A DNA stretch of 64,000 nt, from assembly GCF_036711975.1 (NCBI RefSeq), contig NC_091966.1, positions 2,177,501-2,241,500 on the forward strand. The letters are read 5' to 3'. Made by a program: the position numbers and the translations under genes. The notes under the pieces are model-generated. The model was not told where the DNA came from, did not search any database, and saw only the letters and a program-made list of their open reading frames with translations. The stretch comes from Onthophagus taurus. Taxonomy: Eukaryota > Arthropoda > Insecta > Coleoptera > Scarabaeidae. This document shows positions 1 through 64,000 of this stretch, piece by piece (positions within the stretch are counted from its first letter, which is position 1; each line of letters opens with the position of its first letter).

Positions 1-99
1 CTTCACTTCTTCTCAACCAACTTTCCTATTCCTATTTATCCTTAGTAAAGTCTCCTCTTCTTTCTACACTTAGTTTTTTGAATTTATAGGGCGTCTCTT

Positions 100-620
100 T
101 TTTTCTGTAATAAACTGTACGTTTATTATTCCTGCTTATTCATCCGCTATCTTGATCCTTTACAATTATTTTGTTGTATTGTCAATGAGCTTTAACTCCA
201 TTTCTCCCGAGTTCCCTTAGTTCAGTCATCAAATCATATCTCTCTCTCTGAATTTTTTTAGCATGGTCCTCATCTATCCATATGTTTGTGCCTTTCAACT
301 CTTTAGCGTTTTTTAGGATATTCATCCTTCTGCTTTCCTTTGTTAGTTTTACTAATATCAGCCTATTGTTGTTCTCTTTATATGCTTCTATTCTACTTGT
401 GATATTCCTCATCAAGTTAATCACCTTATTCTCTCTCCTTTCGAAACCTTTATTACCACATTTTTATGTCTTACCTCTCTTTCCAGCATATCTATACGTT
501 TCTCCTATTCCACAATCTTCCCCTGAAGTTCCTCATTTTCCCTTTTGTATCCATTCATCCCCTTCTGATGTCGATCAGCTGTTCCTTTATGTTTCTGAAT
601 ATATTTTTAATTTTTCGTTT
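100..620 (-). mobile_element. LINE ORF1-like fragment, degenerate
   Basis: Reading the minus strand from about 620 downwards, there is a charged coiled-coil stretch (ENEELQGKIVE, then a stop, then KRIDMLEREVRHKNVVIKG). A frame change follows, then a segment at 424-182 containing ILVKLTKESRRMNIL and AKELKGTNIWIDEDH. This order (coiled coil, 'NVVIKG' strand, RRM-like 'K-LKGTNIWI' segment) is the layout of ORF1 proteins of several non-LTR retrotransposons. At least one stop and one frameshift break it. It lies in the intron that precedes the first visible POLR3A exon. The clade cannot be set from this piece. Confidence 0.5.
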
Positions 621-732
621 TATTTATTCGTTTTATTAAATTCAATTTTTAGAATTAAATCTTCAGATTTTATTTATGAACCCCAAATCAAATTGTAAAT
701 AAGATATTTTTTATTAAGATTTTTTTTAACAG

Positions 733-1662
733 ATATGCGATGCAATTCATACAGTATATGAAGGAGGTGACGCTTACTTAAAAATAGTCCTTTCCCTTGA
801 TAAAATAAGAGAACTCCAACTAGAAGTAGATGTAGACACCATAAAATACAGTTTATGCACATCAAAATTAAAAATAAAACCGGCAGACGTAAATATACGT
901 TCATCTTCCGTAATAACAGTAAACCCCAACAGTAAAAGTCAACAAAAAATGAATATTAATCTCTACGAATTAAACGCCTCGATTCCAAGTGTCGTAATAA
1001 AAGGGTTACCAAACGTAAGCCGAGCTGTTATTGAACCAGAAGTAAAAGATGGTGTAACACGTTATCATCTATGTATTGAAGGTGATAATTTAAGGGAGGT
1101 TATGGCTACTTATGGGGTTGTTGGTACAAAAACGGTGTCTAATAATATCATTGAGGTGTTTCATACGCTTGGTATAGAAGCGGCGAGGTAATTAAATGAA
1201 GATTTTTAAATAAAAGAAGCTAATTTTATTGTTTTTGTAGACAAACTATAATGACTGAAATTAAAACTGTTATGGAAAATCATGGTATGAGTGTGGATTT
1301 TCGTCACATAATGTTATTGGCGGCTCAAATGACGCATACTGGAGAAGTATTGGGTATTACACGACAGGGTTTAGCTAAAATGAAACAATCAGTATTGAAT
1401 TTAGCTTCAGTAATGCTTTTTTTTGTTATTTTCGTATTTGATTTTAATAATTTTTTAATTTTAGTTTGAAAAAACTGCAGATCATCTTTTTGATGCTGCA
1501 TATCATGGTCAAACTGATAAAATTAATGGTGTTTCAGAAAACATTATTATGGGAATGCCTGCTCCTATTGGAACAGGTTTATTTAAGCTTTTACATAAAC
1601 CTTTAGATGTAGACGAAAACCCAGAATCATTACCCCTACTTTTTGAAAGCGCTTTAGAATAA
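733..1662 (+). CDS. POLR3A: POLR3A, DNA-directed RNA polymerase III largest subunit, C-terminal 273 residues
   Basis: The largest catalytic subunit of nuclear RNA polymerase III, which transcribes tRNA, 5S and other small RNAs. Only the three last coding exons are in the window: 733-1187, 1241-1409 and 1465-1662 (TAA 1660-1662). Every junction has AG/GT and the phases join, giving 273 codons. Landmarks of the RPC1 C-terminus are the [15 protein letters not shown] segment followed by [15 protein letters not shown], the [15 protein letters not shown] segment, and the closing [19 protein letters not shown]. The gene starts upstream of base 1. The intron before 733 carries a LINE fragment. A polyadenylation signal (AATAAA, 1694-1699) lies 32 bp after the stop and would place cleavage inside the convergent PFDN1 coding sequence. 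Identification is from protein similarity recalled for this family and is secure. Confidence 0.95.
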
Positions 1663-1693
1663 AGTTAATTTTGATATTTAAAAGATTGTTATA

Positions 1694-1699
1694 AATAAA
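1694..1699 (+). terminator. POLR3A polyadenylation signal AATAAA
   Basis: AATAAA sits 32 bp after the POLR3A stop codon and 10 bp before the PFDN1 stop on the other strand. Cleavage 15-30 nt downstream would fall within the last PFDN1 codons, so the two convergent mRNAs should overlap. Confidence 0.6.
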
Positions 1700-1708
1700 T
1701 AAGATTTT

Positions 1709-2187
1709 TTAAGATCTCGTTTTCTTTTGTTGAACCAATTCCCTAAGACTATTTTCAGCCTCCTTTAATTTCCCTTCTGCAAGTTGAATTTTTTCCGTTT
1801 CCTGTTTACCTTCTTTTGTGTATTCATCTATTTTTGTTTGAAGGTTTTCGATTACTTCTTCTCTGGGTGTCATTACAAAGCAACGTCCTAATGATTCATA
1901 TATTTTAACGTTTTCGTCTAAATTCTTCACCTCCCTATTTTAATAAAGAAATAAAATAAAACAAAATGAGTTAATTAGATTAAAATACTTACAAGTGAGT
2001 TAATGTGGCTATTTGCTTGCACCTTCGAGCAACTTCGATGTTTCTTTGGCAATTTTGAATAACCTCTTTAGTCATTTGTTGTTTGGCTTGTAACTCGGTG
2101 AAAGCCTGAAATACTAAATTAATAAAACATAAAGGGTAATAGCAATAAATAAACCTGTTTTAATTCCAAATCAACTGCGTGCGACAT
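1709..2187 (-). CDS. PFDN1: PFDN1, prefoldin subunit 1
   Basis: A beta-type subunit of the prefoldin hexamer, the cytosolic co-chaperone that hands unfolded actin and tubulin to the CCT chaperonin. Three exons on the minus strand: 2187-2155 (ATG 2187-2185), 2105-1993 and 1934-1709, all with GT..AG introns and joining phases, giving 123 residues, close to the usual ~122. The short N-terminus MSHAVDLELKQ leads into a long helix (AFTELQAKQQMTKEV), the central beta-hairpin region around YESLGRCFVMTPREE, and a second helix rich in K/E/Q that ends QQKKTRS. This helix-hairpin-helix layout is the family fold. Its stop is only 46 bp from the POLR3A stop, tail to tail. A candidate minus-strand AATAAA (plus-strand TTTATT at 1578-1583) lies inside the last coding exon of POLR3A. 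Confidence 0.92.
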
Positions 2188-2665
2188 TTTTTCACTCGAC
2201 AACCCCAAATTTGGTTAGAAATTAAGAATACAATCTAATTTACCGACTTAAATGAAATTAGATAACGTTATTCAAAAAATTTTTTTTTATTTTTTTTAAA
2301 TTTCGCAGTCTAAATCAAGAATATTAAAAATAATCACAATTATATAATTAATTAAAGAATAAAATTTATGGGAAAAAGCAAATTAAAAGGAAATTTTCTA
2401 CAACTAACTTCACATCGGTCTCTTTGCTCATGGCCGGTCCGCGTTGACCGTGCTGGCGATATCTCAACCTAAAATCATCAAATTAGTAAGGTAATTCATA
2501 TTTTCTTAACTTGTTTGCAATTTTAATCCCCATTAAAATCATTTTTGCATTATTTCCGTTAGTTACAAACCCAAAATGTTCATAAAAACAGTTTTAAAAC
2601 TAATTTTGAGGTTAAGTTTGAAAGGTGTCACCTCATCTAACATATTGCTTTATTAATTTGTATAG
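2188..2665. promoter_or_regulatory. Shared divergent promoter of PFDN1 and ABCE1, with a probable ABCE1 5' UTR exon
   Basis: The 478 bp between the two start codons must hold both promoters. A GC-richer island at about 2410-2470 ends in a good splice donor (AAG|GTAATT, GT at 2491). The ABCE1 ATG at 2666 directly follows an acceptor (TGTATAG), so an untranslated first exon of roughly 2410-2490 is likely. That exon would contain a short upstream ORF: ATG at 2430, five codons, TGA at 2445-2447. The rest is AT-rich with no TATA box that I can defend. Whether the uORF is used is inference. Confidence 0.5.
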
Positions 2666-5600
2666 ATGTCCCGACGAAAGGGAACCGAAGAAACCGACAA
2701 GTTGACTCGTATCGCTATCATCAACACCGACAAGTGTAAACCAAAACGGTGTCGTCAAGAATGCAAAAAATCATGTCCGGTTGTTCGAATGGGAAAACTG
2801 TGTATCGAGGTCACTCCAAATGATAAAAAAGCTTCTATATCGGAGGAGTTGTGTATTGGTTGTGGTATTTGTGTTAAGGTAGAGCTAATTTATAAATTAG
2901 ATGATTTAAATATAAAAAGAATTTTTTAGAAATGCCCATTTGAAGCAATTTCCATTATTAACTTACCTAGTAATTTAGAGAGGGATACTACACATCGATA
3001 TGGGAAAAATGCATTTAAATTACATCGACTCCCCATTCCAAGACCAGGGGAAGTTTTAGGATTGGTTGGGACCAACGGTATTGGAAAATCAACTGCTTTA
3101 AAGATTTTAGCAGGAAAGCAAAAGCCTAATCTTGGAAGATACACGGTAAATATAAAAATTTATTAATAAATAATTATTTTTAATTTACATAAATAATCTT
3201 TAATTTCAAATAGGACCCTCCAGATTGGACGGAAATTTTGAGTCATTTCCGAGGTTCTGAACTTCAAAATTATTTTACCAAGATTTTAGAGGACGATTTA
3301 AAAGCCTTAATAAAACCCCAATACGTTGATCAAATCCCAAAAGCTGTAAAAGGAACCGTTCAACAACTATTAGATAAAAAATCTGAACTTGATAACCAAG
3401 ATGAAATTTGCGCCATGTTGGATTTGACCAATTTAAAAGATCGCGAACTTTCCGCTTTATCTGGAGGGGAATTGCAACGTTTCGCTTGTGCCATGGTGTG
3501 CATTCAAAACGGGGATATCTTCATGTTTGATGAACCCTCTTCTTATTTGGATGTTAAACAAAGATTGAATGCTGCACAAACAATTCGATCGCTACTTGGC
3601 CCTGACAAGTATTAATACATTTTTAATTATACTCTTTATCATGAGAAACATGAATAACTAATTGATTTTCATTATTATTTTCCGCATACATACAGATATT
3701 ACGCCTATAAATTGATGTGTGTTAGAGGAAAATGGCTTCTAATGAATATGTTTGTCTGAAAATCGTAAATTTTGGTTTGTTTAAAGTTTCACAAAAAAGT
3801 AGCTCAGGTTCGCGAAAGCCGCAACTTTCTATCTTTCATAATAACTGAGATACCCTGTGCAAACCCATCGAAATTTGGACATCCTGTACACGTGAAAAAA
3901 TTTGCCCTTTCTTACTATACTCTATTTTTTAATTCAGAGGAGTAAAATGAAAAGTCACGTTTACAGAGTGTAATTTTTCAAAGTTATTTTTTTGGCGAGA
4001 GTTTTAAAATTGGAGGGGATTTTAAGTAAACTAGTTACGAATTTAATTACATATTTGTTTAAACACAATAAAAACCAGGGCATACCCAAGGTTTGTTTAC
4101 AAGAGATTGTCTAGGTTTATACACAACTCAATCAAATTTTTAAAATATTGTAATTGAATTACTTTAATATACAGGTGTCTCAGCGAGACCGGTCATTAGA
4201 CGTTTCTGGGGTTCTGGCGAAAATAAAAATTTGAGAATTCAGACTTAAGTATTATCAATTACGATTTCTTCGTCTAAAATATTTTCAGATTTCTTGCACT
4301 TCCGGTTATACCGGAAGTCGCCACCAACTTTATTTTTTAAAATGGAACAGCCTGTATATTTTTACATATTAGGGTTTGTCTGTTTTCAAGGTTTATAAAT
4401 AACTTTACTTTTTGCAATTTGATTCGGTCGTTTTCGAGTTATTCGAATTTTTCTAGAAAAATCTGCTCCAGCAGACATTTGTTCAAAAAATCAGAAAACA
4501 CTCAACTTTTGGGATATCAGTTTAGGATTGAGAACATGCTTAAGCAACATGATGGAGTATGTTTTGGTGCTAAGAACTGCGGTCTAGAACGTTTGATCAC
4601 TTTACTATGGCACGTTAACTTTTCAAAATTTGGAAGTACCATAACTTCATTTTTTTAAATAGTCGTCTTCGGTGTCTCATTCTACATCTTTTATATCCAA
4701 TATGGCCCATACCTAATATTAATAGTTTGGGAGATAATTATGGTTTTTTGAAAAATGCACACATCATATGGATATTTAGTCTAGTGTGCCATGAAAAACA
4801 AACCTTCTCAATGAGTTCTTGTTAAAGACTCACTTGTTTACGTCACTTGATGCATGTGAGCTAATAATTATCTGTTAAAATAAAAACAAAATCGATAACA
4901 ATAACGAAAGTAATATTTACACAAATCAAGACATTCTTAATTTATTTTTTTTGCATGAAAAGCGCGACAAAGTTCGTAGTATGATTCCCAGATCTTCTTT
5001 GGCAGCTCGAATTGAGGTGTTGGGACTGGGCTCGAAATAAGCCAAGGTATTCACCTCTTCTGTTGCATTATCTACTACATTTTTTGGTCAGTTTAACACG
5101 TGATTAATTCGTCCAAAATGCAAAAAGTTTGCTTCTATTTCTCTAAATTTACCTTTTGTCATCGGAGATAAATGTGGATAATTTTCATTAAACATTCTGC
5201 AAGTTCTACTAAGAACTTTGTCGCACTTTTCGTGCACAAAAAATAAATTATGGATTTCTTCATTTGTATAAACATTATTTACTTTATTAATATCCATTTT
5301 AACTGGTTTTAGACTCATAAGCATCAAACAACCTAAATTAGACTTTGACGTTTATCAATAAGTCATTAAACATTTGTTTTCCATGGCACACTAGGTTAAT
5401 ATCCATATATGTGAGCATTTTTCAAAAAACCCTAATTATTTCTCAAACTATTAATGTTAGGCATAGGACATATGGAATATAAAAGATGTAAAATGAGACG
5501 CCGAAGACGACTAAGTAATAAAATATGGGGGTTGCCATTTAAAAAAATGAAGTTATGGTGCTTCCAAATTTCGAAAAGTTAACGTATCATAGTAAAGTGA

Positions 5601-8600
5601 CCAAACCATCTAGACAGTCGTTCTCGGCACCACAACATACTCCATCATGTTCTTTAAGCATGTTCTGAATCCTAAATTGATATCTCAAAAATTGAGTGTT
5701 CTATGATTTTTTGAACAAATGCTTGAGCAAATTTTTCTAGAAAAATTCGAATAACTCGAGAATTGCTGGTTCAAATTACAAAAAGTAAAGTTATTTATAA
5801 ACCTTCAAAACAGACAAATCCAAATATGTAAAAATGTGTTCCATTTAAAAAATAAAGTAGGTGGCGACTTCCGGTATAACCGGAACTGCTAGAAATCTGA
5901 AAATATTTTAGATGAAGAGAACGTAATTGATAATACTGAAGTCTGCATTCTCAAATTTTTTGTTTGGCCAGAACCCCAGAAACGTCTAATGACTGGTCTC
6001 GCTGAGACACCCTGTATTTAGTGTGGTATATAATTAAGCGGTAGTAAAACGGAAAATAATTCAACTTAATTTTTGATATAAACTCACTTATCATAAAATA
6101 ATTGAGAGAAACTAAAGTAGTAATTGATTTATGTTACACTAGAGAAGACACTTCAACTAAACATAAATTTGAGGTTGCGCGCGCATTCCGCGGCCACTTA
6201 CGTCACGAAACACTCCTGCTCTTGCCCCTCGCCCAAAAACTAAAATCAAAGTATTGCAGCATAGGAACTCAGATGTATGTATGTATGTAAGCGTGGAGTG
6301 CGTAGTTTTTACGCGCGCACTTAGGCCCCAGTGGGCCCCTTGTGCATTCTCCTTTCGAGGCTTGAGATGGTATGAGAAAGCATCTTGTTAGGTGACGATA
6401 CCGCTTACTCGTTGCCAATGACGAGTTACCGCCGCCCCAACCCCCCGACCCACACATCATCTCGACCGCAACCTGGCGGAGCGCACGGCAGCTCAACGTC
6501 CTGGCGGAGCGCACGGCAGCTCAACGTCCTGGCGGAGCGCACGACTTGCTCAACGGCCTGGCGCAGGCCAATCAGCGTGGGCGTGTGGTCAGAGAGCGCT
6601 CACGCGCATTCGTCCCTATAAAGTCAAGCCTCACACACATGCGTGCTGCTAACGACAACCAGAGATTGACGACTGGTTGCCGGGACCGACGGCTTAACGT
6701 CCCCTCCGAAGGACGGGGGGCGACTCAACGTGCTTTCACCGGGGATCGAACCCGGGACGTCTGCGTGTTAACCCGAGAGCTAACACGCTGAGCCATCACG
6801 CCCCCTCAGGAACTCAGATTACCTTTAACATACAGGGTGTATCAGGGTGTATCATAAATATATATCTTATAACACAATTTCCCATTCTTTGTCCTTAAGA
6901 TATGATACTATAAAGTAAAGGGTACACAAGTTTGAGTACTACTGGTTAATGAATTATACTAAGCAGGCTTTGCTTTGCAATTTGTTTCTAGTTTTGTAAT
7001 TTTGTTGTTTTTAATACAATAAGCAAGTTTATTTATTAAAACCAAAACTTTTGTAAATTTTCACATTAGAGAGTGATAAAACAGAAGTGATAAATTTATC
7101 ACATAAAGTAAACAACCTCTAAAAAAATAACTCAAAAATGACTTTTATGTGTCAAATTAAAGCTATATACATAAGCAAAGCGTGCTTAGTATAATTCTTT
7201 ATACAGCAGTACTTAAACTTTCAAACCTTTAACTTTATCGTATCATATCTTAAAAATGGCAAAGAATTGGACATTGTGTTATATTGTGAATTTTTTATTC
7301 TCAAAAAGGGGACCTATAACCCCTCAATTTTTTTCTACTCATACCTGATGCACCCCCTGTACAAAGTGTGTCAAATGTCTGGAATAACTTCGCCATTTGT
7401 AGTTTCTTTATTAATTGTGGCGCAATTTTTGGCGATGTTTGCTTGTTTACTATTTTTTTTTTGTTTCGTTGCTATGGCAACCAAGATTGTTATTTTAAAT
7501 TTATTAAATTTTTGCATATTTTGATAGAAGATAAATCCCTCTACGCAATGAACATACAGTGTGTCCCAGGATAGATGTTACAAGAGGTATAATGACTTAA
7601 AAATGTTAGAATTTTATATTAAGGCTGAGGAATTAACCCCTGCTTGGTGTGGAGAGAATTTTAAGTATAGTTTCATGTATTGAAAATCAACTCGGCCTTG
7701 ATAGTGAAGCGAAAACTATTTCAGGTAAAGTAACCTTTTTGTTCATGATATTGAAAAATGTTATTAAGAAAAGTTGTTCAAAATGTGAAATATGATACGG
7801 TCCTATGCAAAATTTGAGGAGGATCTATCTACTTTGGTTGAAGCATCACATTTTAGTTTAAATAACATAAATATTGTATAATTTTATTTTATTTATAGAA
7901 AATCGAACGTATACTTAACTGTCGTTTATTCAACATAACATCCACCTTTGCACATTTTTCTATACGATGCCTAAATTCTCTAAAGCTGTTCTGAATTTCT
8001 TCGATGCGTATTTGTCGTATAACATTTGTTATCCGTTCTTTTAATATTTTTCGATTGTTCGGTATTGGTTGAGCGAAAACTAGTTGTTTAAGGCGACCCC
8101 ATGAAAGAAATCTAATATTAAAAGGTCGGGAGACCTTCGAGGCCACGCAATTGGACCATTTCTAGATATAATCTTTTCTCGAAATATTAAATTTAACCAT
8201 TCAGCTACACGTGCTGTAGAATGTGCAGAGCATCCATCGGGTTGGCAGTAAATTGCCTGTCTTTCTATCAGTAAAAAAAAATCTTATCTAAAATATAGTG
8301 GTTTAATCAATGTAGATAGATCTTTCTGAAAATTTGCATAGTGCCATAATTTCTCATTCTGAACAACTTTTCTCAATGATATTTTGCCGTATCAGGAACA
8401 AAAAGGTTACTTTACTTGAACTAAAAATAGTTTTCGCTTCATTATCAAGGCCGAGTTGATTTTGGGCTTAATTCCTCAGCCTTAAAATAAAATTCAATAT
8501 TTTTTAAGTCATTATACCTCTTGTAACATCTATCCTGGGACACGCTGTATATGAAATCATATGGTTGTATAAGAAAAAAATCGAGACAAAATGCGTTCTC

Positions 8601-10875
8601 TAAAAATATTAAATCATCAAATTACTATCAAAGTAGGCGCCGAAATAGCGCCGTTGACAGCTTTAAATGTAAAAAAATTGACAGCTTAAACAAATATGGT
8701 GCAATTAAGCGAACGACAAAGAATCCAAATATTAACGCTGTATGGGTACGGTGATAGAAAATGCTCTCAAACTGAAGTTTTTACACTGTTCAATAATATT
8801 TACCTCGATACGTAATCCACAGTATGCAAAATATTAAAAAAAATCCTTAACACCGGAAGTGTTAAAAACCTTACAAAAAGTGGATTGGCTAAAGACAACT
8901 ACCAATGACGAAACTACATTAAATGTGTATCATAAAACTGTTATTCTTTTGACATTTAAAGCTGTCAACGGCGTTATTTCGGTGCCTACTTTGATTGTAA
9001 ATTACTGATTTAATATTTTCAGAAAACGCATTTTTCTTATTTTTTTTCTTATACGAATCATATGATTTGATATGTTCATCATATAGAGGGACTTATCTTC
9101 TATCAAAGTATGCAACAAACACTTTTGCATCCCATATAAAATAACAATATTGGTTGCCATAGCAACGAAACAAAAAAAGCAAAATACTCACAAAAAATGC
9201 GCCACGATTAATAATGATACTTGTATTTGAAACATTTTTCTTTAAAACCACAAATGGCGAAGTTATTGGTTATATTCCAGACATTTGACACACCATGTAT
9301 AAACCTTAGGGCATACATTCTTACTTTGTACCCCATAAAATGCAACATTGAGTTGCAATCATTTTCTATCAATTCATTTTGTATATTTTTGTCACAATAA
9401 TGGTCAGCCAACTCACCATTTATTGCTAATTTGACATCCTCCTCCATGATAGGGTCAAACTTTGCCAATAATTTTCCATTATTTTTGGTAAATAATTTAT
9501 CAGAAGATCCTCTTAAAGCCATATTATTTTCAGCTAAATATAATGTAATGTGCATCAGTCGTTGAAACACAGTTTTCCATCGTAAACTTTCCTTAAAAAT
9601 TAATTTTTGTGTTTCTTTGTCAATAGTTGATCCAGTTTTTAATCTAATTTCAGCTTCAATCTATTGATTCAGCCCTTTTTTGTGAATAGGACTATTTTCG
9701 TGCATTTTCAAACACGCATATCAACACAAAACACGTTCAAGTTATTAGCGATGAGTCGTTCACGTTTCTCTTGATAAGAAAGACTTTATAAACAAAAATT
9801 CTTATTCAATTTCTTTTTAGGTTTATAATTGTTGTTGAACACGATTTGAGTGTTCTAGATTATCTTTCTGATTTTATTTGTTGTTTATATGGTGTCCCAG
9901 GAGCGTATGGGGTGGTAACTATGCCTTTTTCGGTAAGGGAAGGCATCAATATTTTCTTGGACGGTTTTGTACCAACGGAAAATTTACGATTTCGTGAAGA
10001 TTCGCTCGTTTTTAAAGTATCTGAGTCCGCCGCTGAAGAAGAAGTGAAACGCATCAATCACTATGAATACCCACATATGGTAAAAACGATGGGTAGTTTT
10101 AGATTGGAGGTGCATAAAGGGCAATTTTCGGATTCAGAAATTTTAGTTTTACTTGGAGAAAATGGTACGGGTAAAACTACTTTTATTCGTTTACTTGCTG
10201 GTAATTTAGAAGCTGATTCCGGCTCAGGTAATATCAATAATAATTAGTAATTATTTATTATTAAAAGCTTTATTTTTAGGCGAATTACCGCAATTACATA
10301 TTAGTTACAAACCCCAAAAGATAAGTCCAAAATCACAAGGTTTAGTTAGGCAATTACTTCATGAAAAAATCAGGGATGCTTATATTCACCAGCAATTTAT
10401 TGCCGACGTAATGAAGCCGTTAAAAATTGATGATATAATCGATCAAGAGGTTCAAAACTTGTCTGGTGGTGAATTACAAAGAGTTGCAATGACTCTGTGT
10501 CTTGGAAAACCAGCCGACGTTTATCTAATTGATGAACCAAGTGCTTACTTAGATTCTGAGCAACGTTTAGTAGCTGCTAAAGTTATAAAACGTTTTATTT
10601 TGCATGCTAAAAAAACCGGGTTTGTTGTTGAGCACGATTTTATTATGGCTACGTATTTGGCGGATCGTGTAATTGTTTTTGAAGGAACGCCATCTGTTAG
10701 CACTGAGGCTCATACCCCTCAAACGTTATTAGCTGGCATGAATAGGTTCCTGGAATTGTTGGGAATTACTTTTAGAAGAGATCCTAATAACTTTAGACCC
10801 AGGATTAATAAACAGGAATCCGTTAAGGATGTGGAACAAAAAAGGGCTGGACAATATTTCTTTTTGGAAGAATAA
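2666..10875 (+). CDS. ABCE1: ABCE1 / Rli1 (pixie), ribosome recycling ATPase
   Basis: A soluble twin-ATPase that splits ribosomes after termination and acts in initiation. Five coding exons: 2666-2878, 2930-3145, 3214-3608, 9821-10227 and 10280-10875. They total 1827 nt, 608 residues, against ~599 in human. Domains in order: two ferredoxin-like [4Fe-4S] motifs ([15 protein letters not shown] and CIGCGICVK+CP across the first junction); NBD1 with Walker [10 protein letters not shown] near residue 118, signature LSGGELQRF and Walker [12 protein letters not shown]; a hinge; NBD2 with [19 protein letters not shown] and [11 protein letters not shown]; and a C-terminus rich in K/R ending YFFLEE. 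All eight Fe-S cysteines and both ATPase sites look intact. Intron 3609-9820 splits codon AA|G inside the NBD1 end and is 6.2 kb because of transposons; the other coding introns are about 50-70 bp. A polyA signal AATAAA is at 10996. Confidence 0.97.
3609..4169. other. Start of the large ABCE1 intron, little recognisable
   Basis: AT-rich intron sequence following the donor GTATTA. Around 3850-3895 there are short phrases (ATACCCTGTGC, ACATCCTGTAC) like the outer ends of the Tc1/mariner-type elements found further along, so a worn-out element is possible. I see no coding remnant. Confidence 0.4.
4172..6014 (-). mobile_element. Long-TIR (foldback) Tc1/mariner-type element with a DUF4817-like transposase remnant
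   Basis: The two ends are inverted copies: left CAGGTGTCTCAGCGAGACC, right CAGGGTGTCTCAGCGAGACC on the other strand. The inverted repeats extend about 630 bp (4172-4803 and 5373-6014) with scattered differences. TA flanks both ends (4170-4171 and 6015-6016), the target site of the IS630-Tc1-mariner group. The 570-bp centre carries, on the minus strand, a worn transposase N-terminus: [17 protein letters not shown], then [20 protein letters not shown], and after a stop [20 protein letters not shown]. This resembles the helix-turn-helix region of insect DD41D-type transposases. No catalytic domain remains, so it is non-autonomous. It sits in the ABCE1 intron. Confidence 0.8.
6275..6807 (-). mobile_element. 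tRNA-derived SINE with 12-bp target site duplications
   Basis: A GC-rich insertion in AT-rich DNA. On the minus strand it opens with a tRNA-like head: box A TGGCTCAGCGTG (6795-6784) and box B GGTTCGATCCC (6752-6742), 31 bp apart, followed by a T-arm that can pair (CCGGG/CCCGG). The 3' end is a short tetranucleotide tail (ACAT repeats, plus-strand 6275-6289). The direct repeat AGGAACTCAGAT flanks it exactly at 6263-6274 and 6808-6819. The acceptor stem does not close at its 3' side, so this is not a working tRNA gene. The body, about 450 bp, contains four 28-bp repeats. The SINE family name is not known to me. Confidence 0.88.
6472..6570. repeat. 28-bp tandem repeat inside the SINE body
   Basis: The phrase CCTGGCGGAGCGCACGGCAG restarts at 6472, 6500 and 6528, with a diverged fourth start at 6557. 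The first two units are identical; the third changes after GCGCACG. This inflates the SINE beyond the usual SINE length. Confidence 0.8.
6833..7359. mobile_element. MITE / foldback element, 527 bp
   Basis: Inverted ends: CAGGGTGTATCAGGGTGTAT on the left, CAGGGGGTGCATCAGGTATG on the right (reverse complement). Inner arms also match, for example the AGTACT and TTAGTATAATTC regions around 6940-6960 and 7190-7215. TA lies at both borders (6831-6832, 7360-7361). No transposase remnant is visible. Its right TA is also the left border of the next element, so the two sit end to end. Confidence 0.7.
7362..9297 (+). mobile_element. DD41D-type long-TIR element, interrupted by a nested element
   Basis: Outer inverted repeats carry GTGTGTCAAATGTCTGGAAT near both ends (left from 7362, right to 9297), with TA borders (7360-7361, 9298-9299). 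The arms cover about 330 bp each once the nested insertion (7557-8547) is removed. In the centre an ATG at 8696 opens a plus-strand transposase N-terminus: [19 protein letters not shown], then [15 protein letters not shown], a stop, and [18 protein letters not shown]. This aligns by eye with the N-terminus of the transposase at 48272-47886. The catalytic part is missing. Confidence 0.78.
7557..8547 (-). mobile_element. Nested DD41D-type element with degraded transposase C-terminus
   Basis: Ends CAGTGTGTCCCAGGATAGAT (left) and CAGCGTGTCCCAGGATAGAT (right, reverse complement). The arms run to about 7850 and 8300. TA borders are at 7555-7556 and 8548-8549. It splits the left arm of the surrounding element. 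On the minus strand, 8280-7889 reads as the transposase C-terminus: [18 protein letters not shown], then [28 protein letters not shown], and a helical end. The second aspartate is in QPDG. The next in SPDL is 36 residues on and the one in LDF 41 residues on, the DD41D spacing. The first catalytic aspartate region is gone. Confidence 0.8.
9300..9760 (-). mobile_element. hAT transposase fragment (DUF4371 region)
   Basis: On the minus strand from about 9700 down: [19 protein letters not shown], then [38 protein letters not shown] and a weaker tail. The order 'LAE.N..LRG ... [11 protein letters not shown]' is typical of the N-terminal half of ZBED/ZMYM-like hAT transposases (DUF4371). No terminal repeats could be tied to it, and the BED finger and catalytic region are absent. 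It lies at the end of the large ABCE1 intron, about 60 bp from the acceptor at 9820. Confidence 0.65.
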
Positions 10876-11360
10876 GTTAATTTTCCGTTCGATTTTCAAA
10901 CGGTTATTATTAATCGATTGTCTTAAATAATTTGGTTCTTTACCATTTTATATAAATAATCGTTTATATGTATATGTACCAAGAAAAACGGTGGAAATAA
11001 ATTTTATAAAAGATGTTAATGAAAATGATTGAAAAATTACCTAATAACATAACCTTGATAATGATTAATGACATTTCGAGAAAATAATGTCGTTTGGGTT
11101 GCCTATTTAAAAAAATTCTTTTTCAAATTAATTTTATTCTTATAAAAAGGTATATATTATTATTATATCTTATAAATAGTAATCTTTCATTACTAAAACA
11201 AAATTTATAAATTAATATTTCAATTTTTAGATTTCATAACCTAACATTTAATTTCATCATAACGAACATAACCTCAAATTAAACGTCAAAAAGTCGTGCT
11301 GTCTTTAAATCTGTTAATGCGTTATTTTTACACCTTAAAGTTAGTAAAACCACGAAAGTA
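10876..11360. other. ABCE1 3' UTR and POLR3K promoter region
   Basis: The 485 bp between the ABCE1 stop and the POLR3K ATG. AATAAA at 10996-11001 is the likely ABCE1 polyadenylation signal. The rest is AT-rich; no TATA box or other site can be defended. Confidence 0.5.
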
Positions 11361-13659
11361 ATGCTCCCTTTTTGTCCAATATGTGGTAATTTAATGTACG
11401 TTCAAGAAGGGGCACAATATCGACTACAAATTGCGTGCAGTACCTGCCCAATAATTCAAAACATCAGTAAAACAATCGTCAGTTCGACTTATTACAAGAA
11501 AAAGGTGAGAGAAAAATTCGAGAATCATCATGTGCCTTAAAATTAATCAATGTGAAATGACTCAAAAGACACGTTAAAAATAAACAGAAAGTGCGGAAAA
11601 GTGTTGAACATACCGAAAAATCAGATTAAAGTTTCGATGTGACGTCACGTTTTGTGATGCAAGTCTAAACCCGAATTTCTAGGTCTAGTGTTAGTTTTAG
11701 TGCAGTAAAAATATGCAACTTAGTGATATCTTATGCTAATTAGCGCTACCTACCACTGTCACTAGAACTAACATTAGAACTAGAAACATTCGGGTTTAGC
11801 CGCACGTCTCAAGACGGCTAAACCCGAATGATTGTAGTTCTAGGTCTTGTGTTAGTTCTAGTGCAAAACTAAAACTAACACTAGACCAAAAACTAGAAAC
11901 ATTTGGATTTAGCCCCACGTCTCTAAAGATGGCTAAACCCGAATGATTCTAGTTCTAGGTTTTGTGTTAGTTCTAGTAATAGTGTTAATGTAAAACTAGA
12001 ACTAACACTACACTTAGAACAAGAAACATTCGCGTTTAACCGCATGTCTCTCAAGATGGCTAAACCGGAATGATTCTAGTTCTAGGTCTTGTGTTAGTTC
12101 TAGTGATAGTTTTACTGCAATAAAAAAATGCAACATAGTGATATCTTATGCTAACTAGAGCTACCTATCACTGTCACTAGAACTAATACTAGACCTAGAA
12201 CTAGAAACATTTGGGTTTAGCCGCACGTCTTTCAAGACGGCTAAACCCGAATGATTCTAGTTCTGGGTCTTGTGTTAGTTTTAGTGATAGTTTTACTGCA
12301 ATAAAAAAATGCAACATAGTGATATCTTATACTAACTAGAGCTACCTACCACTGTCACTAAAACTAATACTAGACTTAGAACTAGAAACATTTGGGTTTA
12401 GCCGCACGGCTGTCAAGACGGCTAAACCCGAATGATTCTAGTTCTGGGTCTTGTGTTAGTTTTAGTGTTAGTGTAAAACTAAAACTAACACTAGACTGAG
12501 AACAAGAAACATTCGGGTTTAGCCACACGTCTCTCAAGACGGCTAAACTCGAATGATTCTAGTTCTAGGTCTAGTGTTAGTTCCAGTTTTACTGCAATAA
12601 AAAAATGCAACATAGTGATATCTTATGCTAACTAGAGCTACCTACCACTGTCACTAGAACTAATACTAGACTTAGAACTAGAAACATTTGGGTTTAGCCG
12701 CACGGCTGTCAAGACGGATAAACCCGAATGATTCTAGTTCTGGGTCTTGTGTTAGTTTTATTAATAGTGTTAGTGTAAAACTAACACTAGACTGAGAACA
12801 AGAAACATTCGGGTTTAGCCGCACGTCTCTCAAGACGGCTAAACCCGAATGATTCTAGTTCTAGGTCTAGTGTTAGTTCCAATTTTACTGCAATAAAAAA
12901 CTGCAATATAGTGATATCTTATGCTAAGTAGAACTATTTACCACTGTCACTAGAACTAACACTAAACCTAGAACTAGAAACATTTGGGTTTAGCCGCACG
13001 TCTGTCAAGACGGCTAAACCCGAATGGTTCTAGTTCTAGGTTTTGTGTTAGTTCTAGTTCAAAACTAAAACTAACACTAGGCCGAAAACTAGAAACATTC
13101 GGGTTTAGCCCCACGTCTCTCACGACGGCTAAACTCGAATGATTCTAGTTCTAGGTCTTGTGTTAGTTCTAGTAATAGTGCTAGTGTAAAACTAGAAGTA
13201 ACACTAGACCTAGAACTAGAAACATTCGGGTTTAGCTGCACGACTTTCAAGATGGCTAACCATAAAAAACAACGTCACGTCGAAACTTTTTTTTTTTCGG
13301 TAAGTTTTACACTTTTCCGCACTTTCTTTTTATTTATAACGGCTTCCTCGAGTGATTTCCCGTCGATTAAAAAAAAAATTGTCGATTTTTAAGCGACATG
13401 ATCATTCTTGAATTACACCAAAGATGAGTTTCATAATTTGATATTCATTATTTAATTGCTTTATATTAAATAGGAAATTGATGATATAATCGGTGGAGAA
13501 GAAGCTTGGAAGAACGTTGATTCAACCGACATAACATGTCCAAAGTGTAGCCACGGAAGGGCTTATTTTATGCAAGTTCAAACCCGCTCAGCTGATGAAC
13601 CTATGACAACATTCTATAGGTGTTGTAATCAAGAGTGTTCGCACAATTGGAGGGATTAA
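11361..13659 (+). CDS. POLR3K: POLR3K (RPC11/RPC10), RNA polymerase III zinc-ribbon subunit
   Basis: The TFIIS-like small subunit that gives Pol III its RNA-cleavage activity and is needed for termination and reinitiation. Two exons, 11361-11504 and 13474-13659 (TAA 13657-13659), make 109 residues, against 108 in human. The N-terminal ribbon has CPICGN and CSTCP cysteine pairs (C5, C8, C26, C29). The C-terminal ribbon has CPKC and CCNQEC with the cleavage loop RSADEPMTTFYRC, including the acidic DE pair. The 1,969-bp intron is almost wholly a repeat element (11519-13440). The stop codon is followed after only two bases by the ATG of YRDC in another frame, with no room for a separate promoter. 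Confidence 0.96.
11519..13440. mobile_element. Composite element: inverted termini around a palindromic repeat array, in the POLR3K intron
   Basis: The two ends are inverted copies of about 130 bp, roughly 80% alike. Shared phrases are AAAGAAAGTGCGGAAAAGTG-like (left AGAAAGTGCGGAAAAGTG), AGTTTCGA.GTGACGT, and TCATGT..CTTAAAA near the tip. Between them, 11665-13255 holds about eleven diverged copies of a hairpin unit. The core is CATTCGGGTTTAGCCG, a spacer of about 14 bp (CACGTCTCTCAAGA), then the inverse CGGCTAAACCCGAATG, with arms lengthened by CTAGTTCTAGGTCTAGTGTT. Longer units add a non-palindromic phrase (GCAACATAGTGATATCTTAT). No protein remnant is visible. Class is unknown. Confidence 0.75.
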
Positions 13660-13661
13660 AC

Positions 13662-14378
13662 ATGAGAAGTACAACATTTTTGTATAATTTAATTAAAAGC
13701 GTCGATTTAAATTTAAAATTAAAAATGGCGCAAATAGTTTCCGTTAACGATATTGATGCTGTTCAAACGGCGATAGAAATTTTAAAATCGGGTGAAGTAA
13801 TCGCTTTACCGACTGATACAGTTTATGGTTTAGCTTGTTGTGCCACAAACATTGAAGCCGTTAATAAACTGTACGAAATTAAAGCTCGAAACGAAAATAA
13901 ACCTGTCGCAATTTGCGTTGGACGTGAAAATGATGTTAAAAAATGGGCGGAAGTTTCACATTTACCAAATGGATTATTAAAATCATTACTTCCCGGTCCG
14001 GTTACGTTAGTCTTAAATTGTGCTAGAAAATTAGATAAATCCTTAAATTTCGATGGAAAAATCGGCGTTAGAATCCCTGATTACGATTTTATTAGGAACG
14101 TTTGTGACGGATTAAATTCACCGATTGCTTTAACAAGCGCTAATTTTAGTGGGGATCCTAGTTCGGTGAGGATTGAGGAGTTTAAAGGTTTATGGGCGAA
14201 AATAGGGGGGATTTTTGATGGAGGGATTTTAGGTGTTGGTGATTCAAATCGTGGCGCATCTACCGTTGTTGATTTATCTAAAGTAGGTTATTTTAAAGTT
14301 ATGAGGAATGGTATTGCATTTGAAAGTACCCGTAAAATATTAATTGATTATGGAATCGATGATTGTACGGTTAAATAA
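13662..14378 (+). CDS. YRDC: YRDC, threonylcarbamoyl-AMP synthase (Sua5/YciO/YrdC family)
   Basis: Makes threonylcarbamoyl-AMP from threonine, bicarbonate and ATP for the t6A37 modification of tRNAs that read ANN codons. It is a single exon of 238 residues from ATG 13662. Family motifs: LPTDTVYGLA near residue 50, KARNENKPVAICV, LLPGPVTLVL, GVRIPD, and LTSANFSGDPS. The first 21 residues (MRSTTFLYNLIKSVDLNLKL) are basic and could be a mitochondrial presequence. A second ATG at 13725 (MAQIV) would give a cytosolic form. The first ATG is 2 nt from the POLR3K stop, so expression from a POLR3K-YRDC dicistronic mRNA is likely. A polyA signal AATAAA is at 14423-14428, and I see none between the two ORFs. 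Confidence 0.95.
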   Translation: MRSTTFLYNLIKSVDLNLKLKMAQIVSVNDIDAVQTAIEILKSGEVIALPTDTVYGLACCATNIEAVNKLYEIKARNENKPVAICVGRENDVKKWAEVSHLPNGLLKSLLPGPVTLVLNCARKLDKSLNFDGKIGVRIPDYDFIRNVCDGLNSPIALTSANFSGDPSSVRIEEFKGLWAKIGGIFDGGILGVGDSNRGASTVVDLSKVGYFKVMRNGIAFESTRKILIDYGIDDCTVK

Positions 14379-14422
14379 GGTGTTTTTTAGTTTAATTGAT
14401 TAAAAAAATTAAATATAAAAAC

Positions 14423-14428
14423 AATAAA
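14423..14428 (+). terminator. YRDC (POLR3K-YRDC) polyadenylation signal AATAAA
   Basis: First AATAAA after the YRDC stop codon, 45 bp downstream. It probably ends a transcript carrying both POLR3K and YRDC. Confidence 0.55.
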
Positions 14429-14459
14429 GGAAAGAAGATTAATTTTATTTATTTGTTTT

Positions 14460-15050
14460 TTATCCTATATAATATAATAATATAGCATATTTCACATTAG
14501 AGACGGAATGTGTAGTCAACAATTTCCTTGATGCGTCGCTTCCAACTAGATTTTAGGTCCCTCTCTTCCAGCTCCCTATCTCAAGAACCTCCTGAGCGCT
14601 CCTGGTCATGTTATCTCCTTATCTTGCCATGCGTCATCCTCCTGGTTGTCTTAGAAACACTTTCTTTGTGCCACATGTCTCTGGCGTGAATTGTACATGT
14701 TGCGTCCGCTGATCCGCATTAATTTTATGTTTCTGGATCTCATGAGGTAATTAAATAATAGTGTACAGTAAGAACGTTCTGAGGAATGTATAGAAAGAAG
14801 AGAAATTAAAAAATATAGGGTCGGCCTTATTGTCTCAATACTTACTATTAACACTGACAGCTCCTACTAACAACTTTAGCTCTAAAACTACAAACGCCCA
14901 AGAAGCAAACAAAAAATGCAGTTGATGTAGTGAAAATGCAGAGAGTTGTTGCAAAATCAGCTGGAAAGAATATCACAAAAAAAATATTCTAAAGAACATT
15001 CACCAAAACTTCAAAAAAGATTGAAGCTTTTGAGATGTGAATCTACAGTT
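14460..15050. other. Unassigned intergenic DNA, probably old transposon sequence
   Basis: A slightly GC-richer stretch (14500-14760) differs in composition from the AT-rich YRDC 3' flank and adjoins the LINE that follows. Translations in all frames give only short pieces with stops, so no family can be named. Confidence 0.3.
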
Positions 15051-15852
15051 GGTTACTCAGAGTGTGATGAGCGGAGCATAGTTAGTTTGGACAGCTAGCG
15101 AGGCAAACCAGAGAGAAGGAAAACTTTGTTGTAGAAGGAAAATGGAGGGCAAAAGAACACGGGGAAAATCAGCATAATTATATCCCAGACTTCCAACTAT
15201 TCTTATTGCTCTTCTTTGTATTCCGCAGATTCGCTTAGCCATACTAGAATTGCCCCAGGCTATTAGGTTCGCAGCGCATGAGTGGAGACAGTGACGGATA
15301 GTTGTCTCAGCAAAAAAGCAGCTGAACTCAGTCTACCGGCTAGCTTAACCCCATGCTCAGCCCATATAAGGACCGAATCCAGATATAAACCCAGGAACTT
15401 GCAATCAGGAACAGGTTTCACCTGGTCATCTGTGGGTAAGGTGAAGACCAGGTTAAGTGTCTTACTTGCATTAGCTAACCTTAGCTAATTCAAATGTATT
15501 ACTTTGTACCACTGTAGCCGCATTTAAAACAGAACTTCGACTAATAAATATAGTATCACCAGCATACAACAAATAAACATCTTCACCTAGTACATTAGGT
15601 AGGTCATTGATATAAATGAGAAATAAAATAGGGTCCAATATGGAACCAAGGTCAGAAGAAAACTGTGAATTAAATTTGACATACTGTTTACGGTTGGACA
15701 AATAGGACGATATTAAGCCCCAAGCTTTAGGAGATATGTTGTAAATGTATAATTTCCTTAAAAGAGTGATGTGAGAAACACATTCAAAAGCCTTTGTTAA
15801 GTCAACAAAAGAGACACTGCAAAATTCCGATTTCTCTAAACAGTCCACAATA

Positions 15853-17238
15853 CGCTGTTGGAAATAATTCACGAGCACACCTGTATAATGTGAACGCGTG
15901 TGTCTAGCGCAACAAAATTTGGTATGGAAGTAGTACTAAAGTAGTGTAACTTACTCTCACATGGAGAGCGGCACAACTCTGCTGGGAGGAGAAACATCAA
16001 TAACGAGAGTATCCCCTGTGTCTATAAGTCGCTGTATTGTAGAGAGAGGGATGGCCAACCATGTCACCTCAACTCGCTTCCATAGCTCCTCAACGTTAGC
16101 CGGGGAAGCCGGATAACGTTGAAGTCTCCGACCAGTCATGTCCCAAACATGTTCGATTGGATTCAGATCCGGAAAGCGAGCTGGCCATGGAAGCATTCGT
16201 ATACGGTGCTCTTCCACAAAGATCTGTACAACACGCCCGATGTGCGGTCGGACGTTGTGGTGCATGTATAGCAGACCTGGGCGCCGCCGAACGTAGGGAA
16301 GCACCGTAGCACCTCATCTACGTATCGTTGACCCGTCATGGTCTGCTATACACACAGCAGGCGTGTACGTCCACCATATGTAATCGCACCCCATACCATA
16401 ATGCTCGGTTGTCGGTAGATAGGGCGTTCTTGCACACACTGCTCGACTAGACGATCACCACGGCTCCGACGAACTAAATTTCGCGCATCACCGATGCTCA
16501 ATTCGAATCTTGATTCGTCGGAAAACAAAATGTCGCTCTACTCGGCAACCTACTAATGCCTAGCGTCGACCCACTCGTGACGTATGCTCCGGTGCTCGGG
16601 TGTTACTGGAATCCGCTGTATCGCACGACGTGCGCGCAGTCCACTATCTACCAAACGAAGCCGTACAGTTCGCGTAGTGAGAACGCGTTGCCCTGCCGCT
16701 GGCCAAACAGCTCCAAGTTGCCTTGAGGAGGACACACACGACGCTAAAGCGCTGAGCACAAGAGCGCGATCCTCGTGTGCTGGGGACGCGCAGGGCCGTC
16801 CCGGCCGCGGCTGAAGGTACCTATGTCTTACCTCAGACCATTCTCGCCATGCCCGTTACACTGCCGATAATGACCGCTCGAGACGACGCGCAATTTCACA
16901 GAACGATACACTCTCAATGTGCATACCCACAAACATTCCTCCCTCAAACTCGCTTAAGTTACGTGATCGCCCATCCATTGCGCACAGAGTATGATAACAA
17001 TGTGGTCCCTCACACCACACTAAAAACGATCGGTATTTTCCAACCACTTCGGTCTCCATAGCGACGGAATGTTCCACTTGCAAGGGCAGCCCAGTCACAA
17101 TGCCGTGACGGAACAACTCGAAACTCCCTGAATAAACTCGTCTACAGTAAACTTTTGTGCTCCGCAAATATTATGGATTTATCTTCACGCGTTCAGATTA
17201 TTAATTCACGGTGTGCTCGTGAATTATTTCCAACAGTG
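15853..17238 (-). mobile_element. Tc1-like DNA transposon (DD34E), inactive, inserted in a LINE
   Basis: Length 1,386 bp. Terminal inverted repeats share TGTTGGAAATAATTCACGAG and CACACC, then a second match AACGCGTG. TA flanks both sides (15851-15852, 17239-17240). The minus-strand transposase is broken by frameshifts but shows, in order, an HTH region (SFCEIARRLERSLSAV), FSDESRFELS with the first aspartate, MHHNVRPHIGR and FPDLNPIEHVWD. The residue before NVRPH should be aspartate and is histidine; the glutamate in NPIE lies 34 residues after it, the DD34E Tc1 spacing. Removing the element and one TA restores an open RT frame in the host LINE. Confidence 0.88.
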
Positions 17239-17704
17239 TATTATCCAATGATTTCAATATCGCACTTGTCTGGGTCTTGCTAAACAAATTTTTACATACA
17301 AAATACTGTACTAATTCATTTTTAAGTAGGTGTTCGAAGATTTTTGACAGTACGGGCAATATGTTTATCGGTCTAAAATTCCCGGCAACGTTACGGTCAC
17401 CCTTCTAAGTAGAAGATAGGTGTGATACAAGCAGTTTTAAAAGCGGCCGGAAATAGATTCACGAACACAATGGTTTAGTAGCTTATTTAGCAGAGTAATT
17501 AGCAAATTGCGCATTCAGACCAAAACAATCATAGTATTTGCCATTTTTTATTTTATCGATCACATCTCTCACCTCAACCTCGGAAAAGACATTGAACTGG
17601 AAGTATCCATGTGACGCAGGGTGGTTATCGCTCTTGCAGAGGGATAATGGATCAATGTTAGTTTGTATTGAATTAGACAAGATAGCTGGAATTTCTAGAA
17701 ATTA

Positions 17705-18836
17705 ATTACTAAATTAATATGTATGCTGACGATTTGCAGTTAATTTTTCGTTCCCAGGTATTGATTATCATGGTGCTGAAGCTAAAATAAATAGTGACTT
17801 AAATAGAATGTATCGTGTGGCAGCTAACTATCAATTGAGAGTCAACCCAAGTAAATCCATGTATATGTGTCTCGGTAATGCCAGGGCTAGTAGCAGACCT
17901 GTGTTAAATATACAAATGAATGGTGAAAAATAATCAGTTTAGTTCAGGAATCCAAATGCTTAAGGTTAAAAATAGATAATATGTAGATCGCAGATTGACT
18001 ATTATATCAAAAATGCTTATTCTTATTTGCGTGGACTTTATCCTCATCGAGCCTATCTTACGGTGGATCTGAAAAAGCAACAGTGTCAGTCTTTTGTTCT
18101 ATCCCAGTTTAATTACATGGCGCCACTCTACCACTTGGCTGTTGATGTGGTTGACTTCTAACCGCATACAGAGAGCGCAAAACAGTTGTCTGAGGTATAT
18201 TTATGGTATCAGAAAATTTGATAGAATTACTCATAAGCTGAAAGATATAAAATGGTTGTCAATGAAATAAAGAAGAGATCTTCATAGCTTATGTCTTTTC
18301 CATAAAATTATAATCTCATGTAAGCCCGAATATCTGTATAAGAAAATTAAGGTCAAACCCATATGTTACGAGATTAAATAATCCTATATATCCACCAAAT
18401 TATCGGACGTGTCTATTTGAAAGAAGCTTTAGCTATCACATTTACAAATCTTATAGGAAATTGCCAAATGACATGCAAACTCTGAGCTTAGGTACATTCA
18501 GGAAGAGTTTGATGCGGCTGGGGTTTCAGCATATTTACCGTTGGCATGTTGGGATTTGTGAAGGCAGTATAAATTTTTTTTGTTTTAGTTGATTAAGTAT
18601 TTTATAATTCATTTTATATGTTTTTTTTCTTTTATTTTCTTTCTTGTGTTTTCTTTTTTGCTTAATTTTTGTTCTTTTTTGCAACCAACTAGGTTGGTAT
18701 GAACAGACATTGTCTGGAACCCGCCCATTGTGTTCCTTCTTTAATTTAATATTATGAAGTAGAAATATGTACTACTAGAATATTATTTGCATTTGTGGAA
18801 GGCACAATAAAGCTATATTATTATTATTAGCAGTTA
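17705..18836 (+). mobile_element. Second LINE fragment with YADD motif and ATT-repeat tail
   Basis: On the plus strand, YADDLQLIF-type coding is visible near 17720 (read as ML-then-ADD after small shifts). Then follow INSDLNRMYRVAANYQLRVN and SKSMYMCLGNA, LRGLYPHRAYLTVDLKKQQ, and further broken RT and C-terminal pieces. AATAAA at 18806-18811 precedes (ATT)n at 18817-18829, the 3' end style of Jockey/CR1-like elements. The 5' end is truncated in the RT domain. It lies in opposite orientation inside the minus-strand LINE. I could not find a clear target duplication. Confidence 0.7.
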
Positions 18837-19359
18837 TGTTACTCGAGGTGGCGTGTCGCTCGTATTTTCTATACTTATTCACGATGCTCTAGATTGCAGA
18901 CTGAATTTTTGTGATTTTCAACATAACCATCGTGAGCGGCCCTCTTTCCGTCGATTAGAGGTTGTCTGTATTTCTTGTAGTAGTCGTCTCTTAATACTTT
19001 CCTATGGGGATTCACATTGGCCAGATAAGCCTCATTAATGAGTTGTAAATTTGCACGCATAACGTGAACGTCCTGAGTAAACCAGGATATATTTCTGCTT
19101 TTATTATTAGATTTAATTTTTATATCGAGAAAAGTATATGAAGCAGTTTCAGCGAGGTAGTTCGTTAGCACATTTGCTGCGACTTCAGGATTCACCACAT
19201 CATTCGTTCTGGCAATGTAACGTAAAAGTTTAGGGATCCTATCATGTGATAATAATGATACTAGCCCTCTTGTGTGATTGGTCTAACAGTGCTTTCCTGA
19301 GAGTGCGAATCTCAAAACTAGTGTGTAACCCCATATAGATGGCATAGGACCGAGAGGAA

Positions 19360-21693
19360 GTTCGTAAACATTGAAGAAGAGCTAGGGCTGGACTCAGATC
19401 ACTCACCAGCAATTATTACTCTAAATAACAAAGTATGTAACAAAGAACCCTTTTTATCACTAACTAATAAACTCACTAATTGGAATTTATTTCAACAAAC
19501 ATTAGATAATAAAATTCATCTTAATGCTCTTATGAAAACAAACGGAGACATTGACAATGAAGTAGAAAAGTTCTTAAAAGACATACAAAACGCAGCTTGG
19601 GCCTCAACACCAATTTTAACACCAAAACCTAAATCTAATATTTATCCTAAATTCATTAGAGACAAAATTGCAGAAAAACGGAAAGCAAGAAAGAAATGGC
19701 AAACCAATAGAATTCCTACTGATAAAACTAAATTAAATAAAATAACAGCCGAATTAAGGGCATTAACAGATAGCCACAAAGAAAATAATATTCAAAAGTA
19801 CTTAAAAGACCTTACTGACGATGCCAGTACTAATTATTCTCTGTGGAAGGCAACAAGAAAGCTTAAAGTTCCAAAAACACATACACCTCCAATTCGAAAT
19901 AATAATGGAAATTGGGCTAAGAGCAATCAAGAAAAAGTTAATTTGTTTGCTGAACATCTGAAAGGAACTTTTACATCAGACAGTCCAACAACTATGCTAA
20001 ATAGTGTCCCTAGTGTATTTCAAAGTGATCAGCAGAGTAATATACCATGTGTAAGAATGAAAGAACTGTATTATGAAATACAAAAACTAAATGTAAAGAA
20101 ATCAGTGGGGTATGACCTAATTAATGGAGAAACATTGAAACATCTACCAAAACGGGCGATTACAAAACTATTACACATAATTAATGCTGCTTTTAAACAG
20201 AAATACTTCCCAAGCATATGGAAAGTTGCTGAAATAATAATGATACCAAAACCTGGTAAACCCCCCACAGATGTTACATCATATAGGCCAATCTCATTAT
20301 TACCCTTACTATCAAAACTGCTTGAAAAATTACTATTAAAAAGACTAAAACCTGTCATAGAAGAAAAAGCCCTAATACCAACACATCAATTTGGGTTTCG
20401 GAATAAACATACAACAATAGACCAAGTGCATAGAATAACGAATACTATCGAAATAGCAATGGAAGAAAATAAAGTCTGCTCTGCCGTATTTTTGGATGTT
20501 GCACAAGCTTTCGACAAAGTCTGGTTAGATGGTTTAAATTACAAACTAGACCAAATACTACCATCAACGTATAGTCAACTATTAAAATCATATCTTGCTG
20601 ATCGATATTTTAGAGTAAAATACGAAAACGCTTATTCACCAATACATGAAATACGAGCCGGAGTTCCTCAAGGAAGTGTGCTTGGCCCAACATTGTACTT
20701 ACTCTACACATTCGACCTTCCTCAAGTACCAGAAACTTTAACAGCTACATTCGCAGACGACACAGCGATCTTGGCTGTTGCAGAAAATGAAGTAGTTGCA
20801 GCAACTAAGTTACAATTGGCATTAAATTCAATAGAAAACTGGACCTAACGATGGCTAATAAAACTAAATGCAAATAAATCGACATTCATAAACTTTACTT
20901 ACAAGAAAGTAAACTATGTCCCAGTACACATAAATGGCAATGCCGACACCGCAAAATATCTTGGTATGACGCTGGATGCCAAACTCAAATGGAAAGCTCA
21001 CGTCAAAAAAAAACGTGAGGAACTTGATATCAAATTTAGACACCTATATTGGCTTATTGGCAGAAAATTAACGCTATCACTAAGAAACAAGTTGTTAATA
21101 TACAAACAAGTATTAAAACCAAAATGGACATACGGAATCCAACTGTGGGGTTGTACCTGCAAGACAAATGCAAGTCTGATTCAAAGATTCCAGAACAAAG
21201 TACTAAGGTGCATATTGAATGCATCTTGGTATATAAGAAACACCGACCTCCATCGCGACTTGAAAGTAGCATCGGTGTCATCAGAAATTGCATCATTTGC
21301 ATGTAAACATGAGAAGAGAATGCACGAACATCCCAACATCGAGGCCATACAGCTTCTCGACAACGAGGATGTCCTGCGTCGCCTTCAGAGGATGAAGCCG
21401 TTCGATTTAGTGACCTAGTGCCCTAGTCGATTCAGTGCGGAATTATAACAAAAACAATAATACCCAATACGTGTGTTCCGCGTATCGCAGTGTGCGCGTT
21501 TTTGTGTTTTGGTCTTAAAACGGTAAAAATATGACAATATTTATCTATATTATGGGAAAAGCAGACTGGACCACTGGGAAAAACTGCAAAACATTATCTA
21601 GTTTAATTTAGTGTTAAAAATAAGTAACTAATTAGTATGTATTTACTAGGTGTTATACAATTGTGCTATGCATAATATAGAAAAAAAAAAAAA
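19360..21693 (+). mobile_element. 5'-truncated Jockey-like LINE with poly(A) tail and 14-bp target duplication
   Basis: A nearly intact ORF2 part: the end of the endonuclease (ELGLDSDHSPAIITLN), then a linker. The RT follows with SYRPISLLPLLSKLLEKLLL, HQFGFRNKHTTIDQVHRI, AVFLDVAQAFDKVW, GVPQGSVLGPTLYLLYTFDL and FADDTAIL, then the thumb and a C-terminal region to a stop at 21416-21418. One premature stop (TAA 20846-20848) interrupts it just after the RT core. The tail is A(14) to 21693. The direct repeat AGGACCGAGAGGAA occurs at 19346-19359 and 21694-21707. Perfect duplications and a single stop suggest a fairly recent insertion. Confidence 0.9.
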
Positions 21694-21907
21694 AGGACCG
21701 AGAGGAATGGGGAAGAACAGTAAACACCTAATATCACAAAAACTAGGCTAGGTAGAAAGGCTGAGGAGGAGGATGGAACAATAGATTCAACAATATCCCA
21801 AAAATCTCAAATTTCAACATCATATTCAATTTCATCTCAAATTTATTAAGAACTATATGAAACCTTTATTTAACCATATTACATCATTAATTTATTTATT
21901 AATCTAA

Positions 21908-24900
21908 TTATTTATTTATTTGATTTAAAGGAACGCCTCGTTTGACTACATGTGGTATAGTTTTTGGAACCATTCTATAACAAAAAATTTTTTTATTAAT
22001 CCCCAATATCAAAATGAATTAATAAATCAACTTACGATATACAATCGATGATGGGACAAACAGATAAACACATTGTACATCCCGTACAATCATCGGTAAC
22101 TTTGGGAATGTGTGTTTTAGCATCAAATCGAATTGCTTGATACCCAGAGTCATTACACGCCATGTAACATTTTCCACAGTTTATACACATATCCTAAAAA
22201 GTTAAAAATTACTACAAAATCATAAAAAACAAAATTAATATTACATCATCTATTAAAGCAACGACTTGCTTTGAGTTATCCAAAGCTTTATATGTTCCAA
22301 TTTTCGGTAAACTCCTCCCAATGACATCTTTAACGCTGAGTGTTTCCGCTTTGGATTGCGATTGAGGCAAATTAACTCCCGATTCTGTCGTAATCGTCCC
22401 CTTTTGGCGTAAAATTTCAAGTTGTTCTTCCCGCTGTAATTTATATTCGCCGAAATGTGGCAATTTCATCCCATTTTTATCATAAACACTTTCAACTAAT
22501 TTTCCTTTTTGATGTTTTAGACTTGGTGGACTTTGACCTTTCCAATTCGGTAAACGTTGGTCTAAATATAACAACGTTTTTAACCCCGTGCAATAATCAT
22601 TAATGAGGGTGAAATCTTGATTTTGTACCGCACTGCAAACTTGAAGAATGGTAGCTCCGCATTGAAGAAATTGTAACGCAACATCGGCTGAGTCAATACC
22701 CCCGATTCCTAAAATAGGAAATCCTGGGATTGCGTTAGAAATTGCGGATACAGCTCTTAATCCAACTGGGCGGGTGGCGTTTCCGCTAACACCACCGTAA
22801 GTGGTGCGTTTTTCGTATCCAACTCCCGGCCAAGGTTCTCCGTTTGGATTAATTGTCATTAAACCGGAAATTGTATTAATCGCTGAAACTCCCCATGCTC
22901 CCCCACGTTTAGCCGCTAAAGCTATATCGACGATATTCGTGATATTGGGTGTTAATTTAATGAAAAATGGAATATCGACAACCGATTTAACCCATTTTGA
23001 AATTCCCTCAACCAATTCGGGTTTTTGCCCGCAAGCTAACCCCATTCCCGATTCACCCATCCCATGAGGACACGACAAATTCAACTCTAAAGCATCCGCG
23101 CCACTTTTTACCGTTTTAACCGCGAGTTCTTTCCAATCATTTTCGTTATAACTACACATAATACTCGCGATTATAATCTTCTCGGGAAAATCTTTTTTTA
23201 ACTCTTCGATTCCTTTCAACCAGTAACTTTCGTGTTTTTCCGAAATCAATTCGATATTTAAAAAGGATCCTTGTTGCGGGCCATAATTATTTTCCCCGGA
23301 AGTTGTACCCCTTACAATTCTCGGCGAAACATTCGTGACTAAATCTTTTTCTAACGAGAACGTTTTTGTTACTACAAAACCCCAACCTTGTTCGAAAGCT
23401 CTTCTTATCATCGGTAAACTGGTTGTTGGTGGCGCAGACGCTAATCCAAAAGGATTCTCAAATTTAATTCCACACATTTCAACGGAAATATCTACATCGT
23501 CTATTTCTGTGTGGAAAAGTGGTAATTTGGGTTTTGATTCTTTTGGGAGTCCTTCTAAAGAGGAATGGATGTACCAAGCTGCTGTTTTGCCATCATTCAC
23601 CGATTCCACGGTTGTTTCAGCCACCCCAGCCATATCACCACCACACCATACTTTTGGGTGCGATGTTTGCATTGTAATTTTATTAACTTCAGGTAAATTT
23701 GAGTATGCATCGAGTTTTAATGGGTTTAATGCTTCAATAACTAAAATAAAAAAAATAGTAACAGTTAGTAAATACAGTAAAGTTAGTTACAGAAAAACCT
23801 CGATATTTTATATTTATACCAAGGACGGTAGAATATAAGAGGAGTGCTATATCATGGGAACAAATGCACAGATCGAAGGCCCATTCGTGACGTCACTCAA
23901 TTACTATTTTATACTTTGAATTAGCAAATGCTTAATTTATTGTTGTTAGTTTGAGACTTCTGGTTCATAATATAAAATAAAGATTTTGATCGAGTTTAGG
24001 CGTGCGTCTCTTAAACCCAAAATTTTCTGGTTCTCGGTCTGGTGTTAGTTTTACTTTTAGTTCAATAAAAAGGTACAACAATCTAGCGCAGAATAATGAT
24101 TAACTAATATATTATTACTAAACCTAAAAATAGAATGTTCTGATAAGAAGAAGACCAAATACTGCTAGCAGAAGACTTGATACTATTTGCAAAAGACTAG
24201 ACATTATTAATCCAAGACTAGACACTACTAGTAGAAGACCAGATACTGCTGCCAGACGACCAGATAGTGCCAGCAGAAGACTAGATATTGTTTATTCAAG
24301 ACTAGATACTAATGATAGAAGATCATATCCTGCTGGCAGAATACTTGATACTATTTGCAAAAGATTAGACATTGCTAATGAAATGCAATACACTGTTTGC
24401 AAAAGACTTCATACCGCTAATGATTGACCACATACTGTAAGAGTTCTACTTTTAGTTCAATAAAAATGTACAACAATCTAGCGCTGAATAACAGATAAAA
24501 CTAGAACTAACACTAGACCTAGAAAGTGTCGGGTTTAGCCGCACGTCTCTCAAGACGGCTAAACGCGAATGTTTCTAGTTCTAGGTCTAGTGTTAGTTCT
24601 AGTTTTACACTAGCACTATCACTAGAAGTAACACAACACCTAGACCGAGAACTACAAGCATTCGAGTTTAGCCACACGTCTCTCAAGACGACTTGTTAAC
24701 ATTAGACCTAGAACTAGAAACATTCGGATTTAGCCGCACGTCTCTCAAGACGGCTAAACCCGAATGATTCTAGTTCTAGGTCTTTTGTTAGTTCTAGTGA
24801 TAGTGCTAGTACAATACTAGAACTAGCACTAGACCGAGAGTGCTAGTTCTAGTATTGCCTTCTTCTAGTATTAGTTCTAGTATTAGCAGTCTTGAGAGAC

Positions 24901-27900
24901 GTGCGGCTAAACCGGAATACTTCTAGTTCTCGGTCTAGTGTTAGTTCTAGTATTGCACAAGCACTATCACTAGAACTAACACAAAACCTAGACCTAGAAT
25001 CATTCGGGTTTAGCCATCTTGAGAGACGTGAGACTAAACCCGAATGTTTCTAAGTCTAGTGTTAGTTCTAGTTTTAGTTCAATAAAAGTATAGAACAATT
25101 TAACGCTGAATAACAACTGAAAGTAGAGCTAACACTAGCACTAGAACTAACACTAGAACTTGAGACATTCGCATTTAGCTTTCTTAAGACGGCTAAACCC
25201 GAACTTTTTTTAATTCTAGGTTTAGTGTTAGAATTACTGTCCTTGATTTATACATTGTATAGACAACTCGGGGAATACCCCGAGTTTATCGAAATGAAGC
25301 AAGAACAACCAAAGTTAGATTCTATCTATGAGCACTATCATTTATATTGAAATACACTGATGTATTAAATAGATAATTATAAATAGATTATTGAGGTAAT
25401 ACTGTGTTAAATAAATTTTAACTTATTAATATAATTCTAGTGCAGAATAATAATTAACTAATATATTAATACTAAACCTAAAAATAGAATGTTTTAATAA
25501 GAAGAAGACCAGATACTGCTAGCAGAAGGCTTGATACTATTTGCAAAAGACTAGACGTTATTAATAGACACTGCTACTAGAAGACCAGATACTGCTGCCA
25601 GACGACAGATATTGTTTATTCAAGACTAGATACTAATGACAGAAGATCATATCCTGCTGGCAGAATACTTGATACTATTTGTAAAAGATTAGACATTGCT
25701 AATGGAATGCAATACACTATTTGCGGAAGACTTCATACCGCTAATGAATGATTTAGTTCAATAAAAATGTACAACAATCTAGCGCTGAATAACAGATAAA
25801 ACTAGAACTAACACTAGCACTATCACTAGAACTAACACAAGACCTAGAACTAGAATCATTCGGGTTTAGCCGTCTTGAGAGACGTGCGACTAAACCCGAA
25901 AGTTTCTAGTTCTAAGTCTAGTTTTAGTTCTACTATTACACTAGCACTATCATTAGATCTAACACAAGACCTATAACTAGAATCATTCGGGTTTAGCCGT
26001 CTTGAGAGACGTGCGGCTAAATCCGAATGTTTCTAGTTCTCCGTCTAGTGCTAGTTCTAGTATTGTACTAGCACTATCACTAGAACTAACACAAGACCTA
26101 GAACTAGAATCATTCGGGTTTAGCCGTCTTGAGAGACGTGCGGCTAAATCCGAATGTTTCTAGTTCTAGGTCTAATGTTAGTTTTAGTGACAGTGGTAAG
26201 TAGCGCTAGCTAGCATAAGATGTTGCATATTTTTATTGCACGAAAACTAGAACTAACATTAGACCTAGAACTAGAATCATTCGCGTTTAGCCGTCTTGAG
26301 AGACGTGCGACTAAACCCGAAAGTTTCTAGTTCTAAGTCTAGTTTTAGTTCTACTATTACACTAGCACTATCATTAGATCTAACACAAGACCTATAACTA
26401 GAATCATTCGGGTTTAGCCGTCTTGAGAGACGTGCGGCTAAATCCGAATGTTTCTAGTTCTCCGTCTAGTGCTAGTTCTAGTATTGTACTAGCACTATCA
26501 CTAGAACTAACATAAGACCTAGAACTAGAATCATTCGGGTTTAGCCGTCTTGAGAAAGGTGCGGCTAAATCCGAATGTTTCTAGTTCTAGGTCTAATGTT
26601 AGTTTTAGTGACAGTGGTAAGTAGAGCTAGCTAGCATAAGATGTCACTATGTTGCATATTTTTATTGCACGAAAACTAGAACTAACATTAGACCTAGAAC
26701 TAGAATCATTCGCGTTTAGCCGTTTTGAGAGACGTGCGGCTAAACCCGAATGCTTCTAGTTCTCGATCTAGTGTCAGTTCTAGTATTGCACTAACACTAT
26801 CACTAGAACTAACACAAGACCTAGAACTAGAATCATTCGGGTTTAGCCGTCTTGAGAGACGTGCGACTAAATCCGAATGTTTCTAGTTCTAGGTCTAATG
26901 TTAGTTTTAGTGACAGTGATAAGCAGAGCTAGTTAGCACAAGATATCACTATGTTACATATTTTTGTTGCACTAAAACTAGAACTAAGATACTAGAACTA
27001 GATACTTTCTAGTTCTAGGTCTAATGTTAGTTCTAGTTTTGCACTATCACTAGAACTAACACAAGACCTAGATCTAGAATCGAGACGCGAGGCTAACCCC
27101 GAATGTTTCTAGGTCTAGTGTTAGTACTAGTTTCAGTTCAATAAAATATACAACAATTTAACGCTGAATAATAACTACAAGTAGAGCTAACACTAGCACT
27201 AGAACTTGAGACATTCGGGTTTAGCCTTGCGTTTTCTAGCTTTAGTGTTAGAACTACCGTCCTCGATTTATACATTGTCTACACAACTCGGGGAATAACC
27301 CGAATTTATCTATGACCATGAAATAGAGCAAGTTGAGGAACAACCCAAGTTAGATTTTATCTTTGAGCTCTAACATTTATATTTAAATACATCAATGTAT
27401 TAAATAGATAATTATAAATAGATTATTGAGGTAATAATGTATTAATTAAATTTTAACTTATTAATTTAATTCTTACTTTCTTTGCTTTGTATTTTCGATC
27501 CAAAAGCAGTAATAATAAAGTTAGTTTTAACGGTGGTTAATTGAGTTTCGTCCCGTTTCCAAACCCCGTTTTCTTCTTCGTTTCTCGCAAAAGTAATTGA
27601 TTTGATCTTTCCTCCTTTAACTTCAACGCTGTGGGGCGATTGGAACCCGACTAATTCGCATTTTTCTTCAATTGCCAAAGAAACTTCTTCGGGAACAGCT
27701 CGAATATTTGTAAAACCAGCTCTAAAGATGACATAAACCTTTTTAGCCCCGCATCTCAACGCGGAAGTGGCACAATCAAACGCGGTATCCCCCGAGCCGA
27801 TTACAACAACGATTCCGTGTAATTTTGGAAGTGTTGGTTCCATTAAAGAGGCGCATCTACACATGTTGGGTTTGCTGGCTTCTGTTACTTTGGGTAGGAA

Positions 27901-28924
27901 GGATTTTGAGGTGTAATAACCGTGTTCTGGGGTTAAATTTTCGAAAACTTTGTCGGTTTTTGGTTCGGGTAGGCCGATTCCTAAGAAGATTGCGTCGGTT
28001 TTTTCTTGGAGAAGCTTTTCTATTGTTATATCTCGAGTTGAGAGGGAACGTTTCGTTTCGATTTTAACACCGAGATCTTCGACGAGTTTTACTTCAAAGT
28101 TGATTACGTTCATTGGGAGGCGATATTGGGGGATTTCTGAGGTGCTAAGACCTCCTATGTAATTATTTTTTTCGTAAATCGTTATATTTTCGTAACCTAA
28201 TCTCCCCAAAAATGTCGCGCATGATAAAGACGCTGGTCCACCACCTAAAAGAACAATTTTTGCTTTTGGATTTTTTGGTGGAGGTGTTTTTGGGTTTCTG
28301 ATTTGTTTGATGTTCATTTTACTAAAAACTTCGGTTGCAAATTGTTGTAATCCCCCAATGTTAATTGGTCCTTCTTCGCTTGCTTGAAGATTACAGCCTC
28401 CGACGCAAAGATCGCTTGTGGGGCAAACCATCCCGCAAGTTATCCCCAATGGGTTATCCGAAAAAATCGCTTTAGCAGCTCCATAATAATTTTTGTTAGC
28501 TATGCTGGTTATAAACGATTTGATATCGAGTTGTGTGGGGCATGATTTTTGACACGGCGCATCTGCGCATTTAAGACACCTCGCCGCTTCTTTTAATGCA
28601 CCCCTTTCGGATAAAGTGGTTGGTTTGATGTCTGAGAAGTCGTTCTCCAAACTGGGACATTTCTAAATAATTCGATATAATTTAATTATTATTATTTAAT
28701 TGTTATGTTAAATTAGTCACCGAACAATGTTTATCCGCATTCCTTTTCCATTGCTTTTTCGCCGATTTCGTAACACTTGATGGGAGGACGGTTGAGTGCG
28801 TCGCAACTCTTGGATTCAAGGCCAAGAGGTTCTAAACAATTATTACATTCGTTTACCTCAAAAAAAATAATATTAAAAAATTACTTACTTCAATATCTGG
28901 GATATCTACACTAATTTTACTCAT
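21908..28924 (-). CDS. DPYD: DPYD, dihydropyrimidine dehydrogenase (NADP+), complete gene
   Basis: A cytosolic enzyme that reduces uracil and thymine, the first step of pyrimidine breakdown; su(r) is the fly orthologue. Six exons: 28924-28889 (ATG), 28831-28721, 28662-27477, 23740-22245, 22193-22036 and 21974-21908 (TAA). Phases join; 3054 nt, 1017 residues, against 1025 in human. In order: N-terminal Fe-S cysteines ([28 protein letters not shown]), FAD site [23 protein letters not shown] site [23 protein letters not shown] barrel with [17 protein letters not shown] (catalytic Cys near 681), and C-terminal ferredoxin motifs CINCGKC and CTGCTMC. All key residues are present. The intron 23741-27476 is 3.7 kb of repeats; the others are 50-60 bp. 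Confidence 0.97.
24000..25440. repeat. DPYD intron array, unit 1: short 'TACTGCTAGCAGAAGA' repeats, hairpin repeats and a unique tail
   Basis: The unit opens near 24100 with an AT-rich lead (CTAATATATTATTACTAAAC). About 300 bp of diverged ~30-bp repeats follow (GATACTGCTAGCAGAAGACT types, 24140-24430), then the palindromic TTTAGCC/GGCTAAA hairpin repeats (24470-25220). It ends with a 210-bp tail (25231-25440) containing ACAACTCGGGGAATACCC and TTAAATAGATAATTATAAAT. The same order recurs in unit 2. No coding sense. Confidence 0.8.
25441..27471. repeat. DPYD intron array, unit 2, ending at the exon 3 splice donor
   Basis: A second copy of the lead, ~30-bp repeats (25500-25750), hairpin repeats (25790-27240, more copies than unit 1) and tail (27248-27471). 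A 380-bp block with the ACAGTGGTAAGTAG phrase is itself duplicated at about 25900-26280 and 26310-26700. The tail ends one base before the minus-strand splice donor of exon 3 (GTAAGA, 27476-27471). So unit 1's tail is a copy of the intron's own first ~220 bp. Confidence 0.8.
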
Positions 28925-29889
28925 GGTAAAGCACTCTGACCCTGAACCACGAGTTATAATGTTATAAAACAAAGTAAAAAAAGTTTTAAATGAACTCTCG
29001 CTCTAGTTGAGTGTTAAAAACGTACTGTTGGTCGCTTTCCCCAGTTACATAGTTACGGTTATTGAACGATTACGGTTAAAAAGATAAGGAAAGATAATCA
29101 GGGTCAACTGCGAAAATCTTTTAAAGAATTAATATATCTAAGGATTAAATAATTTAAATATTTTGTTGATTGTATTATAACAATTAGTAATAATAGGAAT
29201 AATAACAATACACGTTTTAAACACGTGAGTATATATTATATCAGTTGGTCAGTTGATTGGCTCTTAATCGGTTTAAAAATGATCACGAGTAATCGAGGAA
29301 CAAGGTCAAACACGAGCAAGATAAATTTATAGAATCCGATTATGTATCAAAAATGTATTTTTTTGTATGAATCTTGAGATTAGGTTCAAAAATCTTTATT
29401 GATAAATAAGTAAACATATTAAGTGATTTATCCTTAATAGTCGTTTAGTGACGATAAACTATCGATAACCTCGATATATTACGCTTTGATTTTTGAAATC
29501 ACCGTATAGTATTTCAAAATTCTTATCAAAAAAAGGTGGAAATTTGAAAAACATGTTTTTAATTATAGTTTATCTAAAAAAAATTAATCAAAGCAAACAT
29601 AAGAATTGCACTTGAGATGATTACTATTTTCTAAAAGAAATTATCGAAATAATAAAGTGGTGTTGAGTGAAAATAATTCAAGTATATCCTTGAAAGGTTC
29701 TAAAATTGCCACACAACTTGTAGAATTAATTTCTTGAAAGAACACAAACATAAATTTATGATAAAATGATTCTAGAACTTGAAATTATAACTATAGATCT
29801 ATTTATTATGCTTGCCATGATGTAAGACATCCATTAATGTTACAAATTCTAAATGATTCTAGAAGTCCAGAATAATTGTAATATTTGTT
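28925..29889. other. DPYD upstream region
   Basis: AT-rich, mostly single-copy DNA upstream of the DPYD start codon. It should hold the DPYD 5' UTR and promoter. I see no convincing TATA box, no coding segment and no transposon ends. Confidence 0.4.
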
Positions 29890-31080
29890 ATTTAACTATA
29901 TCTACATACTAGATATTGCTTGCAGAAGATTAGTTATTAATTACAACGCTATACATATACTGTTAATATAAATCTAAAAATTGCTAATAGTAGAGTAGGT
30001 AGTGCTTGTAAAAGATAAGTTCTGCTTGCAGAAAATAAGACACTGTTAATGAATGTGTACAAAGTTTTTAATAAAAGACTAGATAGTGTTTGCAGAACAT
30101 CGCATACTGTTTCCATAATACTGCGTACAATTTGTGGAAGACTAGATACTGCTTGAAGTAGCTTGATATTGCTAATAGAAGACCAGATGCTGCGTGCAGA
30201 AGACTAGATACTGTTAATGAGTGTCTAAAAACTAGTTATAGATTGCTGAATGCTGTTTGTAAAAGGCTATTATTTGCGAAAGTTCAGTTACTGTTAAGAA
30301 GAAGATCAGATACTGCTTGTGGAAGGTGGGATACTGTTCATGAATGTCTAGAAATTGCTAAAAAAAGACTAGACACTGCGTATTGCGTGCAGAAGATTAG
30401 ATACTAATTGAAGAACCTAGATACTGCCAATAGAATACTATACATTATTTGCAGAAGAGTAAATACTGTTAATGTATGCCTAGGAAGTGCTAATGGAAGA
30501 CGAAATGCTACTTGCATAACACTAGATACTGCTTCCAGAAGATTAAATCTATTCGTAAAAGTCTAAATACTCTTCGCAGAAGATTAGTTACTGTGTTAAT
30601 AAATGACAAACTAGTTATAAATGACTTGATACTGTTTACAAAAGACTATTGTTTAGGAGCTATTTGTAAAAAACTAGATAGTGCTTGCAGAAGATTAATT
30701 AGTGCTTAATTAGTCGAGAAATTGCTAATAGAAGACTAAATATTATTTCCAGAAGATTAGAAAACTATTTATAAAAGATTTAATATTCTTTACAGAACGT
30801 TAGTTACTGTTAATGAATGTGTAGACTATTAGGAGACGAGACTCTAATAAGAGAACTTGAAAAAGAATTCGAATTTGTTAGAAATCTACTTAGTGTTTGC
30901 GGAAGTATAGATTTTGCTTGAAAAGGTCTAAACTTTGTTTATAGAACTCTAAATACAGCTTATAAAGGACTACTTAGATACTGTTAATGAATGTCTAGAA
31001 ACTGGTGATAGATTGCTAGATACTTGTAAAGCACTAGACAATTCTTGTAGAAATCTAGATACAGCATTTGCTATTTGAAT
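29890..31080. repeat. Diverged ~30-bp tandem repeat block ('AGAAGACTAGATACTG' family)
   Basis: About 35 to 40 irregular copies of phrases such as GCAGAAGACTAGATACTG, TTAATGAATGTCTAGAAA and TGCTAATAGAAGAC, restarting every 25-40 bp. The same family forms part of both DPYD intron units and appears inverted at 53640-54060. Short apparent ORFs here are chance. Confidence 0.75.
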
Positions 31081-31085
31081 ATGTA

Positions 31086-33287
31086 CAGGTGTCCCGTTAA
31101 GCGTACGGAGCGGCTGTATCTCAACACCGGTAAGGCCTAGAGGTTTGGAAAAAAAATTCTTATAAGCAAAGTGGGCAAGAGAAATAGCTAGAAATTATTT
31201 TGAAGTTCGTAATTCGACCGCTAGGGGGCGTAACTGCCAATGAGAAACATAAAGTTCCCGCTATCTCAGAAACTTAGACGATGAGCTATAACTTTGACAA
31301 CATCATTTAGTAGCTTGGATAATACCGCATCGCTTTTGTTTTGCGATATTTCTCATATCTGTCATAATAAGGGAGGGGGAGGCCAATGCGTTTTCAAATG
31401 TTTACATTTTAATATCTCCTGGACCATTCAACCGATTTGAATATTTTTGGTCTTGTTTGAAAGAGCATTTCATGCTCTTTTAAAAGACCTCTTTCAGTAA
31501 GACCGCTTGGTTTAAAACAAATAAGCTAGAGGGCGTTATCTGCAGCGGTTACATATTTTTGTGAATTTTGAAAGAAAGTTGAATGGAACGGTACTATTTA
31601 CTTCACAGACCCTTAATCACCATAAAATTTGCTAAATATTAGTAAAAACCGCATCTCGATATCTCCATCCATTCTCGAATTATAAAAGAAAATGTTAAAA
31701 ATTCGTATATCTTAATCGGATCAAGTTACCTTAGGAAACAAATAAGAGAGAACAAAAATTTTATTATCTAGAACCTTCCTTCACACTTTATCCAAGCTCA
31801 GAACTGCTTCAAAACTATTTTTGAGGCGTGTTGAAAAGCCAACGGATCAATGAAACATCAACAATGATAATAAAACAAAATAAACCAAAACACTTAGAAT
31901 AACTTAAATTTTTGGCAAAAATAACTCACTAATGTGCGAAATGCCTTCCATAAACCTCGATGCATTTATTGAATCTAGTTTCGATGAAAAAAAAGCGCTG
32001 CTTAAGTCTCGGCCCTGGACACGTTTCTACTGGTATTTAGTGTTTTGTCATATTTTCTCTGGTTATTGGGTTTTGTTGAAAAGTCAGGTCGTTTAGTCTA
32101 CCCAATAGATAAAGGGGTGAAAGCAATGTGGGTTTTGCTCGAACCAAGAATGCATATTATGCAAGATTACATCAGCTTGTGGACAGATGCTTCATGCATC
32201 CATTGCATTTGTGATAAAAGGTTTGGATTTGCCCAAATCATATTTAAAAGTCAATGGTAATAGTTCAGTCTGTTATCATAATCGGTATCTGTTAAGGCCT
32301 GATGTAAAACAACGTGGTGGAGATATTATTCTCTTGAGAACTCTTGTGGAATTGTTTTCGGAGTTCCCAGATTATGTGGGATCACATTGCGCACCAATGT
32401 GATTTACGAATTCATAGAGATGTCTGAATGGGCTACACGTTGCCAGTTTTCCGTAATCGCTAAGTCAATCTTAAAAACACTTCTAGAGAAAAATGTCTTT
32501 CTTTGTCGTAATTGCATTGCACATTTTTGCCATGCAGTTGCATCGTATTCGAAACATTGAAAATAAATCATCATACGCTTCTGCGTTAGTAAATGGCATG
32601 TTTACAGTTACCATGGTTATGTGATTTGTTTTTCTCGATGAGGTAACTGGATCCGATTGATGGCACTCGAGTTTTTAACATTTCTTCTATAACTCGAGAA
32701 CGGGTGGCGATAACGAGATGCGGTTTTCACTAAAATTTAGCAAATTTTAAGGTGACTAAGGGTCTGTGAAGTAAATAGTATCGTTCCATTTAACTTTTCT
32801 TCAAAAATCATAAAAATATGTAATCGCTGCAGATAACGTCCTCTAGCTCATTTGTTTTTAAGCAGACGGTCTTACTGAAAATATCTCTAAAAAGAGCATA
32901 AAATGCTCTTTCAAACAACACCGAAAATATTCAAATCGGTTGAATGGTCTAGGAGATATTAAAATGTAAACATATGAAAACGCATTGGCCTCCCCCTCCC
33001 TTATTATGACAGATATGAGAAATATCGCAAAACAAAAGCGATGCGGTATTATCCAAGCTACTAAATGATGTTGTCAAAGTTATAGCTCATCGTCTAACTT
33101 TTTGAGATAGCGGGAATTTTATGTTTCTCTATGGCAGTTACGCCACCTAGCGGTCGAATTACGAACTTCAAAATAATTTCCAGCTATTTCTCTTGGTCAC
33201 TTTGCTTATAAGGATTTTTTTTCCCAAACCTCTAGGCTTTACCATTCTAGAGATACAGCCGCTCCGTACGCTTAACGGGACACCCTG
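31086..33287 (-). mobile_element. Long-TIR foldback element, 2.2 kb, probably a degraded DD41D-type element
   Basis: Ends CAGGTGTCCCGTTAAGCG (left) and CAGGGTGTCCCGTTAAGCG (right, reverse complement). TA flanks both (31084-31085, 33288-33289). The arms are about 620 bp each (to ~31705 and from ~32665) and similar throughout. In the centre, minus strand near 31990-31936, ETRFNKCIEVYGRHFAH followed by a stop resembles the C-terminal end of DUF4817/DDE transposases. The rest of the 960-bp centre reads poorly, so the transposase link is tentative. Confidence 0.65.
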
Positions 33288-33543
33288 TATATTTCGCAGC
33301 ATTTTTATGTTTCTGATATCCCGTAGTGTGGTATGTTTGGAGAATGAATCATTTACTTGATACTGTATCTATACAGGCTGTTTTTATAAGTCGTGGCATA
33401 ATTTTAATCACAAATACTAGAGTCAAAATAACCTAAGATATAGGCCATCAAAGTTAAGAAATTTTTAAACATTTTCTTAAATATTTAATATGGTTTGTCT
33501 TAGAAAGATAAAAATAATATGCAAACATGGGATCAATGCTATA

Positions 33544-34235
33544 CAGGATGTTCACAAAGCTTATTTCCTTAAAACTTTTTTATTATGTCGTAAACCATTA
33601 AATGTTGCAATTGATTCTAAAAGCCTATTTCATTTTAAAATTATGTGTATTTGTACACATTTTTGATTAGACACATCGTTTTTGAGTTATTCACAAAAAG
33701 ATTTAAGTTTGTTTAAAAGAAATCTCAAATTATTACTGCATGAAATTTGGATTTTCTTCAGTACAATTATTTTTTAACATTTCTCAAATTCATGGTTATC
33801 TGCAAAAAGATCTTTTTTCCAAAAACGCATCATCAATAGTACATTTTTCCATCATAATATGGCAATACTGTATTTGCAACGGATAATCAACAATTTTTAA
33901 TCTTTGTACTCTGCACAAATGGATGAATACAATTGCTGTTCATGTAGGACATGCCAAGACGTACCTTTGGATATTCTGAAATGTCTAAACTGTTGCTATC
34001 AACAGTACTAACAGTACTACGATCTGCTACAAAATCCAAAATGTTTTCTGCTAGTTGGGGTGTGCGAACTCAACTCCAATTCCCGTTATTTACATACTGC
34101 TGTCTTAAATTTCCTGCCTCACGTAAATCTCTGATCAAAAATTTTTAAGAGTAAAAAAATTTAAAATAAAATAGGCTTTTAGAATCAGTTGGAAAATTTA
34201 ATGGTCTATGAGGAAATGAAAAAGTTTTAAAGGGT
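33544..34235. mobile_element. MITE with inverted arms, right end fused to a repeat block
   Basis: Left arm from CAGGATGTTCACAAAGC (33544) includes GATTCTAAAAGCCTATTT. The right arm carries its inverse AAATAGGCTTTTAGAATC (34175-34192), followed by the inverse of the more distal arm (TTTAATGGTCTATGAGG). The outermost right tip is missing: at about 34235 it passes into the tandem block (GTTTAGTCGTGAAAAAAAC). So the block begins inside the MITE arm. Confidence 0.55.
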
Positions 34236-36115
34236 TTAGTCGTGAAAAAAACTTTCAGTTGTGAATGTCAACTTTAATTTTATTATTATATTCGTAATCT
34301 TCATAAAATAACCTTTAAAGTGAGTCTAAACTTGACGTATTTATCTCAAAAAACCAAAAAGTTCGAACTTTCAACTTTTAATTTTGACATATTTGTCAAC
34401 TTTATAAAAAATCCTTTAAAATGAGTCCAAACATGACGCACTTATCTCAAAAAACAAAAAAGTTAGAATAAAAAAACGTTAACCCCGAAGTTAGCAACAA
34501 TGAAGATAGCAATTTAATTTTTAAATATTAATACCAACCTTAATTTTTTATTTTTTTTATTATATTTTAATTTTTTGTGACAAATATTAAGACATTTTAT
34601 AAAAATTAAGAATATGTCAAAATGACATTGACATTTCAAACGGGAAGTTGCTTATATCTCGAGTAATATTGGAATTAAACGTATCATGTGTGTACTCATT
34701 TTAAAGGATTTTTCACGACGATTACAAATATGTCAAAATTGACGTGAACATTCTTAACCGGAAGTTGACCATAACTTCAATAATATTGAAGATAAATATG
34801 TCATGTTTGTACTCATTTTAAAGGATTTTTAATGAAGATTACAAATATGTCAAAATTGAGGTTGACATTTTAAACCTGAAGTTAGTTATGATGTAATAGA
34901 AGTTTTATAACTGAAGTTAATCTGGTGTTAGTCACTCTTCCGCACTTTCTTTTTATTTTAACGTGTTTCTTGGGTTTAACACATTGATTAAAAAAAATCG
35001 TCGATTTTTAAGCCACATGATGATTACCATTAATGAAAACATTACAAAATCAAGGTTGTATCTTTTTGCAAATATCTCTGATCAAAAATTTCTAAGAGTG
35101 AAAAAATTTTAAAATAAAATAGGCTTTTAGAATCAGTTGGAAAATTTAATGGTCTATGAGGTAATGAAAAAGTTTTAAAGGGTTTAGTCGTGAAAAAAAC
35201 TTTCAGTTGTGAATGTCAACTTTAATTTTATTATTATATTCGTAATCTTCATAAAATAACCTTTAACGTGAGTCTAAACTTGACGCATTTATCTTAAAAA
35301 ACCAAAAAGTTCGAACTTTCAACTTTTAATTTTGACATATTTGTCAACTTCATAAAAAATCCTTTAAAATGAGTCCAAACTCGACGTATTTAACTTTAAT
35401 ATTAATGGAAATACAATCACTTCCGGTTTGAAACGTCAACGTCAATTTTGACATATTTGTCATCTTCATTAAAAAACCTTTAAAATAAGTCCAAAGATGA
35501 CGCACTTATCTCAAAAAACAAAAAAGTTTGAATAAAAAAACGTTAACCCCGAAGTTAGCAACAATGAAGATAGCAATTTAATTTTTAAATATTAATACCA
35601 ACCTTAATTTTTTATTTTTTTTTTATTATATTTTTGTTTTTGTGACAAATATTAAGACATTTTATAAAAATTAAGAATATGTCAAAATGACATTGACATC
35701 TCAAACCGGAAGTTGCTTATATCTCGAGTAATATTGGAATTAAACGTATCACGTTTATACTCATTTTAAAGGATATTTCACGACGATTACAAATATGTCA
35801 AAATTGACGTTGACATTCTTAACCGGAAGTTGACCATAACTTCATTAATATTGAAGATAAATATGTCGTGTTTGTACTCATTTTAAAGGATTTTTAATGA
35901 AGATTACAAATATGTCAAAATTGAGGTTGACATTTTACACCTGAAGTTAGTTATGATATAATAGAAGTTTTATAACTGAAGTTAATCTAGTGTTAGTTAC
36001 TTTTCCGCACTTTCTTTTTATTTTTAACGTGTTTTTTGGGTCATTTCACATTGATTAAAAAAAATCGTCGATTTTTAAGCCCCACATGATGATTCTTGAA
36101 TTTTTCCCAAGTTTC
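34127..36115. repeat. Two-copy 947-bp tandem repeat
   Basis: ATCTCTGATCAAAAATTT starts copy 1 at 34127 and copy 2 at 35074. Each copy holds the MITE right arm, then a block of short repeats around GACATATTTGTCAACTT, AATGAGTCCAAAC and CGGAAGTTGACCATAACTTC. It ends with the terminal sequence CCGCACTTTCTTTTTATTT ... ATCGTCGATTTTTAAGC ... ACATGATGATT. That last 100 bp is the same terminus that bounds the POLR3K intron element. A third copy of the middle block is at 62930-63830. Confidence 0.8.
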
Positions 36116-37474
36116 TTAATATTTTTGTTAAAAAAGAGTGTTCTTAAATTTTAACCTGTAAATTTGTAACACTTCGTCCTTAATTTCATTTTACAACTTT
36201 TTAAACTTTAATTAAGAAACTTGAAGATGTTAATTTATTTATAACTGGTTTGATTTAAATTCTATATAAAATAAAAACCAGTTTAAATGTACAAAATCAA
36301 ATTCTAGATCTAGATTATTTTCTTCAAAATTTTTTACACGAATCTTCATTTCTTCAAGTCTCCGCAAATCTTCTCTGTAGTTTATTAAGTATATTTACTC
36401 AATATTACAGAAATTGTATATGAGTTATGATCTGCACTAACAACTCATTCTTAACTTACACTTCCACAGTAGTTACATACCTTCGACACAAATTTAAATA
36501 TCTAGTAGTAATAGATTATAACAGATGGCGTAAATAGTTTTCTAAAAAATTATATAAATTGAAGGATAAAAATTCGCAACATATATTTCAATATATTTAT
36601 TTGGTTTTGTTGTTCATCGTAATATTCTTTCTGTATAAACAATATCGCACAGTCGTTACTTATATACTTATAATTAATATACTATTTAATATCGTACAAT
36701 AATAAGCATCTGTGATACAATAACACGTTCATTAGACGATCTGTTCGCCCGATTTATTTTTTCTGAAAGCTTATCATCGAAGTGGGTGATTACAGAGCGG
36801 CTTAGCTAAAAAACCTTTTCGCTTAAGGTTATAAAGACATCTAGCTTACGAAGTAGTTCTAACTATACACTACGAGAACGCAGAAACAATGTACAAAGGT
36901 CGCGACGGTGAAGAGGTTCCACTGGTGAGAAAGGAAATTTTTTAAGAATTTTCGGCAACATTTTTCGAAATGTACACATACTTATAAAAATTCATTTATC
37001 ACAATACACTACAAAAAATTCAACAAAACCTATATATATTTTTAGTTCTTTTTAATTTTTTTGGATTATAAATTCATCTGTTATCTTTTTTTGTTTTCAA
37101 CCCTCACCCAATATTTTTTTATTCTTGATATTATTTTACACACGACTTCTTTTTCATCGAGTCGACTTTTTTTAGATATGTCCCTTAAGAAAACGTCTGC
37201 GAAAGCGTCGCTTAGTAAAAAATATGTACTATTTTATTGTTGTCTCTGTCCTCTCGTCTCCCCCACATAAATCATTTTTCCTTCACACGTAAAGCGTTAA
37301 TCGTCATCTCTTCAAAATATGGGAATATGTACAACGATTACCGTACAATTAATAATAGTTACAATATACACCTATTTTACTTTCAATGGGGCCCTATCTA
37401 AGTGAAACAATCCGCAGAACAAAGCTGTCGGCTTTTTCTTCCATCTTTTGTGATCGTTAGTGTATTTTATTATC
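36116..37474. other. Region beyond the 3' end of the FSTL5-like gene
   Basis: AT-rich DNA that should include the 3' UTR of the minus-strand gene ending at 37475. At 36720-36920 there is a more structured stretch with an ATG at 36890 on the plus strand, 12 codons (MYKGRDGEEVPL) and then GTGAGA, a possible short first coding exon of a plus-strand gene. I do not recognise the peptide. Nothing else stands out. Confidence 0.35.
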
Positions 37475-40400
37475 TTAATGAAATTTAAGCGAAGTCCATA
37501 CTATGGCATTAGGATGAACCAACGCTCCAATTTCGCAATTTACCGTTCTCGATCTACCATTTATTACAAATAGGGCTTCACTTGCGGGTGTTACCATGTA
37601 TTGTCCGAATAACCCTAAAAAAAGAAAAACATTTTAATCAATTTTAATTAATTTCAAATTTTTTTATTACCTGAACCACTTATGGGGCGATTAGCATTTC
37701 CCCACTTTGTGAGTTCTGAAGGGACTGGTTTTCCAACCCCCGTTATAATTTCAACTTTTCCCGTCAATAAATTTAAGAATAAAATGTCTTCTTTATCTTG
37801 AGCCGTGGCATAAATATCGTAACTGTGCGTAGTTTGACTTGGATAAAATGTAATATCAGAAATATTTAAAGTGGTTTTAACATCAAACGAAAACAATAAC
37901 CCAGTAGCTGTAATTAAATTAAAATTTATTTTTACGATTCATATTTTTAATTAAACCTTACGAGTTATCTCTTGTACAATTAAAGTTGCTCCATTCTTCG
38001 TTCGATCTAAAGTGACCAATTTACGCGAATCAGGAGATATGAAAGGAACTCCTGGTAAAGTTGGTTTTGTAGCAATAACCGTGTCTGTTAAATAATCGAG
38101 AAGTAACTGTCCCGTGGGTCTGTTTGTAACTGGTTCTAAACATTCCATAATAACCAAACCGTCTACAATAAAGTTTTTATTAAAAATAAAATTAATAGTT
38201 AAGATTTATCGTTTTACATAGTGCTGAAAATTGGATTTGTTCAGGGACGCAATTGTATGGAGTTAAATCCACCGATCTTGTATATCTTAAGTTGACTAAA
38301 TCAAGTTTGTACAAGCCTCTTTGATTGGTGTGGGTGACATAACCATATTTAAAACTGTAGTGGGATAATTCCTATAGCGATATAAATAATTTTTTTAATG
38401 AATATTTTCTTAGTTGGTGTATTGAAGGGTTTAAAAAAGTTACAAGTCTCTTTATCTCTATCTATTTATCTTGGTTCAACGTTTTTGCATTTTGGCCATT
38501 CTATAATAGTGTGTCCATAGAGTCATGGTGCACTTTTAACAGGTCATAGAATAGACAAAGCAAGATAGAAATGTGAAATTTTCACCAAATAAATGGAAAA
38601 CTCTCTAAATTTTCGTAATATGATGTGATATCACGAACTGTGCAGCAGCGGATCAGCCGCAATATGGACGGTACAGAGGAGGGACGTAATTAAAACACGA
38701 TAATTACTTAAGGGACTACTATATGCGTTAAGGAGTGATAGTGGAGGAAAAATGGGGCGGAGAATAATATCTATAATCGAAGTGGGATTACCTATCTAAC
38801 ATAAATAACCTTCAAAAGTTATAAGAACGAAGTTGAAATACACGCCGATGGTAAATGGGACATCTCCAGAGTCGATTTTTAACTTTCTGAAGGTATGCCG
38901 GAATGATGGACATCTTTAAATATGTCCTTGGACAGAGATTTCACCTCAGCTTGATAGAAGCCTGAATAGATTATGGGCGTGATATGGAGCCAAGTGAGTT
39001 CATTGGGTATGACTGGTGTGTATGGTGGAAGGAGCAGAAAGGTTTGGGGCACCTTTAAAAATCGGTCCAAAATCCAACAACATTTGCAGTACCCCGACTT
39101 GCAACATTAGTTTAGAAAGGAAGAAACACCAGTAGATATTGTACTTGAAATAGTTATGAAAGCAGGTGTCTAGCAAATGTGCAAGAGAAGTTTAAGAGAA
39201 ATTCCAACATTTGCAATGCCCCGAAGTAATGCCTTAATGAACGATTTCCAAGGAGTGGCAGGGAATTGTTTCTGACGATCGGAGATGGAAGCGCCATGTG
39301 TTAATTTGCTTGACTTGCTATGGAGTTAGATTTTCTAAAGTAATTTTAAGATTACTTTCGATTGTCTTGCTTTCGGATTGGGTTACTTTTTGATTCAGCT
39401 AGATTGGGGTTGAGTTGCTATGGGATTGAATTTATTTTAAGATTGAGATGATTTGTTTTGGAGTTTTGTTAGGTTCGTTTGGAGGTGGCTTGGTGCTTTG
39501 GAGCACCTTGCGAGGAACTAGAGTATAGCTTTACATGTTTAACTAACTTCCTTTGCAGTTGAGTCACTTTGAAGTTAGATTGGTTTACTTTGGAATTGAT
39601 TGCTACTGGTTGAGTTGCTTTAGGGTTGGCTTTTTTTGCATAGGGTCTGACTGGTTTAGAGATAGACATTTAGGCAAATTAGATGGTTTAGAGAAACTTA
39701 ATCCAACTACGTGTGAAGTTTGAATTACAATTTTGAGGTTTACTTTGCTTGATTTCGGGTTAGGTTGCTTTGTGGCTGAGTTGCTATAAGATTGAGTTGC
39801 TTGTTTTGTATTTGGAATGACTTGGGTTCTTGTAGAATTGGGTTGGATTTAGGTGGTTTCTAGTTGGATTACTTTTTATGGGTTGCTTTGAGTTTGCTTG
39901 GCTTGTTTTTGGATTGAGTTGCGTTGGCTTACTTTGGGTTATTGGAAAATATAATAAAAGTTACAAACAAGTTACTTGTGTTGTGGTTAACTTATTATGG
40001 GTTCCTTTGAATTTGCTTGGCTTATTTTGGGATTAAGTTGACTTGTGGCTGAGTTGCTGTGACGTTATGTAGGCTTACTTTGGGATAGTTTGTGAGCATC
40101 TTTAAATTTGGGTTGTTATGGTATTTTGATGCATCTGGGAGCAAAAATGTTACAGACCATTATGTTAAGGATACAATTTGCTACAACTTTTGTAGTAAAA
40201 GTCTTTTTGTATTATGCTCCGGATACCGTTTTTTTTCAAAACTCTTGTAATTTTCATATTTTTGAAAAAATCTCCACATTGATGCATCTGGGAGCAAAAA
40301 TGTTACAGACAATTCTGTTAAGGGCTTAATTTGCTACAACTTTTGTGGTAAAAGTTTTTCTGTATTATGCTCCGGATACCGTTTTTTTTTTCAAAACTCT

Positions 40401-43400
40401 TGTAATTTTCACATTTTTGAAAAATTCTCCACATTGATGCATTTGGGAGCAAAAATGTTACAGACCATCTGGTTTGAAGTTGGACTCACATAGCAACTTA
40501 ACCTAACTACGTAACTAGTTTAAATTACATTGAGGTTTGATTAAAATTCGTTGAATTTGAAATACTTTGTGGTTTTGTTGTTTAGCATTTTGATTGATTT
40601 GCTAGATTCACTATTGCATAAATAGCATCACGGAGTATATATCAGAAAGGCAATATTAGTTCAGTTTTTGGTGAAGAAACATCAGAAGACACCTCAAGAT
40701 ATACTTGAAATAGTTATGAAAGCAGGTGTGTAGCAAATGTGTAAGAGAAGTTTAAGAAAAGTAAACGCAGTTTTGACTTTTTTTTTGAAAGTTTAGGAGT
40801 TAGATCGATCAGAGTCAAGGTTGGAACTAGTGATGGAACGGATAGTGATTTTGCGAAAAGTCAGATAACGGATATTCTGCATACCCTTCCATTCATAAGA
40901 TATGTCAACTTATTCGGATCCAAGATACAAAATGAACTTTTTTGATGCTGATTTAATTAACGAAGCAACTCTAAAAAAAGGATACTTTACTTAATAATTG
41001 GTAATATTTCCGCAAGGATCCTTCAAGAAATTAATTTTATAGCGAATTTTAAATATTATCGATGAAAATTGCAACATCGAAAATTTTATCAAAACTTCAA
41101 ATATTGTTTTCTCAAAAACTAAAAGTTATTTTTCAAAACGTGTTGGTTTATTGGAAAGAGGACACTCTTATTAATACTTTGGGAAATTTTCATAGTCGTA
41201 TTCTAAGAAATCGATTTTATACGAATTATTAAAATTAAATCGGCGAAAATTGCAAAATACGAAAAAATTGTCGGTTATTTCAAAAATTTATTTCTCAAAC
41301 ACTAAAAGCGATTTTTCAAAACGGCTTGTTGCATTAAAAAGAGGATACTTTAATTAATAATTGGTGATCTTTCCACAAGGATCCTTCAAGAAATTAATTT
41401 TATAGCGAATTTTGCAAGTTATCGATGAAAATTGCAACATCGAAAATTTTATCAAAACTTTAAATATTGTTTTCTCAAAAACTAAAAGTAATTTTTCAAA
41501 ACGGGTTGGTTCATTGGAAAGAGGACACTTTTATTAACACTTTGGGAAATTTTCATACTCATATTCCAAGAAATGGATTTTATACGAATTTTTAAAACTT
41601 AAACGACGGAAATTGCAAAATTCGAAAAAAATGGCGATTATTTCAAAAATTTATTTCTCCAGAACTAAAAGCGATTTTTCAAAACGGCTTTTTGCGTTAA
41701 AAAGAGGATACTTTAATTAATAATTGGTGATATATCCACAAGGATCCTTCAAGAAATTAATTTTATAGCGAATTTTAAATATTATCGATGAAAATTGCAA
41801 CATTGAAAATTTTATCAAAACTTTAAATATTGTTTTCTCATAAACTAAAAGTAATTTTTCAAAACGTGTTAGTTCATTGGAAAGACGACACTTTTATTAA
41901 CATTTTGGGAAATTTTCATACTCGTATTCTAAAAAATCGATTTTGTACGAATTATTAACATTTAATCGGCGAAAATTGCAAAATTCAGAAAAATATTCGA
42001 TCATTTCAAAAATTTATTTCTGAAAAACTAAAAGTGATTTTTCAAAACGGCTTGTTGCATTAAAAAGAGGATACTTTAATTAATAATTGGTGACATTTCC
42101 ACAAGGATCCTTCAAGAAATTAATTTTATAGCGAATTTTGAAAGTTATTGATAAAAATTGTAACATCGAAAATTTTATCAAAACTTCAAGTATTGTTTTC
42201 TCAAAAACTAAAAGTTATTTTTCAAAACGTGTTGGTTTATTGAAAAGAGGACACTCTTATTAATACTTTGGGAAATTTTCATACTCATATTCCAAGAAAT
42301 GGATTTTATACGAATTTTTAAATCTTAATCGGCGAAAATTGCAAAATTGGAAAAAATTGTCTATCATTTCAAAAATGTTTTTCTCAAAAACTAAAAGCGA
42401 TTTTTCAAAACGGCTTATTGCATTAAAAAGAGGATACTTTAATTAATAATTGGTGATATTTCCACAAAGATCCTTCAAGAAATTAATTTTATAGCGAATT
42501 TTGAAAATTATCGATGAAAATTGCAACATTGAAAATTTTATCAAAACTTTAAATATTGTTTTCTCAAAAACTAAAAGTTATTTTTCAAAACGTGTTGGTT
42601 TATTGGAAAGAGGACACTCTTATTAATACTTTGGGAAATTTTCAAACTCATATTCCAAGAAATGGATTTTATTCGAATTTGTAAAACTTAATCGGCGAAA
42701 ATTGCAAATTTCGAAAAAATTGTCGATCATTTCAAAAATTTATTTCTCAAGAACTAAAAGCGATTTTTCAAAACGGCTTTTTGCATTAAAAAGAGGATAC
42801 TTTAATTAATAATTGAAGATATTTCCACAAGGATCGTTCAAGAAATTAATTTTATAGCGAATTTTGCAAGTTATCGATTAAAATTGCAACATCGAAAATT
42901 TTATCAAAACTTCAAATATTGTTTTCTCAAAAACTAAAAGTTATTTTTCAAAACGTGTTGGTTTATTGGAAAGAGGACACCCTTATTAATACTTTAGGAA
43001 ATATTTCAAACTCATATTGTAAGAAATCGATTTTATACGAATTATTAAAACTTAATCGGCGAGAATTGCAAAATTTGAAAAAATAGTCGATCATTTCAAA
43101 AATTTATTTCTCAAGAACTAAAAGTGATTTATTAAAAAGAGGATACTTTAATTAATTATCGAAAGTGATAACAGCGACAGTTCTGTTACTAATGAATGTG
43201 ATGATGAATTACAAGCGAGGTGAAGAAAACTAGACGAAACTGCAACAAGACATTTTATATATCGTATTGGGATTGTTACAATGAGGTTGCTAAAGACAAA
43301 TCTGATATAAATAAAGTTGTATTAAATGAAAAAAGTCCTATTGGGGTTGAACTTAATTATTATCTGCAGTATCCAACATCTAAAAGAGACACTAATTCCT

Positions 43401-46400
43401 GTGAATGGTGAAGTAGTGAGTAATAGGTTTTTAATATCCGGTCAACGGCGGATAGTAGCCGGATATCCGTTCCACCACTAGTTGGAACCTTTGAAGATAC
43501 AACTTCGAAGTCTAAGTTTGTATAACTTTAGGTTATAATACAAATAATTTGCTGATTGACTAACCTCCTCCTGGAACTTCAAGGTCAATGTAATGAGGAG
43601 TTCAAAGGATCGAACTTATGGACAGTCACTTATAAAAAAGTACTATTATATCGGATAATCTTTCTTAAATGCTACTTTGACAGAAGAATGATTATCTATA
43701 ATAATGGATTGTGCATGTAGTGAATAGAGTAGTGCCATAGGGGTCTATATCGAGATTGATCAATATATGACGAAGTGCTAATTCTGAGGCAAGATTCAAC
43801 ATTGATTTGGTATGGCGATGACTTGGCAGGTGGTAACATGGTGTTTGGATGGACGAAAGATGACATGTGTGCTAGTTTAAAATAAATATAGCAAGAGATA
43901 ACTATCAGGATGGCATAACAAAGAGTTCACAGAGCACCAAATCAAAATGAAACAACATATTTTAAAATGCCATTGTCTCTTTAAGGCAATGAAATCCCTT
44001 TATGGTTCAACTTAATTAGGATTGAGTTAGTTGGGTTGGGTTCTGAATAATTCTGAGAAATTGGTTGATTTAATGACCACCAATATTAATGAAGGTTCAA
44101 TAAACTCTGCCAAAATTATCACAAACCCTGCTACAATTACAAATGATTCGTGAAAGTTTCTTTTTCCGATGCAGACTTTATTGTGGGTGGATGAGATATT
44201 GTCTCGATTTATGTAACTCGTGTTAAAACCTGACTCAGCTCAAATTATTGCCGAGTTGGGACAACAAGGATTGAGACGAGGCAAGCAGCATTTCGATTAC
44301 TTCGCGTGCTTTCGGCGAGAGATGGAGTTAGCGTAACAAAGTTCTACACGTTGAAACACGCATCACGATATTGTGTGGATTATATTATAGTGCGAAAAAT
44401 ACCACAACATTTTGTTATGTTTTGATATTGGTAATAACAACGATATTTTGACTCTGATAAGAATAAATAAAAACCAAAGTAAATTAAAAAGATTAAAAAC
44501 GAAGCTTTTTAAACCCTTCAATGATTGTAGTACCACTTTGTTTAAGTGGTTTTGTGAAAATGGGAACAAAAACTGACCTGATTTGGCGAAGGTATAAATA
44601 AACCTCTAACTAAATCGAATTGTCCGTCAATTGGTTCTGGATGAACGGTGTGATGTTTCCTCTTTTGACCGGCGTCCCTTATGACCTAAAAGAAATTTAA
44701 TTTCAAAAACTCCTTTAAATAGATAAAAATACATAAATAATTTATTACTCAATAAACTTTCGTTATGTTTCTACAATTCCATTTATAGAAGTCAAAGATA
44801 AAAAAAAACGATAAAAAAAAGCCTCCGTTCCTGGTTCGATTCATGCAAATCTGCGTTTAAAGACCATTTCGATTCGAAACAGCGCGCAGATTCCCCCTTT
44901 TCGGTTTTATCCCTCCCGATCCCAGGCATGGGTACTTCCGATATCGGAACGAGAAAGAATCTTTTTTTTTTCGGTTCTCTCTAAAACGTAATCGTTGCCG
45001 GGTACCGTAAATCCCAATTTTTCGATCCGGTACACGCATACAAACGTAAACAAACTAAACGTCGCGTATTATAAAGCGAGTTTGGTCGCTAAAAAGGCAA
45101 TAACTCACTTCCCGGCGCTCTATCTCGACGGGGGACAATGGCTGAAAAATAGCTGGGCCGTTATCGGGGGATTTGCGGCCAACACCTCACGAGCAAAGGG
45201 GGGCTAAAATACTGTGGGGAGGTTAGCGTTTATCCGAGGTCTATTCTATGGAAGTGCAATTTCGGCATCGTCGATCACGTTAAGTGTTGGAACCGAGCCG
45301 GGGATGATATTGGACGGTTAGTTAAGAGGTTGAGTTACGTTCCAAAACTCGCTTCCTTCTTAGCCAACTCTCTAAGGTTTAAGTATTTACCGCTTACCTG
45401 TATTGTTTTAACGCCCGTGTTATTTAATGAACGCCAATTTAACACCCAGATTTGATCTAAATGTTGAACGTAATGAAGATCTACCGGGTATTTATCCGTA
45501 GCTACAACCTAAAAGGAAACAAAGAGTAAAAAAGAAAACGTTTTGGGATAAACTTACATCTACAACAACCATTTGGATCTTGGAAATGATTAAAATTCTA
45601 TCTCGGTCTGGTTGAGTTGCGTAAACGTATCTGTTGGCGACGTTTACCGCTTTACCCCATGTGCATTTAACACCTTTATCACCACAAACGTATTCCTTAA
45701 AAAAAGATATTATTAATTATTAGTACTATTAAAATTAAAGAGGTAAGAATAATGTTAGAGAAAAGTATCGCTTCGCCGGTTAACAATGACTTGATAGGAT
45801 ACGAAAGAAGAAAAGGGTAGAAAAAAAATCAAATTCAATTAAAAATTGATCGGAACGCCGGAGGGTCGTTCGTCTAACAAGGCGAGGCCCCCGTTACGTG
45901 ATCCCGTGTACACAGTGCAGGCGCCCCAAGCGTATTTGAGGTTACGTTTCCGGCGTTCGTCGTGGTATCGACCGCCACACCGTTCCACCGAAGCTACCAT
46001 CGTCATCGCCCAGCTGCCGCCGCGCGTCTCCAGCACGCTCCAGCGCCCATCCAATTTGCTACCTACACTTGATTACCAACCGGACTGAGATTTGTATCCA
46101 GATCACTTTCAATTTCAATCAATGTGAACTAAATCATTATTAATCCTTTACATATGTATGTATTCAAATTTCATGTCTTTAATCTTTTAATACACACTAT
46201 CACTTAGGTTATTGTGCTATTTCTAATTTTAAGCCCCTAAAATCACCTAGAGGGGATAGAATTCTGCCTATTTTTCTACAAAAAGGCATAGAAGACTTGC
46301 TCCCAGTAATAATATCCCTATATAAAGCAAGCTATAGCTTTAGCTATATACTGTAATAAAATCCCTGTTTCCGAAGAAACGAAAAAAAAAGACTAATTAA

Positions 46401-49400
46401 ATTTAAGAAATTTACAATTTTGGATTAGACTATAAGTAGTTAGTTTTGTTATGATTTTCATTTAGTTTTAAGCTTTGATTATATACATACAGTGCGCGGC
46501 AAAATTATGGAACATATTCAATAAATTAATAATAAATTTTTTTTTGCAAAAATGCCGAAACGGGTCAATTTTGGTTAATCATAACACACATTATGACACC
46601 ATATTCACTTCCTGATAATCATTTTTTTACGAGTTATGACGTCATCGACATTTTTTTTAAATGGCACCATATGCATTTGTTTACAAAATCTGAAAGTATA
46701 TATTTCTCTGCGACTAACGATGTAAATATCGATATGGGTTACATAAGGAAAATTTTGAGAAAATTAGCTTTAAAGGTACAAATTTTATTTTTTTTTGTGA
46801 ACGTAAAAATAGCATTACCCATGGGTAACCATGGAAACGCTTTGTTTGGTTTTAATAATGTCTATTCAAAAACGTCAAAATTAGTTTAGTGAGTGTTTAA
46901 TTGAATTGAAACAATTTTTATAGCGATTAATTCCTGTATTTTTGCATTGTTTTCTGTGTTGTAATTGTTTGTTTGTATTTTTTTTCTGTTTTATGTTGTT
47001 TAGTTTTGTATTAGTTATTTTACAAATTTTATTTTTTTTCGAACAAAAATATAGTATTACCCTTGCGTAACCATGTACGTTGTCATGGTTCTTTAATTTT
47101 TTATTCTCTATTAAAAAACACTAATAATTTAAGTTTTAATGTGCAAGGTTTTAAGTTTTAATATTTAAAGTTATTTAATGTCCGTAGAATATGAATTATG
47201 TTATAAAAAAGAAATAAATTCTGATTCTAATCATTTAATAAATTGTTCGAAATGCCCTCCACCCACTTCTTGACAATAAGCAAACCTATTCATACATTCT
47301 TTCAAAGTATTATAAATAAATTGCGGACTAATATTACTAATTTCACCGCTAATACAATTTTTTAATGCGTCTACATTGAGTGGTTTCTCAGCGTACACTT
47401 TTGATTTTAGATAACCCCATAGAAAAAAATCAAGGGGTGTAAGATCTGGGGATCTGGGGGGCCATTCTATCGGCCCGCGTCTGCCAATCCACCGCTCAGG
47501 AAAACTATTATTCAAAAATTCGCGAACAGGATGTGCAAAGTGCGGAGGTGCACCATCCTGCTGAAACCAAATATTGTCGTCCAGTAAGTTGGGGTTATTA
47601 TTATTTGGGAATGCTTCTAAAAGGACAGGCATCAGTTCATTCCTCAAAAACTCCAGATATCGTTGACCTGTCAGAATTTGTTCAAAGAAGAAAGGGCCAA
47701 TGATTTTATTGTGAATTATGCCTGCCCATACATTCACTTTTTGAGGGTATTGGGTATGTACCTCGCTTATCCAATGAGGATTTTCGTTACTCCAGTATCT
47801 GCAATTTTGTCGGTTTACTGTGCCATTCAGGCAAAATGTAACTTCATCCGAAAATAAAACGTTGTAAATAAAGAGTGGATTACGGTCACATCGATTCTGC
47901 ATTGAGTTCTTGCACTAACTGCACTTTGTAGGGATGGTACCTCTCTGCTCGTAGCACACGTAGTACAGATCGCTGAGAAACTTGATGATCCGCTGCAATT
48001 TGTGTCGAATTACTATGGGGATCATCTTCAACAGCTAACAAAATATTAAGTTTCACATTTTCGTTGATTTTAGGACGTCCAGCATGTGCAATGTGCTTAA
48101 CATGTCCAGTTTCTCTAAATTTCTTGTCAATTTTGCTAACTGTTGATCTACTAATAACTCTGTCAGGGTACTTTGCATTAAACAAATTGCATACCTCTTG
48201 TTGTGTTCGGGTTTTATCTCCACATCCAATAAGAATTAAAATTTCTATGCGTTGGGTTTCACTTAAATGAGCCATAATTATTTTAAAATAAATACGTAAC
48301 AACAAATGCTCAAAAATAAAAACAAAACAGTAACAAATATTGAACAAAACTGGACTAATGAATACAGAACACGGCAAAAAATAACAACAAATAACAATCT
48401 CAATCAGAATATAACGCAAAATAACTAATACAAAACTAAACAATATAAAACAGAAAAAAAATACAAACAAACAATTACAACACAGAAAACAATGCAAAAA
48501 TACAGGAATTAATCGCTATAAAAATTGTTTCAATTCAATTAAACACTCACTAAACTAATTTTGACGTTTTTGAATAGACATTATTAAAACCAAACAAAGC
48601 GTTTCCATGGTTACCCATGGGTAATGCTATTTTTACGTTCACAAAAAAAAATAAAATTTGTACCTTTAAAGCTAATTTTCTCAAAATTTTCCTTATGTAA
48701 CCCATATCGATATTTACATCGTTAGTCGCAGAGAAATATATACTTTCAGATTTTGTAAACAAATGCATATGGTGCCATTTAAAAAAAATGTCGATGACGT
48801 CATAACTCGTAAAAAAATGATTATCAGGAAGTGAATATGGTGTCATAATGTGTGTTATGATTAACCAAAATTGACCCGTTTCGGCATTTTTGCAAAAAAA
48901 AATTTGTTATCAATTTATTGAACATGTTCCATAATTTTGCCGCGCACTGTATAATATGGATTGAGCCAACAAGAGAGATAGCTTGCGCAAGGTGATCGAA
49001 CCGAGATAGACATAGAAGCGTACTGACATATAATGGGCGTGCGTTAATTTATAAGATAAAAAACTAGCAATTAGAAGTAACATTTATAATACTTACAAGT
49101 GATGTGAAACTGTATTATCGCGAACTTTGCACACGAAACAATACATTTTTAAACATAACGGTGTGACTGGCTGTGACACAACAAAACGATAAACGTCAAA
49201 TGGAAGAGGTTTGACACTTTTGTGCGCATGCGCCCGTCTGTTTAGTACCGTTTTATGTCTATCTTTGTTACACTTTCACATTATCGCTTTCCATCTGCGT
49301 CTATTCACCTTGAGCCACATTTTTGTTAGTAGATATATTCAGTTAGCTCAATCCATATTATATATAATCAAAAGTTTTAAGAAAAATTATTACGATGTGA

Positions 49401-52400
49401 AAGAAAAAGGTAATTCATTGAAGTCTATGACATTCAAATTTTGACCTTGACATTTACATTTTGACAGGTATTGATTTTGGCGACTTTTCAGACGATTTTC
49501 GATTCTAAAACCATGCGAGATCGATAAATCGTGTCGATTTAGCCCTTAGGCCGCAATTTCATCCATTTCTGAATCATTTTATATATCTAAATTCCATTGT
49601 TTTTCTTTCCAAACTTTAACATAAAATTACGAATTCCTCGAAGGAATTTGACACCCGAAAGCGCGATTATCTAAAAGAACGAAAAATTAGCTACAAAATT
49701 ACAAAATCTTAATCAAATTTAAAGTTTATTAATAATTTCGAATATTTTCAAAGTTGATAGTTATTTTCTTTAAAAAAATCAATCATTTTGGCCACCTGTG
49801 TAATTTATAATTCCCGCCATTTTATCAACCAATCAGAGAGCCCAGATTCAAACTGAAGCGACCAAATTCGGATATCCAAGAAGCCTTTGTCCAAAAAGGG
49901 TATATAAGGCCGCGCAAATTTGACACCGAGAGAGTTCAATTTTGGCTAGAGCGAAGCGTTGTTGAATCTACGTCAATTTAACCTAAAAATTTCTAACCTA
50001 AGTTTGAACTTAGAATTTTTTTTTGACAACTCGATTTACTTTTATCTAGTAAAAGTAAACAAGTGTTTCTAAATTATCTGCGAAGAAATCGAAACCATAC
50101 CTGAGATCGAGTCCAATGTTCCATCCTGTTCCCGAAAGACCCGAGAACTAAATTTCCCGAGAATCCTAAACTTCTAACACCGAAGAACATCCTACACTAT
50201 GGAGAAAAGTAAAGGTGGTCTGCATACCTAAAGGTGGTAGGTGTTCAAACGTCTAACTGATAGCCTAACTTCATTTCTCCTCAAAGGGATGGAAAAGGTA
50301 ATCGATCAATACCATCCAAGTCAACATGCTTATCATAAAGCAAAATCAAAAAGTACTGCTCTCCATGCTTTGACAAGCACTTTAGAGGAGACAATTGCAA
50401 CCAAAGAGATAGCCCTATGTGCTTTGGAATGAGGAGAATAGTCTAAACGTAAAAGATATACATCCGTCGACAATCAAATGGTGTATAGCCATGTTGAAAA
50501 GTCGGCAGATCACAGCCAGTCGGAGGCGAATCGTTGACTATTAAGGCGCTAAAAGAATGTCCCCAAGGGGAAGTGCTCTCACCTCTCCTATGTTGCCTGG
50601 TAGTTGATGATTTGATGAACACCTTAACAAAAAATGGATTCATGATTCAGGGGTATGCTAATGACCTGATAATCACAATCCGAGGTAAATATGACACAAT
50701 CATAACATAATTAATGCAGAAAGCCCTAGTACTTACCAGCACTTGGTGCCGAAGCAATGAACTCAGCATCAATCCAAAGAAAATTGAAATAGTCCCTTTC
50801 ACTCGGATAAGGAAGCTACAATTGAGAGCACCCTCCATTGAAAGCAGAACTATTAACCTCAAAACAGAAATTAAATGCCTAGGGGTAATACTAGATAGTA
50901 AATTAAACTGGTACTCCCACATAGACAAGGTTAGGAAAATGGCGATTTTGGCTAACCAGATCTGCCGGTCTTAAACCACGAATGGCAGACAGCTCAAAAT
51001 CCTCAAGGATCCATGTCGAAATCACTTGATTGAAATTAAAACGAACCTTATACCGACAGAATACAATTTCAACCAGCCGTATAAGGTCATATTTAGAGGC
51101 AGGGATGATTGGACGAAGGATGGGCCTCAAGTAAAAAGACGAGCCTCTTTAACCAAAGAGGTTTTATGCCTCATCAATCAAAGGGGACCTATGGTTTCTT
51201 GACCGGCCATGCACTCTTAAAATACCACCTCTTCCATATTGGAGAAGCTGAGGATCAAACTTGTCGACTTTGCAACGACGAGTCAGAAACAGCTGAACAT
51301 ATACTGTGCAATTGCGCCGCAAGAAGCCGTGTAAGACACAAAATTTTCAATTTCAATCAATGTGTACTAAATTATTATTAATCCTTTACATATGTTTGTA
51401 TTAAAATTTCATGTCTTTATACACGCGCACGTACTATCGGTTAGATTAATGTATATTTTTATTGAATTAAAAGTAGAACTAACACTAGATCTACAACTAG
51501 ATTTAGACGCACGGCTAAACCCGAATGTTTCTAGTTTTAGGTCTAGTGTTAGTTCTAGTTTTAGATATGATTCAGTCTTAGATTGTTGTGTGTTTCTATT
51601 GAAGTAAAACTAGAGCTAACACTAGACCAAGAACTAGAAAGTTTCGGGGTTAGCAGTGCGTCTGAAGTTCTATATTTTTATTAAACTAAAAGTCGAACTA
51701 ACACTAAACCTAGAACTAGAAACATTCAGGTTTAACCGTCTTAAGAGACGCACGACTAAATCCGAATGTTTCTAGTTTTAGGTCTAGTGTTAGTTATAGT
51801 GCTGGTGTTAGTTCTAATTTTAGATATTATTCAGTCTTAGATTGTTGTATATATTCTAGTTTTAGTTGTTATTTAGTGTTATATTGTTATATATTTTTAT
51901 TGAACTAAAACTACAACTAACACTAAACCTAGAACTAGAAACTTTTAGGTTTATTAACTTATTAAATTTGTATTAAGTCTCCATCAACCTTGTGCCAAGA
52001 GAACTCCGCGTAATCCCAACACTATCTTTTCATTAACGTTCAACATGTTTTATCAAGGCTGCATTAAGATAACATCATACTTCTATTGCAGAGTCCAACA
52101 AACGAACATCCAAGTTAAAGCGCCATTTTGAGACAAAACACTGTAAAATGTAGTGTAGCGGAAACCTTCGGCGAAATTTTAATCAATCCTGCAGCCAAGA
52201 TAATGATAGGAGATAAAGTGAAACAAACTTTTGACCGCGTTCCTCTCTCAAATAATACAGTTCATCGACGAATCATTGATATGTCTAATAATATGAAACA
52301 GATGTTATTATCTGATATTACTCAAAGTCGTTATTATGCATTCCAAGTCAATGAATCCACTGATATTGCAAATTTTGCAAATCTTATGGCGTTTGTTAGA

Positions 52401-55400
52401 TACGAAAAAAATCAAAAAGTTTATGACTTTTTATTTTGCCAGCCTTTATTAGACCACACAACAGGAAAAGATATCTTTAATGTTATGAATAATAATATGA
52501 AAGAAATTAAAGTTGATTGGAATAGATGTGTTGGAATAAGCACAGATGAAGCAAGAAGTATGGTAGAAGCTAATAAAGAACTTGTTGCAAGAATTCAAAC
52601 AGAGGCTTTGGCAACATTTTTCATACCGATGTTTGTTGGCTATCTCGAGGAAAAATTCTAAATCTATTGTTTGAACTTAGACATGATCTTCAATGTTTTC
52701 TTAATGATAGATTTAAGTTGAGAAATTGTTTACATAACTGGAAATAGTTTTGTAAACTTAGCAGACATATTCTCTCTGTTTTAAATTTCCTCTACTTGTC
52801 GTTACAAAACAAAGAAATTTCATTGTTTCACGTTCAAGATAAAGTGAACGCTGCCATAAATTTATGGAAAAAGAGAGTTGGTAATGGAGAAGTAGACTCG
52901 TTTCTCTCTCTTCATGAGTTTATAACAAGTTCGGCTACTAAAATTGATGCTGATACTCCGAAATGCATAACACAGCATTTGGAGACTTTGCAAGTGGACT
53001 TGAAAAATTTGATTTAAACAAACAAATTAAATGGATAACATATCCGTTTAACATTAACACAATATCCATACCAGAAGGTTTGTCGCATACGGAAGAAGAG
53101 CAATTGTTGGAATGGGCTTCAGACGGTTTCTTGAAAAATAAACATAAGGAGTGTAAACATCATTCTGGTTACAAATGCAACATATGTATCCGGTTTTAAC
53201 AAAAAAAATTTTAGCCTTTTCCAACTTCATATTTATGTGAAGTTACCAAAGTATGACGATCTATATCTCATCTCAGCACAAACAATTTCATTCTTCTCAT
53301 TGATCCAAATAAATGTTATTTATAATATAACTTTAGTTTATATTTTATTATGAATAATTTTATTTTTCGTTTATTATTATTTTGTGTATGTACTAAAAAA
53401 AGAAAAACGAAATATATTTTGATTGTTACTTGACGATATGTCAAAAGTTTGGAAAACACTGTTCTATTGGATCCTTAAGATTGTATAAAATCATCTCAGA
53501 GTTATGATTTGACAGTTGTAGTAAATCTGCCTCAAATATAGTGGATTTGAAAATCTTTCTCATACCATGAGAGGACATCATCATGTTTCAATCAAGGCAA
53601 GTCTGCATCAAGACTTAATTATATCTTAGACCTTATTAAGTATCTAATCTTCCATTAATAATGTTTAGAATCTGGAAAATAGTGTTTGGTCTATTAGAAA
53701 TATCTAGCTTTTTGTCAACAATCTCTCACTTTTCGGTGGCATTACAACCCTTGTTGTGCTCTGGCCTCCCTTAATTTCTGCCTACATTTGTTCTTCTCCG
53801 TTGTCATTCTTTTCCAGTTCCTCACCCTCGGTCTACAGAATTTGTCTCTTATTAACAGTATGTGGTCTTTCATTAACGGTATCAAGTCTTCTGCAAATAG
53901 TGTATGGCTTTCCTTTAGCAACGTCTAATCTTCTGCAAATAGTATCAAGTTTTCTGCTGTAGCAGTATTTGGTACTGCATTAACTATGTTTAGTCTTTTG
54001 AAAATAGCATCAAGTTTTCTGCAAATAGTATCTGGTCTTCTGCCAGCAGTATCTGGTCTTACATTTGGGTTTAGCAATACGTCTTCAGAACTTTCTAGGA
54101 CTAGTGTTAGTTTAAGTTTTAATTGTCAGTTAGTAGAAGTAACACTAATAAACCTAGAATTATAAACAGTCTTAAGAGACGCATGACTAAACCCGAAGTC
54201 TAGTTTTAGTTATTTTGCAAATATCTGAGTTTATAATGCAAATGGGTTACGTTATATGGATTTAATACAAAAAAATAAAAATAAAATTCGGGTAATAAAT
54301 TTTCGATCGTTTCTATTGGCAATAGCGGTTTGAAGTACTAAAGAGTAAATGTAAAATAGAAAATATCTTTACCTGTGTTCCTGGTATAATATCAGTAGAT
54401 TGGATTTGGTGATACAATCTACATGCTGTTGGTTCGTAGACGGAGACGCCCCAATCGTGGAAAGCGAAGAACCTTCTCTCTTCGCCAGGTGCAGCTAAAC
54501 ATTAACGATTAAACGTTTAGATAATTTATCTAAACGAGAAGGTAAATTCTTCACTTACTCGGCGTCGGTTGTTCCTGGACGACGAGAGAGCTGATGTCCC
54601 TTGTCAAGCCGCCTGAAAACGTCGTACCAAAGCTGAATTATAGGAATTGATAATTCCCTTAAGGTATCGCGCCCGGTTTGATTTATCGTTCGCGTGGAAT
54701 TAGCGGGATGCCGGGCCTGCCGAGGATTTATGGGGCGCGCCGGCGAAGACGGTTCGAAGGAATACGTGAATTATGTAAGGGGGATTTTCCTCGTCTCTAG
54801 AATCCTGGCGTAACTCCCCCCGGCATTCGGATCGAGTAAATGGATATACAAATTTTTGGGACTGTACGGGATATATTCGTTATAATTAAATTAGCGTTAA
54901 CAAGGCGGACGAGCAAAAACTGGCGGTTTTAGCCGGCGGCTCCTAACCTCAAACCGCACCAGCTAATTTACTAGCCACCGTGCTGCTTCTCTCTGTTAGT
55001 GCTCGACGTTTCTCGCCCCCGGGGATATGTACAATTCGACCATACTAATTAGTACGATGAAAGCAAAACTTAAGCTGCAGACAGAGAACGTAGTGTGGTT
55101 TATACTACTTAAGACTAGTTACAACGACGTAATGTAATTATTTAATAAAGCGTTTCTTTTTAAGAAATATTGAGTATATTCAATATTAAATTAGCGTATA
55201 ACAAAGATTTAAAACCAGCTATAAGGGATATCCTTCTGGACGTTAATCCCTTCGTGATAACATTATGGTACTCTCGCTAAATTAGATGTTAAATACGTTA
55301 TTCCTACTGACCTAAATAAATATTGTATTAGCAAATGTCGAATTAGATAGTGATGTGTTACAATCTGAGGGTTAAATAATATAATGGACGAAATCGATAC

Positions 55401-58400
55401 AAATTTTGTTTTTGACATTTCTCTGCTTTGATTTTTTGAAAATGATGAAGTGTTGAAGAATCGGTGGAGATTTAATACAGCAATGATATAATAAGGTTGG
55501 TGCAAATTTGATTAAATCTTGTTGCGCCCTTGATAGAGATTGGATGCGAAGAAATTTTAATGTAGAAAAGAAGACTTGATGTAGACTCGTTGCATTAATA
55601 ATGGAGAGTTGATGCAAACTTGATGTATCTTAAATTAGTCTTGATACAAATTTCCTTTTTTGTAGAACTGTTGGAGACTTGATGCAGGAATAATAGAGGT
55701 TTGGTGCAAACTTAAATCTTAAATTCCTCTTTAAAATGGTATATAATACACAATAGTATAATATTATTTGGAAAAAGATCGGGAAGATAAACTTATTTTT
55801 TTAGCATAGCGCAAAAATGTCTAAATACCACATAAACTTTAAAAATTTCTGTTGGGGTTATTTCTGAAGATGGGATCGTTATGTCAGATTGAAGTTTAAA
55901 GATTCCTCTTTAAAATGACATATAATACATATTAGGTTAGATAATGAAAATTATTTGGAAAAAAATCGGGAAGATAAACTTGTTTTTCAGCATAGCCCAA
56001 AAATGTCTAAATACCACGTAAACTTTAAAAATTTCTGATTGGCTTATTTATGAAGATGGGAAAATGATCTTTATGTTAGATTGAAGTTTAAAGATTCATT
56101 TTTAAAATGATATATGATACATATTAGGTCGGTTAATGGAAATTATTTTGAAAAAAAAGGATAGATAAACTTGTTTTTTAGCGTAACGCAAAAATGTCAA
56201 ATACCACGTAAACTTTAAAAATGCGTGATGGGGTTACTTCTGAAGATGAGGAAATAATCCTTATATCAGATTGAAGCTTAAAGATTCCTCTTTAAGATGA
56301 TATACGATAGATATTGGGTTAGATAATGAAAATTATTTGGAAAACGAACAGGAAGATAAACTTGTTTTTTAGCATAACGCAAAAATCTCTAAATACCACG
56401 TAAACTTAAAAAAATCCTGATGGTGTTATTTTTGAAGATGGGGAAATAATCCTTATACCAAATTGAAGCTTAGAGATCCATCTTTAAGATGATATATGAT
56501 AGATATTGGGTTAGATAATGAAAATTATTTGGAGAACGAACAGGAAGATAAACTTGTTTTTTAGCATAGCGGAAAAATGTCTAGATATCACATAAACTTT
56601 AAAAATTCTTGACTGGGTTATTTATGAAGATGGGTAAATGATCTTTATGTTAGATTGAAGTTTAAAGATTCCTTTTTAAAATGATATATGATACATATTA
56701 GGTTAGATAATGAAAATTATTTGGAAAAAAAACGGGAAGATAAACTTGTTTTTTAGCATAACACAAAAATGTCTAAATACCACTCAAATTTTAAAAATTC
56801 CTCATGGGGTTATTTACGAAGAAGGAGAAGTAATTATATACCAGATTAAAGCTTCAAGATTCTTCTTAAAATGGTGTATGATACACATTAGTTAGTTGAT
56901 AAAAATTATTTAGAAAATTACAAAAACCTTAGAAACGCTTAGATTAGAAACAACAAGCACCGCGATATTCTCGATTTGACATGGACAAACTCGTGATAGC
57001 TACAAATACTTTTACCCTTATGTTACAAAATGAGCCATTCTTTTCAGACTCACCACTTGAGTCAGCAGATTTTGTATTAGGCATTGTCAGCTGTTTTCTT
57101 TTCATTCAAAAAAGAGCAATCACTTACTTTTTATTTGCAATAAAAAAGTTAGAAAGGTATCAACTATTTAATATTTAAGACTCTAAAGATGTTAAAGCTT
57201 CGATATGAGCAATTTAAAACGGTCTATGTACAGTGAATTTCACTTAACCCCTTCCCTATCAGAATTAAATTTTATAAAACGTCATTTATCACCCAGCGGT
57301 ACTTTTAAGTCTCACTTAAATTCTAATAATAATCACGTTAGTTTTAATTAGCTGAACGTATGTATATTTTGCGAGACTTTTGAGTACTGGTAGACAAAGG
57401 GTTTAGATGTAATATACAAAAATATATTTCCATAGAAACCAGGGCGTATCTACTTACTTTTTTCCACATAAAATGCAACATGTCAATGTATGTAATTTGA
57501 CATTACAGTAAAAGCTCGATATAACGGCTAGTAGGTGGTGGGTAACGCTAGTTATCATGAAATATCACTATGTTGCATATTTTTATTGAACTAAAACATA
57601 GTTTTACACTAGCACTATCACTAGAACTAACACAAGACCTAGAACTAGAATCATTCGGGTTTAGCCGTCTTGAGAGACGTGCGGCTAAACCCGAACGTTT
57701 CTAGTTCTAGGTCTGGTGTTAGTTCTAGTTTTGCACTAGCAGTATCACTGGAACTAACACAAGACCTAGAACTAGAATCATTCGGGTTTAGCCGTATTGA
57801 GAGATGTGCGGCTAAATCCGAATGTTTCTAGTTCTAGGTCTAGTGTTAGTTCTAGTTTTGCACTAGCAGTATCACTAGAACTAACACAAGACCTACAACC
57901 AAAAAGTATCGGGTTTAGCACCGTTCTAGGTGTAGTGTTAGTTCTAGTTTTATACTAGCACTATCACTAAAACTAGCACAAGACCTAGAACTAGAATCAT
58001 TTAGATTTAGAAGCACGTCTCTTAAGACGGCTAAACCCGAATGTTTCTAGTTCTAGGTCTAGTGTTAGTTCAATTTTTGCTCTAGCAGTATCACTAAAAC
58101 TAACATAAGACCTAGAACTAGAATTATTATCTATATAGAATACATTAAAGAAAAAAACATTGAACTTTGCGCAGTTAAAATCACAGTACGGAATTCCATT
58201 TTTTTAGTAGTGTATCACTCACCAGATGGAAATTATAGACAATTTTGGGAAAAATGGAAGAAATTTTACAATTCGTAATAGGAAAACAAAATATAAAAAA
58301 TCAATGAAAAATCAATAATTAATGAGTAGTTGTTAGCTATTATGTTAGAATATGGGCTTAAACCTATTTTTAATCAACCATCAAGGGTAAACGGAAGCAG

Positions 58401-60560
58401 ATATGTAGATAACATCTTCATAAACAGATTCGCAATAGTTGCAATGGATAGAACATTAAACTAGTATTTGGGTGATCATCTGGCCCAAGAAGCAAGCATC
58501 GTTCTTGAGCATAAAGAAACAACTAAGAAAACAATTAAAACAAGACTGATAAATAAGGTAACAGTAGAACAGTTCAAAAATCTATTAAAAAGAAGTGATT
58601 GGACAAGAATAAAAGATCAAAGAGCTGATGCCCAAACCAGCTATACTGAGTTTCATAGCATAGTTACATCGTGTTATGAGACGGCTTTTAGTGAAATCAT
58701 AAAAAAAGATAAAACAAATACAATTTATACAAAAATGGATTCGGACGAACTTAGAAGAATGAAGGATAACCTGCATGCAATTTTCACTGTAGCAGAAGTT
58801 ACGAAGGATAGTAAATTCAGGGATCTGTATAAGGCTAAAAAGAAAGATCTCAGAAGACTAATAGATGAAACAAAAAAAGAATCTTACAAAGATTATATAA
58901 ATAATTCTGAAAATAAGATAGCCGCTGCATGGAATGTTGTGAAACAGGAAACCGGAAAACTGGTGCACATCTAGAGGCAAATGACCTAAACGACTACTAT
59001 CTACAAATAGCTATGTTGCATTTTATGTGGGACAACACAAGTGCATAGTAGTTTCGTAACTATGGTTACTTCATTCCTGTATTGTGAGTTATAATAATAA
59101 TAATACTTTATTCCCCCCATTTTACCAAAAAAGCGTAGAGTACGTCAATTTAACAATAATTACATTGCAATATAATACACATTGAGTTCAAACATTAAAT
59201 TGGAAAAACATGTCAATGGTATACATCGGATTTTCCGTGACAATAGCTCTCAGTCTTCTCCGGAATCCTGGAACTGGCAGGATCTTTGTACCTTCCGAAA
59301 TGTGATTGAAGATCTTGATAATCTGGTACAGAGCCGTCTTCTGAATCTTAGTAAGGTGCGCTTTTGGTGGCACCAGATAGCACTTCACCTTCCCGTGCGT
59401 GTTTCGAGGATATTTTTTGAAAAATTCAAAGTAATTCTTCCTAACCAATACAGCACATTCCAGAATATAAATTCCATACAAGGTACGTATTTTATAGTCC
59501 TTAAAGTAACTTCTGCAGCTATCAGTATTTTTTAGACCAAAGATTGCTCTTACACACCTCTTCTGTAGTATGAAGATTCTATCTATACCAACACCACGGC
59601 CCCAAAAGACAACTCCATATCTTAGCAAGGAATGGACATAAGCATAATAGGCACTTAATGCTGCCTCAATGCCAGCTGATCTGGAAATAATCCGAATGGC
59701 ATAGGAGAAATGACTGATCTTGCCAGCAAGGAAATCAATATGATTGGTCCAAGACAGTCCAGGATCCATTTTCCAACCCAGAAACGAAATCTCTTCAACA
59801 TTGGCAATCTCAGTACCCCGATACCTCGCCTTGATCTGGTCAGAGCATAAATGATAATTAACAATTTTCGTTTTTTTTGTACTTAACTTTATGTTGTGCG
59901 CTTCAAACCAAACCACAAGTTTATTCAGATCCATAGTAAGTGATTTCTGGATTTCATAATCAGTGCTACACCTCGCCACAGTCGTTGTGTCATCCGCAAA
60001 CATTATCGTAATGTTGTGCGTTACACGTGGTAAGTCATTCACATACAGGAGGAACAATAGAGGACCCAATATGGAACCCTGAGGTACTCCCAGCTTGATT
60101 TCTCTCCAAGCTGATCTTATTTCTGTTCCCTGTTCATTGTGGGCAACTACACATTGTAACCTCCCTGATAGATAGGATTTCATCCATGACAAGCTAACAC
60201 CTCTAAAGCCAAGTCTCTCCAACTTGGTTAAAAGGATTAAGTGATGTACACTATCAAAGGCTTTTGTATATGAGCGCCCGGGTGCGGAAATCGGTGCGGA
60301 AAATTAAAAATGCATTTTAATTTAAACAAAAATGATAACTTTTTTAGCATTTGCACCCCCCGGTAGCGCCGCCCCTGTATATGAAATTCCCTGTATATCA
60401 TAATTAAAGAAATCTTACCTATACTAGTACCTTGACACATATAAGCTCCAGTATCAGCAAAAGAAATCTTCCTAATTTTCAAAGCAGTTCCATTTCCAAC
60501 TATTTGATATTTATGTCCATTATCCATTCTAAGAGACTCATCGTTTTTTAACCATTCAAC
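37475..60560 (-). CDS. FSTL5: Follistatin-related protein 5-like gene, ten 3'-most coding exons
   Basis: Exons 60560-60419, 54612-54559, 54494-54373, 45695-45558, 45508-45398, 44685-44578, 38371-38218, 38162-37962, 37907-37671 and 37614-37475 (TAA). All have GT..AG sites and joining phases: 1407 nt, 468 residues. The first is most of an immunoglobulin domain (VEWLKNDESLRMD, then SFADTGAYMCQG). After it comes a long region that in FSTL4/5 is predicted to be a beta-propeller: KCTWGKAVNVANRYVYATQP, YPVDLHYVQHLDQIWVLNW, FDLVRGLFIPSPNQ, FKYGYVTHTNQRGLYKLD, SPDSRKLVTL, GNANRPISGSGLFGQYM, and the end HPNAIVWTSLKFH. It is probably a secreted glycoprotein. The Kazal, EF-hand and first Ig exons must lie beyond 60560. 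Three introns of 6-9 kb are filled with repeats. Orthology is recalled, not searched. Confidence 0.78.
38390..40100. other. FSTL5-like intron, first part, low-complexity and old repeats
   Basis: No coding remnants recognised. At 39330-40100 the plus strand is a run of irregular phrases such as GGATTGAGTTGCTTT and TGGGTTACTTT that restart every 15-40 bp. An ~85-bp segment (TACTTGAAATAGTTATGAAA) at about 39116-39205 is repeated in direct orientation at 40668-40757. Confidence 0.45.
40127..40470. repeat. ~154-bp tandem repeat, 2.2 copies
   Basis: TGATGCATCTGGGAGCAAAA restarts at 40127, 40280 and (as CATTTGGG) 40435, so the period is 153-155 bp. Copies 1 and 2 differ mainly by small changes and A/T-run length. 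Confidence 0.85.
40828..43480 (+). mobile_element. Non-autonomous hAT element carrying a satellite array, with perfect 8-bp target duplication
   Basis: The ends are inverted: left TAGTGATGGAACGGATA, right TAGTGGTGGAACGGATA (reverse complement). The 8-bp direct repeat GTTGGAAC flanks both sides (40820-40827, 43481-43488), the hAT target length. At 43310-43415 (plus) VLNEKSPIGVELNYYLQYP and SKRDTNSCEW resemble the end of hAT transposases, the dimerisation domain with its 'YL..P...R..DPL.WW' pattern. Almost everything between is the 363-bp tandem array. The rest of the transposase is missing. Confidence 0.85.
40979..43160. repeat. 363-bp satellite, about six copies, each a dimer of ~180-bp halves
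   Basis: The landmark GAGGATACTTTAATTAATAA begins at 41341, 41704, 42067, 42430 and 42793. Partial ones occur at about 40979 and 43139. Four successive spacings are exactly 363 bp. Within each unit a related half starts with GAGGACACT (for example 41521), 180 bp after the first, leaving 183 bp. The halves share phrases such as GAAAATTGCAA and TTCTCAAAAACTAAAAG, followed by TTTTTCAAAACG. This is a higher-order, two-monomer repeat. Confidence 0.92.
43489..44570. other. FSTL5-like intron, nothing recognised
   Basis: Right of the hAT element up to the exon at 44578. No repeats of note, no transposon ends, no coding remnants that I can support. Confidence 0.4.
44820..45390. other. GC-rich, CpG-containing island in the intron between exons 44685 and 45398
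   Basis: Base composition shifts from the AT-rich surroundings to many TCG, CGG and CCG words (for example CCCGATCCCAGG, CTATCTCGACGGGG). No ORF keeps a family resemblance. Similar islands lie at 45780-46090, 54640-55110 and 60600-61030, all beside exons of this gene. They look like single-copy DNA, possibly conserved regulatory sequence. Confidence 0.4.
46100..46430. mobile_element. Detached LINE 3' tail
   Basis: 46107-46190 (TTTCAATTTCAATCAATGTG, TTTACATATGT, AAATTTCATGTCTTTA) matches 51346-51420 at the end of the LINE at 50220-51410. So this is the 3' terminal piece of the same family without coding sequence. A short AT-rich flank follows. Confidence 0.5.
46491..48949 (-). mobile_element. 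DD41D (rosa-like) Tc1/mariner element, nearly full length, long identical TIRs
   Basis: Length 2,459 bp. Ends CAGTGCGCGGCAAAATTATG on both sides (inverted), TA at 46489-46490 and 48950-48951. The inverted arms extend about 530 bp (46491-~47025 and ~48415-48949). A 297-bp stretch translates to the same 98 residues on both arms, so they are almost identical. Between the arms is the transposase on the minus strand. The arms also hold long T/A runs. It lies in an FSTL5-like intron. Confidence 0.9.
47231..48272 (-). pseudogene. DD41D transposase, interrupted by one frameshift/deletion
   Basis: The start codon at 48272 opens MAHLSETQRIEILILIG, a helix-turn-helix N-terminus with RSTVSKIDKKFRETGHVK, the linker HAGRPKIN, and a second HTH (QIAADHQVSQRSVLRVL). 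Around 47886-47902 the frame ends (QELNAESM, stop) and resumes in another frame at NRCDRNPLF; a few tens of bases seem missing there. Then come FSDEVTF (first D), WAGIIHNKIIGPFFFE, FQQDGAPPHFAHPV (second D), and SPDLTPLDFFLWGYLKSKVY. The D in LDF is 41 residues after the second D. The end GGGHFEQFIK is typical. All three catalytic aspartates are kept. Confidence 0.85.
48950..49365. mobile_element. Possible MITE adjoining the DD41D element
   Basis: TATAATATGGATTGAGC at 48950 is matched by its inverse GCTCAATCCATATTATA at 49345-49361. Shorter inverted matches occur inside (AAGGTGATCGAA region and CACCTTGAGCC). The left boundary abuts the right TA of the DD41D element. No coding remnants. Confidence 0.45.
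49826..49935 (+). promoter_or_regulatory. RNA polymerase II promoter-like sequence (CCAAT and TATA boxes)
   Basis: CCAAT at 49829-49833 (AACCAATCAG) is followed 68 bp later by GTATATAAGG (49900-49909). A purine-rich possible start site (GAGAGAGTTCAATTTTG) lies about 25-35 bp further on. The spacing is right for a TATA promoter. It is inside an FSTL5-like intron on the opposite strand and upstream of a LINE fragment, so it may be a transposon promoter. No tested start site is known to me. Confidence 0.45.
50220..51410 (+). mobile_element. Degraded non-LTR retrotransposon (R1/LOA-like RT), with deletions
   Basis: Plus-strand pieces in order: LTSFLLKGMEKVIDQYHPSQ with HAYHKAKSKSTALHAL (RT start); CPQGEVLSPLLCCLVVDDLM; GYANDLIITI (the usual YADD is YAND); LSINPKKIEIVPFTR; KCLGVILDSKLNWYSHID; then after a gap LTGHALLKYHLFHIGEAEDQ and CRLCNDESETAEHILCNC, a C-terminal CCHC-like finger. 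Stops and frameshifts abound. The 3' tail is shared with 46100-46200. Confidence 0.72.
51450..51960. repeat. Hairpin (TTTAGCC/GGCTAAA) repeat block in FSTL5-like intron
   Basis: Several diverged units with AACTAACACTAGACC, AGACGCACGGCTAAACCCGA and TTTCTAGTTTTAGGTCTAG, separated by ATTGTTGTATATTTTTATTG spacers. Same family as the POLR3K and DPYD intron arrays. Confidence 0.75.
52080..53230 (+). mobile_element. hAT transposase remnant (ZBED/SCAND3-like), degenerate
   Basis: Near 52100 is a broken BED-type finger (TSKLKRHFETKHC read across a shift). Then follow VAETFGEILINPAAKIMIGD, VHRRIIDMSNNMKQMLLSDI, YYAFQVNESTDIANFANLM (first catalytic aspartate region), WNRCVGISTDEARSM (second), and after frameshifts LSLQNKEISLFHVQDKVNAA and FASGLEKFDLNKQIKWITYP. 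Order and phrases fit DUF4371/hAT transposases. The longest open piece is 52128-52661. It is not active. The terminal repeats were not found. Confidence 0.75.
53640..54230. repeat. Inverted copy of the ~30-bp repeat family, followed by hairpin repeats
   Basis: 53650-54060 consists of CTTCTGCAAATAGTATCAAG-type repeats, the reverse complement of the family at 29890-31080. From 54060 to 54230 come units with TTTGGGTTTAGC, CTAGTGTTAGTTT and GACTAAACCCGAAG. So the same two families that alternate in the DPYD intron are again neighbours, in reverse order. Confidence 0.7.
54640..55110. other. GC-rich island next to exon 54559-54612
   Basis: CpG-rich words (GATGCCGGGCCTGCCGAGG, GGGGCGCGCCGGCG) stand in AT-rich surroundings. 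No family-like coding sequence or transposon ends. Possibly conserved intronic regulatory DNA of the FSTL5-like gene. Confidence 0.4.
55260..55720. repeat. Irregular 'GATGCAAACTTGATG' repeats
   Basis: Phrases such as TTGGTGCAAATTTGAT, TTGATGTAGACTCGTTGCA and TTGATGCAAACTTGATG restart every 30-60 bp. Apparent minus-strand ORFs here are chance. Confidence 0.45.
55720..56900. repeat. 191-bp tandem repeat, about six copies
   Basis: AAGATAAACTTG-type landmarks occur at about 55783, 55971, 56162, 56353, 56545 and 56737, so the period is 188-192 bp. Each unit also has GCAAAAATGTCTAAATACCA and a GAAGATGGG phrase, then TTAGATAATGAAAATTATTTGG. No conserved reading frame. Confidence 0.9.
57480..58135. 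repeat. Hairpin (TTTAGCC/GGCTAAA) repeat block
   Basis: Four to five units of the family in its longer form: CACTAGCACTATCACTAGAA, AGACCTAGAACTAGAATC, ATTCGGGTTTAGCCGTCTTG, then AGACGTGCGGCTAAACCCGA. It begins with the ATATCACTATGTTGCATATT phrase shared with the POLR3K and DPYD arrays. Confidence 0.78.
58120..58980 (+). mobile_element. LINE fragment: end of endonuclease and linker before RT
   Basis: IFLVVYHSPDGNYRQFWEK, then MLEYGLKPIFNQPSRVNGSR and YVDNIFIN are the C-terminal part of an APE-type endonuclease. 58468-58974 is a basic, helical linker (RDLYKAKKKDLRRLIDETKK). It breaks off before the RT domain. The neighbouring RT (59085-60272) is on the other strand, so the two are not one element in place. 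Confidence 0.65.
59085..60272 (-). mobile_element. 5'-truncated LINE: RT palm, thumb and 3' end
   Basis: Minus strand: KAFDSVHHLILLTKLERLGF, then an uninterrupted 344-codon piece. It has GVPQGSILGPLLFLLYVNDL, MFADDTTTV (catalytic FADD intact), FLGWKMDPGLSWTNHIDFLA and the C-terminal LLRYGVVFWG region, ending in a stop at 59188. Minus-strand AATAAA (plus 59108-59113) and (ATT)n (59089-59106) form the 3' end. The 5' break is in the middle of the RT, as expected of a truncated insertion. Jockey/CR1-like; the clade is uncertain. Confidence 0.82.
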
Positions 60561-60599
60561 CTGCATAACCAAAAAAAAAAAAAAATAACACCTCATTTA

Positions 60600-61030
60600 A
60601 GAAACCTTTTCCCCCACAACACCTTCGCACAAAAATAAATCAGAAAAGAAAAGTGGATGGTAAGAAATAAAAAAGAATAACATATCGTATTATTTCCCAA
60701 GAACAGAAATGTCGGCGGACCGTAATCGTATTAGTTCTTCCGCTGCCGTAGACCTCGCAAGAGAAGAGGGTTGAACGAAGAATAAAAAAAAAATAACAGA
60801 GACGTCGAGAAATTGAAGCGCGTAAAGTTAAATGTAATTTAAGGACCGACGGGGTTCGCGACGCGCGTAATATCGGGCCCGGAAGTTCCATCAATTTTTA
60901 TTAGGCGAACCAGGGACGACGACGACGAAGACGTCTTTTAAATTTGGAGAGACGCGACCCGGTGCTAAGTTAATTAAAGATGGCGCTTGTTGATACTGCG
61001 ACGTAATAATACAACGGAATAATATCACAT
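60600..61030. other. GC-rich island upstream of the Ig exon
   Basis: A CpG-rich stretch (GACGGGGTTCGCGACGCGCG, TATCGGGCCCGG, GACGACGACGACGAAGACG) in the intron 5' of the exon at 60419-60560. No coding similarity found. Function unknown. Confidence 0.4.
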
Positions 61031-61439
61031 TACGAAGCTCGTCGGGTAGAAATACCTTTTCAGACTAAGTTATGACTAAGAAATGGAACTTTTGAGATTG
61101 ATTATTAAAAACGTCGACGACAAAATAAGATTAAACTTATCCAATTTTATATGCACATTGTTAAATGTGCCCTTACAAAGTAATACATGTACACGAGAAT
61201 TTTTTGGAATGTTTTATCAAACATTTTCTCTCCATTACAGCCAAGGTCCGTTCAATAACCATACTGTATAAGGTTATCCAACTACATATGAACGTATCCC
61301 CTCGCAAGGCCTTGCTGCGACTTCATTGGAAGAATTAACATTTCTATGTTTTTATTTATTCAATGTATTTCACTTAAGAAGCAATATACAAAAATATATA
61401 TGAAATTAAAAAAATATTAGAATGTAAAGCGAAATATTA

Positions 61440-62720
61440 ACGGTTATAATTTTTTTATTGTTAGGTTATCCAACTTGACTCGGTTACCATGGTGATTAAT
61501 AACCCAATATTGTAGGTGCTTGTCAAAATTGAAATTGAATTTAAGTTTTTTAAGGAAAAAGTCTTATTTAATTAGTTTAAAAGGCTGTATTCAACACAAA
61601 ATTGGTTTATCTAGGGTATTATAAACAAGGTAAGTGGATTAAATCAAAAAAAGAGATTTTTAATTTATTTTTCTTAATTAGAATCGATTTAAATTAACAA
61701 CGATTAACGAATTTGTTATGAATGCGAGATAATCGTAAAGAATTCGAATTGTTTTAAAATTAATAAAAATTAGGTTAGAATTGATACAAAAATCGGAATA
61801 AAATTTTATTATTTTAAGGTTATCCAACTTGACTCGGTTACCATGGTGATTAAGATCCAAATATCCCAATTGCTTGTCAAAATTAACGTTGAATTTAAGT
61901 TTTTTTAATGAAAAACACATAATTAATTGGATTTAAAGGTTGTATTTAATTCAATATGGGCAAATGGATGAAATTATAAGCAAGGTAAGTGGATTAAATC
62001 AAAAAAAGATATTTTTAATTTATTTTTCTTAATTAGAATCGATTTAAATTAACAACGATTAAAGAATTTGTTATGAATGCGAGATAATCGTAAAGAATTC
62101 GAATTGTTTTAAAATTAATAAAAATTAGGGTAGAATTGATAAAAAAATCGGAATAAAATTTTATTATTTTAAGGTTATCCAACTTGACTCGGTTACCATG
62201 GCGATTAAGATCCAAATATCCCAGTTGCTTGTCAAAATTAACGTTGAATTTAAGTTTTTTTAATGAAAAACACATAATTAATTGGATTTAAAGGTTGTAT
62301 TTAATTCAAAATGGGTAAATGGATGAAATTATAAGCAAGGTAAGTGGATTAAATCAAAAAAAGATATTTTTAATTTATTTTTTTTAATTAGAATCGATTT
62401 AAATTAACAACAATTAACGAATTTGTTATGAATGCGAGATAATCGTAAAGAATTCGAATTGTTTTAAAATTAATAAAAATTAGGGTAGAATTGATAAAAA
62501 AATCGGAATAAAATTTTATTATTTTAAGGTTATCCAACTTGACTCGGTTACCATGGTGATTAAGATCCAAATATTGCAGGTGCTTGTCAAAATTGACGTT
62601 GAATTTAAGTTTTTTTAATGAAAAACACATAATTAATTGGATTTAAAGGTTGTATTTAATTCAAAATGGGTAAATGGATGAAATTATAAGCAAGGTAAGT
62701 GGATTAAATCAAAAAAAAAA
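61440..62720. repeat. 355-bp tandem repeat, about 3.6 copies
   Basis: GGTTATCCAACTTGACTCGG begins at 61464, 61818, 62173 and 62528, spacing 354-355 bp. Copies 2-4 are very similar; copy 1 is more diverged. Each includes GTTACCATGGTGATTAA and AAGCAAGGTAAGTGGATTAA, the latter with a donor-like GTAAGT. The 80-codon ORF that recurs on the minus strand simply follows the repeat. Confidence 0.92.
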
Positions 62721-62729
62721 TTTTTAGAT

Positions 62730-62930
62730 CAATTAAAATGTACAAGAATTTAGGGTTAAATAACATTTAAAACTAGAACTAACACTAGACTTAGAACTAG
62801 GTCTAGGTTTAAGGTTTTAGGTTTAGACGCACGGCTAAACCCGAATATTTCTAGTGTTAGTTCTAGTGATAGTGTAAAACTAGAACTAACACAAGACCTA
62901 GAACTAGAAACAGTCGTGTTTAGTCGTGAA
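62730..62930. repeat. Hairpin repeat block, one to two units
   Basis: AACTAGAACTAACACTAGAC, GACGCACGGCTAAACCCGAA and ACAAGACCTAGAACTAGAAA show the family. It runs straight into the 'TTTAGTCGTGAAAAAAACTT' block that follows. Confidence 0.7.
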
Positions 62931-63830
62931 AAAAACTTTCAGTTGTCAATGTCAACTTTAATTTTATTATTATATTCGGAATCTTCATGAAATAACCTTT
63001 AAAGTTAATAAAAACTTGACGCATTTATCTCAAGAAACCAAAAAGTTCGAACTTTCAACTTTTAATTTTGACATATTTGTCAACTTCATTAAAAACCCTT
63101 TAAAATGAGTCCAAAGATGACGCACTTATCTCAAAAAACTAAAGTCCCTAAATTTACAAAGTACCGCGGTTCATGAAGCCTGTTTTCGAGCAAAAATGGC
63201 GGTTTGACAGCTTGTCACTGCATCTCATCACTTATTTACAAAAATGCTGCCTTTGGAGTTGCAAAAATGGCAGTAAGAAGGACTTTCGACATAGTTTTAA
63301 ATTTCCCGCTTGACTTTCGAGCCAAAATAGCGTCAAACCGCGGTACTTTGTAAATCTAGGGAATTTAAAAAAACAAAAAAGTTAGAATAAAAAACGTTTA
63401 ACCCGAAGTTAGTAAAATGATATTCTTGATATAGGGACGCAATTTAATTTTTAAATATTAATACCAACCTTAATTTTTTATTTTTTTTTATTATATTTTT
63501 GTTTTTGTGACAAATATTAAGACATTTTATAAAAATTAACAATATGTCATAATGACATTGACATTTCAAATCGGAAGTTGCTTATATCTCGAGTAATATG
63601 GAATTAAACGTATCACGTTTGGACTCATTTTGAAGGATTTTTCACGACGATTACAAATATGTCAAAATTGACGTTAACATTTGTAACCGAAAGTTGACCA
63701 TAACTTCATTAATATTGAAGATAAATATGTCGTGTTTGTACTCATTTTAAAGGATTTTTAATGAAGATTACAAATATGTCAAAATTAAGGTTGACATATT
63801 AAATCTGAAGTTAGTTATCATATAATAGAC
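62930..63830. repeat. Third copy of the 'GACATATTTGTCAACTT' block
   Basis: Same order of phrases as 34240-34930 and 35185-35985: GTCGTGAAAAAAACTTTCAG, TTTGACATATTTGTCAACTT, AATATTAATACCAACCTTAA, TATATCTCGAGTAATAT and TTGACCATAACTTCATTAA. It stops near 63830 without the CCGCACTTTCTTTTTATTT terminus. A 218-bp MITE interrupts it at 63145-63362. Confidence 0.8.
63145..63362. mobile_element. 218-bp MITE with 25-bp inverted ends
   Basis: TCCCTAAATTTACAAAGTAC plus CGCGG on the left, and the same with one change (TCCCTAGATTTACAAAGTAC) inverted on the right. It is absent from the two other copies of the surrounding repeat, where the flanks are continuous (CTCAAAAAAC and AAAAAAGTTAG). The target duplication is unclear. 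Confidence 0.75.
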
Positions 63831-64000
63831 AAATGTACAACTTCATGGTGTTCTTTCATGATGTATTCTTTATTAACCCTTCGTGTGTAAACGGTTTTTT
63901 AGCACCTTGCGTCTGTAAAGGTGGGTCTTTCAGGTTCGGCCGTTTTTTCATCCTGTTAATACACTCAAAAATTTTTATAAACAATTCATGATAATGTTCG
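63831..64000. other. Right edge of the window
   Basis: 170 bp of AT-rich DNA with no recognised feature. Confidence 0.4.

Follow-up and report, generated by a model that had tools for sequence, protein, structure and literature searches.

The described systems that most resemble the transposon family reported here link mobile elements to tandem repeats. In Xenopus, the ends of the Tc1/mariner MITE miDNA4 bound a satellite that is present as a single monomer or as an array of variable number, and review accounts propose that the element loses its ends and leaves free satellite arrays (PMC12628747, PMC9659126). In Drosophila virilis, the non-autonomous Tetris / TIR-220 element is described with variable numbers of ~220-bp repeats, longer satellite-like arrays and 8-10 bp duplications; only three structurally complete copies are reported and the autonomous partner was not found (PMC4079207). 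The Cg_HINE Helentrons of the Pacific oyster, also non-autonomous, disperse satellite-like central repeats genome-wide in arrays of variable length (PMC7492417) that reach up to ~90 monomers (PMC10048060), and MITEs of the clam Donax trunculus have, going by the title of the article, internal tandem repeats. Among insects, the TCAST repeats of Tribolium castaneum are described as families related to DNA transposons; TCAST10 is partly similar to a hAT transposon and the TCAST1 monomer is 360 bp (PMC5844308). The element that we describe here has ends that bound a dispersed internal array of variable copy number, and it is a member of this already known kind, the tandem-repeat-carrying DNA transposons.

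In the window, a 64,000-nucleotide stretch of the genome of Onthophagus taurus, we found that positions 40828-43480 are a non-autonomous hAT element of 2,653 bp (Table 1). TIRs of hAT elements are short and start T/CAGTG or T/CAGNG, and their 8-bp target duplications show the base bias nTnnnnAn. Both ends of the window copy start in this way, and its TIRs are identical at 16 of 17 bases once the right end is reverse-complemented. A preliminary description of this DNA had noted the inverted ends, an 8-bp duplication on both flanks, a hAT coding remnant near the right end and about six copies of a 363-bp repeat between them, and we confirmed all of these observations. Tandem Repeats Finder gives a period of 363, 6.0 copies and 91% matches over 40972-43138, with sub-periods of 180/183; the unit is two diverged halves of ~181 bp, and the array extends somewhat further to the right when judged by alignment. 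The array sits at a single point of the transposase-derived remnant. There is a second coding remnant on its left side, which was recognised after building a consensus of copies (the family consensus reads ..STYLDPRYKMNFFDADLTNEAT..). For the other arrays in the window, no clean TIR pair was established in the inverted repeats around them.

Table 1. Parts of the array-carrying hAT element and its target site duplication, in window coordinates.
Feature	Position	Strand	Remark
8-bp target site duplication, left copy GTTGGAAC	40820..40827	.	read in window
8-bp target site duplication, right copy GTTGGAAC	43481..43488	.	read in window
Left terminal inverted repeat TAGTGATGGAACGGATA	40828..40844	+	many genome copies have the same end
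Right terminal inverted repeat TAGTGGTGGAACGGATA (minus-strand reading)	43464..43480	-	exact 22-mer also dispersed
Left transposase-derived remnant	40895..40971	+	stops at common array junction GCAACTC
Internal tandem array, 6 copies of 363-bp dimeric unit plus short partial unit	40972..43159	+	
Right transposase-derived remnant	43160..43412	+	right boundary approximate
Right subterminal segment with CGGATA/TATCCG motifs	43413..43463	+	motifs absent from array

Both inner remnants align with a parent-like locus (L093), which places their descent in a hAT transposase gene. The right remnant reads ESDNSDSS.. and then, in a different frame, ..VELNYYLQYPTSKRDTNSCEW, and it shares homology with the segment that leads up to the C-terminal dimerisation region of hAT transposases; in L093 the homologous stretch continues into PF05699, which scores 52.1 bits at the C-terminus against a Pfam cut-off of 21.4. 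The short remnant peptides alone gave no Pfam match, and the upstream 197-aa frame of the parent-like stretch gave no hAT match in Pfam or PDB (best E in the PDB sequence search 0.11, no transposase). The parent-like stretch (C7:23386900-23389960) is a decayed relic, and the family TIRs are absent from the 3.06 kb read, where the best match has 4 mismatches and lies within the coding part. Long open hAT frames are present elsewhere in the genome, and no intact autonomous copy with the family ends was seen among the candidates scored (150 of 1,076 and 150 of 2,552); a partner would be expected to have TAGTGRTGGAACGGATA at its ends. As to the source of the monomer itself, an ~18-bp alignment with the replaced transposase segment beats all but 2 of 500 shuffles, which is only a hint because other short matches had been inspected by eye.

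The preliminary description had proposed either that the array was carried along by the element or that it enlarged once inserted, and had named as support dispersed copies in which the same ends surround arrays of differing unit number and an individual 8-bp duplication flanks each copy. When we searched the 290.8 Mb of the same assembly, we found such copies. The right-remnant anchor occurs at 682 places (at most 3 mismatches; reversed control 0); the exact 22-mer of the right end occurs 252 times (reversed control 0), and the monomer 7,635 times (at most 3 mismatches; control 0), a total of about 2.8 Mb or 0.95% of the genome. The monomer, the left end and the right end are spread over many contigs, and wherever at least two parts are present in a fetched place they have the order left-array-right in one orientation. 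Both ends were placed in 15 of the 80 fetched places (merged on coordinates), with each end within 6 mismatches of 20, and these complete copies are 446 to 2,653 bp long. Their 8-bp duplications match at 7 or more of 8 positions in 11 of the 15 copies, perfectly in 8, and these eleven all differ from one another; the remaining four match at 4, 4, 6 and 6 positions. The base bias is that of hAT elements: where the two copies agree, position 2 is T in 12 of 13 pairs and position 7 is A in 14 of 14. None of 210 mismatched flank pairs matches, and in outward-shift controls a match of at least 7/8 was attained once at two of six shifts. Because the duplications exceed the mismatched-pair control and the 22-mer its reversed control, the ends of the window element are not due to chance. 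When the two flanks of the window copy were joined together and used as a query, no match crossed the junction (besides both flanks, the search gave four pieces of 39-49 bp and a 79-bp piece located 1.6 kb upstream), and for 14 complete copies, the window's included, no match spanning an empty site was found within the sequence examined.

Some arrays may lack these ends. Of 24 places selected by the monomer alone, nine have no family end within the sequence fetched; four of the nine reach the limit of that sequence on one side, and a fifth, L016, extends only 36 bp past its array. Spread of satellites as circular DNA has been proposed in the literature, and the end-less arrays start and stop at varied phases of the unit, as might be seen if the family had spread without transposition, by segmental duplication or by array-guided re-insertion of circular DNA, with the TIRs as passengers. 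However, the duplications with hAT base preferences at 11 of 15 complete copies argue against this, and we regard it as highly improbable.

To place the array relative to the dispersal of the element, we compared its inner junctions. A common left junction, GCAACTC joined to TAAAAA (or close), is present at 46 of 74 visible left boundaries, and a common right junction, AATAAT joined to CGAAAGTG (or close), at 35 of 64 visible right boundaries; these counts rest on loose patterns, and because the fetched loci are the best-scoring candidates, mostly picked by their ends, the shares describe this set rather than the population. Both junctions are present in 24 places, and in 18 of these the array length deviates from an integral number of units by no more than 0.06. 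The same spacing was seen on C1 and C2, where we paired the first 100 of 330 left junctions with exact right anchors: 30 found a partner (wrong-side control, 5), with array lengths of 0.64 to 33.83 units, and 17 of the 30 pairs are within 0.06 of a whole unit number, about 3.6 being expected. Among these pairs, the one at C2:20516529 (27.45 units) is probably false, because the array is interrupted after 2.2 units in the sequence fetched for that place (L049). The list of right anchors stops short of three C2 left junctions located beyond 24.2 Mb, one of which was paired via the 22-mer. The 61 left junctions that have no right partner in the exact-match lists combine truncated copies and missed matches inseparably, since those lists hold about half of the right anchors. 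Junctions that are common to the base among many dispersed copies show that the element already carried its array when the family began to disperse. Multiple origins of the family, in which separate array-free copies each captured or generated an array, are very improbable: array-free relatives do exist (L091 and L092), and the parental segment that the array replaced has 16 genome matches, but recurrent capture would not yield both junctions in common.

The arrays between such ends hold from under 1 to about 34 units, with one of about 34 units at C1:1424119-1436475. We compared full monomers (345-375 bp, from 67 of the 80 places, shorter and partial ones being left out) within and between elements. 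A degenerate exact pattern for monomers reached at best 79% of 215 and was not used. Identity is 0.934 within an element as compared to 0.907 between elements, where 500 label shuffles never exceeded 0.912, and the nearest neighbour is in the same element for 86 of 200 monomers (chance 1.6%). Three deletions are private to single arrays, a number reached by 0 of 1000 shuffles, and one multi-monomer deletion is common to two elements. Positional inheritance of monomers was not seen (first-first 0.885, mid-mid 0.912). The homogeneity within elements and the private deletions show that copy number also changed within lineages. Tandem arrays are difficult to assemble, and this spread in copy number could in principle come mainly from repeats collapsed or expanded in the assembly; this is most improbable, because copy number varies even among short bounded elements that have duplications (0.65-1.7 kb, about 1 to 3 units), and because monomers inside arrays differ by several percent on average, which resists collapse. 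A nested origin, with hAT copies landing again and again in a satellite that was already dispersed, is scarcely plausible. Satellites can be transposon targets, and nine of the monomer-selected arrays show no family end, but insertion into arrays would leave satellite outside the TIRs, and there is none in the outer flanks of the window copy. The array is instead enclosed by the family ends, whose order and orientation do not vary; the duplications flank these ends, and the inner junctions are common to many copies.

Taken together, these data very probably describe a non-autonomous hAT family with a gutted transposase gene that carries and spreads an internal 363-bp array, whose copy number then varies. 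The interpretation in the preliminary description is supported overall, each of its two alternatives in part: that the array travelled with the element follows from the junctions common to dispersed copies, and growth is borne out as copy-number change in particular lineages, which may have come before or after the last jump. An internal deletion would have gutted the transposase gene of a hAT transposon, and the tandem array (2 x ~181 bp) would have become established at one point of the residual coding piece before the family dispersed. A transposase from another element, acting in trans, may recognise the TIRs together with the subterminal CGGATA motifs, and the whole cassette including the array would then move to new sites, duplicating 8 bp each time. 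Arrays would then expand, contract and homogenise per lineage, with unequal exchange or replication slippage as the likeliest mechanism, and a copy that lost its ends would persist as a short free array of satellite. Arrays reported to act as extra transposase binding sites in Galileo (PMC4079207) have no supported counterpart here, as the subterminal motifs are missing from the monomer.

A bolder reading, which we hold tentatively and consider rather unlikely, is that the hAT element delivers a few satellite units, that arrays grow to tens of units and that loss of the ends frees the satellite, so that this one family would be the chief origin of a satellite that accounts for about 1% of the genome. 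As an extension, the array-bearing form may have prevailed over its array-free ancestors, as though carrying an array favoured transposition or persistence, which is suggested by the 682 right anchors as compared to 16 matches to the replaced parental segment.

The route by which satellites get to new genomic places is an open question, and this element illustrates a way in which satellite DNA can be dispersed within a genome. One assembled genome that holds hundreds of copies of a clearly delimited carrier, with legible duplications and arrays of under 1 to about 34 units, would allow copy number at delivery and later growth to be measured. Tandem copies of hobo, itself a hAT element, are reportedly a substrate for satellite birth (work of McGurk and Barbash from 2018); there too a hAT transposon is tied to tandem-repeat formation, although whole elements are said to lie side by side, in contrast to an array inside one element. 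Classical satellites form long arrays in heterochromatin, and bounded arrays of up to about 34 units were seen here, in a DNA search that skips very common words. A MITE in the strict sense is short, about 400 bp (PMC9659126), a size that the window copy exceeds and that array-poor complete copies approach. No hAT element carrying a satellite array is named in the titles or abstract openings found by our literature search, and 'hAT' is absent as a word from the main text of PMC12628747 and PMC10048060 and appears only in reference titles in PMC9659126. In contrast to the family described here, miDNA4 is Tc1/mariner, and the review accounts do not place its array in a transposase coding remnant. 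In Tetris / TIR-220, the repeats lie within the inverted repeats of a foldback element (PMC4079207), whereas the present family has short TIRs and a central array. Cg_HINE belongs to the rolling-circle class as a Helentron and is not a cut-and-paste element with TIRs and 8-bp duplications, and TCAST10 is classed as interspersed, not tandem, in an account that describes no bounded array-carrying hAT element (PMC5844308). With the family described here, the hAT superfamily would join the transposon kinds that carry satellite arrays.

The window contains a 2,653-bp element flanked on both sides by GTTGGAAC, the 8-bp target duplication claimed in the preliminary description, and its termini read TAGTGATGGAACGGATA at one end and TAGTGGTGGAACGGATA at the other end on the opposite strand. 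Between these ends we found six repeats of a 363-bp unit (91% matches), as the same description had estimated, and because the unit consensus divides into two diverged halves of ~181 bp each, the 363-bp repeat is a dimer. A stretch in the left flank of the element (window 40684–40760) is ~87% like window 39122–39200, 1.6 kb upstream.

Repeats and open frames in the window
Feature	Window position	Strand	Remarks
hAT-derived element with both duplications	40820–43488		
Tandem array, 355 bp x 3.6	61448–62726		clean inverted repeats in flanks not established
Tandem array, 192 bp x 6.1	55763–56917		clean inverted repeats in flanks not established
Overlapping open frames, mariner-like transposase by appearance	47231–48515	(-)	weak DDE_3 match at 47231–47914, under cut-off
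Open frames resembling non-LTR reverse transcriptases	15471–15935, 19322–21418, 59188–60303		judged by eye
Second abundant repeat, CTAGAACTA...	11778–13173, 24573–27042, 51529–51940, 57599–58118, 62767–62909		inverted arms CATTCGGGTTTAGCC

We searched the 290.8-Mb genome (33 contigs, with the window in C1) using three queries (monomer, left end, right end), which gave 1,582, 1,027 and 1,114 candidates, respectively, and scored 40 for each. These best-scoring loci spread over many contigs; the 90 that were fetched merged by coordinates into 80 places, which are hence not a random sample. Both ends could be placed in 15 of the 80. In 11 of these 15 complete copies, the flanking 8-mers agree at 7 positions or more (at all 8 positions in 8 copies), and the 11 duplications are all distinct from one another. 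When left and right 8-mers of different elements were compared, 0 of 210 matched that well, and each of six outward shifts left no more than one of the 15 copies matching. Target duplications of hAT elements tend to have T at position 2 and A at position 7, and this pattern recurs here (among agreeing pairs, T in 12 of 13 and A in 14 of 14). The genome search revealed no empty site. The dispersed copies anticipated earlier, with the same ends, arrays of differing unit number and duplications of their own, were thus recovered.

Wherever at least two parts are visible in one of the 80 places, they keep one orientation and the order left end–array–right end. The left junction, where remnant meets array, is GCAACTC/TAAAAA or near it in 46 of 74 visible left boundaries, and the right junction is AATAAT/CGAAAGTG or near it in 35 of 64 visible right boundaries; the remaining boundaries break at different phases of the unit. 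In 18 of 24 places with both inner junctions, the array is within 0.06 of a whole unit number, from 1 to 8 units. The consensus of family copies identifies both pieces flanking the array as transposase remnants, which bears out the hAT coding remnant first noticed in the window. In an array-free relative (L092), the coding sequence is uninterrupted across the point at which the array sits in other copies. In L093, a parent-like relic that is itself decayed, the coding sequence extends into the hAT dimerisation domain (PF05699, 52.1 bits); the family TIR was not found in the 3.06 kb read of this relic. This structure is best explained by a hAT element that arose by deletion, carries a satellite and is mobilised in trans. 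The array as a supplier of CGGATA-type sites was rejected because these subterminal motifs are confined to the element ends.

Genome-wide, with up to 3 mismatches, a right-remnant 28-mer occurs 682 times and a monomer 28-mer 7,635 times (reversed controls, no match). The latter corresponds to 2.77 Mb at 363 bp each, or 0.95% of the genome, and to ~11 monomers per right anchor, although the sensitivity of the two anchors may differ. The parental segment replaced by the array occurs 16 times, a count that leaves out array-free copies without that segment, such as L091.

Of 330 left junctions, the first 100 (in contigs C1 and C2) were matched against right anchors lying up to 20 kb away on the same strand: 30 had an exact right anchor, 9 had the terminal 22-mer only and 61 had neither (wrong-side control, 5 chance pairs). 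With the exact right pattern, 355 places are recovered as compared to 682 with up to 3 mismatches, so the 61 unpaired junctions are not all truncated. For 17 of 30 pairs, the spacing deviates from a whole unit number by no more than 0.06; across the pairs, it spans 0.64 to 33.83 units; one pair, at 27.45 units, is doubtful. The 34-unit element has 24 exact monomer matches (C1:1424749 to 1434886) and none between that stretch and its left junction, so about 4 of its units are counted from spacing alone. At G000 C1:3252314–3252494, two exact monomer anchors lie 180 bp apart, where ~363 is usual; this is a single-half register inside an array.

We compared 215 full monomers, drawn from 67 places. 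Identity is 0.934 inside one element as compared to 0.907 between elements, and 500 label shuffles never gave a within-element value above 0.912. For 86 of 200 monomers, the closest match is another monomer of the same element (chance, 1.6%). Within the sample, three deletions (8, 8 and 13 bp) are each confined to a single element, in which at least two monomers carry the deletion, a pattern reached by 0 of 1000 shuffles; one deletion is common to two elements. The 215 monomers gave no sign of first units resembling first units. Thus, turnover of units takes place within elements and may precede or follow the last jump.

Some family end sequence is present in the fetched stretch of 15 of 24 monomer-search places, several times as a mere fragment. 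The other nine have none (L008, L009, L016, L019, L020, L021, L024, L025 and L028); four of these extend past one side of the fetched stretch, and in L016 just 36 bp of sequence follow the array. Many arrays end at varied unit phases, as expected of truncated elements, a pattern that fits, without proving, a loss of element ends. Of 34 satellite-array boundaries without hAT ends, 6 have the CTAGAACTA-repeat motif within 150 bp, as compared to 1 of 357 background tiles (Fisher p 1.8e-6); this second repeat may therefore insert into or break satellite arrays. It is itself partly arranged in tandem arrays.

The passages of the reviews consulted name no hAT carrier, and no such carrier surfaced among the matches listed by full-text literature searches that included hAT terms, though this does not prove absence. 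As described in two reviews, miDNA4 of Xenopus is the closest precedent (PMC12628747, PMC9659126), and the tandem-repeat-carrying mobile element Tetris (PMC4079207) and the oyster Helentrons (PMC7492417, PMC10048060) are of the same kind. Taken together, the hAT satellite carrier family is real, abundant and clean, and it adds to the transposons already known to bear tandem repeats.
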